Of a stretch of DNA of 64,000 nucleotides, positions 1-64,000 are shown in pieces (the first letter of the stretch is position 1; each line of letters starts with the position of its first letter). Under the pieces are notes generated by a model, which was given only the letters and a program-made list of their open reading frames with translations, ran no database searches and had not been told where the DNA came from. The DNA lies in the NCBI RefSeq assembly GCF_013030985.1, contig NZ_WPYP01000005.1, positions 1-64,000 of the forward strand, read 5' to 3'. Both the position numbers and the translations under genes were made by a program. The DNA comes from Ruegeria arenilitoris (lineage in GTDB: Bacteria; Pseudomonadota; Alphaproteobacteria; Rhodobacterales; Rhodobacteraceae).

Positions 1-2
1 TT

Positions 3-251
3 CCGGCTCGCACCCGTCCAGACAGATCGCAATGGCCGGAACCTTCGGCTGAGGAAAGTATATGGGTCGAGTTGATCGCTGATCCTCTGCTTGGGGCGAC
101 GGCAATGTCCGGGGGGCTTAACCGCGCAATGCTCCTACAACAGGTAAAAGACGAGGCTGGCATATGTCCACAACAGGGCCTTACGCCGAAATGGCAGATT
201 GGCCGAATCGCGCGTGATTTTTTTCGCAAATATCTCAATCAATCCAGTTAA
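3..251 (+). CDS. Possible 3' end of a gene entering from the left edge
   Basis: Frame 3 is open from the window edge to a TAA at 249-251, giving 82 residues without an internal start being required. The translation looks protein-like, with a stretch reading GLTPKWQIGRIARDFFRKYL near the end. I do not recognise a family. The rest of the gene would lie left of the window. It could equally be a chance open frame in GC-rich DNA. From 252 to 483 I see only the regulator promoter and the palindrome annotated separately. Confidence 0.3.
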   Translation, partial: PARTRPDRSQWPEPSAEESIWVELIADPLLGATAMSGGLNRAMLLQQVKDEAGICPQQGLTPKWQIGRIARDFFRKYLNQSS

Positions 252-442
252 TGGTTTGAACTTTTCACATTGGTTAGAGTTATTCACGTATATTCGCCGG
301 GTCTCTCGTGTTGATTGCCAGCAACCAGTTTGCAGAAAGGCTGTGAAACCGGGATGAAATCCCATTGAACTTCCGCGGAACGCAGTGAGTCACCTGTTCG
401 TAATCTTGGCTTGTATGGGACTTGGAAATTGACCGCGCCTTT

Positions 443-457
443 TGTATTTTGGATACA
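443..457. promoter_or_regulatory. Palindromic operator candidate before the GntR gene
   Basis: The sequence TGTATTTTGGATACA is an inverted repeat (TGTAT/ATACA; with flanking bases TTGTAT/ATACAA, 5-bp spacer). It lies 26 bases before the regulator ATG. The same 15 bases occur, inverted, at 7852-7866 upstream of the binding-protein gene. Spacing and symmetry suit a dimeric GntR-type regulator, so autoregulation plus control of the transporter operon is inferred. Confidence 0.6.
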
Positions 458-483
458 AGTTTTCCTCACCCGAGACCGACCAT

Positions 484-1158
484 ATGCCCAGAACACGTGC
501 AATCCCCCGGCAAAGCCTGCCGGACGTCATCACAAACGATCTGCGCGAGCGGATTCTGAGCGGTGAAATGACCGAGGGCGAGACCATTCGGCAGGAAGCT
601 CTGGCCGAAGATTACGACGTCTCGCGCATGCCGATCCGTGAGGCGCTGAAGCGGCTGGATGCTGAAGGTCTGGTGCAACTGACCAACAATCGCGGGGCAT
701 CGGTCACCAAGCATTCCCTGTCGGAAATCGGAGAGATTTTTGATCTGCGCGTGCTGCTGGAAGTGGACCTGTTCCAACGCGCCATCCCGCAGATGACCGA
801 AGCCGATTTCACCGAATGCGACCGGATACTTGATGAGATGGAAAAGTCCTATGACGCCTATGATGTAGGCCGGTGGGGCAGCCTCAACAACGAATACCAC
901 ATGGCGCTTTATGCTGCTGCGGATCGCGGGCTGAGCAATGAAATCCTGCAGCGGGTCAATGTGCAAACCGACCGGTATGTCCGGATGCACCTGAGCGTCA
1001 TGGAACAGCGCGAACCGGCCAAGAAAGACCATCGTGAGCTGTTGTCACTGGCCCGCGATGGCCGGGCCGAAGACGCCTGCGCCCTGCTGACCCGGCATAT
1101 CCTGCGCACCAAGGACCAATTGCTGGAAATGGTCATTGCCACGCGAAAAGGCGAATAA
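484..1158 (+). CDS. GntR-family transcriptional regulator (FadR/FCD type)
   Basis: The protein is 224 residues. An N-terminal winged helix-turn-helix (about residues 15-75, with SRMPIREALKRLDAEGLV as the recognition region) is followed by an all-helical FCD ligand-binding domain (about 85-215, with the HMALYAAADRG motif). I chose the ATG at 484 over an in-frame TTG at 442, because that TTG lies inside the palindrome at 443-457 and the extra residues are not family-like. The gene is convergent with the peptide ABC operon and stops 6 bases from the end of its last gene. A matching palindrome upstream of both transcription units suggests it is the local regulator, probably responding to a transported compound or its metabolite. 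The ligand is unknown. Confidence 0.88.
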   Translation: MPRTRAIPRQSLPDVITNDLRERILSGEMTEGETIRQEALAEDYDVSRMPIREALKRLDAEGLVQLTNNRGASVTKHSLSEIGEIFDLRVLLEVDLFQRAIPQMTEADFTECDRILDEMEKSYDAYDVGRWGSLNNEYHMALYAAADRGLSNEILQRVNVQTDRYVRMHLSVMEQREPAKKDHRELLSLARDGRAEDACALLTRHILRTKDQLLEMVIATRKGE

Positions 1159-1164
1159 GCCCGA

Positions 1165-2121
1165 TCAATCCAAAGGATGCAGACAGGCCACTTGATGCGT
1201 CTCGCCGCCGAGTTCGGGCGGGGCGGCACGGCATTCCTCGGTCGCCAGCCAGCAGCGTTGCGCAAAGGCGCAGCCTTGGGGGATGTTCATCGGTGAGGGC
1301 AGCTCACCTTCCAGCTTGATCCGTTCTTTCCGCGCCTCCGGGTCGGCGCGCGGGGTCGTCGACAGCAGAGCCTTGGAATAGGGATGCCGGGGGGCTGCGA
1401 ACAGCAACTCTTTCGGGGCTTTCTCAACAGCACGGCCCAGATACATGACGATCACGTCGTCGGCGAAATGCTTCACCACCGACAGGTCATGTGAGATGAA
1501 CAGATAGGCGAGATTCAGGCGCTCCTGCAGCTCGACCAGAAGGTTCAGAATCTGCGACTGGATCGAGACATCCAGCGCCGAGACCGGTTCATCCAGTACC
1601 AGCACTTTCGGGTTCAGCATCAGCGCCCGCGCGATGGCGATACGCTGGCGTTGCCCGCCCGAGAACATGTGCGGGTAGCGGTCGTAATGCTCAGGACGCA
1701 GCCCCACGAGGTCGATCATCTCGCGCGCCCGCGCCTCGCGGTCGGCCGCCGACATATCGGGGCGATTGATGATCAGCGGTTCCTGCAGGATCTGCCCGAT
1801 CCTCTGGCGCGGATTGAGCGAGCCATAGGGATCCTGAAACACGATCTGCACCGTCTCGCGCATCTGCGCCCATTTCGATGGGGTGATGTCGACGCCGTCA
1901 ATGGTCAGGTTGCCCGAGGTCGGCTCCTCGATCATCGTCACAACGCGCGCCAGTGTTGATTTTCCACAACCGGACTCGCCGACAATGGCCAGCGTCTTGC
2001 CGGGTTGCAGGTCGAAATCCACGCCGGACAGAGCCTTGACCGTTGCCGGTTTCGACAGAAGACCGCCTTTGACGGTGTAGAACCTGGCCAACGAACTGGC
2101 CTGAACAATAGGGGCGGTCAT
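1165..2121 (-). CDS. Peptide/oligopeptide ABC transporter ATP-binding protein (DppF/OppF-like)
   Basis: This is a cytoplasmic ATPase of 318 residues, normal for the family. Walker A is GESGCGKST (residues 48-56), the signature is FSGGQRQR, and Walker B is VLVLDEPVSALD. The C-terminal oligopeptide-transporter extension contains HPYSKALLS. It is the last gene of a leftward operon, and its ATG overlaps the preceding dppD-like stop by 4 bases. It pairs with the second ATPase to power the importer. Substrate specificity cannot be read from the ATPase. The adjacent peptidase suggests dipeptides or a peptide-like amide, but that is inference. Confidence 0.92.
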   Translation of the reverse strand: MTAPIVQASSLARFYTVKGGLLSKPATVKALSGVDFDLQPGKTLAIVGESGCGKSTLARVVTMIEEPTSGNLTIDGVDITPSKWAQMRETVQIVFQDPYGSLNPRQRIGQILQEPLIINRPDMSAADREARAREMIDLVGLRPEHYDRYPHMFSGGQRQRIAIARALMLNPKVLVLDEPVSALDVSIQSQILNLLVELQERLNLAYLFISHDLSVVKHFADDVIVMYLGRAVEKAPKELLFAAPRHPYSKALLSTTPRADPEARKERIKLEGELPSPMNIPQGCAFAQRCWLATEECRAAPPELGGETHQVACLHPLD

Positions 2122-3095
2122 GCCAGCTCTCCGGCGGTTATCTTTTCAACATAGTGACAGCGGGCCTTGCCATACTCGGCGCTGTGGGGCGTGGGTGGCA
2201 AAGACCGGCAGAGGTCGTCGGCATATTGGCATCGGGGGCTGAACAGGCACCCCTTGGGCCGGTCGAACTGACCCGGCACAACGCCGGGAATGGTGGGCAG
2301 CATTTTCGATGTCGCCCGTTCCGGCAATGCGCTCAGAAGCGCCGACGTATAGGGGTGGCGCGGCGTGCGGAACAGGTCCTTGACGGTCTGTTCTTCCACC
2401 TTTTGACCGGCATATTGCACCTGCACCCGCTCGGCCGTCTCGGCGACGACACCCATATCGTGGGTGATCAGCACCAGCCCCATGCCCTGCTCATCCCGCA
2501 GCCGCATCAGGAGGTCCAGAATCTGGGCCTGAATGGTCACGTCCAGCGCTGTTGTCGGCTCATCCGCAATCAGCAGCTTGGGTTTGCAGGCAATCGCCAT
2601 AGCAATCATCACCCGCTGGTTCATCCCGCCCGACATCTGGTGCGGAAAGGTGTTCAGACGGCTTTCCGGGGCGGGGATACCGACCTGATCGAACAGCTCA
2701 ATCGCGCGCTGGTGCCGTTCCTTGCGGTTCAGACCCAGATGGATGCGCAGCGCCTCTTTGATCTGAAAACCAACTGTGAAACAGGGGTTAAGCGAGGACA
2801 TCGGTTCCTGAAAGATCATGGCGATGTCCTTGCCGATGATCTTGCGCCTGTCGCGGGCCGAGATTTTGGTCAGGTCGATGCCTTCGAAACTCAGCTGGTC
2901 AGCGGTGATCGTGGCAGTCCATGGCAGCAGTCCCATCAGCGCCAGCATCGACACGGATTTGCCCGAGCCGCTTTCGCCGACGATGGCCATCAGCTCGCCC
3001 TTGTCGACCGACAGATCGACGCCGTCCACAGCGCGAAACTTGCCCGAAGCAGTGGCGAATTCGACGGTGAGATTTCGGATATCCAACAGGCTCAT
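2118..3095 (-). CDS. Peptide/oligopeptide ABC transporter ATP-binding protein (DppD/OppD-like)
   Basis: This 325-residue ATPase has Walker A GESGSGKS near residue 40, signature [15 protein letters not shown], and Walker [13 protein letters not shown]. Its C-terminal segment ([19 protein letters not shown]) is Cys-containing and typical of DppD/OppD, where it can bind an Fe-S cluster or structural metal. It sits 4 bases downstream of the dppC-like gene and overlaps the dppF-like gene by 4 bases, so the two ATPases are translationally coupled. Confidence 0.92.
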
Positions 3096-3099
3096 GTCG

Positions 3100-4002
3100 T
3101 CAGCTCCGCTTCAGTTTCGGGTCCAGCGCGTCGCGCAGCCCGTCGCCCATCAAGTTGATGGCCAACACCGTGACTAGGATGGCCAGGCCAGGGAAGGTCA
3201 CCACCCACCAGGCACGCAGAATGAATTCACGCGCTTCGGCCAGCATGGTGCCCCATTCCGGTGTGGGCGGCTGCGCGCCCATGCCGAGAAAGCCAAGGGC
3301 GGCGGCGTCCAGAATGGCGGTAGAAAACGACAGCGCCGCCTGCACAATGATCGGGGCCAGACAGTTTGGCAGCACGGTCTTGAACATCAGCCGTGCCTTG
3401 CCCGCACCGGCCACACGGGCCGAAGTCACATAGTCCTTCTGCCGCTCCGACAGCACCGAGGCGCGGGTCAGGCGCACATAATGCGGTTGGAACACGATGG
3501 CGATGGCGATCATCGCATTGGTCAGCGACGGGCCGAGGATGGCCACCAGAACCAGCGCCAACAGCAGTGACGGGAAAGACAGGATGATATCCATCACCCG
3601 CATGATCAGCGTGTCGACCCATTTCGGCGCGAAACCGGACAGCAGCCCGATGATCACGCCGCCGGTCACGGCCACACAGACCACGACGATGCCGACGAAG
3701 AAGGAATAGCGTGACCCCATGATCAGCCGCGACAGCATATCCCGGCCCAGCGGATCGGTGCCCAGTGGGAAGGCCCAGCTACCGCCCTCCTGCCACGCAG
3801 GGGGCTGCAGGATGTGATTGCGGAACTGTTCGGTCGGGTCATAGGGCGCCAACAGGGGTGCGAAGGCGGCACAGAAGACAAAGACCAGGAAGACCCACAG
3901 GCCGAACACCGCACCGCGGTTTTCGCTGAAGTAATACCAGAACTCGCGCAGGGCGCTGGGCCGGTCTTCGGTTTTGGGCGCGTTTGCAGACAGTTCAGCC
4001 AT
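3100..4002 (-). CDS. Peptide ABC transporter permease (DppC-like)
   Basis: This inner-membrane permease is 300 residues with about six membrane segments and the cytoplasmic EAA loop (ARVAGAGKARLMFKTVLPN). The N-terminus (MAELSANAPK, then REFWYYFSENRGAVFGLWVF) matches the DppC/OppC family. I chose the ATG at 4002 because it overlaps the dppB-like stop as ATGA. A longer in-frame opening to 4143 lies inside dppB and has no family resemblance. It forms the translocation pore with the upstream permease. Confidence 0.92.
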   Translation of the reverse strand: MAELSANAPKTEDRPSALREFWYYFSENRGAVFGLWVFLVFVFCAAFAPLLAPYDPTEQFRNHILQPPAWQEGGSWAFPLGTDPLGRDMLSRLIMGSRYSFFVGIVVVCVAVTGGVIIGLLSGFAPKWVDTLIMRVMDIILSFPSLLLALVLVAILGPSLTNAMIAIAIVFQPHYVRLTRASVLSERQKDYVTSARVAGAGKARLMFKTVLPNCLAPIIVQAALSFSTAILDAAALGFLGMGAQPPTPEWGTMLAEAREFILRAWWVVTFPGLAILVTVLAINLMGDGLRDALDPKLKRS

Positions 4003-5009
4003 CACCGCCTCCGGATTTTGGGGTTGATGATGCCATAGAGGACATCGACCAGCAGGTTCACCAGCATCACGATCACGGCGATCATCAACAGGCCACCCTG
4101 CACCACCGGGTAGTCGCGGCGGAAAATACTGTCGACCATCCACTTGCCGATGCCGGGCCAGCTAAAGATTGTTTCGGTCAGGATTGCGCCCGCCAACAGG
4201 GTACCGACGGACAGGCCGATTACGGTGATCACCGGGATCAAAGCATTACGCAGCGCGTGCAGCCCATTGATCCGTGAAGGTGAGAGGCCCTTGGCGCGGG
4301 CGGTGCGGATGTAATCCTCGCCCAACACCTCAAGCATGGCCGAGCGTGTCTGGCGCGCGATCACCGCAAGCGGGATCGTACCAAGAACGATGGTCGGCAG
4401 GATCAGATGTCGAACGGCCGAACCAAATGCACCCGGTTGCCCCGACAACAGACTGTCGATCAGCATGAAGCCGGTGACGCTTGGGAAGTAGTACAGCAGA
4501 TCGATCCGGCCCGAGACCGGCGTCCACCCCAGATTGCCCGAGAATACGATGATCAGCAGCAGCGCCCACCAGAAAATCGGCATTGAATACCCGACCAGCG
4601 CCGAGGACATCAGGGCGCGGTCAAAGAACTTGCCCCGGTTGACCGCCGCGATCACACCTGCAGGCAACCCAAGCGCCACCGCAAAGATCATCGCACAGAT
4701 CGACAGTTCCAATGTCGCAGGAAACAGGGCAAAGAACTCATCCCAGACCGGCTTCTTGGTGACAAAGCTTTCGCCCAGATCACCGTGCAGGACGCCGACG
4801 AGGTAATCCCAGTATTGCTGCAGGACCGGTTTGTCGAAGCCCAGCTTCTCGACCATCTCCTGATAGCGTTCTTCGGTCATGCCGCGTTCACCGGCCATGA
4901 CAATGATGGGGTCACCGGGCAGGACCCGGATGAACATGAAGGAAATCAGCGTCACGCCCAGAAATGTCGGAACGAACATGCCAAGGCGTGTGAGTAAGTA
5001 GCCAAACAT
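4002..5009 (-). CDS. Peptide ABC transporter permease (DppB-like)
   Basis: This 335-residue membrane protein opens with MFGYLLTRLGMFVPTFLGVT, the usual DppB start, and contains the family's GDPI segment (VLPGDPIIVMAGERG). The EAA loop reads ARAKGLSPSRINGLHALRNA. About six membrane helices are visible. The start overlaps the peptidase stop by one base pair step (shared T at 5009), and the stop overlaps the next permease, so all the downstream importer genes are one tightly coupled unit. Confidence 0.92.
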   Translation of the reverse strand: MFGYLLTRLGMFVPTFLGVTLISFMFIRVLPGDPIIVMAGERGMTEERYQEMVEKLGFDKPVLQQYWDYLVGVLHGDLGESFVTKKPVWDEFFALFPATLELSICAMIFAVALGLPAGVIAAVNRGKFFDRALMSSALVGYSMPIFWWALLLIIVFSGNLGWTPVSGRIDLLYYFPSVTGFMLIDSLLSGQPGAFGSAVRHLILPTIVLGTIPLAVIARQTRSAMLEVLGEDYIRTARAKGLSPSRINGLHALRNALIPVITVIGLSVGTLLAGAILTETIFSWPGIGKWMVDSIFRRDYPVVQGGLLMIAVIVMLVNLLVDVLYGIINPKIRRR

Positions 5010-6103
5010 CAGCGACCTATGATTGTGAGATCTTTGGGAAAGCTGGTCAGAGACCGGCAGCCATCCTCGGTAACAAGCACGTCATCTTCTATGCGTACGC
5101 CGAAATTGTCCAGTTCATAAAGTCCAGGTTCGTTGGTCCAGACCATACCTGGCAAAATTTTCTGGTCATTTCCGCGCATGATGTACGGTGCTTCGTGAAC
5201 GTCGCGGCCCAAACCGTGGCCCGTCTTGGTGCGGATGCGGTCGGCATAGGGCGAGGCCTCGAGCACGCTGATCACCGCGTCGTCGATATCGTGGGCGGTG
5301 ACGCCAGGGCGGCAGGCCTCGAACCCGGCGAGGTTGGCGCGCAGAACGGTGTCATAGACATCCCTGCCCTCGTCCGAGACCTCGCCCACAAAGAAGGTGC
5401 GGGTTATGTCGGCGGCAAACCCGTGTTTGCGGGCACCGAAATCAAACAGCAGCGCGTCGCCCGGTTTGATCCGGTAGTCCGCACGCGCCTTGCCATGGGG
5501 CCGCGCCGAGTTATCCCCTGCGGTAACGATCGGCGCAAAGGCCAGTGAGGCCGCGCCTTCGGCAAACAGGGCTTGAATAAGGGCCTGTTCGATCTGAACT
5601 TCGGTCTGACCTACGCGCACATCCGCGATCACGCGGGCCAATGCACGTTCCGAGATATCAATTGCCGCCTGCATTGCTGCGATATCGGCTTCGGTCTTGC
5701 AAATCCGCAGGCCGGAAATTTCACGCTCGGCATCCACGATGCGCAGATTTGGCAGCGCGTTGGTGAAAGCCTTGGACACAAAGACCCGCATCACTTGCCC
5801 TTCGACGGCCAGTGACGTCAGCGGCATATGATCGGCCAGCGCTGCAAATGCGTCGTTATAGCCGGTTTGATCGAACCAGTCGAAGACAGCGCCTTCGAAC
5901 CCGACCAGTTCCCATGACCCAAGCTCAAGATTGGGGACTACCGCGGCTGGCGCCCCTTCGGCCGGGATCACGACCACAAAGGGTCGCTCGTGGCTCATGA
6001 AGGGTTTTCCCAAAGCGCGGGTGAAATTCGGACCGGGCACAAGCGCCACGGCATCCACTGACATGTCCTTTGCCAGTTGACGGTACTCGGACAAATCCGG
6101 CAT
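5009..6103 (-). CDS. M24-family metallopeptidase (Xaa-Pro peptidase/creatinase fold)
   Basis: The 364-residue protein has a creatinase-type N-terminal domain (about 1-125) and a pita-bread catalytic domain. The expected metal ligands can be seen: the Asp pair in LLFDFGARKHGFAADITRTF, the His in GHGLGRDVHEAPYI, and the Glu residues in TNEPGLYEL and VRIEDDVLV. These suit a dinuclear aminopeptidase P or prolidase-like enzyme in the cytoplasm. Its place between the binding protein and the permeases suggests it cleaves what the importer brings in. A creatinase or other amidohydrolase role is possible. The gene follows a hairpin at 6128-6154 that may lower its expression relative to the binding protein. 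Confidence 0.85.
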   Translation of the reverse strand: MPDLSEYRQLAKDMSVDAVALVPGPNFTRALGKPFMSHERPFVVVIPAEGAPAAVVPNLELGSWELVGFEGAVFDWFDQTGYNDAFAALADHMPLTSLAVEGQVMRVFVSKAFTNALPNLRIVDAEREISGLRICKTEADIAAMQAAIDISERALARVIADVRVGQTEVQIEQALIQALFAEGAASLAFAPIVTAGDNSARPHGKARADYRIKPGDALLFDFGARKHGFAADITRTFFVGEVSDEGRDVYDTVLRANLAGFEACRPGVTAHDIDDAVISVLEASPYADRIRTKTGHGLGRDVHEAPYIMRGNDQKILPGMVWTNEPGLYELDNFGVRIEDDVLVTEDGCRSLTSFPKDLTIIGR

Positions 6104-6117
6104 TGACGCCGACCTCC

Positions 6118-6154
6118 CAAAAAGAAAACCGGAGCCGCCGATGGCGGCTCCGGT
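6118..6154 (-). terminator. Hairpin with U-tract after the binding-protein gene (attenuator)
   Basis: A perfect 12-bp stem (6128-6139 with 6143-6154, 3-base loop) lies between the binding-protein stop and the peptidase start. In the direction of transcription it is followed by TTTTCTTTTT. This is a strong intrinsic terminator signature inside an operon. Partial read-through would give more binding protein than permease, which is usual for ABC importers. Confidence 0.75.
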
Positions 6155-6168
6155 CAGTGAGTGGTGAT

Positions 6169-7752
6169 TTACTCGACGCTTACGCCATAGAAGATGTGGC
6201 CGCCTAGCGGGTGTACCTTGTAGCCCTGCACTTCGTTGCGCATCGGCATGAAGACAACCGAGTGTGCGATGGTCGCCCAGGGTGCCTGCTCTTTAAAGAC
6301 GACCTGAGCCTCTTCGTACAGCTTGGCGCGCTCGGCCTGATCGGTGGTCTGCTTGGCCTTCAGGATCAGATCTTCGAACGGCTCGTGGCACCATTGTGCG
6401 CGGTTCGACGCTTCGCGGCCGTCACAGCCCAGCAGTACCGCCAGGAAGTTGTCTGGGTCGCCGTTGTCGCCGGTCCAGCCCAGCAGAACGGCGCCATCGC
6501 GGTTCAGTTCTTTCGAACGCGACAGGTACTCGCCCCATTCGTAGGACACGATCTCGACGCCCACACCGATCTTGTCGAAATCGGCCTGGATCAGTTCGGC
6601 CATACGGCGAGCGTTCGGGTTATAGGGACGCTGCACCGGCATCGCCCAGATCTTCATCGACAGATCGGACACGCCTTCGGCTTCCAGCATCGCCTTGGCC
6701 GCTTCGGGATCATAGGCGTCGTCGGTGATCGCGTCGTTATAACCCCACATGGTCGGCGGGATCGGGTTCTTGGCAACCTGGCCCGAGCCCTGGAACACCA
6801 CGTCGATGATGGCGTTCTTGTCGATCGCCATGTTCAGCGCCTTGCGGACGTTCGGGTTGTCGAACGGCTCCATGGTGGTGTTGTAGGCCAGATAACCGAC
6901 GTTCAGACCTTCCTGCTCCATCATGTTGATGTCTGCGTCATCCTTCATCGCCTGAATGTCGGCAGGGTTCGGATAGGGCATGATGTGGCATTCGCCGGCC
7001 TTCAGCTTTTGGTAGCGAACCGAAGCATCCGGGGTGATGGCGAAGATCAGGTTTTCAACAGCCGCCGGATCTTTCCAGTAGTCGGCGTTCTGGGCATAGC
7101 GGATCACCGCGTCCTTCTGATAGGCCACGAAGGAGAACGGGCCGGTGCCGATCGGTGCGGTGTTCAGCTTTTCAGGCGTGCCCGCTGCCATCATCGCATC
7201 CGCGTATTCGGCAGACAGGATCGAGGCAAAGTCCATCGCCATGTTGGCGACAAAAGGTGCTTCGGGCTTGGTCAGGGTGAATTTCACCGTGTAGTCGTCA
7301 ATCTTCTCGATGGACTCGACCAGTTCCGGCATACCCATGCCTTGGAAGTATTCCCATGTACCGCCCGAAATCTGGTTGTACGGGTGGCCTTCGTCCTTCT
7401 GGCGCATGAACGAGAAGATCACGTCATCCGCGTTGAAATCACGGGTCGGGGTGAATTCGTCGTTCGAGTGGAACTTGACACCCTGACGCAGTTTGAAAGT
7501 GTATTCCAGGCCGTCATCGCTGGCCTCGACGCTTTCGGCCAGGCCGGGGATCACGTTGGTTGTGCCGGTTTCGAACTCGAGCAGGCGGTTGTAGATCGGG
7601 TGCGAAGAGGCATCAAAGGTCGTGCCGGCGGTGAACAGGGCCGGGTCGAAGCCTTCGGGCGAGCCTTCCGAGCAATAAACCAGCGTGTTCGCTTGTGCCG
7701 CGGCAGCCGACAAGGCGATCGCAGCAGTTGCGGCCATTAGTTTCAGTTTCAT
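6169..7752 (-). CDS. Extracellular solute-binding protein family 5 (peptide ABC transporter, DppA-like)
   Basis: The start at 7752 gives 527 residues and a clean Sec signal peptide (MKLKLMAATAAIALSAAAAQA, cleavage before NTLVYCSEG). The mature part is a full-length family-5 binding protein with hallmark text such as YCSEGSPEGFDPALFTAGTT, NKNAIIDVVFQGSGQ and the C-terminal HPLGGHIFYGVSVE. A GGGAG ribosome-binding site sits about 6 bases before the ATG. An upstream extension to 7989 has no signal-like features and was rejected. It delivers peptide-like ligands from the periplasm to the permeases. It is the first gene of the operon and is preceded by the palindrome at 7852-7866. Confidence 0.93.
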   Translation of the reverse strand: MKLKLMAATAAIALSAAAAQANTLVYCSEGSPEGFDPALFTAGTTFDASSHPIYNRLLEFETGTTNVIPGLAESVEASDDGLEYTFKLRQGVKFHSNDEFTPTRDFNADDVIFSFMRQKDEGHPYNQISGGTWEYFQGMGMPELVESIEKIDDYTVKFTLTKPEAPFVANMAMDFASILSAEYADAMMAAGTPEKLNTAPIGTGPFSFVAYQKDAVIRYAQNADYWKDPAAVENLIFAITPDASVRYQKLKAGECHIMPYPNPADIQAMKDDADINMMEQEGLNVGYLAYNTTMEPFDNPNVRKALNMAIDKNAIIDVVFQGSGQVAKNPIPPTMWGYNDAITDDAYDPEAAKAMLEAEGVSDLSMKIWAMPVQRPYNPNARRMAELIQADFDKIGVGVEIVSYEWGEYLSRSKELNRDGAVLLGWTGDNGDPDNFLAVLLGCDGREASNRAQWCHEPFEDLILKAKQTTDQAERAKLYEEAQVVFKEQAPWATIAHSVVFMPMRNEVQGYKVHPLGGHIFYGVSVE

Positions 7753-8078
7753 GTGGGTCTCCCAAAAATGGTTTTTATTCAGACATTCGCGTTGCTCTTT
7801 GTGGTCAGAGCATTCTTGGACGACTCTGATCGCCGCGAAATCTCTGCTCAATGTATCCAAAATACAAAATCCATTGTCAACTGACTTGCGCGCGCCGTCG
7901 CGGGCAGCCGTCGAACTGGCAGGATACTCCGACACGTTCGGCTTTTTAGACCATATGGGCAAGAGGATTCTAAGGTGACCCGACCGCACCCATCTGTCGG
8001 AAAAGTGCCTTTGAGATGTGGGTTTTGAGCGGCCAGTTCTGTGCCCGCCAAGGCGGTATCATGATCTTTGGGATGACA
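7753..8078 (-). promoter_or_regulatory. Leader/promoter region of the peptide ABC operon
   Basis: This stretch of about 326 bases holds no convincing gene. It lies between the LysR stop and the binding-protein ATG. It contains the 15-bp palindrome at 7852-7866 and should hold the operon promoter. I could not assign -35/-10 boxes with confidence. Confidence 0.5.
7852..7866. promoter_or_regulatory. Palindromic operator candidate before the binding-protein gene
   Basis: TGTATCCAAAATACA is the exact reverse complement of the palindrome at 443-457 that precedes the GntR gene. It lies 100 bases upstream of the binding-protein start. Two identical copies at the two ends of the locus support a shared regulon controlled by the GntR protein. 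Confidence 0.6.
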
Positions 8079-8999
8079 TCACCCCGAAAAGGTTGGCGTG
8101 ACGCCGATGGGCGGTGTCTTGTTGATATAGGCACCGATACGGTCCAGCAGCGGTCGGCGTGGACAGCCGGGGCGCGTAACCGCCCCAAGGTTGCGCAGGT
8201 TTCCCGGTGCATCGAATGGCACAAAGCACAGGGGCCACCTGTCACGCCTGAATTGTTCGGCTGCCAGCGCCGAGACTATGGTGCAATCGTCCGAGTGGCA
8301 GATATGGCGGCAAATCGTCTCGAACCGCAAGGCGCTCAGGTCGAAACGTTTGCTGACCCGGTGCGCGGGGTCCGGTTTGGGCAAGCGATCTTCCAGATCA
8401 TAGCCAAAGCTGTGCGGCAACCGGATGAAATCGTGGGCAGGCACATCCTCGGGTGCGAGGGATGGCAAATGGCACAGCGGGTGACCTTCGCGGACAGCCA
8501 GAAACAGGGGTTCTGTCCAGATCGATGTAAAATCCAGCGTCGCCGCAGTGTTGACCTTGGCCACCAGCGCCACGTCCAGAGTGTGATCTTCGACCATTCG
8601 CAACATGTTCTGCGGCAGGTCTTCGACCATCGTGACCCGCATGTTGGGGAACAATGTGCTGAACAGTTCCGAGAAATACTGCGTCAGATAGGGGGCCAGC
8701 GTCGGGGTCATGCCCATGTTGAACGGAACGGCCTCGGGGTTTCGGAACTGGGTTGCGGTGTCCCGGATGGTCTGGGCGTCTTTCAGGACGCGTTGGGCTA
8801 TAGCAATCACGCGGTCGCCACAGGCGGTCGGGCGTACCTCGTTGTTGAGGCGCAGAAACAGGTCGGTGCCCAATTCCTGCTCGAGCTTTTTGACCTGATT
8901 GGACATTGCCGGCTGCGAGACATTGCAGGCCACGGCGGCCTGGCTGAACTGACCATGTTTGGCAATGGCGAGGATATATTCCAAATCTCTGAAATTCAT
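8079..8999 (-). CDS. LysR-family transcriptional regulator
   Basis: The 306-residue protein starts MNFRDLEYILAIAKHGQFSQ, the winged-helix N-terminus of the OxyR-like branch of LysR regulators, and continues with a periplasmic-binding-like effector domain (about 92-300). I took the ATG at 8999; upstream in-frame sequence does not resemble the family. A cluster C230, C234, C239 with neighbouring His residues lies in the effector domain (CRHICHSDDC), which is unusual and could bind metal or sense oxidants. The gene is divergent from the RTX-type gene and upstream of the peptide importer on the same strand. Its target is unknown. Confidence 0.85.
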   Translation of the reverse strand: MNFRDLEYILAIAKHGQFSQAAVACNVSQPAMSNQVKKLEQELGTDLFLRLNNEVRPTACGDRVIAIAQRVLKDAQTIRDTATQFRNPEAVPFNMGMTPTLAPYLTQYFSELFSTLFPNMRVTMVEDLPQNMLRMVEDHTLDVALVAKVNTAATLDFTSIWTEPLFLAVREGHPLCHLPSLAPEDVPAHDFIRLPHSFGYDLEDRLPKPDPAHRVSKRFDLSALRFETICRHICHSDDCTIVSALAAEQFRRDRWPLCFVPFDAPGNLRNLGAVTRPGCPRRPLLDRIGAYINKTPPIGVTPTFSG

Positions 9000-9338
9000 G
9001 GTCGTAAACCGGTGCTGCGTGTTTCGACCCCGCGGGGATGCTCTAAACATACGCCGACCCGGGCAAGGCAGTAGGATTTCGGGATCACAATCGCTGACAA
9101 AACCGTCAAAACGCGCCATTGAATAGCTTCGCGCGCTGGTTGGAGATCGCGTAACCCGTTGAAAACACGCAGTGCGTTGAAGCCGGATTTCACGGCAGCC
9201 GTGACTATTTGCGTTGGTTATACCCCCAATTCGCAGGATGAATTTCAGCTGACGGGCGGCGGGTCCTACCCCTTTGCTACGTGGAGCGCCCAGACCATCG
9301 GGCGGGCCGCAAGACGCAAACCCATGATGGAGTCCCCC
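9000..9338. promoter_or_regulatory. Divergent intergenic region between LysR and RTX-type genes
   Basis: No gene is convincing in these 339 bases. Because LysR regulators often act on divergent neighbours, this region could carry LysR sites controlling both genes. I saw no clear T-N11-A palindrome that I would assert. Confidence 0.4.
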
Positions 9339-12300
9339 ATGCTGTCCCAATTTTTAGAAAGCCTACGTGCCCGTCTTTTGACCACATCCACTCTGGCGCA
9401 AGAGACGACCCGCGACGGCCAAACCCTTATCAACAACTTCTTCCAAAGCACGGTTGTCGATGACACTCCGGCCTTTGTTCTAGCCAATGATGTCTCGCGC
9501 CTGCTGAACTTTGGTGAGATTGTCACCAATAACGCAGTTGCGGCGGTTCTGGCGCAGGGTCAGGACGTTGATGTCTTTAATTTCCGCTCGGGCCAGATCG
9601 AGGCCAACAATGGCCCCGACGCGCTGGCCACCGGCGTTCAGGTCACCGGCAGCGCTTCTGTCCGCAACTTCGGTGAGATCGCGGGTGAGTTCAACGGCGT
9701 GCAGTTTGCAGGCTCCGGCAGCTCGGGCAGTCTCGACAACTTCCGCGGAGGCGTCATCAGTTCGGACAGCCGCGCGGTTGATATTCAGGGTCAGGGCATT
9801 GATGTGCGCAACTTTGGCGACATCATCGGCACTGGCGATCAGCGCAACGGCACGATCTATACCAACAGCACCGCCGAAGACGTCTCGATCTCGAACTTCA
9901 CGGGTGGCACCATTGATGCCGGTGAAGGCAACGCAGGCGCCGGTTTTTCACTGCAAGTCGGTGATGAAGTTGGCGACCGTGTGGATACTGATGTCTTTAA
10001 CGGCGTTGGCGCAACCATTCAGGGCCGTGGTCAGGCGGCTGCAAACACCGGGCTGGCCGGGGATGGCATTCGCATCGATGATGGCGCGGAAGGTGCCATT
10101 CTGGAAACCGAGATCGTCAACAGCGGTCTAATCTCGACCGAGAGCAATCAGGGCACTGCCGCCGGTATCCGCATCGCGGATGGCGCGAATACCGAGGGCG
10201 ATATTCTCAACACCTCAACCGGTGTGATCGAAGGTCCGCGCAACGGCCTGTATATCGGCAACGGCGAACATGATCTGGACGTGCTGAACTTTGGCACCAT
10301 CCAGTCGGGCAGCCGCGCGGTGAATATCGACGGCTCGGGCGTTGATCTGGTCAATGGCGGTGACATTCTGGGTACCGGCGACCAGCGCAACGGGACGGTT
10401 TATGCCGACGACACGGCGCGCGACTATTCGATCAACAACCTTGCGACAGGCACGATCGACGCGGGCGAACATAACGACGGAGCGGGGATTTCGCTGTCGC
10501 TGTCTGACGAGGGTAATGGCGAGGTCGAGATCGCCAACGACGGCACCATCGCCGGGCGTGGCAACGCAGGTGCGGGTCTGGGCACAGCCGGAGACGGTAT
10601 CCGTCTGGAAGGCGTCCGTCAGGAAGGTGGCGGCTTTGGCCCTGCCCTGTTTACCGGCTCGATCACCAACACCGGATCGGTCACGTCCGAGGGCGCAAAC
10701 AATACCGTCGGTGCATTCCGCGCCGTGAACAACGTCAGTTTTCAGGGCCAGTTGGTCAACGAGGACACCGGCCTGTTCGCGGGCGTTCAGAACGGTGTGT
10801 ACTTCGGCACCGGCGATCACGCAGGCGGGTCCTTCGTCAACCGCGGCACCGTGACCTCGGACAGTCGCGCGCTGAACATTGACGGTGACGGCCTAGAGGT
10901 CGTGAACGAAGGCGACATCCTCGGCACCGGTAGTCAGCGCAATGGCACGGTGTATGCCGACGGTACTGCGGACAATTACAGCTTTACCAACACTGGTCTG
11001 GTCGATGCAGGCGAAGGCAACAACGGCTCGGGCGTTTCGCTGCAAACCGGTGATGTGTCGGGTGATGTGGTCTCGGCGGTTGTTGTCAACGAAGGCACGT
11101 TCCAGGGGCGCGGGGACGCGGTTGAGGGTAATCAGGTCGGCGACGGTCTGCGCCTGTTCACCAATCAGGACGACGTGTCTTTTGCAGGAGTCGTGGTTAA
11201 TGAAGGCCTGATCGCGGGGTCGGAAGACTCGGACGCCGCCGCAGGTATCCGCGTGGATGGCGGCCTGAACCTGCTGGGCGCAATCCTGAACGAAGGTGAG
11301 ATTCGCGGCACAGTTAATGCAATCGACGCATCGGATGCGGGCAGCGTGACCATCGTCAATGACGACGAAGGCGTGATCAACGGCAACGTTCTGCTGGGCG
11401 CTGGCGATGACATCTTTGTCGATCTGGGAACCACCAATGGCAATATCGTCGGCGGCGCGGGCGAGGATGTGCTGATCGCGGGTGATGCTGACAATGTTCT
11501 GACCGGCGGTCTGGGCAATGATCTGATCGACGGTGGCGAAGGTATCGACACGGCCGATTTCTCGGATCTGGATGTCGCGGTCGAGGTCCGTCTGGACGCC
11601 AATGGCAATGGCACTGCAACCCGTGACACCGGCTTTTCCGTCTCGGTCACCGATGCGGTCGTTGATGACCCGGACCAGTTCGGCTCGAACATCCCGGATG
11701 CCGCGTGGTTTGTTGAGGAAGCCATCCTGGGCAATCTCTACTACAACATCCACACCGCAGACTTCCCCGGCGGCGAAATTCGCGGGCAGCTTCTGGTCGA
11801 TGGCGTTGAAACCGTGAATGGCATTCGGACAGTCACGCTCAGCGGTGGTCTGGATGCGTCGCAGGAACCGGGGCCGACCTCGGACAGTGCGGCAACGGGC
11901 GAAGCCTCGGTCGTTATCACTCAGAACCTGAACACGGGTGTGGTCACTTATTCCAGCGAGCTGAGTGTTGTTGGCCTGAATGAGGCGGACCTGAACACCC
12001 CGATCCCGGGTGTGGTTTCGGCGATCCACCTGCACAACGCCCCGGCGGGTGCGAACGGTCCTGTGGTTCAGGACACGCTGGTCGATGCAGGCGCGACGCT
12101 GGATGTGGACGCTGTCGGCGGCACCGGCGTGATCGGTCAGAACGTCATCGACAACCAGATCGAAACCGATGTACTGCGGTCCATCGAAAACGTCGTCGGG
12201 TCCGATGATGGCGACGTAATCGTTGGCAGCGATCAGGCCAATGTGCTGAACGGTGGCGCAGGTGATGATCTGATCTCGGGTGAAGGGGGCGATGACATCC

Positions 12301-12542
12301 TCATCGGCGGAGCCGGGGCGGACACTTTCACCTTCGGCGCAAATTTCGGAACCGACGTGATTCAGGACTTCGAGGTTGGTCATGATCAGCTGCAATTCGG
12401 TGATTTCGGCCCCGATTTCGGTGGCACGGTGAGTGTTGCGCAAGATGGCAACGACGCTGTGATCTCATTCGGTAGCGAAGGTTCGGTTCGCTTGGCGGGT
12501 GTGAACAGCGCCGATCTGACCGAAGACGACTTCGTCGCGTAA
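9339..12542 (+). CDS. RTX-type type I secreted protein with repeats and CHRD domain
   Basis: The start at 9339 follows a GGAG at good spacing and gives 1067 residues; a longer opening from 9159 is unlikely. No Sec signal is present, as expected for type I secretion. Residues about 140-690 consist of three ~181-residue repeats rich in NxG turns (marked by SRAVDIQG, SRAVNIDG and SRALNIDG, each followed by a GDQRNGT or GSQRNGT block), probably a beta-helix or adhesin-like fold. Two hemolysin-type calcium-binding blocks follow (GGLGNDLIDGGEG about 715-740; GGAGDDLISGEGGDDILIGG about 970-995), with a CHRD-like region (about 770-925) between them. The C-terminus (VRLAGVNSADLTEDDFVA) suits a C-terminal secretion signal. 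The secretion genes follow directly. Function is unknown; surface or extracellular matrix is likely. Confidence 0.85.
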   Translation: MLSQFLESLRARLLTTSTLAQETTRDGQTLINNFFQSTVVDDTPAFVLANDVSRLLNFGEIVTNNAVAAVLAQGQDVDVFNFRSGQIEANNGPDALATGVQVTGSASVRNFGEIAGEFNGVQFAGSGSSGSLDNFRGGVISSDSRAVDIQGQGIDVRNFGDIIGTGDQRNGTIYTNSTAEDVSISNFTGGTIDAGEGNAGAGFSLQVGDEVGDRVDTDVFNGVGATIQGRGQAAANTGLAGDGIRIDDGAEGAILETEIVNSGLISTESNQGTAAGIRIADGANTEGDILNTSTGVIEGPRNGLYIGNGEHDLDVLNFGTIQSGSRAVNIDGSGVDLVNGGDILGTGDQRNGTVYADDTARDYSINNLATGTIDAGEHNDGAGISLSLSDEGNGEVEIANDGTIAGRGNAGAGLGTAGDGIRLEGVRQEGGGFGPALFTGSITNTGSVTSEGANNTVGAFRAVNNVSFQGQLVNEDTGLFAGVQNGVYFGTGDHAGGSFVNRGTVTSDSRALNIDGDGLEVVNEGDILGTGSQRNGTVYADGTADNYSFTNTGLVDAGEGNNGSGVSLQTGDVSGDVVSAVVVNEGTFQGRGDAVEGNQVGDGLRLFTNQDDVSFAGVVVNEGLIAGSEDSDAAAGIRVDGGLNLLGAILNEGEIRGTVNAIDASDAGSVTIVNDDEGVINGNVLLGAGDDIFVDLGTTNGNIVGGAGEDVLIAGDADNVLTGGLGNDLIDGGEGIDTADFSDLDVAVEVRLDANGNGTATRDTGFSVSVTDAVVDDPDQFGSNIPDAAWFVEEAILGNLYYNIHTADFPGGEIRGQLLVDGVETVNGIRTVTLSGGLDASQEPGPTSDSAATGEASVVITQNLNTGVVTYSSELSVVGLNEADLNTPIPGVVSAIHLHNAPAGANGPVVQDTLVDAGATLDVDAVGGTGVIGQNVIDNQIETDVLRSIENVVGSDDGDVIVGSDQANVLNGGAGDDLISGEGGDDILIGGAGADTFTFGANFGTDVIQDFEVGHDQLQFGDFGPDFGGTVSVAQDGNDAVISFGSEGSVRLAGVNSADLTEDDFVA
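9762..11400 (+). repeat. Three tandem ~545-bp repeats within the RTX-type gene
   Basis: Repeat units begin near 9762, 10305 and 10856 (periods 543 and 551 bases). Each encodes the order SRAV/L-N/D-I-x-G, then a GDI(L/I)GTG-QRNGT block, then TIDAGE or VDAGE, then a GRG-x-A block ending GDG(I/L)R(I/L). Divergence between units is moderate, so the duplication is old or under recombination. The end of the third unit is approximate. Confidence 0.75.
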
Positions 12543-12553
12543 CTGATCCTTGG

Positions 12554-12583
12554 CGGGGCGGCTTTCAGTCGCCCCGTTTTTCT
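12554..12583 (+). terminator. Intrinsic terminator after the RTX-type gene
   Basis: A 7-bp GC stem (12554-12560 with 12570-12576) is followed by TTTTTCT. It sits between the secreted-protein gene and the secretion ABC gene and would let the substrate be expressed above the exporter. Confidence 0.65.
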
Positions 12584-12603
12584 AACCGGAAAGGGCCAAA
12601 GAC

Positions 12604-14334
12604 ATGTTCCAGAACGCCAATCCCGTCAAAACCGCCTGGGGGTCGCTGCGCAAAGGCTTTGTTGCGGTAGCGGTCTTCAGCCTGTTTCTGAACCTTCTGA
12701 TGCTGGCCGGGCCGCTATACATGCTGCAGGTCTATGACCGAGTGCTGACCAGCCAAAACCCTGACACCCTGATCGCCCTGTCGTTGCTGCTGGCTGGGGT
12801 TTTCGTCGTGATCGCCTGCCTCGACCTGATGCGGATGCGCATCCTTGGCCGTCTGGCCGCCCGGTTCGAACTGAGCGTCGGCGCACCTGTTCTTGGTGCT
12901 GCAATGCACCGTCGGGTACAGGGTGAAAGCAAGGCCGGTGAAAACCTGGTCGAGGATGTGAACGGGTTCCGCGAGTTCATCTCGGGCACGACCCTGACCG
13001 CTTTCTTCGATGCGCCGTGGATTCCCATTTACCTGTTGGTTCTGTATGTGCTGCACCCGTTTCTGGGCCTGCTCGGCCTGGCTGGGGCTGTTACCCTGAC
13101 CCTTATGGCGCTGATCAACAACGCCCGGGCTCGGGCGCCGATGCAGCTGGCATCGCAGGCGCGCGGTCGCTCGGACGCGCTGTTCAAAACCGGCGACAGA
13201 AACGCCGAGCTGGTTCACGCGCTGGGAATGAAAGACGATCTGGTGCGCCGCTGGACTGCCCTGCAGGCGGATGCGCATCAGCATAAGACCCGCGCTGCGG
13301 ATCGGATCGCCAGCTTTTCGGTGATGTCCAAAACCATCCGCATGGGCCTGCAGTCCGCGGCTCTGGGGTTGGGCGCGGCGCTGGCGATAACCGGAGAATC
13401 CACGGCGGGTGTGATGATCGCCGCCACCATCGTTCTGGCCCGCGCGCTGGCTCCGATTGATCAGTTGATCGGCCAGTGGCGCACATTTCTGGCCGCGCGC
13501 GGCTCGTACGGCAAGATCAGGCAACTGACCGAGGATTTCGCCGAGACACCGCCCAACCTGCACCTGCCGCGTGCGTTCAAATCTCTGGATGTCCGGATCG
13601 CGCAGGCGGCCCCTCCGCGCGCTATGAATGCGACCCTTCGTGGAATAGATTTCTGCCTGACAGCCGGGGATGTTCTGGCCGTGATTGGCCAGAGCGGGTC
13701 GGGCAAGACGACTCTGGGCAAGATGCTGGCCGGTATCTGGCATCCGCAACGGGGCGAGATCCTGCTGGATGGCAGCCCAATGTCGAAATGGAATGCCGAG
13801 GATCTGGGCAATCAGATCGGTTACCTGCCCCAGGACGTGGAATTGTTCGACGGCACCATTCGCGAAAACATCGGTCGCTTTTCAACTGCCATCGACGATG
13901 CCGAGGTACTGCGCGCCGCGCGTGATGCCGGGGTGCATGACCTGATCAGCTGCCTGACCGATGGGTACGAAACCCGGATCGGACAGGGGTTCTTTCTGTC
14001 CGGCGGCCAGCGTCAAAGGCTGGCTCTGGCCCGGGCCCTGTATGGCGATCCGTTTGTGCTGGTGCTGGACGAACCGAACTCGGATCTGGATGCCGAGGGT
14101 GAACAGGCCCTGCGCGATGCGTTGTTGGCCGTGCAGGAACGCGGTGCGATTGCGGTCGTCATGACCCATCGCCCGGCCACGTTGCAGGCCGCCAACAAGG
14201 TGCTGGTTCTGCGCAGTGGCAGCCAGACACAGTTTGGCAACAAACAGGACGTGTTGAAGGTGAACAGCCGCAACGTGCTGCAGACACCCCCGCGCCCGGC
14301 CAGCGAAACTCAGATCACAGGAGCGGCCCAATGA
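12604..14334 (+). CDS. Type I secretion ABC transporter, permease/ATPase (PrtD-like)
   Basis: This is a 576-residue fused transmembrane domain (about 15-310) and ATPase domain. Walker A is GQSGSGKTT (362-370), the signature is LSGGQRQRLALARAL, and Walker B is LVLDEPNSDLD. It has no C39 peptidase or peptidase-like N-terminal domain, so it belongs to the PrtD/AprD group that exports RTX proteins with uncleaved C-terminal signals. It follows the likely substrate gene by about 60 bases across a terminator. Its stop overlaps the adaptor start (ATGA). Confidence 0.93.
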   Translation: MFQNANPVKTAWGSLRKGFVAVAVFSLFLNLLMLAGPLYMLQVYDRVLTSQNPDTLIALSLLLAGVFVVIACLDLMRMRILGRLAARFELSVGAPVLGAAMHRRVQGESKAGENLVEDVNGFREFISGTTLTAFFDAPWIPIYLLVLYVLHPFLGLLGLAGAVTLTLMALINNARARAPMQLASQARGRSDALFKTGDRNAELVHALGMKDDLVRRWTALQADAHQHKTRAADRIASFSVMSKTIRMGLQSAALGLGAALAITGESTAGVMIAATIVLARALAPIDQLIGQWRTFLAARGSYGKIRQLTEDFAETPPNLHLPRAFKSLDVRIAQAAPPRAMNATLRGIDFCLTAGDVLAVIGQSGSGKTTLGKMLAGIWHPQRGEILLDGSPMSKWNAEDLGNQIGYLPQDVELFDGTIRENIGRFSTAIDDAEVLRAARDAGVHDLISCLTDGYETRIGQGFFLSGGQRQRLALARALYGDPFVLVLDEPNSDLDAEGEQALRDALLAVQERGAIAVVMTHRPATLQAANKVLVLRSGSQTQFGNKQDVLKVNSRNVLQTPPRPASETQITGAAQ

Positions 14335-15701
14335 CGGACCTGATCAAGTATACACCTTCCCGCAACACCGTCGGGCGCCACCAGGCGCAGTTGCAAGAGA
14401 TCACCGACACCTCATCCAGCATCGGCCGGTATGTCCTGTTCGGGCTGTTCACTCTGGCGGTGTTCGTCGGGGGCAGCGTCTATTGGGCCTTTGCGTCGAA
14501 ACTGGACGGGGCCGTGGTCGCGCCCGCCTCGTTCGTGGTTGAGGGCGATCGTAAGACAGTCGAGCATCTGGACGGCGGCATCATCCACTCCATTTTGGTG
14601 GCCGACGGGCAATTCGTCGAGGCCGGGCAACCCCTGGTGCAGCTCGACAGTACCGAGATCAACGTCGACCTCAGCGTGCAGGGCAGCCAGTTGGGAGAGC
14701 TTTCGGTTCGCCGCGCCCGCCTGTTGGCGCAGATGAGTGGACAGGCCGAGTTTGACGAAGCCACCGCTCTGGCCGGGTTCCGGGAAGGGATGGAGCGTTT
14801 GCATTGGGTGTCCCCGTTTCTTACCCAGAAACAGCTGTTCGACGCCGAAGCCCGCGCACGGCGCACCGAAGCACAGATCAACGCGCAGCGGATCACCGGA
14901 TTACGCAACCAGATTGCAGGGTTGAACGAACAGCGACGCACAACGCAAAACCAGATGGAGATTACGCAGACCGAACTGACGAACCTGCAATCGTTGCTGG
15001 CTAAGGGTCTGGTCGCCGTCACGAGGGTCAGCGCCCGGCAGATCGAACTGGAGCGCCTTGGCGGCGTTGACGCCTCGTTGCGCACTCAGATCGCGCAGGC
15101 TGAAGATCAGGTACAGGAATTGGAGCTTTCCTTGCTCAGTCAGCAAAAGCTGCGGGATGAGGTCATTGCCGGGGAGCTGGCCGTGGTCGAGGCGCAGCTG
15201 GATCTGATCCGACCGCAATTTGCGGGAACTCTGGCGCGGCTGAAGCGGGCGCAGGTTCTGGCACCGACCAGCGGTCGTGTCGTAAACCTTGGCATAACAA
15301 CGGCTGGCGGCGTGATCCGCCCGGGTGAGCCGATCATGGATATCGTCCCTGCCGATCAGGCGCTGATCGTCGAGGCGCGGGTCAGGATCGGGGATATCGA
15401 CAAGCTGCGGATTGGTCAGTCCACGCGCATCCGATTGTCGGCCTTTGCGCAGGCGGACGTGCCCGAAGCAAGCGGCCGAATATTCGACATTTCAGCGGAT
15501 GCGCTCGAGGATGAGCGCACAGGCGAGCCGTACTACAAGGCGCGGGTCAAGCTGGATGCCGAGCAGCCGCAAGAGGTTGTTGCGCTGGAGCTGGTGCCCG
15601 GTATGCCCGCCGATCTGTTCGTCAACACTGGTGAGCGGGCGGTGATCAGCTATCTGTCGCAACCGATCAGCGACCGGCTGGCCAGAACATTTATTGAATG
15701 A
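14331..15701 (+). CDS. Type I secretion membrane fusion protein (HlyD/PrtE family)
   Basis: The 456-residue protein has one N-terminal membrane anchor (about 33-55, YVLFGLFTLAVFVGGSVYWAF), a biotinyl-lipoyl-like segment, and a long coiled-coil hairpin (about 100-280, rich in Q, E, L). A beta-barrel and C-terminal segment (VPGMPADLFVNTGERAVISYLSQP) complete it, the usual layout of PrtE-type adaptors. It would connect the ABC exporter to an outer-membrane TolC protein, which is not encoded in this window. It is coupled to the ABC gene by a 4-base overlap. Confidence 0.93.
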   Translation: MTDLIKYTPSRNTVGRHQAQLQEITDTSSSIGRYVLFGLFTLAVFVGGSVYWAFASKLDGAVVAPASFVVEGDRKTVEHLDGGIIHSILVADGQFVEAGQPLVQLDSTEINVDLSVQGSQLGELSVRRARLLAQMSGQAEFDEATALAGFREGMERLHWVSPFLTQKQLFDAEARARRTEAQINAQRITGLRNQIAGLNEQRRTTQNQMEITQTELTNLQSLLAKGLVAVTRVSARQIELERLGGVDASLRTQIAQAEDQVQELELSLLSQQKLRDEVIAGELAVVEAQLDLIRPQFAGTLARLKRAQVLAPTSGRVVNLGITTAGGVIRPGEPIMDIVPADQALIVEARVRIGDIDKLRIGQSTRIRLSAFAQADVPEASGRIFDISADALEDERTGEPYYKARVKLDAEQPQEVVALELVPGMPADLFVNTGERAVISYLSQPISDRLARTFIE

Positions 15702-15707
15702 GCTTGG

Positions 15708-15737
15708 ATACCTGTGCCAAAAAATAGGCGCAGGTAT
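15708..15737. terminator. Hairpin between the secretion operon and the TetR gene
   Basis: An 11-bp stem with one G-T wobble (15708-15718 with 15727-15737) and an 8-base A-rich loop follows the adaptor stop by a few bases. No clear U-tract follows on either strand, so termination efficiency is uncertain. The two flanking genes are convergent. Confidence 0.45.
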
Positions 15738-15862
15738 TCGGTTTGATGGAAAATTCCTCAGCGCGGACTAACACCACGCATCCGCAGATTTCTACATTGA
15801 TGGAAATGAACGATGCTGCTGGTTCCTGTCTGGCAAACGCCCGCACGCAGCTCAAATCTTGA

Positions 15863-16480
15863 TCAGACCCCGTAGCGGGCCATGAACATGTCCACCGCCT
15901 GCAGTGCAATTGTGTCGATTTCCGACTGGCTAAAACGGGTCTGGATGCCCAATGCGGCCTTGGTCCAGATGCGCACCTTGCAGAGTTCCGAGAACTGCTC
16001 GGCAGCGATCTGGACGTCTTCGATGGCCAGTTCGCCCTTTATCACCGCCTTCTCCAGATACTCGACCATGTGGCGCTGGCCGTTCTGGGGTCCGGCCTCG
16101 AAAAACGCCATGCCAAGCTCGGGGAACCGGTCGCGTTCGGCCACGCAGATCCGAAACACCTGTTGCGAGAAGTCGGACACCAGAAATGCGGTAAGCTGCG
16201 TCGCGGTGATCGTCAGAACCTCGCGTGCCGGTTTGGAATCGTCGATCATCGAGATGACGTTTTCGGCCAGACGTTTGCACTCGGTCTGCGCGACCTCCAT
16301 GAACAGCAGACGTTTGTCGGGGAAGTAGCTGTAGAGCGTTGCCTTGGACACCCCGGCGGCGCGCGCGATGTCATCGACGCTTGCACCCTCGAACCCATCC
16401 GCCATGAAAACTTCTCGGGCGCCTCGCAAAACCTGATCGAATTTGCGGCCCGTGCGAAGGATGGCGGCTGTCTCTGTCAT
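15863..16480 (-). CDS. TetR/AcrR-family transcriptional regulator
   Basis: This 205-residue regulator has an N-terminal helix-turn-helix (about 15-62, FMADGFEGASVDDIARAAGV then SKATLYSYFPDKRLLF) and a helical C-terminal ligand domain containing the TetR_C segment FSQQVFRICVAERDRFPELG. The ATG at 16480 follows an AGGAGAG ribosome-binding site. The gene is divergent from an AEC transporter, and an inverted repeat at 16517-16528 lies between them. Repression of itself and perhaps the transporter is inferred. Confidence 0.9.
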   Translation of the reverse strand: MTETAAILRTGRKFDQVLRGAREVFMADGFEGASVDDIARAAGVSKATLYSYFPDKRLLFMEVAQTECKRLAENVISMIDDSKPAREVLTITATQLTAFLVSDFSQQVFRICVAERDRFPELGMAFFEAGPQNGQRHMVEYLEKAVIKGELAIEDVQIAAEQFSELCKVRIWTKAALGIQTRFSQSEIDTIALQAVDMFMARYGV

Positions 16481-16516
16481 GGGCTCTCCTTGGGTAGATG
16501 ATCCTCTAAAACTATA

Positions 16517-16528
16517 AACCGTTCGGTT
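16517..16528. promoter_or_regulatory. TetR-type operator candidate
   Basis: AACCGTTCGGTT is an inverted repeat (AACCG/CGGTT, 2-base centre) 37 bases upstream of the TetR ATG. Short palindromes of this form around the promoter are typical TetR/AcrR sites. The AEC transporter start lies 136 bases away on the other side. Confidence 0.5.
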
Positions 16529-16663
16529 CAGATACAACGATTCGCGTGATTTCCATGATCGCGACGTTGTGGATTCTGTTCATTTTTCCGTCAGAACCCA
16601 AAGTCTGATGATCGCGTCAGCTAAAGGCTTGCTGCGCCGCCAAACGATGCTAACACTCTGGCC

Positions 16664-17593
16664 ATGGTCGATATCTTTCTGCGCACGCTTCCGTTTTTTG
16701 CGATCATCGGCCTGGGATACTGGGCCGGGCGCAGCCGGTTTTTCACCGAAGAAGCAACGGCCTACCTGACCAAGTTCGTATTCTTCTTTGCGCTGTCGGC
16801 AATGCTGTTCCGTTTTGCCGCCACCCTGCCCTTTGCCGAGATTTTCAACGGTCGCCTTGTCATCGGCTATCTGCTGGGCACTATGGCAGTCTATGCGCTG
16901 GCAACGCTTGTAGCCTGGATGCGCGGGCTCGACATCCCCACCGCCGCGGTCGAGGCCCAATGCGCCGCCATCGGCAATGTCGGGTTTCTGGGCCTGCCTA
17001 TGCTGGCCTTGCTGCTGTCCGAGGCGGCCATCGGGCCTGTCATGCTGGTTCTGACGGTTGATCTGGTGGTGTTTTCCTCATTGATCGTGATTTTGATCAA
17101 TGCCGGGCGCGACGGGCGGCTGACGCCGGCGACCCTGCGTCTGATCGGGATGGGTTTGCTGAAAAATCCGATGATCGTTTCGATATCTGCCGGACTGTTG
17201 TGGTCGGCATTTCAGGTGCCGGTCCCTGACCCGCTGAACGACTTTCTGACCATTCTGGGCGGGGCCGCCACGCCGGGTGCGCTGTTTGCCATCGGCGCCT
17301 CACTGGCCTCAAAATCTGCCGAACGCGTGCAGGTTGCCGCCTGGCTGAGCTTTTGCAAGCTGGTCATCCACCCGATCTGTGTTGCCGTGGTGCTGCTGTG
17401 GCTGATCCCGGTTGCCGCGTTTCCGGCTGCGGTGGCCATCGCAGCGGCGGCGTTACCGGTGGCGGGAAATGTCTATATGCTGGCGGCTCATTACGGTGTG
17501 GCTCCGCATCGCGCATCAGCCGCCATCCTGCTGTCCACGGCGGCCAGTATCTTGACTGTGCCGGTTGTGATCGCCTGGGTCGCAACACTCTGA
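16664..17593 (+). CDS. AEC-family transporter (auxin efflux carrier superfamily)
   Basis: The 309-residue inner-membrane protein has about ten hydrophobic segments in two halves, starting MVDIFLRTLPFFAIIGLGYW, with the family's AIGNVGFLGLPM motif in the first half and LPVAGNVYMLAAHYG in the second. Family members move malonate, malate and other carboxylates or act as symporters, but specificity cannot be read here. The gene is monocistronic by spacing and divergent from the TetR regulator. Confidence 0.87.
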   Translation: MVDIFLRTLPFFAIIGLGYWAGRSRFFTEEATAYLTKFVFFFALSAMLFRFAATLPFAEIFNGRLVIGYLLGTMAVYALATLVAWMRGLDIPTAAVEAQCAAIGNVGFLGLPMLALLLSEAAIGPVMLVLTVDLVVFSSLIVILINAGRDGRLTPATLRLIGMGLLKNPMIVSISAGLLWSAFQVPVPDPLNDFLTILGGAATPGALFAIGASLASKSAERVQVAAWLSFCKLVIHPICVAVVLLWLIPVAAFPAAVAIAAAALPVAGNVYMLAAHYGVAPHRASAAILLSTAASILTVPVVIAWVATL

Positions 17594-17694
17594 GCTTCGT
17601 CTTTAAAAAATACTCTCGCCGAAGGCGCGCGGCCTTTACGCCGGGTCCTTGGAGGGTTAGCCATGTCGCGACCCAAAGCTAAGGACTTTGCCAG

Positions 17695-18528
17695 ATGGAA
17701 ACCCTTTCCGAAAACGCCTGTTTCGGTGGCGTTCAGGGCGTTTATCGCCATACCTCCGCAGCCTGCCAATGCGACATGACTTTTGGCCTGTTTCTACCCG
17801 CCGAGGCCAAGGATGGCCCGGTTCCGGTTCTGTGGTATCTGTCCGGCCTGACCTGCACCCATGAAAACGCCATGACCAAGGCGGGCGCGCAGGCCTGGGC
17901 GGCGGAACAGGGCATCGCCGTGGTCTTCCCCGACACCTCGCCGCGCGGTGAGGGCGTGGCCGATCACGAAGACTATGATCTGGGCCAGGGTGCGGGGTTC
18001 TATGTGAACGCAACGCAACCCCCCTGGGCGCCACATTTCAACATGTGGGACTACGTGGCCGAGGAATTGCCGGCCCTGCTGGCTGAAAACTTCGCCATCG
18101 ACATGGACCGTCAGGCCATCACCGGCCATTCGATGGGTGGCCATGGCGCGCTGACGCTGGCGATGAACCTGCCGGACCGGTTCCGGTCGGTCTCGGCCTT
18201 TGCGCCGATCTCGAACCCGACCGGATCGGATTGGGGTCGCAAACAGCTGAGCGCTTATCTGGGCGATGACGAGGCCGCATGGGCCAAGCATGATGCCTCG
18301 GTGCTGATGAAGGAAAAAGGGTTTGACGGCCCGATCCTGATCGACACCGGCACCAATGATCAGTTCATCGACCTGCTGCGCCCCGAGGCGCTGGCCCAAG
18401 CGATCGCCGCGCGCCGTCAGCAGGCCACCAATCGCCTGCAGCCCGGCTATGACCATTCCTATTTCTTTGTGTCCACCTTCATGGAAGACCACATCACCTT
18501 CCACGCCGAAGCGCTGTACGGAGACTGA
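17695..18528 (+). CDS. fghA: S-formylglutathione hydrolase
   Basis: This is a 277-residue alpha/beta hydrolase of the esterase D family, which hydrolyses S-formylglutathione to formate and glutathione in formaldehyde detoxification. The nucleophile motif GHSMGGHGAL gives Ser146. The family text LSGLTCTHENAM and the catalytic His in YDHSYFF are present. Length matches the family. It lies 3 bases before the transhydrogenase gene. The glutathione-dependent formaldehyde dehydrogenase that should precede it in the pathway is not in this window. Confidence 0.95.
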   Translation: METLSENACFGGVQGVYRHTSAACQCDMTFGLFLPAEAKDGPVPVLWYLSGLTCTHENAMTKAGAQAWAAEQGIAVVFPDTSPRGEGVADHEDYDLGQGAGFYVNATQPPWAPHFNMWDYVAEELPALLAENFAIDMDRQAITGHSMGGHGALTLAMNLPDRFRSVSAFAPISNPTGSDWGRKQLSAYLGDDEAAWAKHDASVLMKEKGFDGPILIDTGTNDQFIDLLRPEALAQAIAARRQQATNRLQPGYDHSYFFVSTFMEDHITFHAEALYGD

Positions 18529-18531
18529 GAC

Positions 18532-19989
18532 ATGAGAAAATTCGACTATGATCTGATCATCATCGGGTCCGGTCCGTCCGGGCGCTCGGCGGCGATTCAG
18601 GCGGGCAAACTGAAACGCCGGGTGCTGGTGATCGACCGCAAGGATCGGTTTGGCGGCGTTTCGGTGCACACCGGAACCATCCCGTCCAAGACGCTGCGCG
18701 AGACGGTGCTGAACCTGTCCGGCTGGCGCGAGCGCAGCTTTTACGGCCGCTCCTACCGGGTCAAGGATCAAATCCGTGCCGAGGACCTGAAGGCGCGCCT
18801 GCACATGACGCTGGACCACGAGGTCGACGTGCTGGAACACCAGTTCAACCGCAACCACGTGGAAACTCTGGATGGTCTGGCCAAATTCACCGGCCCGCAC
18901 GAGGTTGAGGTCGCCACGGATGCGGGTGAAACCACGCGCCTGACGGCGGCCAAGTTCCTGATCGCGACGGGAACCAAGACTTATCGCCCTGAATATGTGC
19001 CCTTCAATGGCAAGACGGTCGTGGATGGGGATGAGTTCCTTGAGATGGCCGAAATCCCGCGCTCGCTGGTCGTGATCGGGGCCGGGGTGATCGGGGTGGA
19101 ATACGCCACCATGTTCTCGGCGCTGGACGTGCGGGTGACGCTGATCGAGCCGCGTGAAACCTTCCTGGATTTCATCGATAGCCGGCTGATCCATGATTTC
19201 ACCCATCAGATTCGTGAAAACGGTGTTGATCTGCGCCTGGGATCCGCCGTGGAAAAGATCGAAGATGCGGGGGACCACGTCGAAGTCACGCTCGACAACG
19301 GCCGCCATGTCAGGGCCGAGATGCTGTTGTTTGCTGCCGGTCGCATGGGCGCGACGTCCAAGCTGAATCTGGAGGCTGTCGGGCTGGAAACGGACCACCG
19401 CAACCGGATCAAGGTGGATCGCAAGACCTATCAGACCGCCGTGCCGCATATCTATGCGACCGGCGACGTGATCGGGCACCCCTCGCTGGCTTCGACCTCG
19501 CTACAGCAAGGCCGCGTCGCCGCCTGTCATGCGCTGGACACACCCACCCTGCCCGAAAGCCCGTGGTATCCTTATGGCATCTACTCGGTGCCCGAGATCT
19601 CCACTTGCGGTATGTCCGAGGAGGAACTTCAGGAACGCGGCATTCCTTATGAGGTTGGCGTGGCCCGGTTCCGTGAAACCTCGCGCGGGCATATCATGGG
19701 CCTGGAGCACGGGATGCTGAAGATGCTGTTCTCGCTGAAAACCCGCCGGGTTCTTGGTGTTCAGATTGTCGGCGAAGGTGCGACCGAGCTGATCCACATC
19801 GCGCAGGCGGTGCTGAACCTGAAAGGTACGGTGGACTACTTTGTGCAGAACACGTTCAACTATCCGACGCTGGCGGAGGCCTACAAGATCGCCGGTCTGG
19901 ACGCGTTCAACCGGATGCCAATCCCGGAAGAGTTCAAGGTGCGCAAGAAACCCGCTGAACCCGCAAAGAAGCAGGTCAAGAAGGCGTGA
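18532..19989 (+). CDS. sthA: Si-specific soluble NAD(P)+ transhydrogenase
   Basis: The 485-residue FAD protein has an FAD-binding GSGPSG (12-17), a central NAD(P)-binding [14 protein letters not shown], and a C-terminal dimerisation domain ([16 protein letters not shown]). The position where disulfide reductases carry CxxxxC reads [10 protein letters not shown], so the redox cysteines are absent, as in SthA. It exchanges reducing equivalents between NADPH and NAD+. The C-terminus is Lys-rich. It sits between fghA and a DUF188 gene and overlaps the latter by 4 bases (GTGA). Confidence 0.93.
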
Positions 19990-20441
19990 CCACGCTCTAT
20001 GTCGATGGCGATGCCTGCCCGGTAAAAGCCGAGGCCGAACGGGTAGCAACCCGGCACAAGGTGCCGATGGCGCTGGTGTCAAACGGCGGGCTGCGGCCAT
20101 CGGCCAACCCTCTGGTGCAGGTGGTCATCGTGGCGGAGGGCGCGGACGAGGCGGATAAGTGGATTGCCGAGCGTTGCGGGCCTGGGGATGTGGTGGTGAC
20201 CTCGGACATCCCATTGGCCGCGAAATGCGTGGAAGCCGGCGCGCGCGTCTTGCGCCCGAATGGTGAGGCGTTTACGGCCGCCAATATTGGCCAGCAACTG
20301 GCGATGCGCGACCTGATGGCGGATCTGCGCGCGGCCAATCCGCTGGGCGCAGGCGGTGGTGGTAAACCCTTTGGCAAGGCGGACCGGTCCCGGTTTCTGG
20401 ATGCGCTGGAGCGGGAATTGAGGGCAGCCTTGCGGGGCTAA
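19986..20441 (+). CDS. YaiI/YqxD family protein (DUF188)
   Basis: This 151-residue protein starts with GTG at 19986, overlapping the sthA stop as GTGA. It opens [20 protein letters not shown], the conserved YaiI/YqxD start with a PIN-like acidic motif (DGDACPVK). A further conserved block reads [19 protein letters not shown]. The family is widespread, and its members are suspected nucleases without firm biochemical assignment. Coupling to sthA looks translational and not necessarily functional. Confidence 0.9.
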
Positions 20442-20458
20442 CCCTCCCGCCCGTCGGC

Positions 20459-20481
20459 GACGCATCAAAGATGCGTCTTCT
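20459..20481 (+). terminator. Hairpin after the fghA-sthA-DUF188 operon
   Basis: A perfect 8-bp stem (20459-20466 with 20470-20477) with an AAA loop is followed by a weak pyrimidine run (TTCTCT). It lies 18 bases past the operon stop. It is probably an intrinsic terminator, though the U-tract is poor. Confidence 0.45.
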
Positions 20482-20585
20482 CTGGTTGGGCCGGGCAGCG
20501 CTGCGCGCTGCGGTTCCGCCCTTGTCAATCCGGGCGGGTATTGGTTCAGTCGGTGCAAACTGGATTGATTTGACAGGGGCAAAGC

Positions 20586-21206
20586 ATGCCGATTGAAGCC
20601 GTGGTTTTCGACATCGGGAACGTTCTGATCGAATGGCAGCCGGAGCGCTATTACGACAAGGTCATTGGCGAAGAGCGCCGTCGCGCCATGTTCGCCGAGG
20701 TCGATCTGCACGGGATGAACGATCTGGTGGATCAGGGGCATCATTTCACCAACACGATCTATGACTGGGCCGAGAAGTACCCCGAATGGCGTGATGAGAT
20801 CCGCATGTGGCATGACAAGTGGATCGAGCTGGCCGCACCCGAAATCCCGCATTCCGTTCGTCTGCAGCGTGCCTTGCGCACCAAGAATATCCCCGTTTTT
20901 GCGCTGACCAATTTCGGGGTGCAGAATTTCGACTATGCCACCACGGTTTACCCGTTTCTGAACGAGTTTGATCGGCACTATGTCTCGGGCCGCATGAAGG
21001 CAGTGAAACCGTATGTCCCGATCTATGAGATGGTCGAGGCCGATTGCGGCGTGGCGCCCGAGGCTTTGCTGTTCGCGGATGACCGGATCGACAATATCGA
21101 AACGGCGCGGGCGCGTGGGTGGCAAACGCATCACTTCACCGGCCCGCAAGGCTGGGCGGCCCGCCTGGTGTCCGAAGGTTTGTTGACCAAGGAAGAGGCC
21201 CGATGA
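20586..21206 (+). CDS. HAD-superfamily hydrolase (IA type)
   Basis: This 206-residue phosphatase-fold protein has motif I VVFDIGNVLIEW, motif II near FALTNFG, and motif IV LLFADDRIDNIETARARGW. The first Asp of motif I is present, but the usual second Asp (DxD) is Asn (DIGN), as in the YihX/dehalogenase-like branch. Substrate is unknown; sugar phosphates are typical for the family. A GGGGC lies before the ATG. Its stop overlaps the next gene (ATGA). Confidence 0.85.
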   Translation: MPIEAVVFDIGNVLIEWQPERYYDKVIGEERRRAMFAEVDLHGMNDLVDQGHHFTNTIYDWAEKYPEWRDEIRMWHDKWIELAAPEIPHSVRLQRALRTKNIPVFALTNFGVQNFDYATTVYPFLNEFDRHYVSGRMKAVKPYVPIYEMVEADCGVAPEALLFADDRIDNIETARARGWQTHHFTGPQGWAARLVSEGLLTKEEAR

Positions 21207-22111
21207 ACGCCCTGCAAATCCCGTTTGCCGAGGGAGAGGCCAATCTGGACTGGGTGGAACTGACCCAAGCCTTTGCAGAAGGGCATCAGCGCTCCAAGGC
21301 TCAGATAGAAGATACGTTCCTATATCGCGGCGCGGACACGCTACTGTCGCGGTCGGCCTGGATTGATGGGCTGGGCATCGCCGTGAAATCCATCACCATT
21401 TTCCCGGGCAATGTTCAGGCTGGGCGCCCTGCGATCGATGGGTCCGTCTGCATTTACGACGACACCGATGGGCGATTGGCGGCATTGGTCGACTTTTTCC
21501 TGGTAACCAAGTGGAAAACAGCCGGAGACAGCCTGCTGGGCGCGCTGCGTTTGGCGAACCCGGACAGCCGCAACATCCTGATCGTGGGCGCGGGGCCGGT
21601 GGCCCGGTCCCTGTGCGAAGCCTTTGCTGCAGGTTTCCCGAAAGCCAAAATACGAGTGTGGAACCGCACCACTGCCAAGGCCGAAGCTATGGCCGGGACA
21701 CTAGGGCATATCGACGTCGAATATGATCTGGCGGATGCGGTAGACCGGGCCGATATTGTAGTAACGGCCACAATGAGCACACAACCCTTCATCAAGGGCG
21801 AATGGTTGCGCCCCGGGCAGCATCTGAACCTTGTCGGTGCGTATAAGCCGGAAATGCGCGAGGCCGAAGACCTCGCACTACAACGTGCCCGTATTTACAT
21901 GGACAGTTTTGACTCAACCGTTGATCATATTGGTGAGATCAAGATTCCGATCGAACAGGGCGTGATCACGCGCGGCGATTTGGTAGCCGATTTCTATGAT
22001 CTGGACCAGTTTGCCCCCGACCCAACCGCGATCACGCTGTTCAAGAATGGTGGTGGCGCGCATCTGGACCTGATGACCAGCCAATACATCATCAGCAAAT
22101 ACCAGGCGTGA
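21203..22111 (+). CDS. Ornithine cyclodeaminase/mu-crystallin family protein
   Basis: The 302-residue protein has a family N-terminal lobe and a Rossmann lobe with ILIVGAGPVARSLCEAF. Other conserved text is VDFFLVTKWKTAGDSLLG (Lys-containing active-site loop) and TATMSTQPFIKGEWLRPGQH. The start at 21203 overlaps the HAD stop. The family includes ornithine cyclodeaminase, alanine dehydrogenase, ketimine reductases and the iminosuccinate reductase of the beta-hydroxyaspartate cycle. I cannot decide among these. No other beta-hydroxyaspartate-cycle gene is nearby. It converges directly with an MFS gene, whose stop is adjacent. Confidence 0.82.
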   Translation: MNALQIPFAEGEANLDWVELTQAFAEGHQRSKAQIEDTFLYRGADTLLSRSAWIDGLGIAVKSITIFPGNVQAGRPAIDGSVCIYDDTDGRLAALVDFFLVTKWKTAGDSLLGALRLANPDSRNILIVGAGPVARSLCEAFAAGFPKAKIRVWNRTTAKAEAMAGTLGHIDVEYDLADAVDRADIVVTATMSTQPFIKGEWLRPGQHLNLVGAYKPEMREAEDLALQRARIYMDSFDSTVDHIGEIKIPIEQGVITRGDLVADFYDLDQFAPDPTAITLFKNGGGAHLDLMTSQYIISKYQA

Positions 22112-23350
22112 TCAGGCGGCGACCACCTGAGGTCTGTTCTCGCGGATAGGCAGGTGGACGATGGCGCTGAGGGCGCCGACGCCCACACCGATCCACCAGA
22201 CCATCGTGTAGTCGCCATAAACGTCATACATACGGCCACCTAGCCAGACGCCGAGGAATCCCCCGATCTGGTGGCTGAGGAACACGAAGCCATAAAGCGT
22301 CCCCATGTAGCGCAGCCCATAGAGATGCGCGACAAGGCCCGAGGTCAGGGGCACCGTGGCCAGCCAGAGCGAGCCCATGACGACCGAGAACACGATGACC
22401 GACATCGGGGTGATGGGCATGAGGATGAAGATCGCCGCCGCCAGTGTGCGACCGGTATAAATGGCTGCCAGCAGGTATTTCTTGGGAAAGTGATTGCCAG
22501 CCCAGCCCGCCAGCAGCGTACCGCCGATATTCGCCAGCCCCACCAGCGAGATGGCCACGGCCCCAAGGGCCGAAGTGGTTGTGATGCCCAGTGAATGCAG
22601 GACGCCGCCGGGTTGGATCGGGCCGCACATCTCGGTCACGAAAGCAGGGAAATGGGCGGTGATAAAGGCCAGCTGATAGCCGCAGCTGAAAAAGCCCAGG
22701 AAGATCATCGCGTAAGACGGGTCGCGGAAGGCGCGGCCCAGAATCTGGCCCATGCTTTCTTCCAGTTCGGTTTTGCTGACCGGTTGCGGCGCGCGCATGA
22801 AAGGCAGCGTCAGCACAAGGGCTAGGATTGCAGCGGCAAAGACGATGAAGACCTGCTGCCACGGCAGGAAGCTCAATAGCCACTCGGCCGTTGGGGCACC
22901 GATCACCTGACCGAAACTGCCCGCCGCCGTGACAATGGCCAGAGACATCGAGCGGTTCTTGTCCGACGAGGCGCGCCCGACTACGGCCAGCACAACGCCA
23001 AAGCCGGTGCCTGCGATACCAAAGCCCACAAGCCAGGCGTACATCTGGTGTCCGAACGGCGTAATCGACCATGCCGACAACACCATCCCGGCGGCATAGG
23101 TCAACGCACCCAGAATGATGGCCTTGCGGTCCCCGATCTTTTCCGCAATCGCCGCAAAGATCGGCTGCCCGATGCCCCAGGCGAGGTTCTGGATTGCAAT
23201 CGCCAGCGAGAAATCGGTGCGCAGCCAGCCAAACTCGCTGGCGATGGGGATCTGAAACACCCCAAATGACGCGCGCACGGCGAAACTGACCGTGATGATG
23301 ATACATCCAACGATCAGGATCGGGTTCAACAGGCGGGCAGATTGCGGCAT
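22112..23350 (-). CDS. MFS transporter (about 12 membrane segments)
   Basis: This 412-residue inner-membrane protein has roughly twelve hydrophobic segments. The loop 2-3 motif is degenerate (AAIAEKIGDRKAIILG), and it has the OFA/monocarboxylate-like N-terminus VRASFGVFQIPIASEFGWLR. Two-lobe symmetry is visible, with a central cytoplasmic loop about 195-220. Specificity is unknown; monocarboxylates or dicarboxylates are plausible. The stop codon directly abuts that of the convergent cyclodeaminase-like gene. Confidence 0.87.
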   Translation of the reverse strand: MPQSARLLNPILIVGCIIITVSFAVRASFGVFQIPIASEFGWLRTDFSLAIAIQNLAWGIGQPIFAAIAEKIGDRKAIILGALTYAAGMVLSAWSITPFGHQMYAWLVGFGIAGTGFGVVLAVVGRASSDKNRSMSLAIVTAAGSFGQVIGAPTAEWLLSFLPWQQVFIVFAAAILALVLTLPFMRAPQPVSKTELEESMGQILGRAFRDPSYAMIFLGFFSCGYQLAFITAHFPAFVTEMCGPIQPGGVLHSLGITTTSALGAVAISLVGLANIGGTLLAGWAGNHFPKKYLLAAIYTGRTLAAAIFILMPITPMSVIVFSVVMGSLWLATVPLTSGLVAHLYGLRYMGTLYGFVFLSHQIGGFLGVWLGGRMYDVYGDYTMVWWIGVGVGALSAIVHLPIRENRPQVVAA

Positions 23351-23498
23351 CGTGACCTCGGGGATTGGGTTCGGCGGAAGTTAGCGGTTTTGCACACAGC
23401 GTCAAATCAGCAGATTTTCGGTCTCGGTTCAGGAAAATTGATGCGTCGGCAAAATGGCTGCTTTTCAAGCCTTAATGGGGGCGCTATGGCTCGGGTTC

Positions 23499-24557
23499 AT
23501 GACGGATTTAATTTCGATTTATAACGACCGGGTTGCTCAGGGCATCCTGACAAGAGATGACGCGCAAGAGGCCGTGCTGCCCCATTTCGAGCGCATTCGT
23601 GCAGCCCTTGCGGCTCCGGTCAAGCGAGGGCTGTTTCGCAAGGCCCCTTTGCCACCGAAAGGGTTGTATCTTTGGGGTGGCGTCGGGCGCGGCAAGTCCA
23701 TGCTGATGGATATGTTCGTTGATGCGCTGGGGGATATCCCAGCGCGACGCGTGCATTTCCACGCTTTCATGCAGGAAATCCATGCGGGTATGCATAAGGC
23801 TCGTCAGGACGGGGTCGAGGATGCGCTGGCCCCGGTGGCGCAGGAGGTAGTGAAAACGGTCAAACTGCTGGCCTTTGATGAGATGCAGATCACCGACATC
23901 ACCGATGCGATGATCGTGGGGCGTTTGTTTGACATGTTGTACGAGGGTGGGGTTGTGGTCGTGACGACCTCGAACCGGCATCCCGATGACCTGTACAAGG
24001 ACGGGTTGAACCGGCAGCTGTTTCTGCCGTTCATCGCACATATCAAGGAACAGCTTCAGGTTTGGGAACTGGTCTCACCCACCGATTACCGACAGAACCG
24101 GCTTGAGGGCGCGCCGGTCTATTTCACGCCGATCGGCCCGGAAGCACGTCAAAGCATTCGCAGTGTCTGGAACGACTTGTCCGGCGGTGCAGCGGAACCG
24201 CTGATCTTGCAGGTTAAAGGCCGCGCTGTTGAGCTTCCGGCTTTTCGCAATGGCGTCGCGCGGGCGTCGTTCTACGATCTGTGCGGGCGGATGCTGGGGC
24301 CTGCGGATTATCTGGCGATTGCCGAGGAACTGAAGGTGCTGGTGTTGGAAGACATCCCGCGCCTGTCACGGAACAACTTCAACGAAGCCAAGCGGTTCGT
24401 GACCCTAATCGATGCGCTTTATGAAGCGAGGGTACGTCTGATCTGTTCTGCCGCAGCCGAGCCCGAGATGTTGTATGTCGAGGGCGAAGGGACGTTTGAA
24501 TTTGAACGCACCGCCTCGCGCCTGCGCGAGATGCAGGATCAGGATTGGGGGAAATAG
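23499..24557 (+). CDS. zapE: AFG1/ZapE-family ATPase
   Basis: Taking the ATG at 23499 (MTDLISIYNDRVAQGILTRD) gives 352 residues. Walker A is GGVGRGKSMLMDMF, Walker B is VKLLAFDEMQITDI, and sensor-like TTSNRHPDDLYKDGLNRQ follows; all are diagnostic of the AFG1-like AAA family. In E. coli the homologue (ZapE) associates with the division ring; the mitochondrial form handles respiratory chain subunits. An upstream in-frame opening at 23454 adds 15 residues without support. Confidence 0.9.
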   Translation: MTDLISIYNDRVAQGILTRDDAQEAVLPHFERIRAALAAPVKRGLFRKAPLPPKGLYLWGGVGRGKSMLMDMFVDALGDIPARRVHFHAFMQEIHAGMHKARQDGVEDALAPVAQEVVKTVKLLAFDEMQITDITDAMIVGRLFDMLYEGGVVVVTTSNRHPDDLYKDGLNRQLFLPFIAHIKEQLQVWELVSPTDYRQNRLEGAPVYFTPIGPEARQSIRSVWNDLSGGAAEPLILQVKGRAVELPAFRNGVARASFYDLCGRMLGPADYLAIAEELKVLVLEDIPRLSRNNFNEAKRFVTLIDALYEARVRLICSAAAEPEMLYVEGEGTFEFERTASRLREMQDQDWGK

Positions 24558-24606
24558 GGGCGCGCTGCCCCCGCCGCGCTTTGCGCGCCTCCCCCGAGGT
24601 TTTTTG
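24557..24606 (+). terminator. Probable terminator between zapE and folC
   Basis: A GC-rich imperfect inverted repeat (GGGGCGCGC near 24557 against GCGCGCCTCCCC near 24583) is followed by TTTTTT at 24600-24605. It lies directly after the zapE stop in the convergent gap. Confidence 0.45.
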
Positions 24607-24632
24607 CCAGATGAAGCTTTGGCGGGCTTTCT

Positions 24633-25907
24633 TCAGCCGTTTTCGCGCAGGATGTTCCCGGCCAGGTAAAGCGAGCCGCATATCAGTACGCGGGCCTGCG
24701 GGTCTGCCGCCACGATTGTGTTCAGCGCATCGGCAACGCTGTCGGCGGTTGTCGCAGGCAGGTTGACCTTGGCCGCAGCGGCGGCGGTGTCTTCGGCGCT
24801 GAGCGTGGCGGCCTCTCCGGGAATGGAAACGGCGGTCAGGCTTTGCGCCTGTTTCGCCAGCGGGGCCAGATAGCCGGAGACGTCCTTGGTGTTGAGCATA
24901 CCGCAGATCATATGCGTGGGGCGGTCGGGCAGCTTGGCCAGAACGTCAGCCAGCGCGATTCCGGCGGCGGCGTTGTGGCCGCCATCCAACCACAGCTCGG
25001 CCTGCGGAGCGGCTGCGACCAGCGGACCGGTCTTCAGGCGCTGCATCCGCGCGGGCCATTCGGCTTTGGTCACGGCGGCCTCATAGGCATCGTCGCCCAG
25101 GTTCAGGTGACGCAGCACGGCTAGCGCGGCGCCAGCGTTCTGGATCTGGTGTGCGCCCAGCAGGTTCGGCAGTGGCAGGTCGCGCAGGCCGGTTTCGTCC
25201 TGATAGATCAGGCGCCCGTTTTCCTCATGCACGTGCCAGTGCTGGCCGTGGACCAGCAGCGGAGCCCCTAGGCGCGCGGCGGTGTATTCGATGACCTCAA
25301 GCGCCTCGTCCGGTTGCGGGCCGACGATGCAGGGCACGCCCGGCTTTATGATGCCAGCCTTTTCGGCGGCGATCTTGCCAAGTGTGTCGCCCAGAAACTG
25401 TTCGTGGTCGATTGACACTGGTGTGATCACTGTGACCGCCGGTTGGTGGACGACATTGGTGGCATCCAGACGGCCGCCCAAGCCGACCTCAAGCAGCGTG
25501 TAATCTGCTTTTACCCGGGCAAAAGCCAGCAGGGCGGCGCAGGTCGTGATCTCGAAATAGGTGATGTTTTCGCCATTGTTGGCTGCGTAGCATTCGTCCA
25601 GAACCGCCGTCAGGTCAGGTTCCGAGATCAGCTCTCCGGCCAGGCGAATGCGTTCGTGGAACCGCGCCAGATGCGGCGAGGTATAGGCATGGGCCGACAG
25701 CCCTGCCCCTTCCAGCCCGGCCCGGATCATGGCCTGGGTCGAGCCCTTGCCGTTGGTGCCGGCGATGTGGATCACCGGCGGCAATTTGGTCTGCGGGTTG
25801 TCCAGAGCATCCAGCAGGCGCCAGACACGGTCCAAGGTCAGGTCAATGATCTTGGGGTGCAGGGCCATCATCCGGTCAAGGATGAGGTCAGATGTCTGGC
25901 CGGTCAT
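24633..25907 (-). CDS. folC: Bifunctional folylpolyglutamate synthase/dihydrofolate synthase
   Basis: This 424-residue Mur-ligase-fold enzyme adds glutamate to dihydropteroate and folates. The ATP-binding loop is GTNGKGST (50-57), and the [13 protein letters not shown] and [21 protein letters not shown] motifs are present (here [20 protein letters not shown]). The C-terminal domain has the [14 protein letters not shown] end. Its start overlaps the accD stop by 4 bases. accD-folC is a common alphaproteobacterial pair. Confidence 0.94.
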
Positions 25908-26836
25908 TTCTCGCCCGCGTCCTCAGCCGGTGCTTCGGCAGGGGTTTCTTCGGGCTCGGGCGCAGGCAGGTCGCCTTTGACCGCCGGAGGCTGGTTCATC
26001 AGCATACGTGTGATGGTGATCAGCTCTTCGCGCATTTCGGTGCGTTTGGTGACGCGGTCCAGCATCCCGTGATCCAGCAGATATTCGGCGCGCTGGAACC
26101 CTTCGGGCAGTTTTTCACGGATGGTCTGTTCGATCACGCGAGGCCCGGCAAAGCAGATCAGCGCGTTGGGTTCCGAGATATGCACATCGCCCAGCATTGC
26201 GTAGGATGCCGTCACGCCGCCCGTGGTCGGATGGGTCAGCACGACAATATAGGGCAGGTTCGCCTCTTTCAGCATCTCGACGGCCACGGTGGTCCGCGGC
26301 ATCTGCATCAGGCTGAGGATACCTTCCTGCATTCGTGCGCCGCCCGCGGCCGAGAACAGGATCAGCGGGCGCTTGAGCTTCACCGCCTCTTGCGCGGCGG
26401 CGATGATGGCGTTGCCGACATACATGCCCATCGAGCCGCCCATGAACGAGAAATCCTGCGCGGCGGCGACGATAGGCGTGCGGCCAATCTCTCCGCTGGC
26501 GACCAGCATCGCCTCTTTCTCACCGGTCTTTTTCTGCGCGGCTTTCATGCGGTCGGGATACTTCTTCTGATCGCGAAAATGCAGCGGGTCGTCTTTGGGC
26601 GCAGGTACCTCGACCTCGGTGAAAATTCCACCGTCGAACAGGTGCTTGAACCGATCGCGCGGGGTGATCGCCATGTGGTGACCGCACTGGGTGCAGACGT
26701 TCTGATTTTCCGCCAACTCGCGGTGGAACAGCATCGTGCCGCATTCGTCGCACTTGTGCCATAGGTTTTCGGGCACTTCCCGGCGCGAGAAGATCGAGTT
26801 GATCCGGGGGCGGACGTAGTTTGTGATCCAGTTCAT
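25904..26836 (-). CDS. accD: Acetyl-CoA carboxylase carboxyltransferase subunit beta
   Basis: The 310-residue protein has the N-terminal four-Cys zinc finger (C29, C32, C48, C51: [10 protein letters not shown] and CTQCGHHM) and a crotonase-fold carboxyltransferase domain with [19 protein letters not shown] and [16 protein letters not shown]. The C-terminal tail is Pro/Glu/Ala-rich. It forms the carboxyltransferase with AccA, which is not in the window, making malonyl-CoA. It is coupled with folC and preceded by a CPBP gene 58 bases upstream. Confidence 0.96.
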
Positions 26837-26894
26837 GTCGGAACCTTGTTATGCGGCTTTGACGTCAAATAAGACGCAACGGCAGGAAATGCAA

Positions 26895-27785
26895 TCAACG
26901 CCTGAGCGCAAGGCGCGCTGTCAGCCAACAGACAATCATCACTGCGAAATCCACGTACAGCCATTGGCGCAGCATCCCGGTCTCGGTCATCTCATACGGT
27001 AGTAGGTACAGGGCCAGGCCGCTGAGGGTGTCAGGCAGTGAGATGAATAGCAATGCAACGGTATTGTTGAGGAAATGCAAGGCGATAGCAGGTCCCAGCG
27101 TCCCGGATCTTGCGGTCAGGTCCGCCGCCAGAAGGCCGAAGACAAAGGCCCAGACCGTCACGAGAAGCGCGTTGTCCCCGGTTACACCCGGCGCGTAATG
27201 CCCGGCGGCAAACAGAAAAGAGGGCACGCCCATCCAGATCACCGGAGACCGGAATCTGGCCGCCAGACATTGCTGGATATAACCGCGAAACAGCACTTCC
27301 TCGGCGCTGGTCTGAATCAGTACCGCAGTCGCCGACATCGGCAGCAATAACACCCATGTGGACAGGGCAAGGTTCTGGGTCAGCGGCGCGCCCATTCCGT
27401 ATGGCGGCAAAAGGGCCATGACCACGCCAAGAACCGTCAGGGCCAGTGCGACCAGAACAAATTGCTGTCGGAACCGATTGCGCGGCCCCAGAATCGCGCG
27501 CAAAGACCGGCGCTGCATTTGCCGGGCCGCAACAGCGACGCCTAGCGTCAGAAACCCGAAACTCATCAACAAGACCAATGTGGCCAAAACCGAGGTGCCG
27601 CGCAAAAAGCCCTGTACCTGATCCGGGGGGATCAGACCTCCGATGAGGGCGAACAGAACCGAATTCAGCGTCACATACAGCACGCCGACAATGAACAGCC
27701 CGAGCATAAGGCGCCACAGCTCGGGCCGGGCGCGGGCGCTGGCCACAAGCTGTTCATGGGCGGAATAGGCGGCGGGTTCACGCAT
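26895..27785 (-). CDS. CPBP-family intramembrane metalloprotease
   Basis: This is a 296-residue protein with about eight membrane segments. The Abi/CaaX-protease motifs are present: EEVLFRGYIQQ (E162, E163, R167), FAAGH (H196) and HFLNN (H237). The start at 27785 overlaps the stop of the large ABC-like gene by 8 bases, implying translational coupling. Family members include Rce1-like CAAX proteases and bacterial proteins for anti-sigma cleavage or bacteriocin self-protection. The substrate here is unknown. A longer N-terminus within the upstream gene is unlikely. Confidence 0.85.
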   Translation of the reverse strand: MREPAAYSAHEQLVASARARPELWRLMLGLFIVGVLYVTLNSVLFALIGGLIPPDQVQGFLRGTSVLATLVLLMSFGFLTLGVAVAARQMQRRSLRAILGPRNRFRQQFVLVALALTVLGVVMALLPPYGMGAPLTQNLALSTWVLLLPMSATAVLIQTSAEEVLFRGYIQQCLAARFRSPVIWMGVPSFLFAAGHYAPGVTGDNALLVTVWAFVFGLLAADLTARSGTLGPAIALHFLNNTVALLFISLPDTLSGLALYLLPYEMTETGMLRQWLYVDFAVMIVCWLTARLALRR

Positions 27786-30700
27786 TGTTGCCGGTGCTCT
27801 CGCCTTCGAGGGATTGCGGTAAGTCCGGGAATACATCGGCGGTTTTCTGGACTTCGTTCAGCCTGGTCGACAATGTGGTCAGATATCCGGCGACGGTCTG
27901 CAGCAGCTGAACCGCGACCGAGGCGTCGCTTTCGATCACGGCCCGCAGTTCTTCGGCGCCGATGCGCAGGAAGGTGCAATCTGTGATGGCTTCCAGATCC
28001 AGTTGGCGGAGATCGCCGGTGATGATCGACAGATCACCGATCAGACGGCCGGGTTCGATAATCGAAATAGGTCGCTTGCCGCCGCCTTCTTCGGTCCAGA
28101 TCAGCTTGGCCTGCCCCTTGATGCACAAATAGGCCGCATCGGGGGATTGCCCGCGGGAAAAGATCATCTGACCCTCAGCCACTTCATACCATTGCGCCGA
28201 GAACGCCAGCAGGCGTTGGTTGCGGGCGTCGATGCCCGAAAACAGCTCGGTCGAGGCGATAATCTGCAGTTTCCGGCTCAGATCGGCCGAGGCCCCGTCT
28301 TCGTGGCGGTCCAGGGTCCGCGCAACGCCGTCGATGCGCCCGTCCTTGATTTCGATGAACAGATCATAGGCTTCGGGGTGGGCAAAGTGATCCTCCATGA
28401 AGATCATGATTGAGTCGGGCAACAGTTCCCGCAACCGCAGGCGCGTGCGCAGGCGGCTTTGGGAATCGTGGCTGGCCAGCGCCTTGTCGAGGATCAGAAT
28501 ATCGGGGCGTTTGATCCCCGCCCGCGAAAACGCCGCGCGTTCCTGAAACACGGTCGGCAGGTTGTTCCCGCCGAGCCCGGTTTGCAGATCGAACAAGGTC
28601 GCCGCCGCCCGGCGTCGCAGGCCTGCCTCGTTCATGGCGTGCGCCACAAGATCCTCAATCTCTTCGGCGTGGGCGCCGGCTGTAATGGAGACCCGCCCGT
28701 AAAGCGCATTCTCCATCACAGTGAGGCGTGGGAAGTAACTGTCTGGCGACAATGGAATGAACATGCCGTTCAGCGCGCCCTGAAGTCGTTCGGACTGTTC
28801 CTTTCGGATGGAAAGGATCTTGTCCTTGTATTCCTTCGGGAAATCCGGGCCAATCTGCTCGGCTGTCAATAGAAACGGGACGGTCAGCAGCAAAGATCGT
28901 TCGGCTTCGCTGATGTCGTCGTCACCTTTGGCTTTGCGTCGATCCTTGATATCGAGCAGACGGTGGAACATGTCCTTCGACATGCCCAAACGCAGAAACA
29001 GAGGGTGATCTGTCCCGCCGCGCCCAAAGGCCTGATCCAGCGTCTCGACCACGTCGCTCGCCATGCTCATGGCATCCTCGGCCAGATCATGTGAGCTGAG
29101 TATGTTCTTGAACCGCCTGTCGCCGGCCAGAGACTCGGGCGTGATATCCCGCGAAGGGGTGGCAAATAGCAAGTTCCCCCCAAGCGGCACAGTCGGGTTA
29201 AAGCGGTCAGGATCGAACCGGTAGACATGTCGGTCCAGCCCATTTTCCCGTAGCCGCTCTGCAACCGTTTCGCGCAGATTGACTACGTCCCGTGCCAGAT
29301 CAGGATGCAGTTTGGGATCGAACTGGGTGCGCAGTGTACGGCGCAGTAAAACCTCGTCGGTCCCCATTGCTTCGACCAGCCGGAACCACCAGTCCCGAAT
29401 GTCCTCGATGTCATCCAACCCGGCCAGTTCGGGGTCAATCCATTCATCCGTCAGAGAGTCGGTCGGGTTGCCGGATCGCGCAGCTTCGATCTGCCAACGG
29501 CTGGGGGCCTTTGCGGCGTCTGCCTCATGCCGCGGATGGGGGCGCAACGGCATCATCAGGTTATCGCCAACCGTGCCGTTAAACAGATAGGGTCGCGAAT
29601 AGGCATAGCCGATCCGGGCGGCGATCACGGATTGATGCAGGTCTTTCAGATTGTGACCCGCCATGATTATCTCACCCTGAACCGGCAATACTTCGCGGGT
29701 CAGCACCTGTGCCAGCGCATTGCGTTCCGACGCATGGGTCGACTGGATCGCCACCCGCGCACCTTTGGGAATGGTCAGGTCGATATCTTCCAGAATGGTT
29801 TTGCCGTCATCGTCGCGCACGGTGACGTTGCGCAGCTCGATCTCGCCGGTCAGGTGCGGGATCACCTCGGGCTCGCCCACGAACAGCTCTTCCGGGATCA
29901 TGTTCGAGGGGGCAAAGCGTTCGGTCACAACTTCCCACCGCAAGGACATGTCCTGAACCTGATTGTAATAGGTCAGCAGGTCCTTCCACGGGCCGCTCAG
30001 GTCCTTGTAGGCCCCAAGCGCCGCGACCAGTGCACCCACCGTCACTTCGCCCTTGATCGCCAGATAGCCGCCGACCGAATAAAACAGGAACGGCGTCATC
30101 TGCGTGATCAGGTTGTTCAGGAACTTCATGAAGAATTTCTTGTTGTAGATCTTGAACCGGATCTCGAACAAGAGCCCCAACCGGTGGCTGAACTGAGCCA
30201 GCCGATAGCGCCAGCCACCATTGGTACGTAGATCGCTGATGCCCGCCGCGCTTTCGCCAATTTCTGAACTCAGGCTGCGGACCTCTTGAATGCGCTCTTT
30301 GTTCAGCAGGTTGATCTGGCGCTGCAGTTTCGGGATCAGCCACGCCTGCAGCGGGATCAGCGCAATGCTGGCCAGTCCAAACCAGACGCTTTGCATGAAC
30401 AGGAAGGTGACGATGGTCATCATCTGGCCGAACTGGAACACCGGCTGGGCGATGGCATCGCCCATCAACCCTCCCATTGGTTCCGCCTCAGAGGTGATCA
30501 TCGACACCAGCTCGCCCTGACTGGTGGTGGCGAAATAGGATTTCGGGAATCGCATCGTGCGGTGGATCAGGGTGAACCGCAGGCGGCGCAGCATACGCTC
30601 GGCCAGAATGCCCTTCATTGTGTTGATGCGCATCTTCATCAACCCACTGGCGATCACCGTGGCCAGAAAGGCAAAGCACAGGATCATCAGGTACTGCACC

Positions 30701-30885
30701 TGGGTCACCGTGAAACCCAGCACCGTGACTGAGTCATTGGGAGCGCCGATGGCACCGTTGATAATCTGCTTGGGCAGCTCAAGCGAGGCATAGAGAAACG
30801 GAAACGACAGGATCGTCAGCAACAGCAGGACAAGCTGTTGTTTCCTGGAATGTTTCCAGATGAATGCGAACAGGGTGGATTCCAT
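27778..30885 (-). CDS. ABC transporter-like protein with degenerate NBD and cyclic-nucleotide-binding domain
   Basis: The start at 30885 gives 1035 residues. Residues 1-320 form an ABC exporter-type membrane domain. The NBD (about 347-855) keeps the fold landmarks but not the catalytic residues. The Walker A position reads STHASERNA (382-390; K to R, ST to NA). The signature position reads NLPTVFQERA, and Walker B reads DILILDKALAS, with Lys801 where the catalytic Glu should be. About 270 extra residues (445-715) sit between the Q-loop and signature regions. Residues 878-1000 are a cyclic-nucleotide-binding (Crp-like) domain (YEVAEGQMIFSRGQSPDAAY). A regulated pseudo-transporter or sensor is more likely than an active pump. 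Overlap with the CPBP gene couples the two. Confidence 0.82.
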   Translation of the reverse strand: MESTLFAFIWKHSRKQQLVLLLLTILSFPFLYASLELPKQIINGAIGAPNDSVTVLGFTVTQVQYLMILCFAFLATVIASGLMKMRINTMKGILAERMLRRLRFTLIHRTMRFPKSYFATTSQGELVSMITSEAEPMGGLMGDAIAQPVFQFGQMMTIVTFLFMQSVWFGLASIALIPLQAWLIPKLQRQINLLNKERIQEVRSLSSEIGESAAGISDLRTNGGWRYRLAQFSHRLGLLFEIRFKIYNKKFFMKFLNNLITQMTPFLFYSVGGYLAIKGEVTVGALVAALGAYKDLSGPWKDLLTYYNQVQDMSLRWEVVTERFAPSNMIPEELFVGEPEVIPHLTGEIELRNVTVRDDDGKTILEDIDLTIPKGARVAIQSTHASERNALAQVLTREVLPVQGEIIMAGHNLKDLHQSVIAARIGYAYSRPYLFNGTVGDNLMMPLRPHPRHEADAAKAPSRWQIEAARSGNPTDSLTDEWIDPELAGLDDIEDIRDWWFRLVEAMGTDEVLLRRTLRTQFDPKLHPDLARDVVNLRETVAERLRENGLDRHVYRFDPDRFNPTVPLGGNLLFATPSRDITPESLAGDRRFKNILSSHDLAEDAMSMASDVVETLDQAFGRGGTDHPLFLRLGMSKDMFHRLLDIKDRRKAKGDDDISEAERSLLLTVPFLLTAEQIGPDFPKEYKDKILSIRKEQSERLQGALNGMFIPLSPDSYFPRLTVMENALYGRVSITAGAHAEEIEDLVAHAMNEAGLRRRAAATLFDLQTGLGGNNLPTVFQERAAFSRAGIKRPDILILDKALASHDSQSRLRTRLRLRELLPDSIMIFMEDHFAHPEAYDLFIEIKDGRIDGVARTLDRHEDGASADLSRKLQIIASTELFSGIDARNQRLLAFSAQWYEVAEGQMIFSRGQSPDAAYLCIKGQAKLIWTEEGGGKRPISIIEPGRLIGDLSIITGDLRQLDLEAITDCTFLRIGAEELRAVIESDASVAVQLLQTVAGYLTTLSTRLNEVQKTADVFPDLPQSLEGESTGNNA

Positions 30886-31128
30886 GCGCCGGTCGTGCCT
30901 CAAATCTATTGGATGCGATTTTGGGATGATCCAATGCAATCAGGTGACAGACGGTACGCACTGGCCCCGGCGATTGCAAGAATGCGGCGAGGTAACAGAT
31001 TGCCGCCGGGTTGACCACCCGCCCATCTGTTCACGAATTTGAGAGTTTTGATCCTCAAAATCGTTTATTCATCTTTAACCCCTGCGCCGTCTTTGACTAA
31101 ACAGGGTCACACTCTGAACGTTGGGGCC

Positions 31129-31890
31129 ATGGGCAGACTACTGGATCGCTATATTCACCATCGGGTCGTCGCGCGTTGGCGCGAGGCATTGCGCGGTGCG
31201 GCTGAAGCGTCTGAGCCGCAGCTGCGTCAACAGCGAGACGATGCGCGCAAGCTGCGCACACAACTGGATATGCTGATCCATGAAGCCGATGGCCGGCTGA
31301 CCCGACCCAGAATCGGGTCGGTCCAGTTCCCCAAACCTCTGGGTACGGATTGGTGCTGGCGACCGGATCTGTGGCGCGGGCCGCTGTCGCGCCCGGGGGT
31401 GGCCTCGGCCCCGCGTCGGGCGCAGATGGATCGGCAGGTAACGCTGTTTCACGACTGCCCTCTGGCCGAGATCGGGATGCGGCAGACCCGGAATTCCCGC
31501 GACAAGGACTTGGCCGCATTCGGACTGACGGTCGATGTGTTCGGATTTTCAGGCTCGTTCCTGTCGCTGTCCGTGGAATTGCCGCCCGAAGCCGCGCAGG
31601 GGCTGACCAAACAGCATCTGATGCGCGCCGATGTGCAGATTGAGCTTGAACAGCCACTTGAGATGTTCGCCCGCCTCAATATCCAGCACGGCCCCAACAC
31701 CGAACAGGTGCTGCGCAAACTGGACCTGTCCAGCCCGTCCAATTCCGTGGATTTCGATCTGGCCCACCTGCCCCTGAACGAACAGCGGGTCGAGAAGATC
31801 TGGCTGGACCTGATCTTTGACAATCCCCGGATGAACCGCGCCACGCTGCGCGACCTGACCTTCTGCCGCCACCACCGCGCCGATTTGTGA
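31129..31890 (+). CDS. Conserved hypothetical protein (DUF6478-like)
   Basis: The ATG at 31129 gives 253 residues. The N-terminal part is a charged helix (MGRLLDRYIHHRVVARWREA then a Q/E/R-rich heptad-like stretch to about 55), followed by a compact domain containing the text TDWCWRPDLWRGPLSRPG, TLFHDCPLAEIGMRQTRN and RVEKIWLDLIFDNPRMNRAT. I believe it matches the Rhodobacteraceae family DUF6478, of unknown function. No signal peptide or membrane segment is seen. It overlaps the next small gene's region closely and is divergent from the ABC-like gene. Confidence 0.7.
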   Translation: MGRLLDRYIHHRVVARWREALRGAAEASEPQLRQQRDDARKLRTQLDMLIHEADGRLTRPRIGSVQFPKPLGTDWCWRPDLWRGPLSRPGVASAPRRAQMDRQVTLFHDCPLAEIGMRQTRNSRDKDLAAFGLTVDVFGFSGSFLSLSVELPPEAAQGLTKQHLMRADVQIELEQPLEMFARLNIQHGPNTEQVLRKLDLSSPSNSVDFDLAHLPLNEQRVEKIWLDLIFDNPRMNRATLRDLTFCRHHRADL

Positions 31891-31901
31891 GAGTTCCAAC
31901 C

Positions 31902-32261
31902 ATGACGCTTCCGATTTTGACGCATATACGGTTCGAAAACGGCCTTTGGCAGGGGCATCTGCAGGCCGACAGCGAGCCACGGATCGAGGTGCGCTATCTG
32001 GGCGAAAATCTCGAAGACGTGCGTGTTTCGGCAACTGAAGACGGGTGGACCCTGACTGTTCCAGTGCCCGTGGCTGCGCTGTCCGACGGTGTGCATTGTT
32101 TCGTGCTCGTCGATGCGGCGACTTCGGAAAAGATTGGCGATTTCACAATCATCGCAGGCTCTCCGGCAGCGGATGATCTGCGGGCCGAGGTCGAACTTTT
32201 GCGCGCCGAACTGGACATGCTGAAACGCGCGTTTCGCCGGACGCAAAGCACCGACAAGTGA
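31902..32261 (+). CDS. Small hypothetical protein with C-terminal coiled coil
   Basis: The 119-residue protein follows the previous gene by 11 bases, with a GAGAG ribosome-binding site before the ATG at 31902 (a GTG at 31887 is the alternative). The N-terminal two thirds look like a small beta domain (IRFENGLWQGHLQADSEPRI), and residues about 86-112 form a leucine-heptad helix (DDLRAEVELLRAELDMLKRA). Function unknown. Its tight pairing with the DUF6478-like gene suggests a shared process. Confidence 0.65.
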   Translation: MTLPILTHIRFENGLWQGHLQADSEPRIEVRYLGENLEDVRVSATEDGWTLTVPVPVAALSDGVHCFVLVDAATSEKIGDFTIIAGSPAADDLRAEVELLRAELDMLKRAFRRTQSTDK

Positions 32262-32339
32262 TCCGCCCGGGGCAAATCCCTATCTTTTCAACGGATTTCC
32301 GTGCATCCTAGGGTGACCCGCAGCAGCCTGGGCAAGCTC

Positions 32340-33866
32340 ATGGATCGCAGTAGCATTGTCAAAGTCATCGCATTGATGGTGACGGGGTTCGGGATCGGCA
32401 TAGACTTTACCGGTGCATTGATCCTGGTTCCGGCCATCGAGAACAGTTTCGATGCGGACATTACCAGCACGCAGTGGGTTCTGAACATCTATGCTCTGTT
32501 CTTCGCCATGACGATGGTCGCCGGCGGGCGCATGGGCGATATGTTCGGGCACCGCAAAATGATGCTGATCGGGCTGTCGATTTTTCTGTTCTCGTCCGTC
32601 ATGTGCTTTGTCTCGCCCAGCCTGGACTTCCTGATCTTTGCCCGCGCCCTGCAGGGCATCGGCGCAGGCTGCGTCTGGCCCTGTACACTGGCGTTCGGGG
32701 CGACTAAGGTTTCGCGGCCCGAACATCGGGCCATGATCATGGGGCTGATCCTGGCTGGCGTCACTTGTGGCAACGTGTTTGGCCCTCTGATCAGTGGAAC
32801 GGTGGTCAACCTTGGGGATTGGAGGCTGTTTTTCCTGGCCAACGTGGTGTTTTCAATCATCTCGATGGTGACCGCCTTGCTGTTGATGCAGCGCGAAACC
32901 CAACACAAGCAGGGAGAGCATATCGACTTTGCCGGGATGGCCGTGCTGTCCTTTGCCGTCTTGCTGCTGCTCTACGGGTTGGATGTGGGCGCGGACTGGG
33001 GCTGGACCTCGGCCCCGCTGCTGATGCTGTTCTTTGTCAGCGCGGTGTTGTTCGTTCTGTTCCCGCAGGTGGAAAAGCGGGTCAAAGAGCCGCTGTTGCT
33101 GCCGCAGATGATGGCGAACCGCGAGTTCCGGATCACTCTGGGGCTGAACATGTTCAACGTGTCGGCCGCCTTTGTCGGGCTGATGTATTTTCCGCAATAC
33201 ATGCAAAAGGTTCTGGGCTGGTCGACTCTGCAATCGGCCTTTGGGCTGGCGCCTTTGACGGTTCTTCTGGCGGTGGGGTCCATCCTGTCGGGCCGGTTGT
33301 ACAACGATTTCGGCCCCAAGCGGCTTTTGTTCTGGGGTTATCTCTGCGCCACGGTCGGGGCTGCCAGCGTCGTGGTGATGCCTGCCGGGTTCGGCTATTT
33401 CCAGATTCTGCCCGGCATGGCGATGATCGGGCTGGGGGCCACGCTGACGGTCGGGCCATCCGGCACCGCCGCCGTCTGTGCGGTGAAACCGGAACGGGCG
33501 GGGCTGGTCGGCGGGCTGAGTTTCATGACCCATCTTGTCTATGGCGCCATCTCGGTCGCTTGCGCGACGGCAATCATGTACCGCGTCAGCCTGCGCAGCC
33601 TGGGGGAGCGCCTGACATCCGCCGGAATTGACATGTCGGAAGCCAGTCAGAGGGTCATAAATGGAGGGACGCTGACCACGCGTTCTGCCAAGGCCGTCAT
33701 GGAAAAACTGACCCCTGCCGAGGCCGAAAAGGTCCAATCCGCCATCGCCGCTGCTTTTGACACCGGAATGAACATGGCCTTCATTTTCGCGACCATCTCC
33801 GTTTCAGTCGGCGTCTTGCTGGCAATGATGCTGGATGAGGAAAAGCTGCATAAGGTGGAAAGCTGA
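32340..33866 (+). CDS. MFS transporter, DHA2-like (14 membrane segments)
   Basis: The protein is 508 residues if started at 32340 (MDRSSIVKVIALMVTGFG); a GTG at 32301 would add 13 residues. It has about fourteen hydrophobic segments. Motif A reads GGRMGDMFGHRKMMLIG and motif C-like GVTCGNVFGPLISGTVV, typical of DHA2 drug:H+ antiporters (EmrB/QacA type). The long C-terminal loop 560-620 bases before the stop is polar. No adaptor (EmrA) or regulator gene is adjacent. Substrate unknown. Confidence 0.87.
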   Translation: MDRSSIVKVIALMVTGFGIGIDFTGALILVPAIENSFDADITSTQWVLNIYALFFAMTMVAGGRMGDMFGHRKMMLIGLSIFLFSSVMCFVSPSLDFLIFARALQGIGAGCVWPCTLAFGATKVSRPEHRAMIMGLILAGVTCGNVFGPLISGTVVNLGDWRLFFLANVVFSIISMVTALLLMQRETQHKQGEHIDFAGMAVLSFAVLLLLYGLDVGADWGWTSAPLLMLFFVSAVLFVLFPQVEKRVKEPLLLPQMMANREFRITLGLNMFNVSAAFVGLMYFPQYMQKVLGWSTLQSAFGLAPLTVLLAVGSILSGRLYNDFGPKRLLFWGYLCATVGAASVVVMPAGFGYFQILPGMAMIGLGATLTVGPSGTAAVCAVKPERAGLVGGLSFMTHLVYGAISVACATAIMYRVSLRSLGERLTSAGIDMSEASQRVINGGTLTTRSAKAVMEKLTPAEAEKVQSAIAAAFDTGMNMAFIFATISVSVGVLLAMMLDEEKLHKVES

Positions 33867-33876
33867 CCCACCCGCA

Positions 33877-33912
33877 AGAAAAAAGGGCCGCCCATTCGGC
33901 GGCCCGTTTTCT
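33877..33912. terminator. Bidirectional terminator between MFS gene and ctpA
   Basis: A perfect 8-bp stem (33885-33892 with 33898-33905, CATTC loop) is flanked by an A-run on the left and GTTTTCTG on the right. It therefore serves both convergent genes. Confidence 0.8.
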
Positions 33913-33913
33913 G

Positions 33914-35254
33914 TTATTGTGACGGCCCGTTCGGGTTGAAGGCCGACAGACCCTTGAGGATGTCGATGGCATAGGCCAGCTGGTAATCCTCTTCCCGCAA
34001 TTCGGCAGTTGCTTCGGCGCGGGCGCGGTCTTCCTCGATCTGACGGATTTCGTCCTCGCTGAGGCTGTCATTATTCAGGCTGCCGCGCAGGTCGGCCTCG
34101 GACCGGGCGGGGCGGTCCGAGTCTTCGTCGTCCGATGCGGGTGCCGGGCGCGGCTGTTCGACGATGATGTCAGGGCTGACGCCAAGCGCCTGGATCGAGC
34201 GACCCGACGGGGTGTAATAGCGCGACGTGGTCAGGCGCATGGCCCCGTCCCCGCGCAGCGGCATGACCGTCTGCACCGAGCCTTTGCCAAAGCTCTTGGT
34301 GCCCACCACGATGGCGCGGCGGTGATCCTGCAGCGCACCGGCGACGATCTCGGACGCCGAAGCCGAGCCGCCATTGATCAGAACCACGATCGGCTTGCCT
34401 TCGGCCAGATCGCCGGGGGTGGCGTTGAACCGCTCTCCTTCACCCGGATCGCGACCACGGGTCGAAACGATCTCACCTTCGTTCAGGAACGCATCCGAGA
34501 CCTTGATCGCCTGCGTCAGCAGACCGCCCGGGTTGTTGCGCAGGTCCAGAACAAAACCGTTGACCTTGTCGATGCCGCCAGCCTCTTCGATCTGTTCGCT
34601 CAGACCTTCCTCGAGGTTGGGGAAAGTCTGGTCGTTGAAGGTGGTCACACGCAGCACGACGCTGGTGCCCTCGGTGCGGGCACGTACAGCGGTCAATTTG
34701 ATGGTGTCGCGGATGATGGTGACGTCGAACGGCTCCTGCTCACCTTCACGCACAACGGTGATGACGATTTCCGAACCCACCGGCCCGCGCATCAGATCGA
34801 CCGCTTTGTCCAGTGTCAGGCCCAGAATGCTTTCGCCATCGACATGGGTGATGAAATCACCCGCTTCGATTCCCGCCGCATCTGCGGGCGTGTCGTCGAT
34901 GGGCGAGACGACTTTCACAAAACCCTCTTCCTGCGTGACCTCGATGCCCAGCCCGCCGAATTCGCCACGGGTCTGCACGCGCATCTGTTCCGCGTCGTCC
35001 GGTGACAGATAGCTGGAATGCGGATCCAGCGAGGTCAGCATGCCGTCAATCGCCGCCTCGATCAGCTCTTCAGGCTCAACCTCTTCGACATATTGCGCAC
35101 GGATGCGCTCGAAAATGTCGCCGAACAGGTCCAGCTGCTCATAGACGCTGGCGTTGTTCTCGGCCTCCTGCGCCAGCAGAGGGCCCGCGATCTGAGTGGT
35201 TGCGATTATACCTGCCAAGGTTCCGGCCAGACCGGCCATCACAAATTTCTTCAT
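33914..35254 (-). CDS. ctpA: Carboxy-terminal processing protease (S41 family)
   Basis: This 446-residue periplasmic protease has an N-terminal signal (MKKFVMAGLAGTLAGIIATT and on to LLAQ), a PDZ domain (about 90-170, FGGLGIEVTQEEGFVKVVSP), and the S41 core with GGSASASEIVAGALQDH (Ser nucleophile) and TKSFGKGSVQ (catalytic Lys). The C-terminal acidic/Arg-rich tail (about 375-430) is low complexity. It follows the EnvC-like gene by 6 bases. In other bacteria, CtpA-type proteases degrade peptidoglycan hydrolases, which fits this pairing. Confidence 0.95.
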   Translation of the reverse strand: MKKFVMAGLAGTLAGIIATTQIAGPLLAQEAENNASVYEQLDLFGDIFERIRAQYVEEVEPEELIEAAIDGMLTSLDPHSSYLSPDDAEQMRVQTRGEFGGLGIEVTQEEGFVKVVSPIDDTPADAAGIEAGDFITHVDGESILGLTLDKAVDLMRGPVGSEIVITVVREGEQEPFDVTIIRDTIKLTAVRARTEGTSVVLRVTTFNDQTFPNLEEGLSEQIEEAGGIDKVNGFVLDLRNNPGGLLTQAIKVSDAFLNEGEIVSTRGRDPGEGERFNATPGDLAEGKPIVVLINGGSASASEIVAGALQDHRRAIVVGTKSFGKGSVQTVMPLRGDGAMRLTTSRYYTPSGRSIQALGVSPDIIVEQPRPAPASDDEDSDRPARSEADLRGSLNNDSLSEDEIRQIEEDRARAEATAELREEDYQLAYAIDILKGLSAFNPNGPSQ

Positions 35255-35260
35255 ACGTAC

Positions 35261-36391
35261 TCATCCATCCTTACTGGTCCGAAACCACGATTCCGGGTCC
35301 ACGGGGCTGTTATCCTGTCTTACCTCTATATAGAGCGTTTCTGACCGGTCAGTTCCAGTGCCATCACCGCTTGTTGACAAAATAGCGCCGATTTCGGGCG
35401 TTTCACCGGGCATCAGACCCACCGGAGTGCCCTCGGGGATCACCTGTCCGGTGTTGCCGTAAACCTCTTGAAGGCCCGAAAACACGAACAAAAGTCCGGG
35501 TTGGGGTTCAAGTATCACCAGATTCCCGAGATCCAGCAGTGGTCCGCGATAGCGAATGGTGGCGGCTGTCGGCGCGGTCACAATTGCGCGGGGACGCGTG
35601 CCCAGCACCACTCCGGGGCGTTTGACGCCTGCCGCATCCGTTTCCCCGGCGCGATTCAGCACGACACCCTGTACGGGCAAAGCGATCTCTCCCTTCCGGT
35701 CGGAGATATCAGCACTGGTTTCGGCAATTTCGCCTTCGGAGATTTCCGACAGACCGCTGGCAAACCCTTCCAGGGTCTCTGTGGACGAGATCAGGATCGC
35801 TGTGCGCACCGGGTCCTCGACAAAACGGCTGGGCAAATCGGTGCGGTCGGCGATGGCGGTGCTCAGCTGCGTGCGGGCGGTCTGGACGCCGGTCAGCCCT
35901 TCGGTCAGGGTTTCCGCCGCACTTTGTTGCAACTGCCGCAAGGTCTGCACCTCTTGCAGGTCATGGGCCAGGGCCTGCGCGCGGGCGTTGAGGCCCGGTG
36001 TGACCTCGGACAGCATCATTCCCGCCCGGGCTGACCCCAGCGGGCCCGACGGGTGCAGCATCAGAACCGGTGGTGAGGTTGTTTCAATCGTCTGCAACAC
36101 GCCCAGCAACTGCGCGATGTCCTTTTCGCGGGTGCGCAGTTCGACGGTCAGCTGCGCCTCGCGCGTGGCGGCGCGGCGCAGGCCTTCGCGCATGGCGGTC
36201 AGACCGGCCTCATAGGCCTGAATGGTTTCGGTCAGGGCGCGCACACGGTCGCGAGCGCTGTCGGCCTCGGTCAAGGCGACCGAGGCGTCCTCCAGCATCT
36301 GCGCCGCATTCAGCGCGGCTGTGGACGGGTCGGTCTGTGCATGGACCGGAGCCGCAAACAGCAGCGCCAGAACAAGCGCGCGAATGGTCAT
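35261..36391 (-). CDS. EnvC-like murein hydrolase activator (degenerate LytM/M23 domain)
   Basis: This 376-residue protein has a signal peptide (MTIRALVLALLFAAPVHAQ), a long coiled coil (about 25-225) and a C-terminal LytM domain (about 260-370, APTAATIRYRGPLLDLGNLV). The zinc-binding His residues of active M23 peptidases are not visible: the usual HxH region reads LLFVFSGLQE. This indicates an EnvC-type activator of amidases and not an enzyme. It lies in the gpmI-envC-ctpA operon. Its start overlaps the gpmI stop by 4 bases. Confidence 0.88.
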   Translation of the reverse strand: MTIRALVLALLFAAPVHAQTDPSTAALNAAQMLEDASVALTEADSARDRVRALTETIQAYEAGLTAMREGLRRAATREAQLTVELRTREKDIAQLLGVLQTIETTSPPVLMLHPSGPLGSARAGMMLSEVTPGLNARAQALAHDLQEVQTLRQLQQSAAETLTEGLTGVQTARTQLSTAIADRTDLPSRFVEDPVRTAILISSTETLEGFASGLSEISEGEIAETSADISDRKGEIALPVQGVVLNRAGETDAAGVKRPGVVLGTRPRAIVTAPTAATIRYRGPLLDLGNLVILEPQPGLLFVFSGLQEVYGNTGQVIPEGTPVGLMPGETPEIGAILSTSGDGTGTDRSETLYIEVRQDNSPVDPESWFRTSKDG

Positions 36392-37905
36392 GACAGCAGG
36401 CTCTTCCCGGTCATTTCCGGCGGCTGTTCCAGGCCCATCAGCTGCAACAGGGTCGGTGCGAGATCGGACAGGCGCCCGTTGCGCAGCGTCGCACCCTCGG
36501 GGCCGCCGACCAGTGCCACGGGGACCGGGTTCAGCGTATGCGCCGTGTGCGGCCCGCCGGTTTCCGGATCGACCATCATCTCACAGTTGCCGTGGTCGGC
36601 GGTCACGATCATCGCGCCGCCTGCCATTTCCAACGCGGCAACAACCTGCGCCAAACCCTGATCCACGGCCTCACAGGCCTTGATCGCCGCCTGCAGGTCG
36701 CCCGTGTGGCCGACCATGTCCGGGTTGGCATAGTTTGTGACGATCAGGTCGTATCCCGCCTCAATCGCCTCGACGAACTTGGCAGTCACTTCGGTCGAGG
36801 ACATTTCGGGCTGCAGATCATAGGTCGCCACTTTGGGCGATTTCGGCATGAATCGGTCCTCTCCCACCTCGGGCGTTTCCTTACCGCCGTTGAGGAAGAA
36901 GGTGACATGTGGATACTTCTCGGTCTCGGCAAGGCGGAATTGGCGCAGACCTTGTTTGGCGACCCACTCACCCAGCGTGTTCACGATGTCCCGTTTGGGA
37001 AACACGGTGGTCATATAGGCATTGTGACCGTCCGAGTATTCGACCATTCCCAACAGGGCAGACAGTTGTGGGCGCGGGCCGGTGTCGAAATCAGAGAAAT
37101 CCGGTTCACCAATCGCGCGCAGAATCTCGCGGGCGCGGTCAGCGCGGAAGTTGAGGCAGAAGACCCCGTCCCCGTCTTTCACACCGTTGAAGCCGTCCAG
37201 AACCGTGGGCACGATGAACTCATCGGTTTCCGACTGGTTGTAGGCGTGGTCAATCGCGCCATGAGCGGTCGCAGAGGTTCGGCCCTGCCCCTTGATCATT
37301 GCCTCATAAGCCTCGCTGACGCGTTCCCAGCGGTTGTCGCGGTCCATGGCAAAATAGCGCCCGCTGACGGTGACAAGGCGCGCGCCTTCGGGCAGGCGAT
37401 CTTCCAGCTCGGCGATATAGGTGAAGGCGGATTTCGGCGCCACGTCGCGGCCATCGGTGATCGCGTGCAGCGCGACGGGCACGCCCGCGTCGGTGATCGC
37501 CTTGGCCGCGGCAACGATATGGTTCAGGTGTCCATGCACACCGCCATCCGACACCAGCCCCATCAGATGCGCGGTGCCGCCCGCAGATTTTACCTTGGCA
37601 ATGAAATCCTGCAGGGCGTCGTTGTCGAAGAACGAGCCATCCTCGATTGCCAGATCAATCTGTCCCAGATCCATGGCCACAACACGGCCTGCGCCGATAT
37701 TGGTGTGACCGACCTCGGAATTGCCCATCTGCCCGCTGGGAAGACCCACATCCGGCCCGTGGGTGATCAGGGTCGCGTGCGGACCGTTGGCCATGATCGC
37801 GTCGAAGGTCGGCGTGTTGGCGAGATAAGGCGCGTTGGCCTTGGTGTCCTCGGACAGGCCCCAACCATCAAGAATGCACAGGACAACGGGTTTGGGGGCG
37901 GTCAT
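36388..37905 (-). CDS. gpmI: 2,3-bisphosphoglycerate-independent phosphoglycerate mutase
   Basis: The ATG at 37905 gives 505 residues, normal for the family. Recognisable blocks are VVLCILDGWGLSEDTKANAP (first metal Asp), LPSGQMGNSEVGHTNIGAG (phosphoserine Ser), HAITDGRDVAPKSA, and MIVTADHGNCEMM near the C-terminus. It interconverts 3- and 2-phosphoglycerate in glycolysis. It is followed by envC and ctpA in a conserved alphaproteobacterial order. Confidence 0.95.
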   Translation of the reverse strand: MTAPKPVVLCILDGWGLSEDTKANAPYLANTPTFDAIMANGPHATLITHGPDVGLPSGQMGNSEVGHTNIGAGRVVAMDLGQIDLAIEDGSFFDNDALQDFIAKVKSAGGTAHLMGLVSDGGVHGHLNHIVAAAKAITDAGVPVALHAITDGRDVAPKSAFTYIAELEDRLPEGARLVTVSGRYFAMDRDNRWERVSEAYEAMIKGQGRTSATAHGAIDHAYNQSETDEFIVPTVLDGFNGVKDGDGVFCLNFRADRAREILRAIGEPDFSDFDTGPRPQLSALLGMVEYSDGHNAYMTTVFPKRDIVNTLGEWVAKQGLRQFRLAETEKYPHVTFFLNGGKETPEVGEDRFMPKSPKVATYDLQPEMSSTEVTAKFVEAIEAGYDLIVTNYANPDMVGHTGDLQAAIKACEAVDQGLAQVVAALEMAGGAMIVTADHGNCEMMVDPETGGPHTAHTLNPVPVALVGGPEGATLRNGRLSDLAPTLLQLMGLEQPPEMTGKSLLS

Positions 37906-37993
37906 TTCGGCTCTCCGGATTTCTGCTCTTGGTTGGTCTTGTATCGTCTGACCTGCGTCGGGTGAACCGCCTTTTGGCGGCGTCCGAACAGAA

Positions 37994-39682
37994 TTAATGC
38001 CCGGAGGGTTTGTCCTTGCCGATATATTCAGCAAAAGGCCGTGCTTTGCGCCCCCGGTATTTGACGGTCAGATCCAGCGGAGCCTCGTTTTCGTCATAGA
38101 TCCCCAGGACAACCCCCCTGCCCCGGCTTTTCGTGCGCATCTCGATCAGTTGTTGTTCCGACCTGGTGGTGCGCTGCGACGGGCGGCGGGTCCAGGCAAA
38201 GAGGTGATCGTACATTTCCGCGATGACATCGGCGTGGTCGGTACTGTCGCCCAGATCGATCAGTTCATCCGGATCGTTTTCAAGATCGAACAGGATTGGA
38301 CGGTAACCACCTTCGCAATGGATCAGTTTCCATTTCTTGTTGGCGACCATGAACATCACCGCATCGCGGACGGACGCATTCAGCATGTCGGCGATGGGCG
38401 ATGCGGAGTAATCGTATTCGCAGATCACCACATCGCGCGGCGTTTCATCCTGCTGACCATGCAGGATCGGCAGCAGGGAATGCCCTTCGAGGATATGCGA
38501 GGCGACCTCTTCCCCGGCCACTTCCACAAAGGTCGGGGCGAGGTCGATGGATTCAACCAACGCATCACTGACCGTGCCGCGTGTTGCGTCTGCCTCGGGC
38601 GATGGGTCATAGATGATCAGAGGCACTTTGGTCGCGGCATCGTGGAAGAACGTCTTCTCTCCCATCCAATGATCGCCCAGAAAATCGCCGTGATCCGAGG
38701 TCAGCACGATCATCGTGTCCTCCATCCGGCCTGTTTTTTCCATCCAGTCGAACAGACGGCCCATCTGATCATCGGCCTGTTTGATCAGACCCATATAGGC
38801 GGGGATCACCGCCTCGCGCACGTCACGGCGCGAGAATGTCTGGCCGATTTTCGTATCCATGAACGCACGCAGAACCGGGTGAGCATTCTCACGCTCGGCC
38901 TCGGACCGGATCACCGGCAGCACGTGCTCGGGCCCGTACATCGAGGCATAGGGTTCCGGCACGATATAGGGCCAGTGCGGCTTGATAAAGCTCAGGTGAC
39001 AGCACCACGAAGCATCATGGCTTTCCATGAATTCGATGCCGCGACCAGTCAAATAGGGGGTTTCGCTGTCCTCTTCAGCGATATTTGCCGCCTCAGACGA
39101 GTTTTTCAGGAACCAGCCCGACAACACGTTGCCATCCGCATCCAGCCCGGAATTTGCAAAGTCGTGCCACGGGTTGTCACTCTCATAGCCTTTGTCGGTG
39201 AGGTACTTGTTGTATTTCTTCGCCCCGTCCGGGTCGTAGAACCCATCCGGGCCTTCGGGGCGCATCCCGTCGTCGCGTTCGTAAACATCGAACCCGCATT
39301 CCGCCACGCGGGCACCGATCAGGCTGTCGGGCTCCAGCCCCAGCCGCGCCATCCCCTCGGCATCCGCCTTCATATGGGTTTTGCCGACCAGCCAGCAGTC
39401 CATCCCCGCCTTGCGCAGATGATCGCCCATGGTGATCTCACCCACCTTCAGCGGGATGCCGTTCCAGGATGCGCCGTGGGAATGCACGTAGCGCCCGGTA
39501 TAGGTGGACATACGCGAACTGCCGCAGATGGGGGATTGGATATAGGCGCGATCAAACCGCACGCCCCGCGCGGCCAGACGGTCAATATTGGGGGTATCCA
39601 GATGCGGGTGGCCGTAACAGCTCAGGTAGTCCCAGCGCAGTTGGTCGAACATGATGAACAGGATGTTTTTGGCTTTGGCCAT
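37994..39682 (-). CDS. Sulfatase-superfamily hydrolase (alkaline phosphatase fold)
   Basis: The 562-residue protein starts MAKAKNILFIMFDQLRWDYL with metal ligand Asp13. The active-site motif is C53-G-S-S-R57 followed by MSTYTGR; compare the sulfatase consensus CxPSR...TGR, so Pro is replaced by Ser. Later metal-binding blocks include VLTSDHGDFLGDHWMGEK and KTHM. The closest functional groups are sulfatases and phosphonate monoester hydrolases/phosphodiesterases. No signal peptide is seen, which suggests a cytoplasmic enzyme. If Cys53 is converted to formylglycine, the maturation enzyme must be elsewhere. Substrate unknown. Confidence 0.8.
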   Translation of the reverse strand: MAKAKNILFIMFDQLRWDYLSCYGHPHLDTPNIDRLAARGVRFDRAYIQSPICGSSRMSTYTGRYVHSHGASWNGIPLKVGEITMGDHLRKAGMDCWLVGKTHMKADAEGMARLGLEPDSLIGARVAECGFDVYERDDGMRPEGPDGFYDPDGAKKYNKYLTDKGYESDNPWHDFANSGLDADGNVLSGWFLKNSSEAANIAEEDSETPYLTGRGIEFMESHDASWCCHLSFIKPHWPYIVPEPYASMYGPEHVLPVIRSEAERENAHPVLRAFMDTKIGQTFSRRDVREAVIPAYMGLIKQADDQMGRLFDWMEKTGRMEDTMIVLTSDHGDFLGDHWMGEKTFFHDAATKVPLIIYDPSPEADATRGTVSDALVESIDLAPTFVEVAGEEVASHILEGHSLLPILHGQQDETPRDVVICEYDYSASPIADMLNASVRDAVMFMVANKKWKLIHCEGGYRPILFDLENDPDELIDLGDSTDHADVIAEMYDHLFAWTRRPSQRTTRSEQQLIEMRTKSRGRGVVLGIYDENEAPLDLTVKYRGRKARPFAEYIGKDKPSGH

Positions 39683-39743
39683 GCGGTACCCCCGGTATTC
39701 AGGGACCTAGTTAGCCAATTCCCGGCCCGGGGCGAAGTGCTAA

Positions 39744-39986
39744 TTACGCTTCGGCCTGACGTTCCATCTGCTCCTGCATCTTCTTCGCGCGCTTGCACTG
39801 GAGCTTGTCGCGCAGCGGCGAGTTCGGATCGACGTCTTTCTGACAGACCACGCATTTATCCGCGCCCGAGATCGCATTCAGGCCACCACAGCTGCCCTTG
39901 ATGGTCTTGCCCATCAGCATCACACCCAGTGACATGCCCACCACAACGAGGGTCAGCAGAATGAAGGCCAGAATAAAGGTGCTCAT
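39744..39986 (-). CDS. nqrM: Na+-NQR maturation protein NqrM
   Basis: This is an 80-residue protein with one N-terminal membrane helix (STFILAFILLTLVVVGMSLG) and a four-Cys cytoplasmic part reading SCGGLNAISG then KCVVCQKDVD, the NqrM (DUF539) hallmark. NqrM is required for assembly of Na+-NQR, probably for iron delivery to the NqrD/E site. It follows apbE by 15 bases. The nqr structural genes lie 4.4 kb away on the same strand. Confidence 0.92.
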   Translation of the reverse strand: MSTFILAFILLTLVVVGMSLGVMLMGKTIKGSCGGLNAISGADKCVVCQKDVDPNSPLRDKLQCKRAKKMQEQMERQAEA

Positions 39987-40001
39987 CGTGGGTCCTACCG
40001 G

Positions 40002-41027
40002 TTAGTTGGTGCCAAGCGCGTCTTTGAACGCAGTGCTGTGAACGGTGATATAGGCTTCTTCGCCGCCTGTCACATCCCGCGAGATGAAATACACGGCAAG
40101 TTCATGCTTTTCGGCCAGCTCAAGGCCCTTTTCCTGACCCAAAGCCAGCATCGCGGTGGCCCAGGCATCCGCCATCATCGCGTTTTCGGCCAGAACGGTG
40201 ACCGAGGTCGTCCGGTGCGTGATCGGACGGCCCGTCGTCGGATCGATGATATGCGAATAGCGCACACCGTCCTGTTCGAAGAAATTCTTGTAATCGCCCG
40301 AGCTGGCCATACCCAGATCGCCCACCGATACGATCAGCTGCGGGGTTTGCGCACCGGCTTGCGGTTTTTCGATGCCGATGCGCCAAGTTTCGCCCTTGTC
40401 GTTCTGGCCCTTGGTGACCAGATCGCCGCCAATCTCGACCAGGTAATCCTCGATCCCCGCTTCGCGCAGGGTCTCGGCCACGGCGTCGATGCCATAGCCC
40501 TTGGCGATCGCAGACAGGTTGATTCCAACGCCGGGCTCGGATTTTGCCAGCTTGCCTGCCTCGGCATCCAGGGTCAGAAGCCGGGCTTGGCCGACACCGC
40601 TCAGCGCGGCCTCAATCTCGGCATCCGAGGGCACCGGGTCTTCCGGCGTGCGGGGGCCAAAGCCCCACAGCTCGATCAACGGGCCGAGGGTGACGTCAAA
40701 AATGCCGCCGGTTTTCTCATGCACTTCATTCGCGGCCGTCATCACTTGCGCGAACTCGGCGGATACGGGCATCGGATCGGTGCTGGTTGCGGCGGAAAAG
40801 GTCGAGACCTCGGAGTTCGGGTCCCAGTTCGACATCTTGGCGTTGACCTCGGCCAGAGTTTCCTGAACCGCAGCGGCCAGGGCATCCTCGTCCAGATCCT
40901 CGCCAATGGCGGTGATGTTGAACGTCGTGCCCATCGTTTCGCCCGACAGGCGAACCACTTCGGGCTCTTTGTCGAACAGGCAGCCGGACAGAAGTGTGGC
41001 AAAGGCCAGTACAGGCACAAGACGCAT
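40002..41027 (-). CDS. apbE: FAD:protein FMN transferase
   Basis: This 341-residue lipoprotein has a signal with lipobox (LLSGC, Cys16) and the ApbE fold. Conserved text includes SGETMGTTFNITAIG, GPLIELWGFGP, GVGINLSAIAKGYGIDAVAE, YLVEIGGDLVTKG and YSHIIDPTTGRPI. It attaches FMN to Thr in NqrB and NqrC, both encoded nearby with the target motifs. It is paired with nqrM. Confidence 0.95.
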   Translation of the reverse strand: MRLVPVLAFATLLSGCLFDKEPEVVRLSGETMGTTFNITAIGEDLDEDALAAAVQETLAEVNAKMSNWDPNSEVSTFSAATSTDPMPVSAEFAQVMTAANEVHEKTGGIFDVTLGPLIELWGFGPRTPEDPVPSDAEIEAALSGVGQARLLTLDAEAGKLAKSEPGVGINLSAIAKGYGIDAVAETLREAGIEDYLVEIGGDLVTKGQNDKGETWRIGIEKPQAGAQTPQLIVSVGDLGMASSGDYKNFFEQDGVRYSHIIDPTTGRPITHRTTSVTVLAENAMMADAWATAMLALGQEKGLELAEKHELAVYFISRDVTGGEEAYITVHSTAFKDALGTN

Positions 41028-41092
41028 GGGGTGGTCTCCGAAAATTCAGTGCCCGGCATATGCCAGCCACCCATGCCGGAGTCAAACCGGCG

Positions 41093-41278
41093 TCACAGCT
41101 TCAGCGGCAAAAAGCCCAGAACCAAAAGGCCGATCCCCGCGGGTACCCCGAACAGCCACGCCCGTTTCTGCCATCCCGGCGCCTGCTGTTTCCACGCCAT
41201 GCGGAAATTATGGCCGCACACGACCACCGCAAAGAAAATCAACGCGGCCACGGGTGGGGTAAGATACAGCTCGTTCAA
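41093..41278 (-). CDS. Small membrane protein, unknown function
   Basis: This 61-residue protein would begin with TTG, preceded by GGAGG 12 bases upstream. It has two hydrophobic segments (PPVAALIFFAVVVCGHNFRM and WLFGVPAGIGLLVLGFLPLK) joined by a Lys/Arg-rich loop, predicting a hairpin in the membrane. It lies just upstream of apbE-nqrM on the same strand (65-base gap). Function is unknown; a link to Nqr assembly is only positional. Confidence 0.5.
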   Translation of the reverse strand: MNELYLTPPVAALIFFAVVVCGHNFRMAWKQQAPGWQKRAWLFGVPAGIGLLVLGFLPLKL

Positions 41279-41402
41279 TGGCTTAAGGTTCCTCCGCTGG
41301 CGGGAGATTCCGCCGATCAGTGCAAATGCACCCTATACAGGTCGTTTAGCTGCGCTAAGGTGAAAGGGAAAGACTTTGCAATAACCATGAAGGAGATTGC
41401 CC

Positions 41403-41927
41403 ATGGCCCCAACCTCTTACCAATCGCCATCGCGTGGCGACAAGGCTGACAAGACCACGTACAGCCAATCGACCGAGTCGAACCTGTCGCACTCGCAGAC
41501 AACCGTGGCCAAGTTGCTGGAAGGTAAAGGGGATGCGGTGTTTTCGGTGCGCCCGAACGAGACGATCCATTCCGTGGTCAACACACTCAAGGAAAAGCGG
41601 ATTGGTGCGGTGCTGGTGACCGACCAGAATGGCACCTTGCAGGGCATCCTGTCCGAGCGCGACATCGTGCGGCGCATGGCGGACACGCCCGGCCAGACCC
41701 TGCCGCAGGCGGTCGAAGATCTGATGACGCACGAGGTCAAGACCTGCACGCCGGATGATTATCTGAACGACGTTCTGAAATCCATGACCGAAGGCCGGTT
41801 CCGCCACATGCCGGTTCTGTGCGACGGGAACCTGTGCGGCGTCATCACCATCGGCGACGTTGTGCATTTCCGCCTGGAAGAGCTGGAATACGAAGCGCTT
41901 CGGATGAAGCAGATGATCGTCGGCTAG
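41403..41927 (+). CDS. CBS domain-pair protein
   Basis: This is a 174-residue protein. A polar N-terminus (about 1-35) precedes two CBS motifs (about 40-95 and 105-160), with VTDQNGTLQGILSERDIVRR and LCDGNLCGVITIGDVVHFRL. The tail ends EALRMKQMIVG, as in many alphaproteobacterial stand-alone CBS proteins. Such proteins bind adenine nucleotides or act as redox or thioredoxin modulators; the ligand is not readable. AAGGAG precedes the ATG at good spacing. Confidence 0.88.
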   Translation: MAPTSYQSPSRGDKADKTTYSQSTESNLSHSQTTVAKLLEGKGDAVFSVRPNETIHSVVNTLKEKRIGAVLVTDQNGTLQGILSERDIVRRMADTPGQTLPQAVEDLMTHEVKTCTPDDYLNDVLKSMTEGRFRHMPVLCDGNLCGVITIGDVVHFRLEELEYEALRMKQMIVG

Positions 41928-42011
41928 GCGATTTTGCCCAGAATCCCCTTGACCTTGCCCCGGCGACAGTATCCCTGATGCGTCAAAGATTGCGTTAAGG
42001 TCGAGGGTTGC

Positions 42012-43025
42012 ATGAAACGGGTTCTTGTCACGGGCACGGCGGGATTTATCGGGTTCCATCTGGCAAAGCTGCTGCTGTCCGAGGGGTTCCGCGTGCATGG
42101 CTATGACGGGATGACGGACTATTATGACGTCACACTGAAACAGCGCCGTCACCAGATGCTGTTGCAGTCGCCGGGATTTTCCGCGACCGAGGACTTGCTG
42201 GAAAACCACGAACGCCTGATGCAGGTCGCCGATGAGTTCCAGCCCGAGGTAATCGTTCACCTCGCTGCGCAAGCCGGGGTCCGCTACAGCCTTGAAGACC
42301 CGCGCAGCTATGTCAGCTCGAACGTCGTGGGCACTTTCAACGTGATGGAGGTCGCCCGGCAGCATGAGGTCGCGCATCTTTTGATGGCTTCGACCTCCTC
42401 GGTTTATGGCGCCAACGAGGTCATGCCCTTTACCGAGGTGGAAAAGGCCGACACCCCCCTGACCATCTACGCCGCGACCAAAAAGGCGAATGAGGCGATG
42501 GGCCATTCCTATGCCCATCTGTGGAACCTGCCGACCACGATGTTCCGGTTCTTCACTGTCTATGGAACCTGGGGGCGGCCAGATCTGGCGTTGTACAAAT
42601 TCGTGGATGCCATCCTGGATGACCGTCCCATCGATATCTACAACCACGGCAACATGTATCGCGACTTTACCTATGTGGAGGACCTCGTGCGCGGGATCAG
42701 GTTGTTGATCGACGTTCCTCCGGTGCGTCCCGCCAATGCGGAAGAGATTGAGGAAGGCGACAGCCTGTCACCCGCGGCGCCGTGGCGTGTGGTCAATATC
42801 GGCAATGGCGACAAGGTACGGCTGATGGACTTTGTCGAGGCGATCGAAGAGGCGCTTGGGAAAAAGGCGATCCGCAACTACATGCCGATGCAGATGGGCG
42901 ACGTGCCTGCGACATGGGCCGACAACGACCTTCTGCAACGACTGACAGGCTATCGGCCGCAGACAGATTTCAAAGACGGGATTGCGCGATTTGTCGAATG
43001 GTTCCGCGACTATCATCAAAAGTGA
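42012..43025 (+). CDS. NAD-dependent epimerase (UDP-glucuronate 4-epimerase-like)
   Basis: The 337-residue SDR protein has an NAD-binding GTAGFIG near residue 7, the catalytic YAATKKANE (YxxxK) and [11 protein letters not shown]. The C-terminal half resembles UDP-glucuronate 4-epimerases of the LspL/CapI type ([23 protein letters not shown]). It would make UDP-galacturonate for surface polysaccharide. A nucleotide-sugar dehydrogenase follows within 15 bases, so the two form one operon for a nucleotide-sugar precursor. Confidence 0.9.
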
Positions 43026-43039
43026 CCCGAGGGGCCGTA

Positions 43040-44323
43040 ATGCTTGAAACCAACCCGAATTCCCGTCGGATCGCTGTTATTGGCCTTGGGTATGTTGGCC
43101 TGCCGCTGGCCGTGGCCTTCGGCAAGATCGGCCCGGTTGTGGGCTTTGATATCAACCCGGACCGGATTGAAGCCCTGCGCAAAGGGCAGGATTCCACGCA
43201 AGAGGTTGAGCCCGAGGATCTGGCCGCAGCCTCCGGGTTGGTTTTCACGACCGACATGTCCGACTTGGCCAATTGCGACACCTTTATCGTGACGGTCCCT
43301 ACCCCGATCACAGAAGGCAGGCAGCCCGATTTGTCCCCCCTGCTCCGCGCCTCGGAAATGGTTGGCGGGTTGCTGAACCCCGGTGATCTGGTGATCTATG
43401 AATCCACCGTTTACCCTGGCGCGACCGAAGAGGATTGTGTGCCGGTTCTGGAACGCGCATCTGGCCTGACCTTCAACCGCGATTTCTTTGCCGGCTACAG
43501 CCCCGAGCGGATCAACCCGGGCGACAAGACCCACAGGATTTCCGATATCTGCAAGGTGACCTCCGGCTCAACCCCCGAGGTGGCCGATCTGGTGGATGCG
43601 CTCTACGCCCGGATCATCGCAGCGGGCACCCACAAGGCCGAAAGCATCCCCGTGGCCGAGGCCGCGAAGGTGATCGAGAACACGCAGCGTGATCTGAATA
43701 TCGCGCTGGTCAACGAACTGGCGATGATCTTTGGCCGTATGGATATCGACACTGACGCCGTTCTGCGGGCCGCTGGTACCAAATGGAACTTCCTGCCCTT
43801 TCGCCCCGGTCTGGTTGGCGGGCACTGTATTGGGGTCGATCCCTATTACCTGACCCACAAGGCCGAGGCTGTCGGTCACCACCCCCAGATCATTCTGGCC
43901 GGTCGGCGGTTGAATGACAGCATGGGCGGCTATGTGGTCTCGCAACTGGTCAAACGAATGATGCGCGACGGCATCCATGTGGGCGCGGCGCGGGTTTTGG
44001 TGATGGGGCTGACCTTCAAGGAAAACTGCCCGGACCTGCGCAATACGCGCGTCGTTGATATCATCGAAGAACTACAGGATTACGGCGTTACAGTGGACGT
44101 CTTTGACCCCCACGCCGACCCACGCGCTGCCCAGGCCGAATATGGAATCAAACTGATCGACGACCCTCAGAACGCCACCTATGACGCCGTGGTGCTGGCG
44201 GTGGCGCATCGGGAATTTCTGGACCTAGATCCTGCGCAAGTGCGCGCCTATGGCAAGGATCAGAGCGTTGTATTCGACGTCAAATCCTGTCTTCCCAAAG
44301 AGGCCAGCGATCTGCGCCTATAA
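43040..44323 (+). CDS. Nucleotide-sugar dehydrogenase (TviB/WbpA-like)
   Basis: The ATG at 43040, after a GAGGGG site, gives 427 residues. The NAD motif [15 protein letters not shown] starts near residue 13. The catalytic-Cys block reads [17 protein letters not shown], and the C-terminal domain has [19 protein letters not shown]. The family oxidises UDP-N-acetylhexosamines or UDP-glucose to the uronic acids. The PDLRNTRV and DPYYLT text points to the UDP-GlcNAc/GalNAc 6-dehydrogenase branch. Paired with the epimerase, it suggests a uronic acid for capsule or O-antigen. Confidence 0.9.
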
Positions 44324-44354
44324 AAAAACCGGCGCGTGATGCGCCGGTTTTTCG
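44322..44354. terminator. Bidirectional terminator between nucleotide-sugar operon and nqr operon
   Basis: A 10- to 12-bp stem (44326-44335 with 44341-44350, GTGAT loop) is flanked by an A-run and a T-run. It starts immediately after the dehydrogenase stop and ends 5 bases before the nqrF stop. Confidence 0.85.
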
Positions 44355-44358
44355 TTTC

Positions 44359-45582
44359 TTACCCGCCGAAATCGTCGAGCATGATGTCTTCGCGGTCCAC
44401 GCCCAGATCCAGCAGCATGTTGATGACCGACTGGTTCATGATCGGCGGACCACACATGTAGAACTCGCAATCCTCGGGCGCGGGGTGGTTCTTGAGGTAT
44501 TCTTCGAACAGAACATTGTGGATGAAGCCGGTATAGCCTTTCCAGTCATCCTCGGGCTGCGCATCCGACAGGGCAACGTGCCATTCGAAATTGTCGAATT
44601 CCTTGGCCAGCGAGTCGAAATCCTCGACAAAGAACATCTCTTTTTTCGAGCGCGCACCGTACCAGAAGCTGATCTTGCGGTTGCGGTTCTCGAGACGCTT
44701 GAGCTGGTCGAAGATATGGCTGCGCATCGGTGCCATACCAGCACCACCGCCGATGAAGACCATTTCCTTGTCGGTCTCGCGGGCGAAGAATTCGCCAAAC
44801 GGACCCGAGATCGTGACCTTGTCGCCCGGCTTCAGGTTGAAGATGTACGACGACATCTGACCCGGAGGGATGCCCTCGGACCCCGGAGGCGGCGACGCGA
44901 CGCGGACGTTCAGCATGATCATGCCCTTTTCGTCCGGGTAGTTGGCCATCGAATAGGCGCGTTCGATCGGTTCGTTCACAACCGATTCATACTGCCACAG
45001 ATTGAAGCGGTCCCAATCCTCGCGGTATTCCTCCTGCACGTCGAAATCGGTGTATTTCAATGCGTGTGCAGGGGCCTCGATCTGGATGTAACCACCGGCG
45101 CGGAAATTCACATCCTCACCTTCGGGCAGGTCCAGCGTCAGCGCCTTAATGAAGGTCGCAACGTTTTCGTTTGACCGGACGGTGCATTCCCATTTCTTGA
45201 CGCCAAAGACCTCTTCGGGAACCTCGATGTCCATGTCCTGCTTGACCGCAACCTGACAGGACAGACGGTCGCCGCAGGAGGCTTCGCGCTTGGTAATGTG
45301 GCTTTCTTCGGTCGGCAGGATCGAGCCGCCGCCGGAATGCACCTTTACCCGACACTGCGCACAGGTGCCGCCACCGCCGCAAGCGGAGGGGACGAACAGT
45401 TTCTCGGCTGCCAGCGTCTGCAGCAGCTTGCCGCCTGCGGGCACCGAAATGGTTTTCTCGCCGTTGATGGTAATGTTGACGTTGCCGGTCGAAACCAGAC
45501 GCGAACGTGCGGCCATGATGATGGCGACCAGCGCCAGAACGATCAGGGTGAAAAGGATGACGCCTAAGCTAAAAGTTTCCAT
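44359..45582 (-). CDS. nqrF: Na+-translocating NADH:quinone reductase subunit F
   Basis: This 407-residue NADH-oxidising subunit has an N-terminal membrane helix (about 5-25), a plant-type 2Fe-2S ferredoxin domain ([17 protein letters not shown], further Cys in [12 protein letters not shown]), an FAD-binding domain with [11 protein letters not shown], and an NADH domain with [19 protein letters not shown]. The C-terminus MLDDFGG is typical. It is the last gene of the operon, 10 bases after nqrE. Confidence 0.97.
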
Positions 45583-45592
45583 TGCGCCCTCC

Positions 45593-46201
45593 TTACAGTT
45601 TCACGCCCGAGAAGGACATGAAGGCCATCGCCATCAGACCCGCGGTGATGAAGGTGATGCCCAGACCTTGCAGGCCATCGGGGATGTCCGAGTATTTCAG
45701 CTTTTCGCGCACACCGGCCATCGCAGTGATCGCCAGCGCCCAACCAAAGCCGGAAGACAGACCATAGGTCGTGGCCTCGGCAAAGTTGTAGTCGCGTTCC
45801 ACCATGAACAGCGAGCCACCCAGAATGGCGCAGTTAACCGTGATCAGCGGCAGGAAGATCCCCAATGCGTTGTAGAGCGGCGGGAAATACTTGTCCAAAA
45901 CCATCTCGAGGATCTGAACCATCGCCGCGATCACACCGATATACGAGATCAGGCCAAGGAAGGTCAGGTCTACATCCGGGAACCCGGCCCATGCCAGCGC
46001 GCCCGGCTTCAGCAGATAGTTCAGCAGCAGGTTGTTGGCAGGCACGGTGATCGCCTGCACGACCATGACCGAGATGCCCAGACCCAGCGCGGTCGATATC
46101 TTCTTGGACACGGCGATGAAGGTACACATCCCCAGAAAGAAGCTGAGCGCAAGGTTTTCGACAAAGATGGCCTTTACGGCCAGTGAAATCAGACCTTCCA
46201 T
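45593..46201 (-). CDS. nqrE: Na+-translocating NADH:quinone reductase subunit E
   Basis: The 202-residue membrane subunit has six predicted helices, starting [20 protein letters not shown], with the Cys-containing segment [20 protein letters not shown]. With NqrD it forms the membrane iron-binding pair. The start overlaps the nqrD stop by one base (TGATG). Confidence 0.96.
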
Positions 46202-46854
46202 CAGTGGGCCTCTACCTGCTGAATTTTGTATTCACGCTCTTCCACCTGGTTCGGCTTCCATGTGCGGAAGGCCCAGATGATCAGACCGATGATGAAGAAC
46301 GCCGACGGCGGCAGCAGCAACATGCCGTTGGGCACGTACCAGCCACCGTTGTTGATGGTCTCCAGAATGGTGACACCGAACAGCGAACCCGCGCCGAACA
46401 GTTCGCGGATAAAGCCGACCAGCATCAGGATGAGGCCATAGCCCATACCGTTGCCCACACCGTCGATGAACGAAGCCACCGGCGGGTTCTTCATTGCAAA
46501 CGCCTCGGCGCGGCCCATCACGATACAGTTGGTAATGATCAGACCGACGAAAACCGACAGGGTTTTCGAAATCTCAAAGGCATAGGCCTTGAGCACCTGA
46601 TCCACCAGGATCACCAGCGAGGCGATGATTACCATCTGCACGATGATCCGGATCGAACCCGGGATCTGGTTGCGCAGGATCGAGATGAACATCGACGAGA
46701 ACGCGGTCACGAAGGTCACCGCCAGCGCCATCACAAAGGCCACCTGCAGCGACGAGGTTACCGCCAACGCGGAACAGATGCCCAGAACCTGCAGCGTGAT
46801 CGGGTTGTTGTCGACAAGCGGGTCGACCAGCATCTCTTTCTTGGTCTGAGACAT
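46201..46854 (-). CDS. nqrD: Na+-translocating NADH:quinone reductase subunit D
   Basis: This 217-residue membrane subunit has about six helices and the conserved [20 protein letters not shown] segment carrying the Cys that pairs with NqrE. Its start overlaps the nqrC stop by one base (TGATG). Length and order match other nqr operons. Confidence 0.96.
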
Positions 46855-47681
46855 CAGAGTTCTCCTGCTTGCAGTTTGGCCAGGAACGGAGCGTAGCCCG
46901 CGTCACCCATCCAGAATTTCACCAGGTTATCGACACCAACCGAGGTCAGCGTGGCACCAGCCAGCGCATCGACATAGAAATCGGGCCCGGCTGCGGGTTG
47001 CGATTTGGCGACGGTGATCTGCAGATCGCCCGCGTCATCCCGCAGTTTCTTGCCGCTCCACAGCGCTTTCCAGCGCGGGTTGTCCACCTCGGCGCCCAGG
47101 CCCGGGGTCTCACCATGCTGATAGAATTGCAGGCCGTAGATATCGTTGCCGTTGTTTTCCAGCGCGATAAAGCCATAGAGCGTCGACCACAGGCCATAGC
47201 CGTGCAGCGGCAGGATCACCTTGTCCAGCGCGCCTGCATCGTCACGCAACAGATAGATCACGCGGTACTTGGCCTTGCGGCCGATCCCTGCCGGGTCGTC
47301 ATCCAGTGCGACGCTCAGCTCGGGGTCGCTGGCGGCGGCGATATCGTCGAACGTAGCCGGGTCGAACTGATCATCGACGAAGTCTCCGGTGGACAGCTCC
47401 AGCACATGCGGCTCGAACGCGGCGAAGGCTTCGGAGACGTCGATGCCGGGCTCATAAACGCCCGCCACCTGCAAAACGTTTACCTGCTTGTCTTTCAGCG
47501 CGTTGGCTTCCTGAACAGGGCGCAGGCTGACCGCGGCGGCGGACACGACCATCGAGGCCACAAGGCAGACCGCCACGGCGATGAAGATTGTTTTGCCAAC
47601 CGAATCCGGCGAGGCTGCCAGAAACTTGGCAATCGCGCCCTTGGGTGCCTCGTTATTGTCTGGGGATTGCGTATCAGACAT
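46854..47681 (-). CDS. nqrC: Na+-translocating NADH:quinone reductase subunit C
   Basis: The 275-residue subunit has one N-terminal membrane helix and a periplasmic FMN domain. The flavinylation site reads [10 protein letters not shown], in which the Thr of GAT is the expected FMN attachment point for ApbE. It overlaps nqrB by 8 bases. The motif has Ala where many homologues have Ser, a minor difference. Confidence 0.96.
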
Positions 47682-48882
47682 GGCGACGCGCCCTCCGTTT
47701 GATGTTGGCCTGAACGACGAAATAGTCGATCAGCGGTGCAAAGACGTTGCCGAACAGGATGGCCAGCATCATGCCTTCGGGGAAAGCCGGGTTGAGGACG
47801 CGGATCAGAACAACCATGACACCGATCAGCGCACCATAAATATAACGGCCCAGATTGGTGTGGCTGGCCGATACCGGTTCCGTCACCATGAAGGCCAGAC
47901 CGAACGCATACCCGCCCAGCACGACATGCCAGTACCAGGGCATTGCAAACATCGGGTTGGTGTTCGACCCGATCAGGTTCAGCAGCCAGGTGAATACGAT
48001 CGTCCCGGCCAGACAGCCCACGATCAATCGGTAATTGGCGATCTTGGTCACCAGCAGGAAGATCAGGCCGATGATACAGGCCAGCGTCGAGGTCTCGCCA
48101 AAGCTGCCCTGAATGGTGCCGTAGAACGCGCTCCACCAAGTGATGCCCTCGGCGGCCAGCGCCTGCATCCCGTCGGCTGCGGAAACAGCCAGTGCCGTGG
48201 CGCCCGAGAACCCGTCAACCGGGGTCCAAACCGCATCACCCGACATCTGCGCCGGATAGGCGAAATACAGGAACGCCCGACCCACCAGCGCGGGGTTGAG
48301 GAAATTCTTGCCGGTGCCGCCAAACACCTCTTTGCCGATCACGACGCCGAAGATGATGCCCAATGCCACCTGCCACAACGGCGTAGTGGCCGGCATGATC
48401 AGCGTGTAAAGCATTGAGGTCACAAGGAAACCCTCGTTTACCTCGTGTCCGCGCACGGTGGCGAAGATGACCTCGAAAATACCGCCTGCGACCAGTGTCA
48501 CGATATAGATCGGCAGGAAGTACAAAAGCCCGTGCATGACATTGGCGAAGATGCTGGACGGGTCCAGCGAAATGCCGAACATCTGCAACAGGGCGATCCG
48601 CCAGCCGGTGGCGGCATCCGCGCCCAACGTGGCGATCGCGGAGTTCGCCTGATAGCCGGTGTTCCACATCCCCCAGAGGATACAGGGGATCGTCGCGATC
48701 ACGACATAGGTCATGATCCGCTTCATATCCACATAGGACCGTGCGTGCGGCGCGACGGTGGTTACGGTTTTCGGAGTGTAGATGAAGCTTTCGACCATCT
48801 CGTAGATGGGGAAAAGCTTCTCGTACCTGCCGCCCTTGGTAAAGTTCGGCTCAATCCGGTCAAAGAAGCTGCGCAAACCCAT
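47674..48882 (-). CDS. nqrB: Na+-translocating NADH:quinone reductase subunit B
   Basis: The 402-residue membrane subunit has about ten helices. The covalent FMN site is DGFSGATALA, matching the ApbE consensus. It also binds riboflavin and forms the main Na+ path and quinone site in known complexes. It follows nqrA by 5 bases and overlaps nqrC. Confidence 0.96.
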   Translation of the reverse strand: MGLRSFFDRIEPNFTKGGRYEKLFPIYEMVESFIYTPKTVTTVAPHARSYVDMKRIMTYVVIATIPCILWGMWNTGYQANSAIATLGADAATGWRIALLQMFGISLDPSSIFANVMHGLLYFLPIYIVTLVAGGIFEVIFATVRGHEVNEGFLVTSMLYTLIMPATTPLWQVALGIIFGVVIGKEVFGGTGKNFLNPALVGRAFLYFAYPAQMSGDAVWTPVDGFSGATALAVSAADGMQALAAEGITWWSAFYGTIQGSFGETSTLACIIGLIFLLVTKIANYRLIVGCLAGTIVFTWLLNLIGSNTNPMFAMPWYWHVVLGGYAFGLAFMVTEPVSASHTNLGRYIYGALIGVMVVLIRVLNPAFPEGMMLAILFGNVFAPLIDYFVVQANIKRRARRHV

Positions 48883-48887
48883 TCGGA

Positions 48888-50231
48888 TCAGCCCTCCTTT
48901 TCAATCTTTGTCAGGCAGTCGCGCAGCGCCAGCCCGTATTCATATTTCGCCGGACAAGCAAAGCCGACAAGGCCCAGATCCTCTTCGTCCAGCTCCAGCG
49001 CACCAAGTGCCTGAGCGGTATCGGTGTCCATCACCAGCAGCGCCCGCAGCAGCTGTGTCGGCAGGTAGTCCTGCGGCATCAGCTCTTCGAACGTCCCCGT
49101 GGGCACCATAGCGCGGCGACCACCATTAAGGTTGCTGGTCAGTTTGTAGAGCTTGCGCGCAAAGGCCGAGCCCAGCACCGGCTGGATCGCGAATTTCGAC
49201 GGCATCGGAAGAATCCAGCCCATAGTGTGCTGGTCGTGGTCTTCACGAATGATCGAAATCTGACGGGCAAAGCGCCCCAGATAGGCGGTCGGCCCGTCGG
49301 CCTGCACACCAGACAGGATCGAACCCGAAATGACCCGGGCAGTGCCGTCCACATCGATCTCATCGCGGGTCAGATCATCGGTCGAGGCACCCATGACGGT
49401 GCGGATCAGACGCGGTCGCCGCGCACCAGGACCGCTGAGAGCGATCACGACGTTGGGGTCCAGATGCCCGGTTTGGAACAACCGGCCAATCGCGATCACG
49501 TCCTGATAGCCGATTGTCCAGACCTGCTTGTCACCCGCCAGCGGCTCGAGGAAGTGAATATGCGTGCCTGCCAGACCTGCGGGATGGGGTCCCGAGAAAG
49601 CCGCGGCTTCAACACCCGTCACATCTGCGCCGGGAATGGAGTCACCGTCCTTTTGGCACAGATAGGTTTTGCCCTCGGTCAGCTTGGTGATCACGCCCAG
49701 ACCTGCGGCAAAAGCCTCGCCAGCGTCGGCGATGATCACCGCCGCATCAGCCGCCAGAGGCTCACTGTCCATCGCGGTGACGAAAATCGCCGCCGGTTTG
49801 CTACCCGGCACCGGCATCTTCGAATAAGGCCGTGTGCGGAAGGCCGTCCACAGGCCTGCTGCGCACAGCTTTTCGGTGACACCTTCTGCGCTGTCCGCGT
49901 TGCCCATGCCCGAGAAATCGATACCGCTGTCGTTGGGGTCAGAAACCTCGATCACGACGCTTTGCAATACACGCCGGGCACCACGGTTGATGTCGACGAC
50001 TTTACCGCTAAGCGGGGCGACCATCATCGCCTCGGGTGCGTCCTTGTGACAGAACAGCGGTGTACCGCGCTGGACCACGTCACCTTCCTGAACCAGCATA
50101 CGCGGTTTCAGGCCAAGGTAGTCGCCCCCCAACACCCCGACGGTGTTAAATTCCGGTCCCGGATGGATGGTTTGTTCCGGCGCACCCTGCACCGGCAACT
50201 CCAACCCTTTTTTCAGTTTGAAAGTTTGCAT
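48888..50231 (-). CDS. nqrA: Na+-translocating NADH:quinone reductase subunit A
   Basis: Started at 50231 (MQTFKLKKGLELPVQGAPEQ), this is 447 residues, normal for NqrA. Recognisable text includes PRMLVQEGDVVQRGTPLFCHK (lipoyl-like fold), PGAGRRP-like segments and the C-terminal LGLVGFACPAKYEYGLALRD. It is the first gene of the nqrABCDEF operon. The 288-base region to the divergent methyltransferase should hold the promoter. A 6-residue longer start at 50249 is possible. Confidence 0.96.
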   Translation of the reverse strand: MQTFKLKKGLELPVQGAPEQTIHPGPEFNTVGVLGGDYLGLKPRMLVQEGDVVQRGTPLFCHKDAPEAMMVAPLSGKVVDINRGARRVLQSVVIEVSDPNDSGIDFSGMGNADSAEGVTEKLCAAGLWTAFRTRPYSKMPVPGSKPAAIFVTAMDSEPLAADAAVIIADAGEAFAAGLGVITKLTEGKTYLCQKDGDSIPGADVTGVEAAAFSGPHPAGLAGTHIHFLEPLAGDKQVWTIGYQDVIAIGRLFQTGHLDPNVVIALSGPGARRPRLIRTVMGASTDDLTRDEIDVDGTARVISGSILSGVQADGPTAYLGRFARQISIIREDHDQHTMGWILPMPSKFAIQPVLGSAFARKLYKLTSNLNGGRRAMVPTGTFEELMPQDYLPTQLLRALLVMDTDTAQALGALELDEEDLGLVGFACPAKYEYGLALRDCLTKIEKEG

Positions 50232-50519
50232 GTTGCTACTGTCTTCCAAGCCTCTTTACCTGCGCCAGCCCTGCCGACACCTATTCAGGGTCAGACAATA
50301 ACGCGGGATTTCTAGACAGTCGTCGCAAAAGCGTCGAAATGCGTCCGAATTCCGCGGGCGTAATTCTGATTGGGGGTCGTTTACGCGGGGATGATACTAA
50401 AAGCAAACCTGTTACCGTCTAAACTGCCCTTTGAATGGCACTTTCCTCGGCAGATTTACGTTTTGTCGCAGCTCAATTTGCGTGTCGCACCCGGAAAGCT
50501 TCCGGTGTAAGCACATCCA

Positions 50520-51635
50520 ATGGAACAGACGAGCGATCTTGAGATTTTTCTGGTGGCCACCCCGGGCCTTGAGGCACCTTTGCACGCCGAAGCTGTCGAG
50601 AAGGGATTCGCAGGCGCCAAAATCGTACCCGGCGGGGTAAGCTGCCGCGGTGCCTGGCCCGAGGTCTGGCGCGCAAATCTGTGTATGCGCGGGGCCAACA
50701 AGGTTCTGGTCCGTTTGGGCAGTTTCCCTGCAGTTCACCTGGCGCAACTCGACAAGCGGGCGCGCAAGTTTCCCTGGTCCGATGTCCTGCGCCCCGATGT
50801 TCCGGTCAAGGTCGAGGCCACCAGCCGCAAGTCGCGTATCTACCACGCAGGCGCCGCCCGTCAGAGGATCGAGCAGGCGATCACCGGCACGTTGGGTGCT
50901 CCGATTTCGTCGGACGCGGGCCTGCGGGTTTTGCTGCGCATCGAAAAGGACATATGCACCTTGTCCGTCGATACCTCGGGCGAACCGCTGCACAAGCGCG
51001 GCCATAAGCCGGCCGTTGCCAAGGCGCCGATGCGCGAAACGATGGCGGCGATGTTCCTGCGTGAATGCGGATACGACGGGTCAGAGCCCGTTCTGGACCC
51101 GATGTGCGGTTCGGGGACATTTGTCATCGAAGCGGCCGAGATCGCTTTGGGCCTGAACCCAGGACGGTCGCGCCGTTTTGCCTTCGAAGACCTGCAGGGG
51201 TTCGATTCGAAAGCCTGGGCCGCAATGCAACAGAACGACCCACGGTCAGAAACGGACATGGTGTTTTATGGGTCGGACCGAAACACCGGCGCTGTGGACG
51301 CGGCCGCCACCAATGCCGACCGCGCCGGAGTTGCAGCACACACCCTATTTCAGTGCAAGTCGGTCAGTGACATCAAACCTCCGGCAGGTCCCGTGGGTCT
51401 GGTCATCGTGAACCCGCCCTATGGCGCCAGAATCGGGGACGAAAAGCGCCTGCGCTCTCTGTATGGCAGTCTGGGAAAAGTTCTGATGTCACGGTTCAGC
51501 GGTTGGCGTGCAGGTATCGTGACCAGCAACCAATCGCTTGCCCGCGCAACCCGCCTGCCTTTGCTGGCCCCGGGCCCCGTCGTGGATCATGGTGGCACGA
51601 AAATCCGGCTCTACCGAACCGATCCCCTGCCCTGA
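50520..51635 (+). CDS. THUMP-domain RNA methyltransferase (RlmL/YpsC-like)
   Basis: The 371-residue protein has an N-terminal ferredoxin-like and THUMP region (about 1-155) and an N6-adenine/guanine RNA methyltransferase domain (about 165-370). SAM motif I is LDPMCGSGTFVIEAAEIALG, and the catalytic motif is VIVNPPYGARIGDEKRL. It resembles the N-terminal half of RlmKL (23S rRNA m2G2445) without the RlmK part, as in many alphaproteobacteria. The exact target base is inferred only. Confidence 0.9.
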   Translation: MEQTSDLEIFLVATPGLEAPLHAEAVEKGFAGAKIVPGGVSCRGAWPEVWRANLCMRGANKVLVRLGSFPAVHLAQLDKRARKFPWSDVLRPDVPVKVEATSRKSRIYHAGAARQRIEQAITGTLGAPISSDAGLRVLLRIEKDICTLSVDTSGEPLHKRGHKPAVAKAPMRETMAAMFLRECGYDGSEPVLDPMCGSGTFVIEAAEIALGLNPGRSRRFAFEDLQGFDSKAWAAMQQNDPRSETDMVFYGSDRNTGAVDAAATNADRAGVAAHTLFQCKSVSDIKPPAGPVGLVIVNPPYGARIGDEKRLRSLYGSLGKVLMSRFSGWRAGIVTSNQSLARATRLPLLAPGPVVDHGGTKIRLYRTDPLP

Positions 51636-51734
51636 TGGGAAATCAGCGTCAATCGTCCTCCGGGAATTCCTGCAAAGGACTTCAGAATCCCTCTTGCACA
51701 TCCAAATCCGCGGGTATAGATCACCCGCCACGGT

Positions 51735-51811
51735 CGGAGTGTAGCTCAGCCTGGTAGAGCACTGTCTTCGGGAGGCAGGGGTCGGAGGTTCGAATCCTCT
51801 CACTCCGACCA
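51735..51811 (+). tRNA. tRNA-Pro (anticodon CGG)
   Basis: A complete 77-base cloverleaf with encoded CCA. The acceptor stem is CGGAGTG with CACTCCG, and the discriminator A is at 51808. The D arm is TAGCTCAGCCTGGTAGAGC. The anticodon stem is CTGTC/GGCAG with loop TTCGGGA, giving anticodon CGG. The T arm is GAGG-TTCGAAT-CCTC. A diverged copy of its 3' part lies at 56265-56320, so this gene probably served as an integration site. Confidence 0.95.
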
Positions 51812-51821
51812 ATAAAACAAG
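51765..51821 (+). repeat. Left direct repeat (tRNA-Pro 3' part plus flank), attachment-site-like
   Basis: These 57 bases, from the anticodon arm through CCA and on to ATAAAACAAG, recur at 56265-56320 in the same orientation with four substitutions and one missing base. Such duplications of a tRNA 3' end mark integration of mobile DNA at tRNA genes. Confidence 0.7.
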
Positions 51822-51850
51822 GCGCCAGCGGGCGCCTTTGTTGTTTTCAA
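51819..51850 (+). terminator. tRNA-Pro terminator
   Basis: An 8-bp stem AAGGCGCC/GGCGCCTT (51819-51826, 51831-51838) with an AGCG loop is followed by TGTTGTTTTC, 8 bases past the tRNA end. Confidence 0.75.
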
Positions 51851-52023
51851 GACAGTGATCCGAGGTTCGTTGAACCTGAGCACTAACCGAATGTCATCGC
51901 GCTGGCAGCTTTACGCAAAAGCTCCGGGCTAGAGCGATGCTGACAATGGGAAAATGCGGTGGGAAAAATCAAACAGCTGAGATGTTTAGCCATTTGGTAT
52001 CAACCCATTCTAACTCGGTCCAT

Positions 52024-52479
52024 CTATCCGGGCGGAAAAACGGCGGTTTTTTTCACTGTTCCATAGACAAAGCTGGTATCGATCGAAGCTATCCCACCGA
52101 TCGGATGAATTCTGTTTCGAATGAAGTCTTCATAAGCCTCGAGGTCCGATACCAAAACCCGCAACTGATAATCCATCGCCCCGGTCAGCACGTGGCATTC
52201 CAGAACTTCTTCAATCATCCGAACACGCTTTTCGAAGTTTTGAACGTCCGTTTCATTGTGCCGCTCTAACCGGATACGCACGAAGACGGTAATGGCCATC
52301 CCATACGCGGCAGCATCTACGTCGGCGCTGTATCCCTTTATAACTCCGTTGGCTTCAAGGTTTTTGACCCGGCGCAAACACGGTGACGGGGACAGGTTCA
52401 CTTCGTCGGCAAGATCCTGGTTCGTCATGCGCCCGTCCCGCTGCAGCGCTCGAATGATCTGCCTGTCCTTCGCGTCCAT
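52024..52479 (-). CDS. mdeR: Lrp/AsnC-family regulator (MdeR-like)
   Basis: This 151-residue protein has an AsnC-type helix-turn-helix (about 5-55, MDAKDRQIIRALQRDGRMTN then LADEVNLSPSPCLRRVKNLE) and a RAM ligand domain (CHVLTGAMDYQLRVLVSDLE). The ATG at 52479 follows a GAGGGTGA site. It is divergent from methionine gamma-lyase, exactly as mdeR is in Pseudomonas putida, where it activates mdeAB. The gene symbol rests on that arrangement. The divergent gap is 115 bases. Confidence 0.82.
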   Translation of the reverse strand: MDAKDRQIIRALQRDGRMTNQDLADEVNLSPSPCLRRVKNLEANGVIKGYSADVDAAAYGMAITVFVRIRLERHNETDVQNFEKRVRMIEEVLECHVLTGAMDYQLRVLVSDLEAYEDFIRNRIHPIGGIASIDTSFVYGTVKKTAVFPPG

Positions 52480-52594
52480 TTCACCCTCACCCTTAGCATA
52501 ATCTGCCAACTTTTGCCTTATCATTGGCATACTTTGCAATCATTAGCTCAAAGTTAAGGCGCAAACTAGCTCCAACATGATTCAGGAGCTTGTA

Positions 52595-53794
52595 ATGACT
52601 CGTCCAACCGGATTTGCCACCCGCGCCATTCACCACGCATATAACCCTCTGGAAAACGACGGCGCTCTGACACCACCGCTACATTTGACGTCCACGTTTA
52701 CCTTTGAAACCGCAGAGGCTGGTGGAGAGATGTTCGCCGGTGAGCGTGAAGGTCATATCTACAGCCGTATTTCAAACCCCACATGCGACCTTCTGGAACA
52801 ACGCATTGCCGTGCTTGAAGGCGCCGAGGCTGGGCTGGCACTCTCAAGCGGCATGGGGGCGATCACGGCCGTGCTTTGGACCCTGCTGTCGCCTGGTGAC
52901 GAAGTCATCGTGGACAAAACGCTCTATGGCTGCACCTTCGCATTCATGCGCCACGGTTTGGCGAAATGGGGGGTCACGATCACACATGTCGACATGACAG
53001 ACCCCGAGAACCTGAAAGCAGCAGTTTCTGACAAAACCCGCGTTGTCTATTTCGAAACTCCGGCCAATCCGAACATGCGCTTGGTGGACATCGCCGCGAG
53101 CGCCGAAATTGCGCACTCGGTCGGCGCAACGGTTGTCGTCGACAACACCTATGCCAGCCCGTATCTGACCCGCCCGATTGAACACGGGGCAGACATCGTG
53201 CTGCACTCTGCTACCAAATACCTCGGCGGGCATGGTGATGTGGTTGCCGGTCTGGTTGTCGGGTCCGCCGAACAGATTGCTGAGATCCGCCTTGTTGGGA
53301 TGAAGGACATGACCGGCGCGGTAATGGCCCCTTTCAACGCAATGCTGATCCTGCGCGGTCTGAAAACACTGAACCTGCGCCTGGATCGTCACTGTGCGTC
53401 CGCCAAGGTTGTCGCGGACTTCCTCGAAGCACATCCCGCCGTCGGCGAAGTTTACTTCCCCGGGCTTGAGAGTTTCGCCCAGCATGATGTCGCGCAGCGT
53501 CAGATGTCCCAACCCGGCGCCATGATAGCGTTTGAAATCAAGTCCGGCCTGTCCGGTGGGATTGAATTCATGAACCGCCTGAACATGATCCAGCGCGCGG
53601 TGTCCCTGGGCGATGCAGAGACACTGATCCAACACCCCGCATCCATGACCCATTCGACGTATACGCCGGAAGAGCGGGCCGAGCATGGGATCAGCGATGG
53701 CCTGATCCGTCTGTCCGTCGGGCTGGAGGATGTCGAAGACATCCTTGCAGACCTGGAGCAAGCTTTGCCCTACCCTGCCCGCAGCGCCGCCTGA
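52595..53794 (+). CDS. mdeA: Methionine gamma-lyase
   Basis: This 399-residue PLP enzyme of the Cys/Met metabolism family cleaves L-methionine to methanethiol, 2-oxobutyrate and ammonia. The PLP Lys is K208 in HSATKYLGGHGD. The position that distinguishes methionine gamma-lyase carries Cys (Y111-G112-C113, LYGCTFAF), whereas cystathionine lyases usually have another residue there. AGGAG precedes the ATG at 52595; an upstream ATG at 52577 is less well placed. The next gene encodes an E1 suited to the 2-oxobutyrate formed. Confidence 0.92.
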   Translation: MTRPTGFATRAIHHAYNPLENDGALTPPLHLTSTFTFETAEAGGEMFAGEREGHIYSRISNPTCDLLEQRIAVLEGAEAGLALSSGMGAITAVLWTLLSPGDEVIVDKTLYGCTFAFMRHGLAKWGVTITHVDMTDPENLKAAVSDKTRVVYFETPANPNMRLVDIAASAEIAHSVGATVVVDNTYASPYLTRPIEHGADIVLHSATKYLGGHGDVVAGLVVGSAEQIAEIRLVGMKDMTGAVMAPFNAMLILRGLKTLNLRLDRHCASAKVVADFLEAHPAVGEVYFPGLESFAQHDVAQRQMSQPGAMIAFEIKSGLSGGIEFMNRLNMIQRAVSLGDAETLIQHPASMTHSTYTPEERAEHGISDGLIRLSVGLEDVEDILADLEQALPYPARSAA

Positions 53795-53808
53795 ACCCGG
53801 AGACCGCC

Positions 53809-56181
53809 ATGCACATTGATCCCACCCAACTTAAGATCGTGGAGCAGCGCCTGCTCTGGTTGTCGCATTGGATGATTCACCATGCCAACCACGTCCGACC
53901 GAAGGTGGATGGGATCAAGATCGGCGGCCATCAGGCTTCGTCTGCTTCGATGGTATCGATCATGACCGCGCTCTATTTCTCGGCCTTGCGTCCAGAAGAC
54001 CGGGTTGCAGTCAAACCCCATGCCTCGCCAGTTTTTCACGCGATGCAGTATCTCATGGGCAATCAAACGCGCGAGAAGATGGAGAATTTTCGCGGGTTCG
54101 GGGGTGTGCAAAGTTATCCCAGCCGGACCAAGGATATCGACGATGTTGATTTCTCGACCGGGTCAGTGGGTCTGGGTGTCGCGATCACCTCGTTTGCCTC
54201 GATCATTCAGGATTACATCAAGGCCAAAAGCTGGGGCTCAGACGCCCCAATGGGACGTATGGTGGCCCTCGTTGGCGATGCCGAACTGGATGAAGGCAAC
54301 GTTTACGAGGCGTTGCAGGAAGGCTGGAAGAACGACCTGCGAAACACGTGGTGGATCATCGACTACAACCGGCAGTCATTGGATGGGATCGTCCGGGAAG
54401 GGCTGTTCGAACGGATCGAGAAAATCTTCGATGCGTTCGGTTGGGATGTCGTGCGTGTTAAGTATGGGGTTCTGCAACGCGCGGCCTTTGAAGAACCCGG
54501 CGGCAACCGCCTGCGTGACTGGATCGATGCGTGTCCAAACCAGGACTACTCCGCTTTGACTTTCATGGGTGGCGCGAACTGGCGTCAGCGACTCTTGGAC
54601 GATCTGGGGGATCAGGGAGAGGTGACCGCTCTGATCGAACGGCGCACGGACGCGGAACTTGCTGCCCTGATGGAAAACCTTGGCGGCAACTGCGTCGAGA
54701 CCATGGCCCAGACATTTGCAGCCATCGATCATGATCGCCCGACATGTTTTCTGGCCTACACCGTCAAAGGATGGGGCACCCCCATTGCCGGCCACAAGGA
54801 CAATCACGGCGGGCTGATGAACAATAGCCAGTTTGCCGCGTGGCAGTCGCATATGGGCGTGCCGGAAGGCGAAGAATGGGAGCCGCTTTTGACGGTACAA
54901 GACCCAGACGCGCTCAAGGATTTTCTGGCCAGCACCCCGTTCTTTGCCAAGGGTCCGCGCCGCTATTTTGATGACAAGCTGGATGTGCCGCCAATCGAGA
55001 TTGACACCAGTCGCGAGACCTCCACCCAGATGGCGTTTGGCAAGATCCTTGACGAGCTGTCAAAAGACGACAGCCCATTGGCCGAACGCATAATGACAAC
55101 CTCCCCAGATGTGACGGGCACGACAAGCCTCGGTCCTTGGGTGAACAGGCGCAAGCTATTTGCCCGATCCGAGCAAGCCGACGCCTTCATGGAACACCGG
55201 ATCCCTTCGACGGCGAAATGGGAATTCACGCCGGACGGGCAGCATATCGAGCTTGGTATCGCCGAAATGAACCTCATGCTGCTTCTGGGTGCCGCAGGGC
55301 TGTCGCATTCCCTGTTCGGCAAGCGGCTGATCCCGATTGGCACCGTCTATGATCCTTTTGTCAGCCGCGGCCTCGATGCGCTGAACTACGCCTGTTATCA
55401 GGACGCGCGCTTCATGCTGGTTGGCACACCATCGGGCGTCACCCTCGCACCCGAAGGTGGAGCACACCAATCCGTTGGAACACCGCTCATCGGGATGAGC
55501 CAAGACGGGCTGGCCGCTTTTGAACCCGCCTTTGCCGACGAGCTGGCGGTGATCATGGAGTGGGCCTTTGATTACATGCAGCGCGACGGCGAAGGGCAAC
55601 CGGACGAGCGCACCTGGCTGCGCGATGAAACCGGAGGGTCCGTCTATCTGCGCCTGACCACCAACCCGATTGAACAACCAGGCAAGCGCGTAGACGACGA
55701 ATTCCTAAAAGGTGCCATCGATGGGGCTTACTGGTTACGAAAACCAGGACCCAATTGCGAAGTTGTAATTGCCTATCAAGGAGCCGTCGCGCCAGAGGCA
55801 ATCAAGGCCGCCGGCATGATTGGCGAGGGCCGTCGCGATATCGGTGTTTTGGCCGTGACATCGGCAGATCGTCTGAATGCCGGATGGACCGCCGCCCAAC
55901 GAGCGCGTTCTCGCGGTAACCAGGCGGCACGCTCTCACATCGAAACTCTGATGTCCGACCTACCGCCCCACTGCAAGCTTGTCACCGTAATCGATGGTCA
56001 TCCTGCGACTCTTTCCTGGCTTGGCGCAGTGCTTGGACATCAGACCATACCCATGGGCGTCGAGCACTTTGGTCAGACCGGAACGATCGGTGATCTTTAT
56101 CGCCACCACTGCATTGACGCAGACGCTATCCTGGAGAAAGTGAATGGCCTGACTCATGGCAGGGCTCTTCACCGTGCATAG
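53809..56181 (+). CDS. mdeB: 2-oxoacid dehydrogenase E1, MdeB-like (2-oxobutyrate)
   Basis: The 790-residue protein is a homodimeric-type thiamine-diphosphate E1 related to AceE and transketolase. The ThDP-binding motif runs GDAELDEGNVYEALQEGW and then NTWWIIDYNRQSLDG. It is about 100 residues shorter than AceE. In P. putida the gene after mdeA encodes a 2-oxobutyrate-specific E1 (MdeB), and the order here is the same with a 14-base gap. It would feed propionyl-CoA formation using E2 and E3 subunits encoded elsewhere. No E2/E3 gene is in the window. Confidence 0.85.
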   Translation: MHIDPTQLKIVEQRLLWLSHWMIHHANHVRPKVDGIKIGGHQASSASMVSIMTALYFSALRPEDRVAVKPHASPVFHAMQYLMGNQTREKMENFRGFGGVQSYPSRTKDIDDVDFSTGSVGLGVAITSFASIIQDYIKAKSWGSDAPMGRMVALVGDAELDEGNVYEALQEGWKNDLRNTWWIIDYNRQSLDGIVREGLFERIEKIFDAFGWDVVRVKYGVLQRAAFEEPGGNRLRDWIDACPNQDYSALTFMGGANWRQRLLDDLGDQGEVTALIERRTDAELAALMENLGGNCVETMAQTFAAIDHDRPTCFLAYTVKGWGTPIAGHKDNHGGLMNNSQFAAWQSHMGVPEGEEWEPLLTVQDPDALKDFLASTPFFAKGPRRYFDDKLDVPPIEIDTSRETSTQMAFGKILDELSKDDSPLAERIMTTSPDVTGTTSLGPWVNRRKLFARSEQADAFMEHRIPSTAKWEFTPDGQHIELGIAEMNLMLLLGAAGLSHSLFGKRLIPIGTVYDPFVSRGLDALNYACYQDARFMLVGTPSGVTLAPEGGAHQSVGTPLIGMSQDGLAAFEPAFADELAVIMEWAFDYMQRDGEGQPDERTWLRDETGGSVYLRLTTNPIEQPGKRVDDEFLKGAIDGAYWLRKPGPNCEVVIAYQGAVAPEAIKAAGMIGEGRRDIGVLAVTSADRLNAGWTAAQRARSRGNQAARSHIETLMSDLPPHCKLVTVIDGHPATLSWLGAVLGHQTIPMGVEHFGQTGTIGDLYRHHCIDADAILEKVNGLTHGRALHRA

Positions 56182-56264
56182 ATGGGTTGGATTGGTTGGC
56201 AAATCACCTCAGAAAAAAACAGCGCTCCGTTGACTAAAAACAATATCTTGGCTGTCTTTACCAA

Positions 56265-56320
56265 TCTTCGGGAGGCAGGGTCGGAGGTTTGAAACCACTC
56301 ACTCCGATCAATAAAACAAG
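56265..56320 (+). repeat. Right direct repeat: diverged tRNA-Pro 3' fragment
   Basis: This matches 51765-51821 with one base deleted in the G-run and substitutions in the T loop, T stem and CCA (CCA reads TCA). The 5' half of a tRNA is absent, so it is not a functional gene. It probably marks the right boundary of the mde segment. The divergence suggests an old event. Confidence 0.72.
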
Positions 56321-56340
56321 TTGTCAAATGCAGAGGTATT

Positions 56341-56510
56341 TTCTGACTGACGGATGCGCAGATGTCGCGTCTTGAGCCCTTCTTCCCAAGGCCCCACGGC
56401 AAGCCTCGAGTTGATGATAGACGCGTTCGCAGCGGAATTACCTTCATCGATCGCAACGGTTTACGTTTGGCGTGATGTACCCAAGGAATACGGGCCGCAC
56501 AAGACGCTCG
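56341..56510 (+). pseudogene. IS5-family transposase remnant
   Basis: Translation gives LTDAQMSRLEPFFPRPHGKP then RVDDRRVRSGITFIDRNGLR, the N-terminal part of an IS5-group transposase. The Trp before LTDAQM is a stop (TGA at 56344-56346). One extra T at about 56467 shifts the frame, after which WRDVPKEYGPHKTL continues the same family text. No inverted repeats or C-terminal DDE region were found. It lies 20 bases outside the right tRNA repeat. Confidence 0.8.
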
Positions 56511-56760
56511 ATATGGGGTGCGAGCCGGCGCTGCTACAAGTTGCAGAGAACGTCGGCAGTGAACCCAGAGTGACAGATGCTGCATTAGCGAGGAATGGCA
56601 GCGGTACGTAAATGCGGACTCTGCAAAGTTGAACGAACGGCGCACACTGGACTTTGATCACACTCTGCCACGGCGGTGCAGAATTCTCTAAACCGGTCGG
56701 TGATCGAATTTGCAGCTGGTAGAAAACTGTTCACATTTTGACTGTCATCGCAGGCACCAG

Positions 56761-57540
56761 TCACTCGGTCAAAAGAGCCGAAAGCTCATTCGCCCCTTTT
56801 TGCAGTATGCCCAGAAACGACATCAGACTGTTGACGTCATGACGTTGTGTCGGTGCGTGAACCGAAAGCGTGCCCACCAATCGGCCTTGCCCATCCTGAA
56901 CGGGTACAGCCAGCGCAGTCATTCCGGTCATGAATTCCTCGTCATCGGTTGAATAACTATTCTCAGAGATACGTTGGATCTCCGCGCGCAATGCCTTGGG
57001 ATCAGTCAGCGAGCGTTCGGTTTGTGGCTGCAGATGTCCTGCCGAAAGAAAACCATCCAGCTTTTTCTGCCGTAGCGTGGACAGGTACATCTTGCCGCTG
57101 GCGGTGCAGTGGAAGGGCACTTGAGTCCCGACCGGGAGTTGAATTCGCAGAGGCCACTTGGTTTCCACCCGGTCGAGATAGATCATACCCTCGCGGTCTG
57201 GAATGGCGAGGTTACAAGTCTCACCGACAGTTTCAGCCACACTGCGCAAGATTGCCAGTCGCGCAGTGCGCAGGTGTTCGGATGACATGGTATTGACCGA
57301 AAGCCGTCGCAACCGGTGTCCTGGGCCATATGATCTGCCATCCAGATCTCGCTGCAGGAAACCTTCGGCTTCGGCGGTTTGCAGCAGACGGTGAATAGTT
57401 GGCTTGGCCAGACCCAATGCCTCGATCAGGTCCGATGGTTTGACGGAAACTCCCCGCCGCGCCACCTCCTCGAGGATCAGAAGAAGGCGCAAGTTGGTCG
57501 GGATATGAGTTTCTTTGTCTTGTGTTTCCGTCTCGGCCAT
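56761..57540 (-). CDS. IclR-family transcriptional regulator
   Basis: This 259-residue regulator has an N-terminal winged helix (about 12-75, PSDLIEALGLAKPTIHRLLQ) and an IclR effector domain (about 85-250, CNLAIPDREGMIYLDRVETK, PFHCTASGKMYLSTL). It is the last gene of the TRAP operon, 11 bases after dctM. The palindrome at 60906-60920 upstream of dctP is a candidate site. Effector unknown. Confidence 0.92.
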   Translation of the reverse strand: MAETETQDKETHIPTNLRLLLILEEVARRGVSVKPSDLIEALGLAKPTIHRLLQTAEAEGFLQRDLDGRSYGPGHRLRRLSVNTMSSEHLRTARLAILRSVAETVGETCNLAIPDREGMIYLDRVETKWPLRIQLPVGTQVPFHCTASGKMYLSTLRQKKLDGFLSAGHLQPQTERSLTDPKALRAEIQRISENSYSTDDEEFMTGMTALAVPVQDGQGRLVGTLSVHAPTQRHDVNSLMSFLGILQKGANELSALLTE

Positions 57541-57551
57541 CCTGCAACAGT

Positions 57552-58910
57552 CTAGTTATTTGGCAGCAGGATCAAGGCCAGATCGGGCACAAGTGACACT
57601 AAAATCCAAACCGACAGAAGCGCCACCAGATAGGGCACCGTATACCGAAGCAATCGGAAATAGGGTACGCCTGTCACTCCCGAGGCCACATAGAGGTTTA
57701 GCCCATAGGGCGGAGTGATGAACCCAATGGACGCCCCCACAAGGAAGATCACCGAGAAATGGATTGGATCAATCCCAACCGAGCCCGCAATTGGTGCAAG
57801 AATTGGGGCGAGAATTATGGTTACAGGCAGGCTTTCCAAAACCATTCCCGAGAAGAAAACGATAACCATCGAGGTGAACAATACCGCGTAGTACCCACCC
57901 ATCGAGGTGACGAAATCTCCGATGGTTTGCTGCGCGCCAAGCAATGACAGGATCTGCTGCATCACCACCGAAATTGCGATCAGCGGCGCAAGGATACCAG
58001 TGATCTGGGCCGAGCGGATCACGATCGAAGGGATCTCGGGGATGGTGAAGCCTTCAACCACAAACATCTCCGCGAAGGTTTTTTCTGTGGGCGGAATATC
58101 GTTTCGGGCCCCCATGATCCGGTTGATAGGATAGCTGACCAATCCGGCGATTACGCAGAAACCTACGGTCACGCCAGCGGCCTCGGTGGGTGAGAATTTG
58201 CCGGTATAGATGCCCCATAGAACCAGACCGATGGCAAAAAAGCCCAGCCACGCACCGAACGCGGTTTTCAGAACCCGGTTCAGTTGCAACGGGATAAGAT
58301 GGCCCCAGCCATTCATGCGGCAGATGATCCAGCAGGCGAATTGCATCCCCATGACCATCAGCGCACCGGGCAGAATACCCGCCACGAACAACTCGGAAAT
58401 AGGCAGGTTCATCAAAAACCCGTAAACGATGAAGATAATGGACGGCGGGATAATGATCCCTACGGTGCCTCCCGCTGCGGCGGTGGCCGCGCTGAACCGT
58501 TCGTCGTAACCGCCCTTGACCATCTCGGGGTGCAGCATCGAGCCAATGGTCGCGGTTGTTGCCGAGTTCGACCCGGAAATCGCCGCGAACAACCCACAGG
58601 CGCCCAGTGATGCCATGGCCAACCCTCCGCGTATCCAACCCAGACAGGAATAGGCGAAATCGCTGAGCCTCCGGGCGATGCCGGACTTGTTGATCAGGTC
58701 TCCGGTCAGGATGAACAGCGGCATCGCCAGCAGAGCAAAGCCCTTGTTGAACACGTTCAATAGCTCGGCGCCCATATTGTCCAGCGTCAGACCCAGGACG
58801 AAGGAACAGCCAATAACCCAATAGCCGATGACCAGAAGAACCGGCACGCCCAGCATGAACAGAAAGGTGACCCCAAGCGAGATCAATGTGACCATGGTTC
58901 CGTCTGTCAT
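57552..58910 (-). CDS. dctM: TRAP transporter large permease (DctM)
   Basis: The 452-residue membrane protein has about twelve helices, with the DctM text NKGFALLAMPLFILTGDLIN, AISGSNSATTATIGSMLHPE and FITPPYGLNLYVASGVTGVP. It couples substrate uptake to the Na+ gradient. Its start overlaps the small permease stop by one base. A Na+-pumping NADH dehydrogenase elsewhere in the window would help supply the gradient. Confidence 0.94.
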   Translation of the reverse strand: MTDGTMVTLISLGVTFLFMLGVPVLLVIGYWVIGCSFVLGLTLDNMGAELLNVFNKGFALLAMPLFILTGDLINKSGIARRLSDFAYSCLGWIRGGLAMASLGACGLFAAISGSNSATTATIGSMLHPEMVKGGYDERFSAATAAAGGTVGIIIPPSIIFIVYGFLMNLPISELFVAGILPGALMVMGMQFACWIICRMNGWGHLIPLQLNRVLKTAFGAWLGFFAIGLVLWGIYTGKFSPTEAAGVTVGFCVIAGLVSYPINRIMGARNDIPPTEKTFAEMFVVEGFTIPEIPSIVIRSAQITGILAPLIAISVVMQQILSLLGAQQTIGDFVTSMGGYYAVLFTSMVIVFFSGMVLESLPVTIILAPILAPIAGSVGIDPIHFSVIFLVGASIGFITPPYGLNLYVASGVTGVPYFRLLRYTVPYLVALLSVWILVSLVPDLALILLPNN

Positions 58911-59575
58911 CAGTCTGCTCCGATCACGGCCTGCTGGATCAGAGGCTCGCCAGTTTTCCAGTTGTGTAGATCATCGGCCAGGTTCTGAAACACGCGCCCG
59001 ACCATGAGGAAGAAGGACAGCGGCGCGGCCAGAAGGAACCACCACTGCATAATGTTGTCCGTGCCGAGTACGATCTGGAAATTGGACGCTGAGAGCGCCA
59101 CCAGTCGCGTGGTCGTCACGATGACGATCACCGCAAAGATGAACCAGAGTACAGCGTCGAGGATTAGACAAGCCAGTTGCCCGGCCCTCGGCATCGCGGA
59201 GCGAAACTCACTGAAGCTCAGGTGCGTACGCAGGCGGACATTGTAGGACGCCCCAAACCACGCCATCACCATGAACAACAGAGGGGGAATTGTGGTGGAC
59301 CACGGTTCTTGGTCGTTGAACACGAACCGATCGATCACGCCCCAAAAGATGATCAGGGCAATGGCAAGATAGGAATACACCATAACTGACCGTTCCAGGT
59401 GTCGTTCGACTAAGGGCACTGCCCGATAGATCAGCATGATCACAAACCCGCCAAGGGCCGAGACCACTGCCCCCAACGCCCAAGTGGCATCGGATTCCAG
59501 CGCGGATTGAATCTCGAACGAATCCTGGCTGAGAAAGGCGCTGAGTATCGCCCCTATATCTGCCCAAAAAGACAT
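58910..59575 (-). CDS. dctQ: TRAP transporter small permease (DctQ)
   Basis: The 221-residue protein has four core helices in the usual DctQ arrangement (VMAWFGASYNVRLRTHLSFS is the family's conserved loop) plus an N-terminal extension of about 30 residues. It lies between dctP (65-base gap with a hairpin) and dctM (1-base overlap). Confidence 0.9.
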   Translation of the reverse strand: MSFWADIGAILSAFLSQDSFEIQSALESDATWALGAVVSALGGFVIMLIYRAVPLVERHLERSVMVYSYLAIALIIFWGVIDRFVFNDQEPWSTTIPPLLFMVMAWFGASYNVRLRTHLSFSEFRSAMPRAGQLACLILDAVLWFIFAVIVIVTTTRLVALSASNFQIVLGTDNIMQWWFLLAAPLSFFLMVGRVFQNLADDLHNWKTGEPLIQQAVIGAD

Positions 59576-59604
59576 GTACCCGTCCTCCCAGTCGGTATTT
59601 GGTT

Positions 59605-59629
59605 GAACCGGCCCGCCTGGGGCCGGTTC
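59605..59629. terminator. Hairpin between dctP and dctQ
   Basis: A perfect 10-bp stem (59605-59614 with 59620-59629, 5-base loop) lies in the 65-base gap. No U-tract follows in the direction of transcription, so it is more likely an mRNA-stabilising or attenuating structure than a full terminator. It parallels the hairpin after the peptide-binding-protein gene. Confidence 0.55.
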
Positions 59630-59640
59630 GGTTCAGTTTA

Positions 59641-60879
59641 TCAGGCTTCGCCTCTCCACCAACGGCGCGGCTCAACGTTTTCCGGCAGTGTGTCAGCCGG
59701 AATCTCGCGCGCGATGTCGTAGATCTCCTGATATGTATCGATACCGCCGGACCACTTGTTCAGACGCTCGCGCCACTGCGCCCATGGCTCGGGGTTGTAA
59801 TTTGGAGCACACATCTCTTCGGCCAGCTTGATCTGGTCATCCGCCAGGAAGGCCGGGCGCACACCGTTTTCGGCAAAGATTGTGTTGGGCAGTTGCGGGT
59901 CCGAGAAGCCTACGGTGTTCAGCAGCGCAGCCTCGTTGGCACCTTGAATCAACGCCTGCGTAAAGTACGAGGATTCCATGACTGCATCCTGCAGCTCACC
60001 GCCCAGCCCGTCGAAAACCTTGGCGGACATTGAGGTGTGCTCGGTACCGCAGAAGAATTTCAGGTTCACCGACTGCGACACAACGGGCGACATGTTGGCG
60101 TAAGCCACGGCAGAGGCCCATGTTTCGGCGCCGTCGATCAGACCGGTCTTCAGCGCGTCCAGCGTTTCTTCCCACGCCACAGGAACGGGGTTCAGATTTA
60201 GAAGCTGCATGGCGATACGGCCCAGCTGCGTACCCGTTACCCGGTTCTTGGTGCCGAACAGCTCTTCCAGCTTGGTGACTGTCGGTTTATCCGAAAAGGT
60301 CGAGCCCATTTGCAGCCCGCGCAGTTCACAATGGGTGAACAGGAATTTCAGACCGTGCCGTTTTTCCAGCGGATCGCGCAAAATACGCTGGCTCGCCGGG
60401 CTGTAGAAGAAGTGGTACTGCGCAGCGCGACTGGGGAACATATAGGCGTAGTCCAATACGTTCAGATAGGGCGCACCACCAGCCGAGTTTTGAGTCGAGG
60501 CGGCATAGATGTCGACGATCCCCTGCTGGGTTTTCTCGACGCAGCTCAGCTGACCGCAGATCTGGTTGTCGCCGATGAACTCGATGCGAATCTCACCGTC
60601 CGTGCGCTCCTCCAAATCGCGCGCAAATTCGATCGCGCCCGCGCGTTCGATCAGCAGGTTGCGTGTATTGAAGCCTGATGCACCAAATTTCAGCGTGTGC
60701 TTCGGCTCTTTTGAAAAGCGCTTCTCGTATGTTGATTCGGCGGCCTGCGCGAGGTTCGCCAGGCTCATCGCGCCACCAAATCCCCCTGCCGCCAGCAGTG
60801 TCGAACTCATTCCATAGCGCCCGGCCACGCGGAAAAAATCCCGCCGCGAAATACCACTTAGTTTCCGACCGATCTCCAT
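59641..60879 (-). CDS. dctP: TRAP transporter substrate-binding protein (DctP)
   Basis: This 412-residue periplasmic protein has a twin-arginine signal (SRRDFFRVAGRYG) followed by a hydrophobic stretch and AQAAE. The mature domain has TRAP family text LIDGAETWASAVAYANMSPV and an invariant-type Arg region. Substrate is unknown. The divergent GMC oxidoreductase suggests an alcohol, polyol or aldehyde-yielding compound. It is the first gene of dctPQM-iclR. Confidence 0.92.
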   Translation of the reverse strand: MEIGRKLSGISRRDFFRVAGRYGMSSTLLAAGGFGGAMSLANLAQAAESTYEKRFSKEPKHTLKFGASGFNTRNLLIERAGAIEFARDLEERTDGEIRIEFIGDNQICGQLSCVEKTQQGIVDIYAASTQNSAGGAPYLNVLDYAYMFPSRAAQYHFFYSPASQRILRDPLEKRHGLKFLFTHCELRGLQMGSTFSDKPTVTKLEELFGTKNRVTGTQLGRIAMQLLNLNPVPVAWEETLDALKTGLIDGAETWASAVAYANMSPVVSQSVNLKFFCGTEHTSMSAKVFDGLGGELQDAVMESSYFTQALIQGANEAALLNTVGFSDPQLPNTIFAENGVRPAFLADDQIKLAEEMCAPNYNPEPWAQWRERLNKWSGGIDTYQEIYDIAREIPADTLPENVEPRRWWRGEA

Positions 60880-60905
60880 TGCTTACCTCCCTGTTCGCAA
60901 ATAAT

Positions 60906-60920
60906 GAGACATTTTGTATC
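60906..60920. promoter_or_regulatory. Palindromic operator candidate between dctP and GMC genes
   Basis: GAGACATTTTGTATC is an imperfect inverted repeat with one mismatched pair, 27 bases from the dctP start and 69 bases from the GMC start. A shared operator for the IclR regulator is a reasonable inference. Confidence 0.45.
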
Positions 60921-60988
60921 AAAAAAGGCTAGTATAAATCTTGCATCTTGCATAGAGTTTTTTTCAACGACGTTGTGAGGAGGCGGTC

Positions 60989-62584
60989 ATGGAAGTTGAT
61001 TATGCAGTTGTTGGCGCGGGGTCTTCGGGCTGTGTCATTGCCAATCGGCTGAGTGCCGACCCCAACACAACTGTTGCATTGCTCGAGGCAGGTGGTCGCG
61101 ATACCAACCCGTGGATTCACATCCCCGTCGGCTATTTCAAAACAATGCATAACCCTTCGGTTGACTGGTGCTATCGTACCGAACCTGATCCGGGGTTGAA
61201 CGGCCGGTCCATCGACTGGCCACGCGGCAAGGTTCTGGGCGGCTCATCCTCGCTGAACGGCCTGCTCTATGTCCGCGGGCAGAAAGAGGACTATGATCGC
61301 TGGCGGCAGATGGGCAATGAAGGTTGGGGATGGGACGATGTCTTGCCCCTGTTCAAACGCAGCGAAGATCAAGAACGCGGTGAAGATGAGTTTCACGGCG
61401 TTGGTGGGCCTTTGTCTGTGTCGAACATGCGCATTCAACGCCCCATCTGCGACGCTTGGGTTGCCGCGGCGCAGGCCGCAGGCTACCCGTTCAATCCCGA
61501 CTACAACGGCGCTGAACAAGAAGGCGTAGGTTATTTCCAATTGACCACCCGCAACGGTCGTCGCTGCAGCGCTGCTGTGGCCTATCTTAAACCCATCCGA
61601 AGTCGTTCGAATCTGAACATCATCACCAACGCATTGGTGACACGCGTGGTTTTGGACGGAAAAAAGGCGACCGGGCTGGTTTACCGGGACAGGTCGGGGG
61701 TCGAGCAAACTCTGAAAGTTCGGCGCGAGATTATTCTGTCTGGCGGCGCTATCAACTCTCCTCAGATTCTAATGCTGTCAGGAATCGGCGACCCTGACCA
61801 CCTGAAGGAAAACGGGATCGAACCGGTCCACGCCCTGCCTGGCGTCGGTAAGGGCTTGCAGGATCATTTGCAGGCGCGATTGGTGTTCAAGTGCAATGAA
61901 CCAACACTGAATGATGAAGTCCGCAGCCTGTTCAATCAGGCGCGGATCGCTCTGAAATACGCTCTGTTCCGTGCCGGGCCTATGACCATGGCGGCCAGCC
62001 TTGCCACCGGCTTTATGAAAACACGCCCGGATGTAGAGACACCCGACATACAGTTTCACGTCCAACCCTGGTCCGCTGACAGCCCGGGCGAGGGCGTACA
62101 TCCGTTCTCGGCCTTCACAATGTCGGTCTGTCAGCTGCGCCCGGAAAGCAGGGGAGAATTGCGCTTGAACGGCCCGGACCCGTCCAAACATGTCAAGATC
62201 ATCCCGAACTACCTATCCACGGATACGGATTGCAGGACCATCGTCGGCGGAGTGAATATCGCGCGCAGGATTGCCAAACAGAACCCTCTGGCCTCGAAGA
62301 TATCGGAAGAGTTTCGACCGACGGCAGATCTGAGTCACGACGATTATGAAGGCACACTTGATTGGGCCAGATCCAACACCACGTCGATCTATCACCCAAC
62401 CGGCACTTGCGCGATGGGAAGCGATGACATGTCTGTTGTTGATGCAAAACTAAATGTACATGGAATAATGAACCTACGGGTAGCTGATTGCTCGATTATG
62501 CCGGAAATCGTCAGCGGCAACACTAATGCGCCAGCAATTATGATAGGTGAAAAGGCAAGCGACTTGATAAATGCAGATGGCTAA
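60989..62584 (+). CDS. GMC-family FAD oxidoreductase (choline dehydrogenase-like)
   Basis: The 531-residue flavoprotein has an FAD motif VVGAGSSGCVIANRLS at the N-terminus, GMC signature 1 in GKVLGGSSSLNGLLYVRGQ, signature 2 in LSGGAINSPQILMLSGIGD, and the catalytic His and Asn in YHPTGTCAMG and SGNTNAPAIM. It oxidises an alcohol with FAD; choline, other alcohols and polyols are family substrates. No betaine aldehyde dehydrogenase is adjacent, so betA is not assigned. It is divergent from the TRAP operon, which probably imports its substrate. The last ~40 codons are more AT-rich than the rest. Confidence 0.92.
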   Translation: MEVDYAVVGAGSSGCVIANRLSADPNTTVALLEAGGRDTNPWIHIPVGYFKTMHNPSVDWCYRTEPDPGLNGRSIDWPRGKVLGGSSSLNGLLYVRGQKEDYDRWRQMGNEGWGWDDVLPLFKRSEDQERGEDEFHGVGGPLSVSNMRIQRPICDAWVAAAQAAGYPFNPDYNGAEQEGVGYFQLTTRNGRRCSAAVAYLKPIRSRSNLNIITNALVTRVVLDGKKATGLVYRDRSGVEQTLKVRREIILSGGAINSPQILMLSGIGDPDHLKENGIEPVHALPGVGKGLQDHLQARLVFKCNEPTLNDEVRSLFNQARIALKYALFRAGPMTMAASLATGFMKTRPDVETPDIQFHVQPWSADSPGEGVHPFSAFTMSVCQLRPESRGELRLNGPDPSKHVKIIPNYLSTDTDCRTIVGGVNIARRIAKQNPLASKISEEFRPTADLSHDDYEGTLDWARSNTTSIYHPTGTCAMGSDDMSVVDAKLNVHGIMNLRVADCSIMPEIVSGNTNAPAIMIGEKASDLINADG

Positions 62585-63036
62585 CAGGCCTATTTTTGGG
62601 CGTTCAAGTACTGCACTTGTAGAGAGAGACATACGCAGCCCTGGGTCGCGAGCCTGAATGCCCCTGATGGTCTGGCTGCAGAGACTGCGACGGTGCACGC
62701 TATTAGCTGCTAAGTCCACTCTCCTGCCGTTCGAGAGTGGTACATCCATCTTCCGCTTTCCGCAGTTTGCGATGTGCCGCGCAAGCGAAAGGCTGAAGCA
62801 TGTAAAATGGCGGGAAAGGGCTCATTCCACCAGTTGACTCGATCTGCAGAGAATGGCTGCTTTGAGCCCTTACTCCCCATTTCTGCAGGATGCACTAAAG
62901 ATCGTGAACCGCGCATTGCCGCAAATGGCCAAGTAAGGTCGGCCCATTGCGGACATTCGTTGACCTACCGCAGTCGATGCAAAGCGAAATTTCCTCTCAT
63001 CAGTATCGTTTTGTAACGCCAAAGCGATTTGCTCTG
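62585..63036. other. Gene-free stretch with a hairpin
   Basis: No gene is supported in these 452 bases between the GMC and LysR stops, which are convergent. A hairpin with an 8-bp stem (62716-62723 with 62733-62740, 9-base loop) has no U-tract. The part around 62846-62965 has the look of degenerate intergenic repeats seen in roseobacter genomes, but I cannot confirm this without comparison. Confidence 0.5.
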
Positions 63037-63996
63037 TTAGTTGCTCGCTTCATCTACCCCAACTACATCAGGTCTGGCTTTCACCCCTTCCAACATTTTT
63101 ACCACTTCGGCTTTCCAACCCGCTTTGATTTTCAAAGCCAATTGAGACGGTGGTCGGTGGTCAGGTTCAAGGATCGCGTATTCATATCTGAGCGGTTTTT
63201 CGAAAGGTAAAAACGCGATCTTTCCGTTGGAGAGGTTTAGCTCTCGTTCAGTCGCGACGGTTAACGGATCCACGATCGAATAACACTGACCTGAGCTCAC
63301 AAAGGGTATCAAAGGCAGAAAATACTGACAGGTCACCGTTGGATTGTAGTTGGCAGATGCATCCTGAAACTCTTGTCGAATTTTGCTTTGGAACGGATGC
63401 GCATCATGCAATCCCCCCATCGGGACCCCGTCAAGATCGGAAATGGATACGATCTTGCGGGAGTTAAGTGGGCTGTCACGATCGATGGCACAAAAACAAT
63501 CTGCCCGGATCAGTTCGGCGGAATATTGTGGCTCTTTCCCAGCTGATTGTTCAAAATCCGCAAATCCGAAATCTATGTTCTGCGTCCCGGCAAGCTCCAT
63601 GATCTGAGGCGAGCTGCGCGTTGACAGTGTGATGCGTATCTCGGGGTTTTCACCGACTGACTGGCTTATGAAGCGAGGGAACAAGAAGGCGGACGGGCCC
63701 GGCATTGTAGCGACGTTTAGGCTGCCGGAATGCCCCTTGATCAGCCCCTCCATTGTGCTGGAAATCGTCGCAAGGCGGTCCAGAATACCTGTGGTTTCAG
63801 CCAAAAGGTAATGGGCCTCGGGAACAGGCACCAATCGCCGCCCTTTTCGCTCGAACAGTGTCAGGCCAAGGCTCTTTTCGAGGTTCTTCAAGGCCAGGCT
63901 GATCGCGGGCTGGGTCCGGTTCAGTTTTTTTGCGGTTTGAGAGATAGAGCCGGTCTCCATCACCTCGCGAAAAACGGTGAGCTGCGTAAGGTTCAT
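63037..63996 (-). CDS. LysR-family transcriptional regulator
   Basis: The 319-residue protein appears complete, starting MNLTQLTVFREVMETGSISQ at 63996, just inside the window edge. It has the standard winged helix (TAKKLNRTQPAISLALKNLE) and an effector domain (about 92-300). The target is unknown: the gene it may regulate divergently would lie right of the window. It converges on the GMC gene across 452 bases. Confidence 0.88.
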   Translation of the reverse strand: MNLTQLTVFREVMETGSISQTAKKLNRTQPAISLALKNLEKSLGLTLFERKGRRLVPVPEAHYLLAETTGILDRLATISSTMEGLIKGHSGSLNVATMPGPSAFLFPRFISQSVGENPEIRITLSTRSSPQIMELAGTQNIDFGFADFEQSAGKEPQYSAELIRADCFCAIDRDSPLNSRKIVSISDLDGVPMGGLHDAHPFQSKIRQEFQDASANYNPTVTCQYFLPLIPFVSSGQCYSIVDPLTVATERELNLSNGKIAFLPFEKPLRYEYAILEPDHRPPSQLALKIKAGWKAEVVKMLEGVKARPDVVGVDEASN

Positions 63997-64000
63997 GATA

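Follow-up and report, generated by a model that had tools for sequence, protein, structure and literature searches.

A putative relic of a tRNA-Pro integrative element holds the mdeRAB methionine-catabolism genes of Ruegeria arenilitoris

How did a short cluster of methionine-catabolism genes come to lie between a tRNA gene and a partial copy of the same gene? We addressed this question in a 64,000-nt stretch of Ruegeria arenilitoris DNA (GCF_013030985.1, contig NZ_WPYP01000005.1, positions 1 to 64,000; hereafter the window), in which the initial annotation had read the cluster as cargo acquired at the tRNA. The analysis indicates that the region 51812-56320 is very probably the immobile relic of a Ruegeria tyrosine-recombinase integrative element with the anticodon-loop/3′ half of tRNA-Pro(CGG) as its insertion site.

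Results

mdeRAB lies between tRNA-Pro(CGG) and a worn copy of its 3′ end

ARAGORN detected a single tRNA in the window, an intact tRNA-Pro(CGG) on the forward strand at 51735-51811, which represents the integration target, and Rfam matched a tRNA at 51735-51808. Rfam returned nothing besides this tRNA in 51400-57600, and therefore no known riboswitch family is found there. The segment 51765-51821, from the anticodon loop to 10 nt beyond the gene, is copied directly at 56265-56320 on the forward strand, so that a degenerate copy of the attachment site, formed by the tRNA 3′ end, marks the far border. Alignment of the two segments gave 52 identical columns out of 57, confirming the repeat of 57 bases with four substitutions and one deletion described at the outset, and the BLAST E-value of 4e-16 (searched against 40 relative loci and the window) means that the match is not due to chance. 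Functionless partial tRNA copies occur in bacteria, which would speak for a fortuitous or ancestral duplication of the tRNA fragment. However, an extra tRNA-Pro 3′-half copy is present in 20 of the 54 Ruegeria genomes including the window's own (the copy of G019 being weaker, 86%), the starts of these copies cluster at tRNA positions 21-32, and five of them have mdeB less than 200 nt away. As the shared element ends described below refute such a duplication in the main, its probability is practically nil.

The tRNA gene is followed by a terminator-like hairpin and T-run at 51812-51850 (forward strand), identified by alignment and in the sequence listing. This structure probably came with the element, because the relatives bearing the element ends share it, whereas it does not follow the tRNA in seven relatives whose site looks empty.

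Three genes lie between the repeats in the divergent mdeR-mdeAB order, as first annotated, and this assignment was borne out by profile matches. The mdeR gene (52024-52479, reverse strand) encodes an Lrp/AsnC-family regulator (Pfam AsnC_trans_reg and HTH) and is divergent from mdeA (52595-53794, forward strand), which encodes a methionine gamma-lyase. The mdeA product exceeds the cut-offs of the methionine gamma-lyase equivalog models NCBIfam NF005695 and TIGR01328 (747.7 and 627.5 bits against 666 and 549.7), scores 577 bits against PDB 1gc0_A and has in common with it the LYGC stretch, whose Cys we take to be a mark of the methionine gamma-lyase family. Directly downstream, mdeB (53809-56181, forward strand) encodes a transketolase/E1-like protein, a thiamine-diphosphate E1-like 2-oxo acid dehydrogenase (Pfam Transketolase_N and PDH_E1_M; 117 bits against the PDB E1 1l8a_A), which reaches 175 bits against aceE, far below the cut-off of 859.9. 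The likely starts of mdeR (52479) and mdeA (52595) were judged from the annotated gene lengths in Ruegeria AD91A. Proteins of the MdeA family convert methionine to methanethiol, ammonia and 2-oxobutyrate, those of the MdeB family convert 2-oxobutyrate to propionyl-CoA, and those of the MdeR family sense an amino acid and control the divergent promoter. The three genes of the window thus look fit for methionine breakdown, a role predicted from the family matches. The G+C content of the module (0.569) lies between those of its flanks (0.591 and 0.552) and is therefore uninformative.

Both ends of an integrative element and an integrase fossil are retained

The sequence at 51851-51936 corresponds to the left end of an integrative element. 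Over 86 nt, it is 79% identical to the left end, with its integrase, in the relative G005 (E 6.8e-15); matches to this end were also found in G008, G034, G010, G004, G023 and G020. It includes, on the reverse strand at 51883-51936, the 3′ end of an integrase gene comprising the last ~17 codons and the stop codon, which matches the G005 tyrosine integrase at residues 312-327 (12 of 16 identical). The left end with this fossil is located at the same distance from the tRNA as in G005. As a protein match, the fossil is the top hit in the 64-kb window yet weak by itself (E 7.6, or 0.020 when searched in an 8-kb stretch), and its score at its place was matched by none of 100000 shuffles. The loss of the integrase, which had been proposed, has accordingly left a trace. 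Since the window has only this 3′ fossil in place of an intact tyrosine integrase gene beside the tRNA, and a search of its genome with the G005 integrase at E 1e-30 found nothing, the locus is classed as a decayed relic and not a working element. The module that the window shares with G003, G006 and G008 begins at 51929/51930, at the end of the fossil.

On the other side, the right end of the element (56196-56264) is shorter than in relatives and 79.6-89.7% identical over 39-58 nt to the right ends of G038, G034, G008, G048 and G006. Beyond the tRNA copy, 56321-56342 is a remnant of the native flank that directly follows tRNA-Pro in G003, G013, G016, G017, G019, G040 and G045. The empty site anticipated by the initial annotation was thereby found in these seven relatives, with an overlap of only ~22 nt with the sequence right of 56320. 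Past these ~22 nt, the native flank in the window is interrupted by an IS4/5-type transposase fragment (56347-56472, forward strand), which matches Pfam DUF4096 (E 9.6e-7; 29.4 bits, under the cut-off of 34.3) and is 69% identical over 169 nt to an IS-like ORF of G010.

The left-end and integrase fossils also bear on the proposal that a 4.4-kb, purely metabolic cargo was the acquired unit: they point to an interval that is the leftover of an internal deletion and not a compact element. A cargo-only unit, consisting of mdeRAB and element ends and mobilised by an integrase in trans, would be in keeping with seven of the eight genomes with this left end at the tRNA site (the exception being G005), which keep the ends yet lack the cognate integrase or have it in broken form, and with G048, which retains the two ends only. 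The integrase fossil, however, implies that the copy in the window descends from a form with an integrase, no other copy of the 4.4-kb interval was found, the distal tRNA copy is degenerate, and the window's genome is devoid of a G005 integrase match at the above threshold, all of which make such a unit very unlikely.

Relatives carry fuller intervals at the same tRNA

In G006, G008, G015 and G038, mdeRAB abuts the distal tRNA copy in intervals of 12 to 50 kb, and mdeB is 83-196 nt from the attachment copy in these four genomes and in the window's own (G000). The right end of G015 differs from that of the window, and the left ends of G006 and G038 are of another type. In Ruegeria AD91A (G034), the same ends surround a different cargo, and LysR-WrbA-EamA and a truncated integrase are located next to the tRNA; in G048, the left and right ends adjoin each other directly. 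The only intact cognate integrase among the 54 genomes adjoins the tRNA in G005, where mdeRAB lies 387 kb away and the contig ends ~5.5 kb beyond the integrase. An element combining mdeRAB with an intact cognate integrase was found in none of the genomes analysed.

We also considered a tRNA-borne origin for the mde loci of G005, G010, G012, G013, G034, G035, G042, G049, G051 and G053, which is unsupported as these loci have neither a tRNA nor an attachment copy beside mdeB. Among 59 loci scanned, three Aliiroseovarius loci have an oppositely oriented tRNA-Pro(CGG) ~5 kb away from mdeB.

mdeRAB is patchily distributed and has moved between species

At ≥78% identity, mdeB is present in 27 of the 54 genus genomes including the window's own. 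It is located on the tRNA contig in 13 carriers, within 50 kb of the tRNA in seven of them and more than 60 kb away in six, and on a different contig in the other 14. The occurrence of mdeRAB at one place in all relatives with no empty site, which would have spoken against an insertion, was therefore not observed. This distribution also bears on an ancestral neighbourhood, in which proximity to an RlmL-like gene is the original state of mdeRAB and the tRNA copy is a mere coincidence. In R. pomeroyi DSS-3, mdeB is followed after 1.1 kb by an RNA methyltransferase gene, and in three further genomes (loci L160, L173 and L176) it is followed after 0.6-1.1 kb by an RlmL-like gene (66-67%). In those loci, however, mdeRAB is upstream of the RlmL-like gene and ARAGORN finds no tRNA in L160, L173 or L176; given also the scattered positions of mdeB in the genus and the element ends flanking the genes in the window, we regard this arrangement as exceedingly improbable. 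The mdeB gene is present in 137 plasmid records as well, but conjugative carriage of mdeRAB was not adopted since nothing ties the plasmids to this site.

Comparison of the mde and host phylogenies, suggested by the initial annotation, showed that the host clade G000+G003+G006 is incompatible with the mde tree (p-AU 1.3e-8); this clade has moderate support (86) in core-gene trees of two genes (gyrB and parE) from 17 genomes. In nine of the ten pairs among G005, G006, G008, G015 and G038, mde fourfold-site divergence is <0.6 of core divergence; no pair including G000 fell below this threshold, which would mark mde as clearly younger than the core genes. The patchy distribution, the rejected host clade and the fourfold divergence together indicate transfer between species.

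In the nearest relative, G003, mdeRAB is found 32 kb beyond the tRNA, adjacent to a gene with a homologue at 63037-63996 in the window, and the fourfold-site divergence between G000 and G003 is alike for mde (0.20-0.23) and core genes (0.22-0.25), so relocation within the lineage is possible. mdeRAB may have been present in the ancestor of G000 and G003 and reached its present site by recombining into a tRNA-Pro element already in place, instead of being acquired here from outside; the mde tree joins the two genomes, with support of only 49/24. On the other hand, the mdeB-right end-copy order shared by G006, G008 and G038 is hard to reach via independent moves, and the order of mde beside the 63037 homologue is not seen in G005 or G006. 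We consider such a relocation somewhat unlikely. The insertion of an element at this tRNA, as initially claimed, is supported by both ends and the repeat, whereas mdeRAB may have first entered the lineage either here or elsewhere, given the mdeRAB of G003, which is 32 kb from the tRNA and shows core-like divergence.

Discussion

We interpret the locus as an insertion relic because the repeat, both ends, the integrase fossil, the intervals of relatives, the native flank and the mde tree agree, although the fossil is short, the native-flank match spans ~22 nt and the ends of G015, G006 and G038 differ. We infer the order of events and the identity of the deleted DNA as follows. On insertion, the tRNA would have been restored in full at the left end and the native flank pushed behind a second 3′-half copy at the right end, with mdeRAB as the cargo adjoining the right end. 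A later internal deletion, from within the integrase gene to ~90 bp past the end of mdeR, would have taken the integrase together with a LysR / FMN-reductase / EamA module, the latter being suggested by the gene content of relatives. The right end would then have become shorter, the distal tRNA copy would have decayed, and an IS4/5-type insertion would have cut the native flank.

The locus provides a worked example of how deletion can produce a tiny 'metabolic insertion', which is then a relic and not a minimal mobile element. The fossils identify the methionine pathway as cargo that a tRNA-Pro element carries among Ruegeria species, and travel of this cargo would help explain its presence in only half of the genus genomes searched. 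Methionine-derived methanethiol contributes to organosulfur in the sea. In R. pomeroyi, megL is raised strongly under H2O2 (PMC9769926). A broader and quite improbable reading is that tRNA-Pro(CGG), located on the large second replicon in Ruegeria, serves as a hot spot of tandem integration, where elements that lack their own integrase but keep both ends form a cassette pool still exchangeable between species via integrases in trans. If this were true, the pool would include the methionine-to-methanethiol pathway. In the open-access literature, neither an integrative element with mdeRAB nor a Ruegeria tRNA-Pro element turned up as the subject of a paper, which is weak evidence of absence.

The mdeR-mdeA-mdeB cluster of Pseudomonas putida has the same order of a divergent Lrp-type regulator, a methionine gamma-lyase and an E1-like protein, and the megL cluster of R. 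pomeroyi DSS-3 (SPO_RS21425-21435) likewise shares its gene order and divergent regulator with the window. The window cluster differs from both in genomic position, and the activity of its MdeB, so far under the aceE cut-off, is predicted from sequence. Among tRNA islands with a tyrosine integrase, those of Ruegeria conchae M340 and AD91A are located at this same tRNA, and R. conchae has a different integrase, 27% identical to that of G005. The locus resembles the known islands in insertion at the tRNA 3′ half, an intact tRNA at the integrase end, a direct repeat at the far end, an integrase gene facing the tRNA and variable cargo. In contrast to them, its integrase is a ~17-codon fossil, its interval is 4.5 kb, and its distal copy and flank are degenerate. 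The locus is a decayed tRNA-associated genomic island of a kind already known. Since some relatives have more complete versions at this tRNA, it is a clear, if ordinary, example of a mobile gene island.

Structure of the mdeRAB interval at tRNA-Pro

Directly 3′ of tRNA-Pro(CGG) (51735-51811), a terminator-like hairpin and about 90 nt are followed by mdeR on the minus strand, mdeA, mdeB, 83 nt and a 56 nt direct copy (56265-56320) that comprises the tRNA 3′ half and adjoining flank. The initial annotation had described this copy as carrying four substitutions and one deletion, which we confirmed. The integration footprint is real and well supported, and the interval is very probably what remains of an integrative element at tRNA-Pro. 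The locus was compared among 54 Ruegeria genomes including the window's own (G000). Contigs of this set match in length the records of R. arenilitoris HKCCD9148 (G003, the nearest relative), HKCCD6430 (G006) and HKCCD8929-2 (G005), R. atlantica HKCCD9150 (G008), R. denitrificans CECT 5091 (G015) and Ruegeria sp. HKCCD7303 (G038).

The left end (51851-51936, 86 nt), searched against a database covering this site in 42 of the 54 genomes, matched the sequence after tRNA-Pro in G005 at 79% (E 6.8e-15). The G005 counterpart is the 3′ end of an intact tyrosine recombinase gene (327 or 328 residues; Phage_integrase, 81.8 bits) pointing toward the tRNA. Matches at the same place were found in G008 (85% over 66 nt), G034 (strain AD91A, 74%), G023 (74% over 61 nt), G004 (69%), G020 (66%) and G010 (36 nt only). 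The window integrase frame reads RSSPELLRKAASAMTF and its G005 equivalent RYSPEHLRKAASALEF; at this fixed place, their score was reached by none of 100000 shuffles, while in a free protein search the fossil ranked first but weakly (E 7.6 over the full 64 kb, E 0.020 over an 8-kb region). As only remnants persist in G008 (11 residues), G004 (16 residues), G034 (last 116-121) and G020 (a broken copy), one genome among the eight sharing this left end, G005, has an intact integrase. The window retains just the 3′ fossil, in agreement with the proposed loss of its integrase. Homology of the window module to G003, G006 and G008 has sharp edges at 51929/51930 and 56192/56195, and the left edge is a deletion junction since it coincides with the end of the fossil.

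The 69 nt preceding the window copy are 79.6-89.7% identical over 39-58 nt to the sequences that immediately precede the distal copy of G038, G034, G008, G048 and G006. About 150 nt between mdeB and this right end in G008, G006 and G038 are absent from the window, and the right end of G015 is a different one. In G048, both ends are joined copy to copy with zero cargo; this arms-only remnant (locus L109, about 12526-12797) retains a pair of attachment copies spaced about 185 bp from each other, and its cargo was possibly deleted via a repeat common to both ends.

Empty sites and larger elements in relatives

An empty site, in which tRNA-Pro is joined directly to the sequence right of 56320, had been predicted for relatives. 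Seven genomes (G003, G013, G016, G017, G019, G040 and G045) have a conserved stretch of 109-240 nt directly after tRNA-Pro (pairwise match lengths with the tRNA half counted in; G013 and G016 weaker), and its first ~22 nt follow 56320 in the window before a transposase fragment, bearing out the prediction over this overlap. In G006 and G032, the same stretch is found behind the distal copy.

Of the 54 genomes, 20 (own included; G019 weaker) carry one or more additional copies of the tRNA 3′ half, and mdeB lies 83-196 nt from an attachment copy in five (G000, G006, G008, G015 and G038). The tRNA-to-copy interval spans 12.4 kb in G006, 14.6 kb in G008, 31.6 kb in G015, where it encloses a second copy and an integrase gene, and 49.8 kb in G038, where an integrase of another type adjoins the tRNA. 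The small size of the footprint, initially regarded as unusual, is put down to decay. In G006, G008, G015, G038 and G046, the stretch from the tRNA to mdeRAB contains LysR and EamA genes, with an FMN reductase between these two in G008. AD91A carries LysR, a WrbA-type quinone oxidoreductase, EamA and a truncated integrase, and has nucleotidyltransferase, AAA ATPase and exonuclease genes at the expected place of mdeRAB. G046 has no attachment copy despite its LysR and EamA genes: in locus L064 (3297-10356), tRNA-Pro is followed directly by LysR, EamA and mdeRAB, and a distal copy was not found there. Tandem or nested elements occupy the same tRNA in G038 (L059-L061, with element-end-like sequence also past the distal copy), G034 (L090) and G015 (L057-L058, two copies with the integrase gene in between).

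Transfer of the mde genes

mdeB is found at ≥78% identity in 27 of the 54 genomes (G007 partial). At fourfold-degenerate sites, with gyrB+parE as the core, the mde/core divergence ratio was under the cut-off of 0.6 in 9 of 10 pairs among G005, G006, G008, G015 and G038 and also for G012-G013; no pair containing G000 fell under it. The mde tree of 17 genomes united the former five at support 100. In the core tree, G006 joined G000 and G003 (support 86), a clade that is rejected by the mde data (lnL difference 120.4, p-AU 1.3e-8). Judged by these sequence comparisons, transfer of the mde genes among species is demonstrated. For the G000-G003 pair, divergence is alike in mde (0.20/0.23) and core (0.25/0.22/0.23). 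Because of this likeness, and because mdeRAB of G003 lies 32 kb from the tRNA, adjoining a homologue of the window gene at 63037-63996, the data for the window's lineage fit either fresh acquisition of mdeRAB at the tRNA or its later relocation in G000 or G003.

The neighboring block at 56761-62584 is made up of an IclR gene, three genes for a TRAP transporter and one for a GMC oxidoreductase; G003 also has it, placed between the tRNA and mdeRAB and with its order reversed with respect to the latter. This block seems to be mobile too, since IclR of the distant G016 is 97% identical to that of the window. In the closed genomes of AD91A, THAF33 and R. conchae M340, the tRNA-Pro site (window 50520-51811) is on a plasmid-recorded replicon of 743 to 811 kb, which makes it probable that the window contig belongs to a chromid; AD91A and THAF33 carry mdeRAB on the same replicon. 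In a Rhodobacteraceae MAG (L186), tRNA-Val (12528-12603) starts ~180 bp past mdeB. Beyond it is a stretch resembling an integrase (28% to that of G005), a hint that mde cargo may reside at another tRNA. In Aliiroseovarius (L136, L140 and L141), tRNA-Pro(CGG) lies ~5 kb from mdeB in the opposite orientation.

Cargo function and known mde systems

MdeA scores above the cut-off in two methionine gamma-lyase equivalog models and aligns with PDB 1gc0_A over 388 residues, and MdeB is E1/transketolase-like but far under the aceE model cut-off. The mdeR-mdeAB genes of P. putida have reportedly been the subject of prior work. The same three-gene cluster is present on the R. pomeroyi megaplasmid (SPO_RS21425-21435; megL is 21430). 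R. pomeroyi megL is strongly upregulated on H2O2 (PMC9769926), MegL of R. pomeroyi and R. lacuscaerulensis is said to be capable of methanethiol production (stated there as data not shown; PMC7157515), and in Pseudomonas donghuensis tomato exudate induces 'aceE/mdeB, mdeA' for methionine catabolism (PMC10256816).
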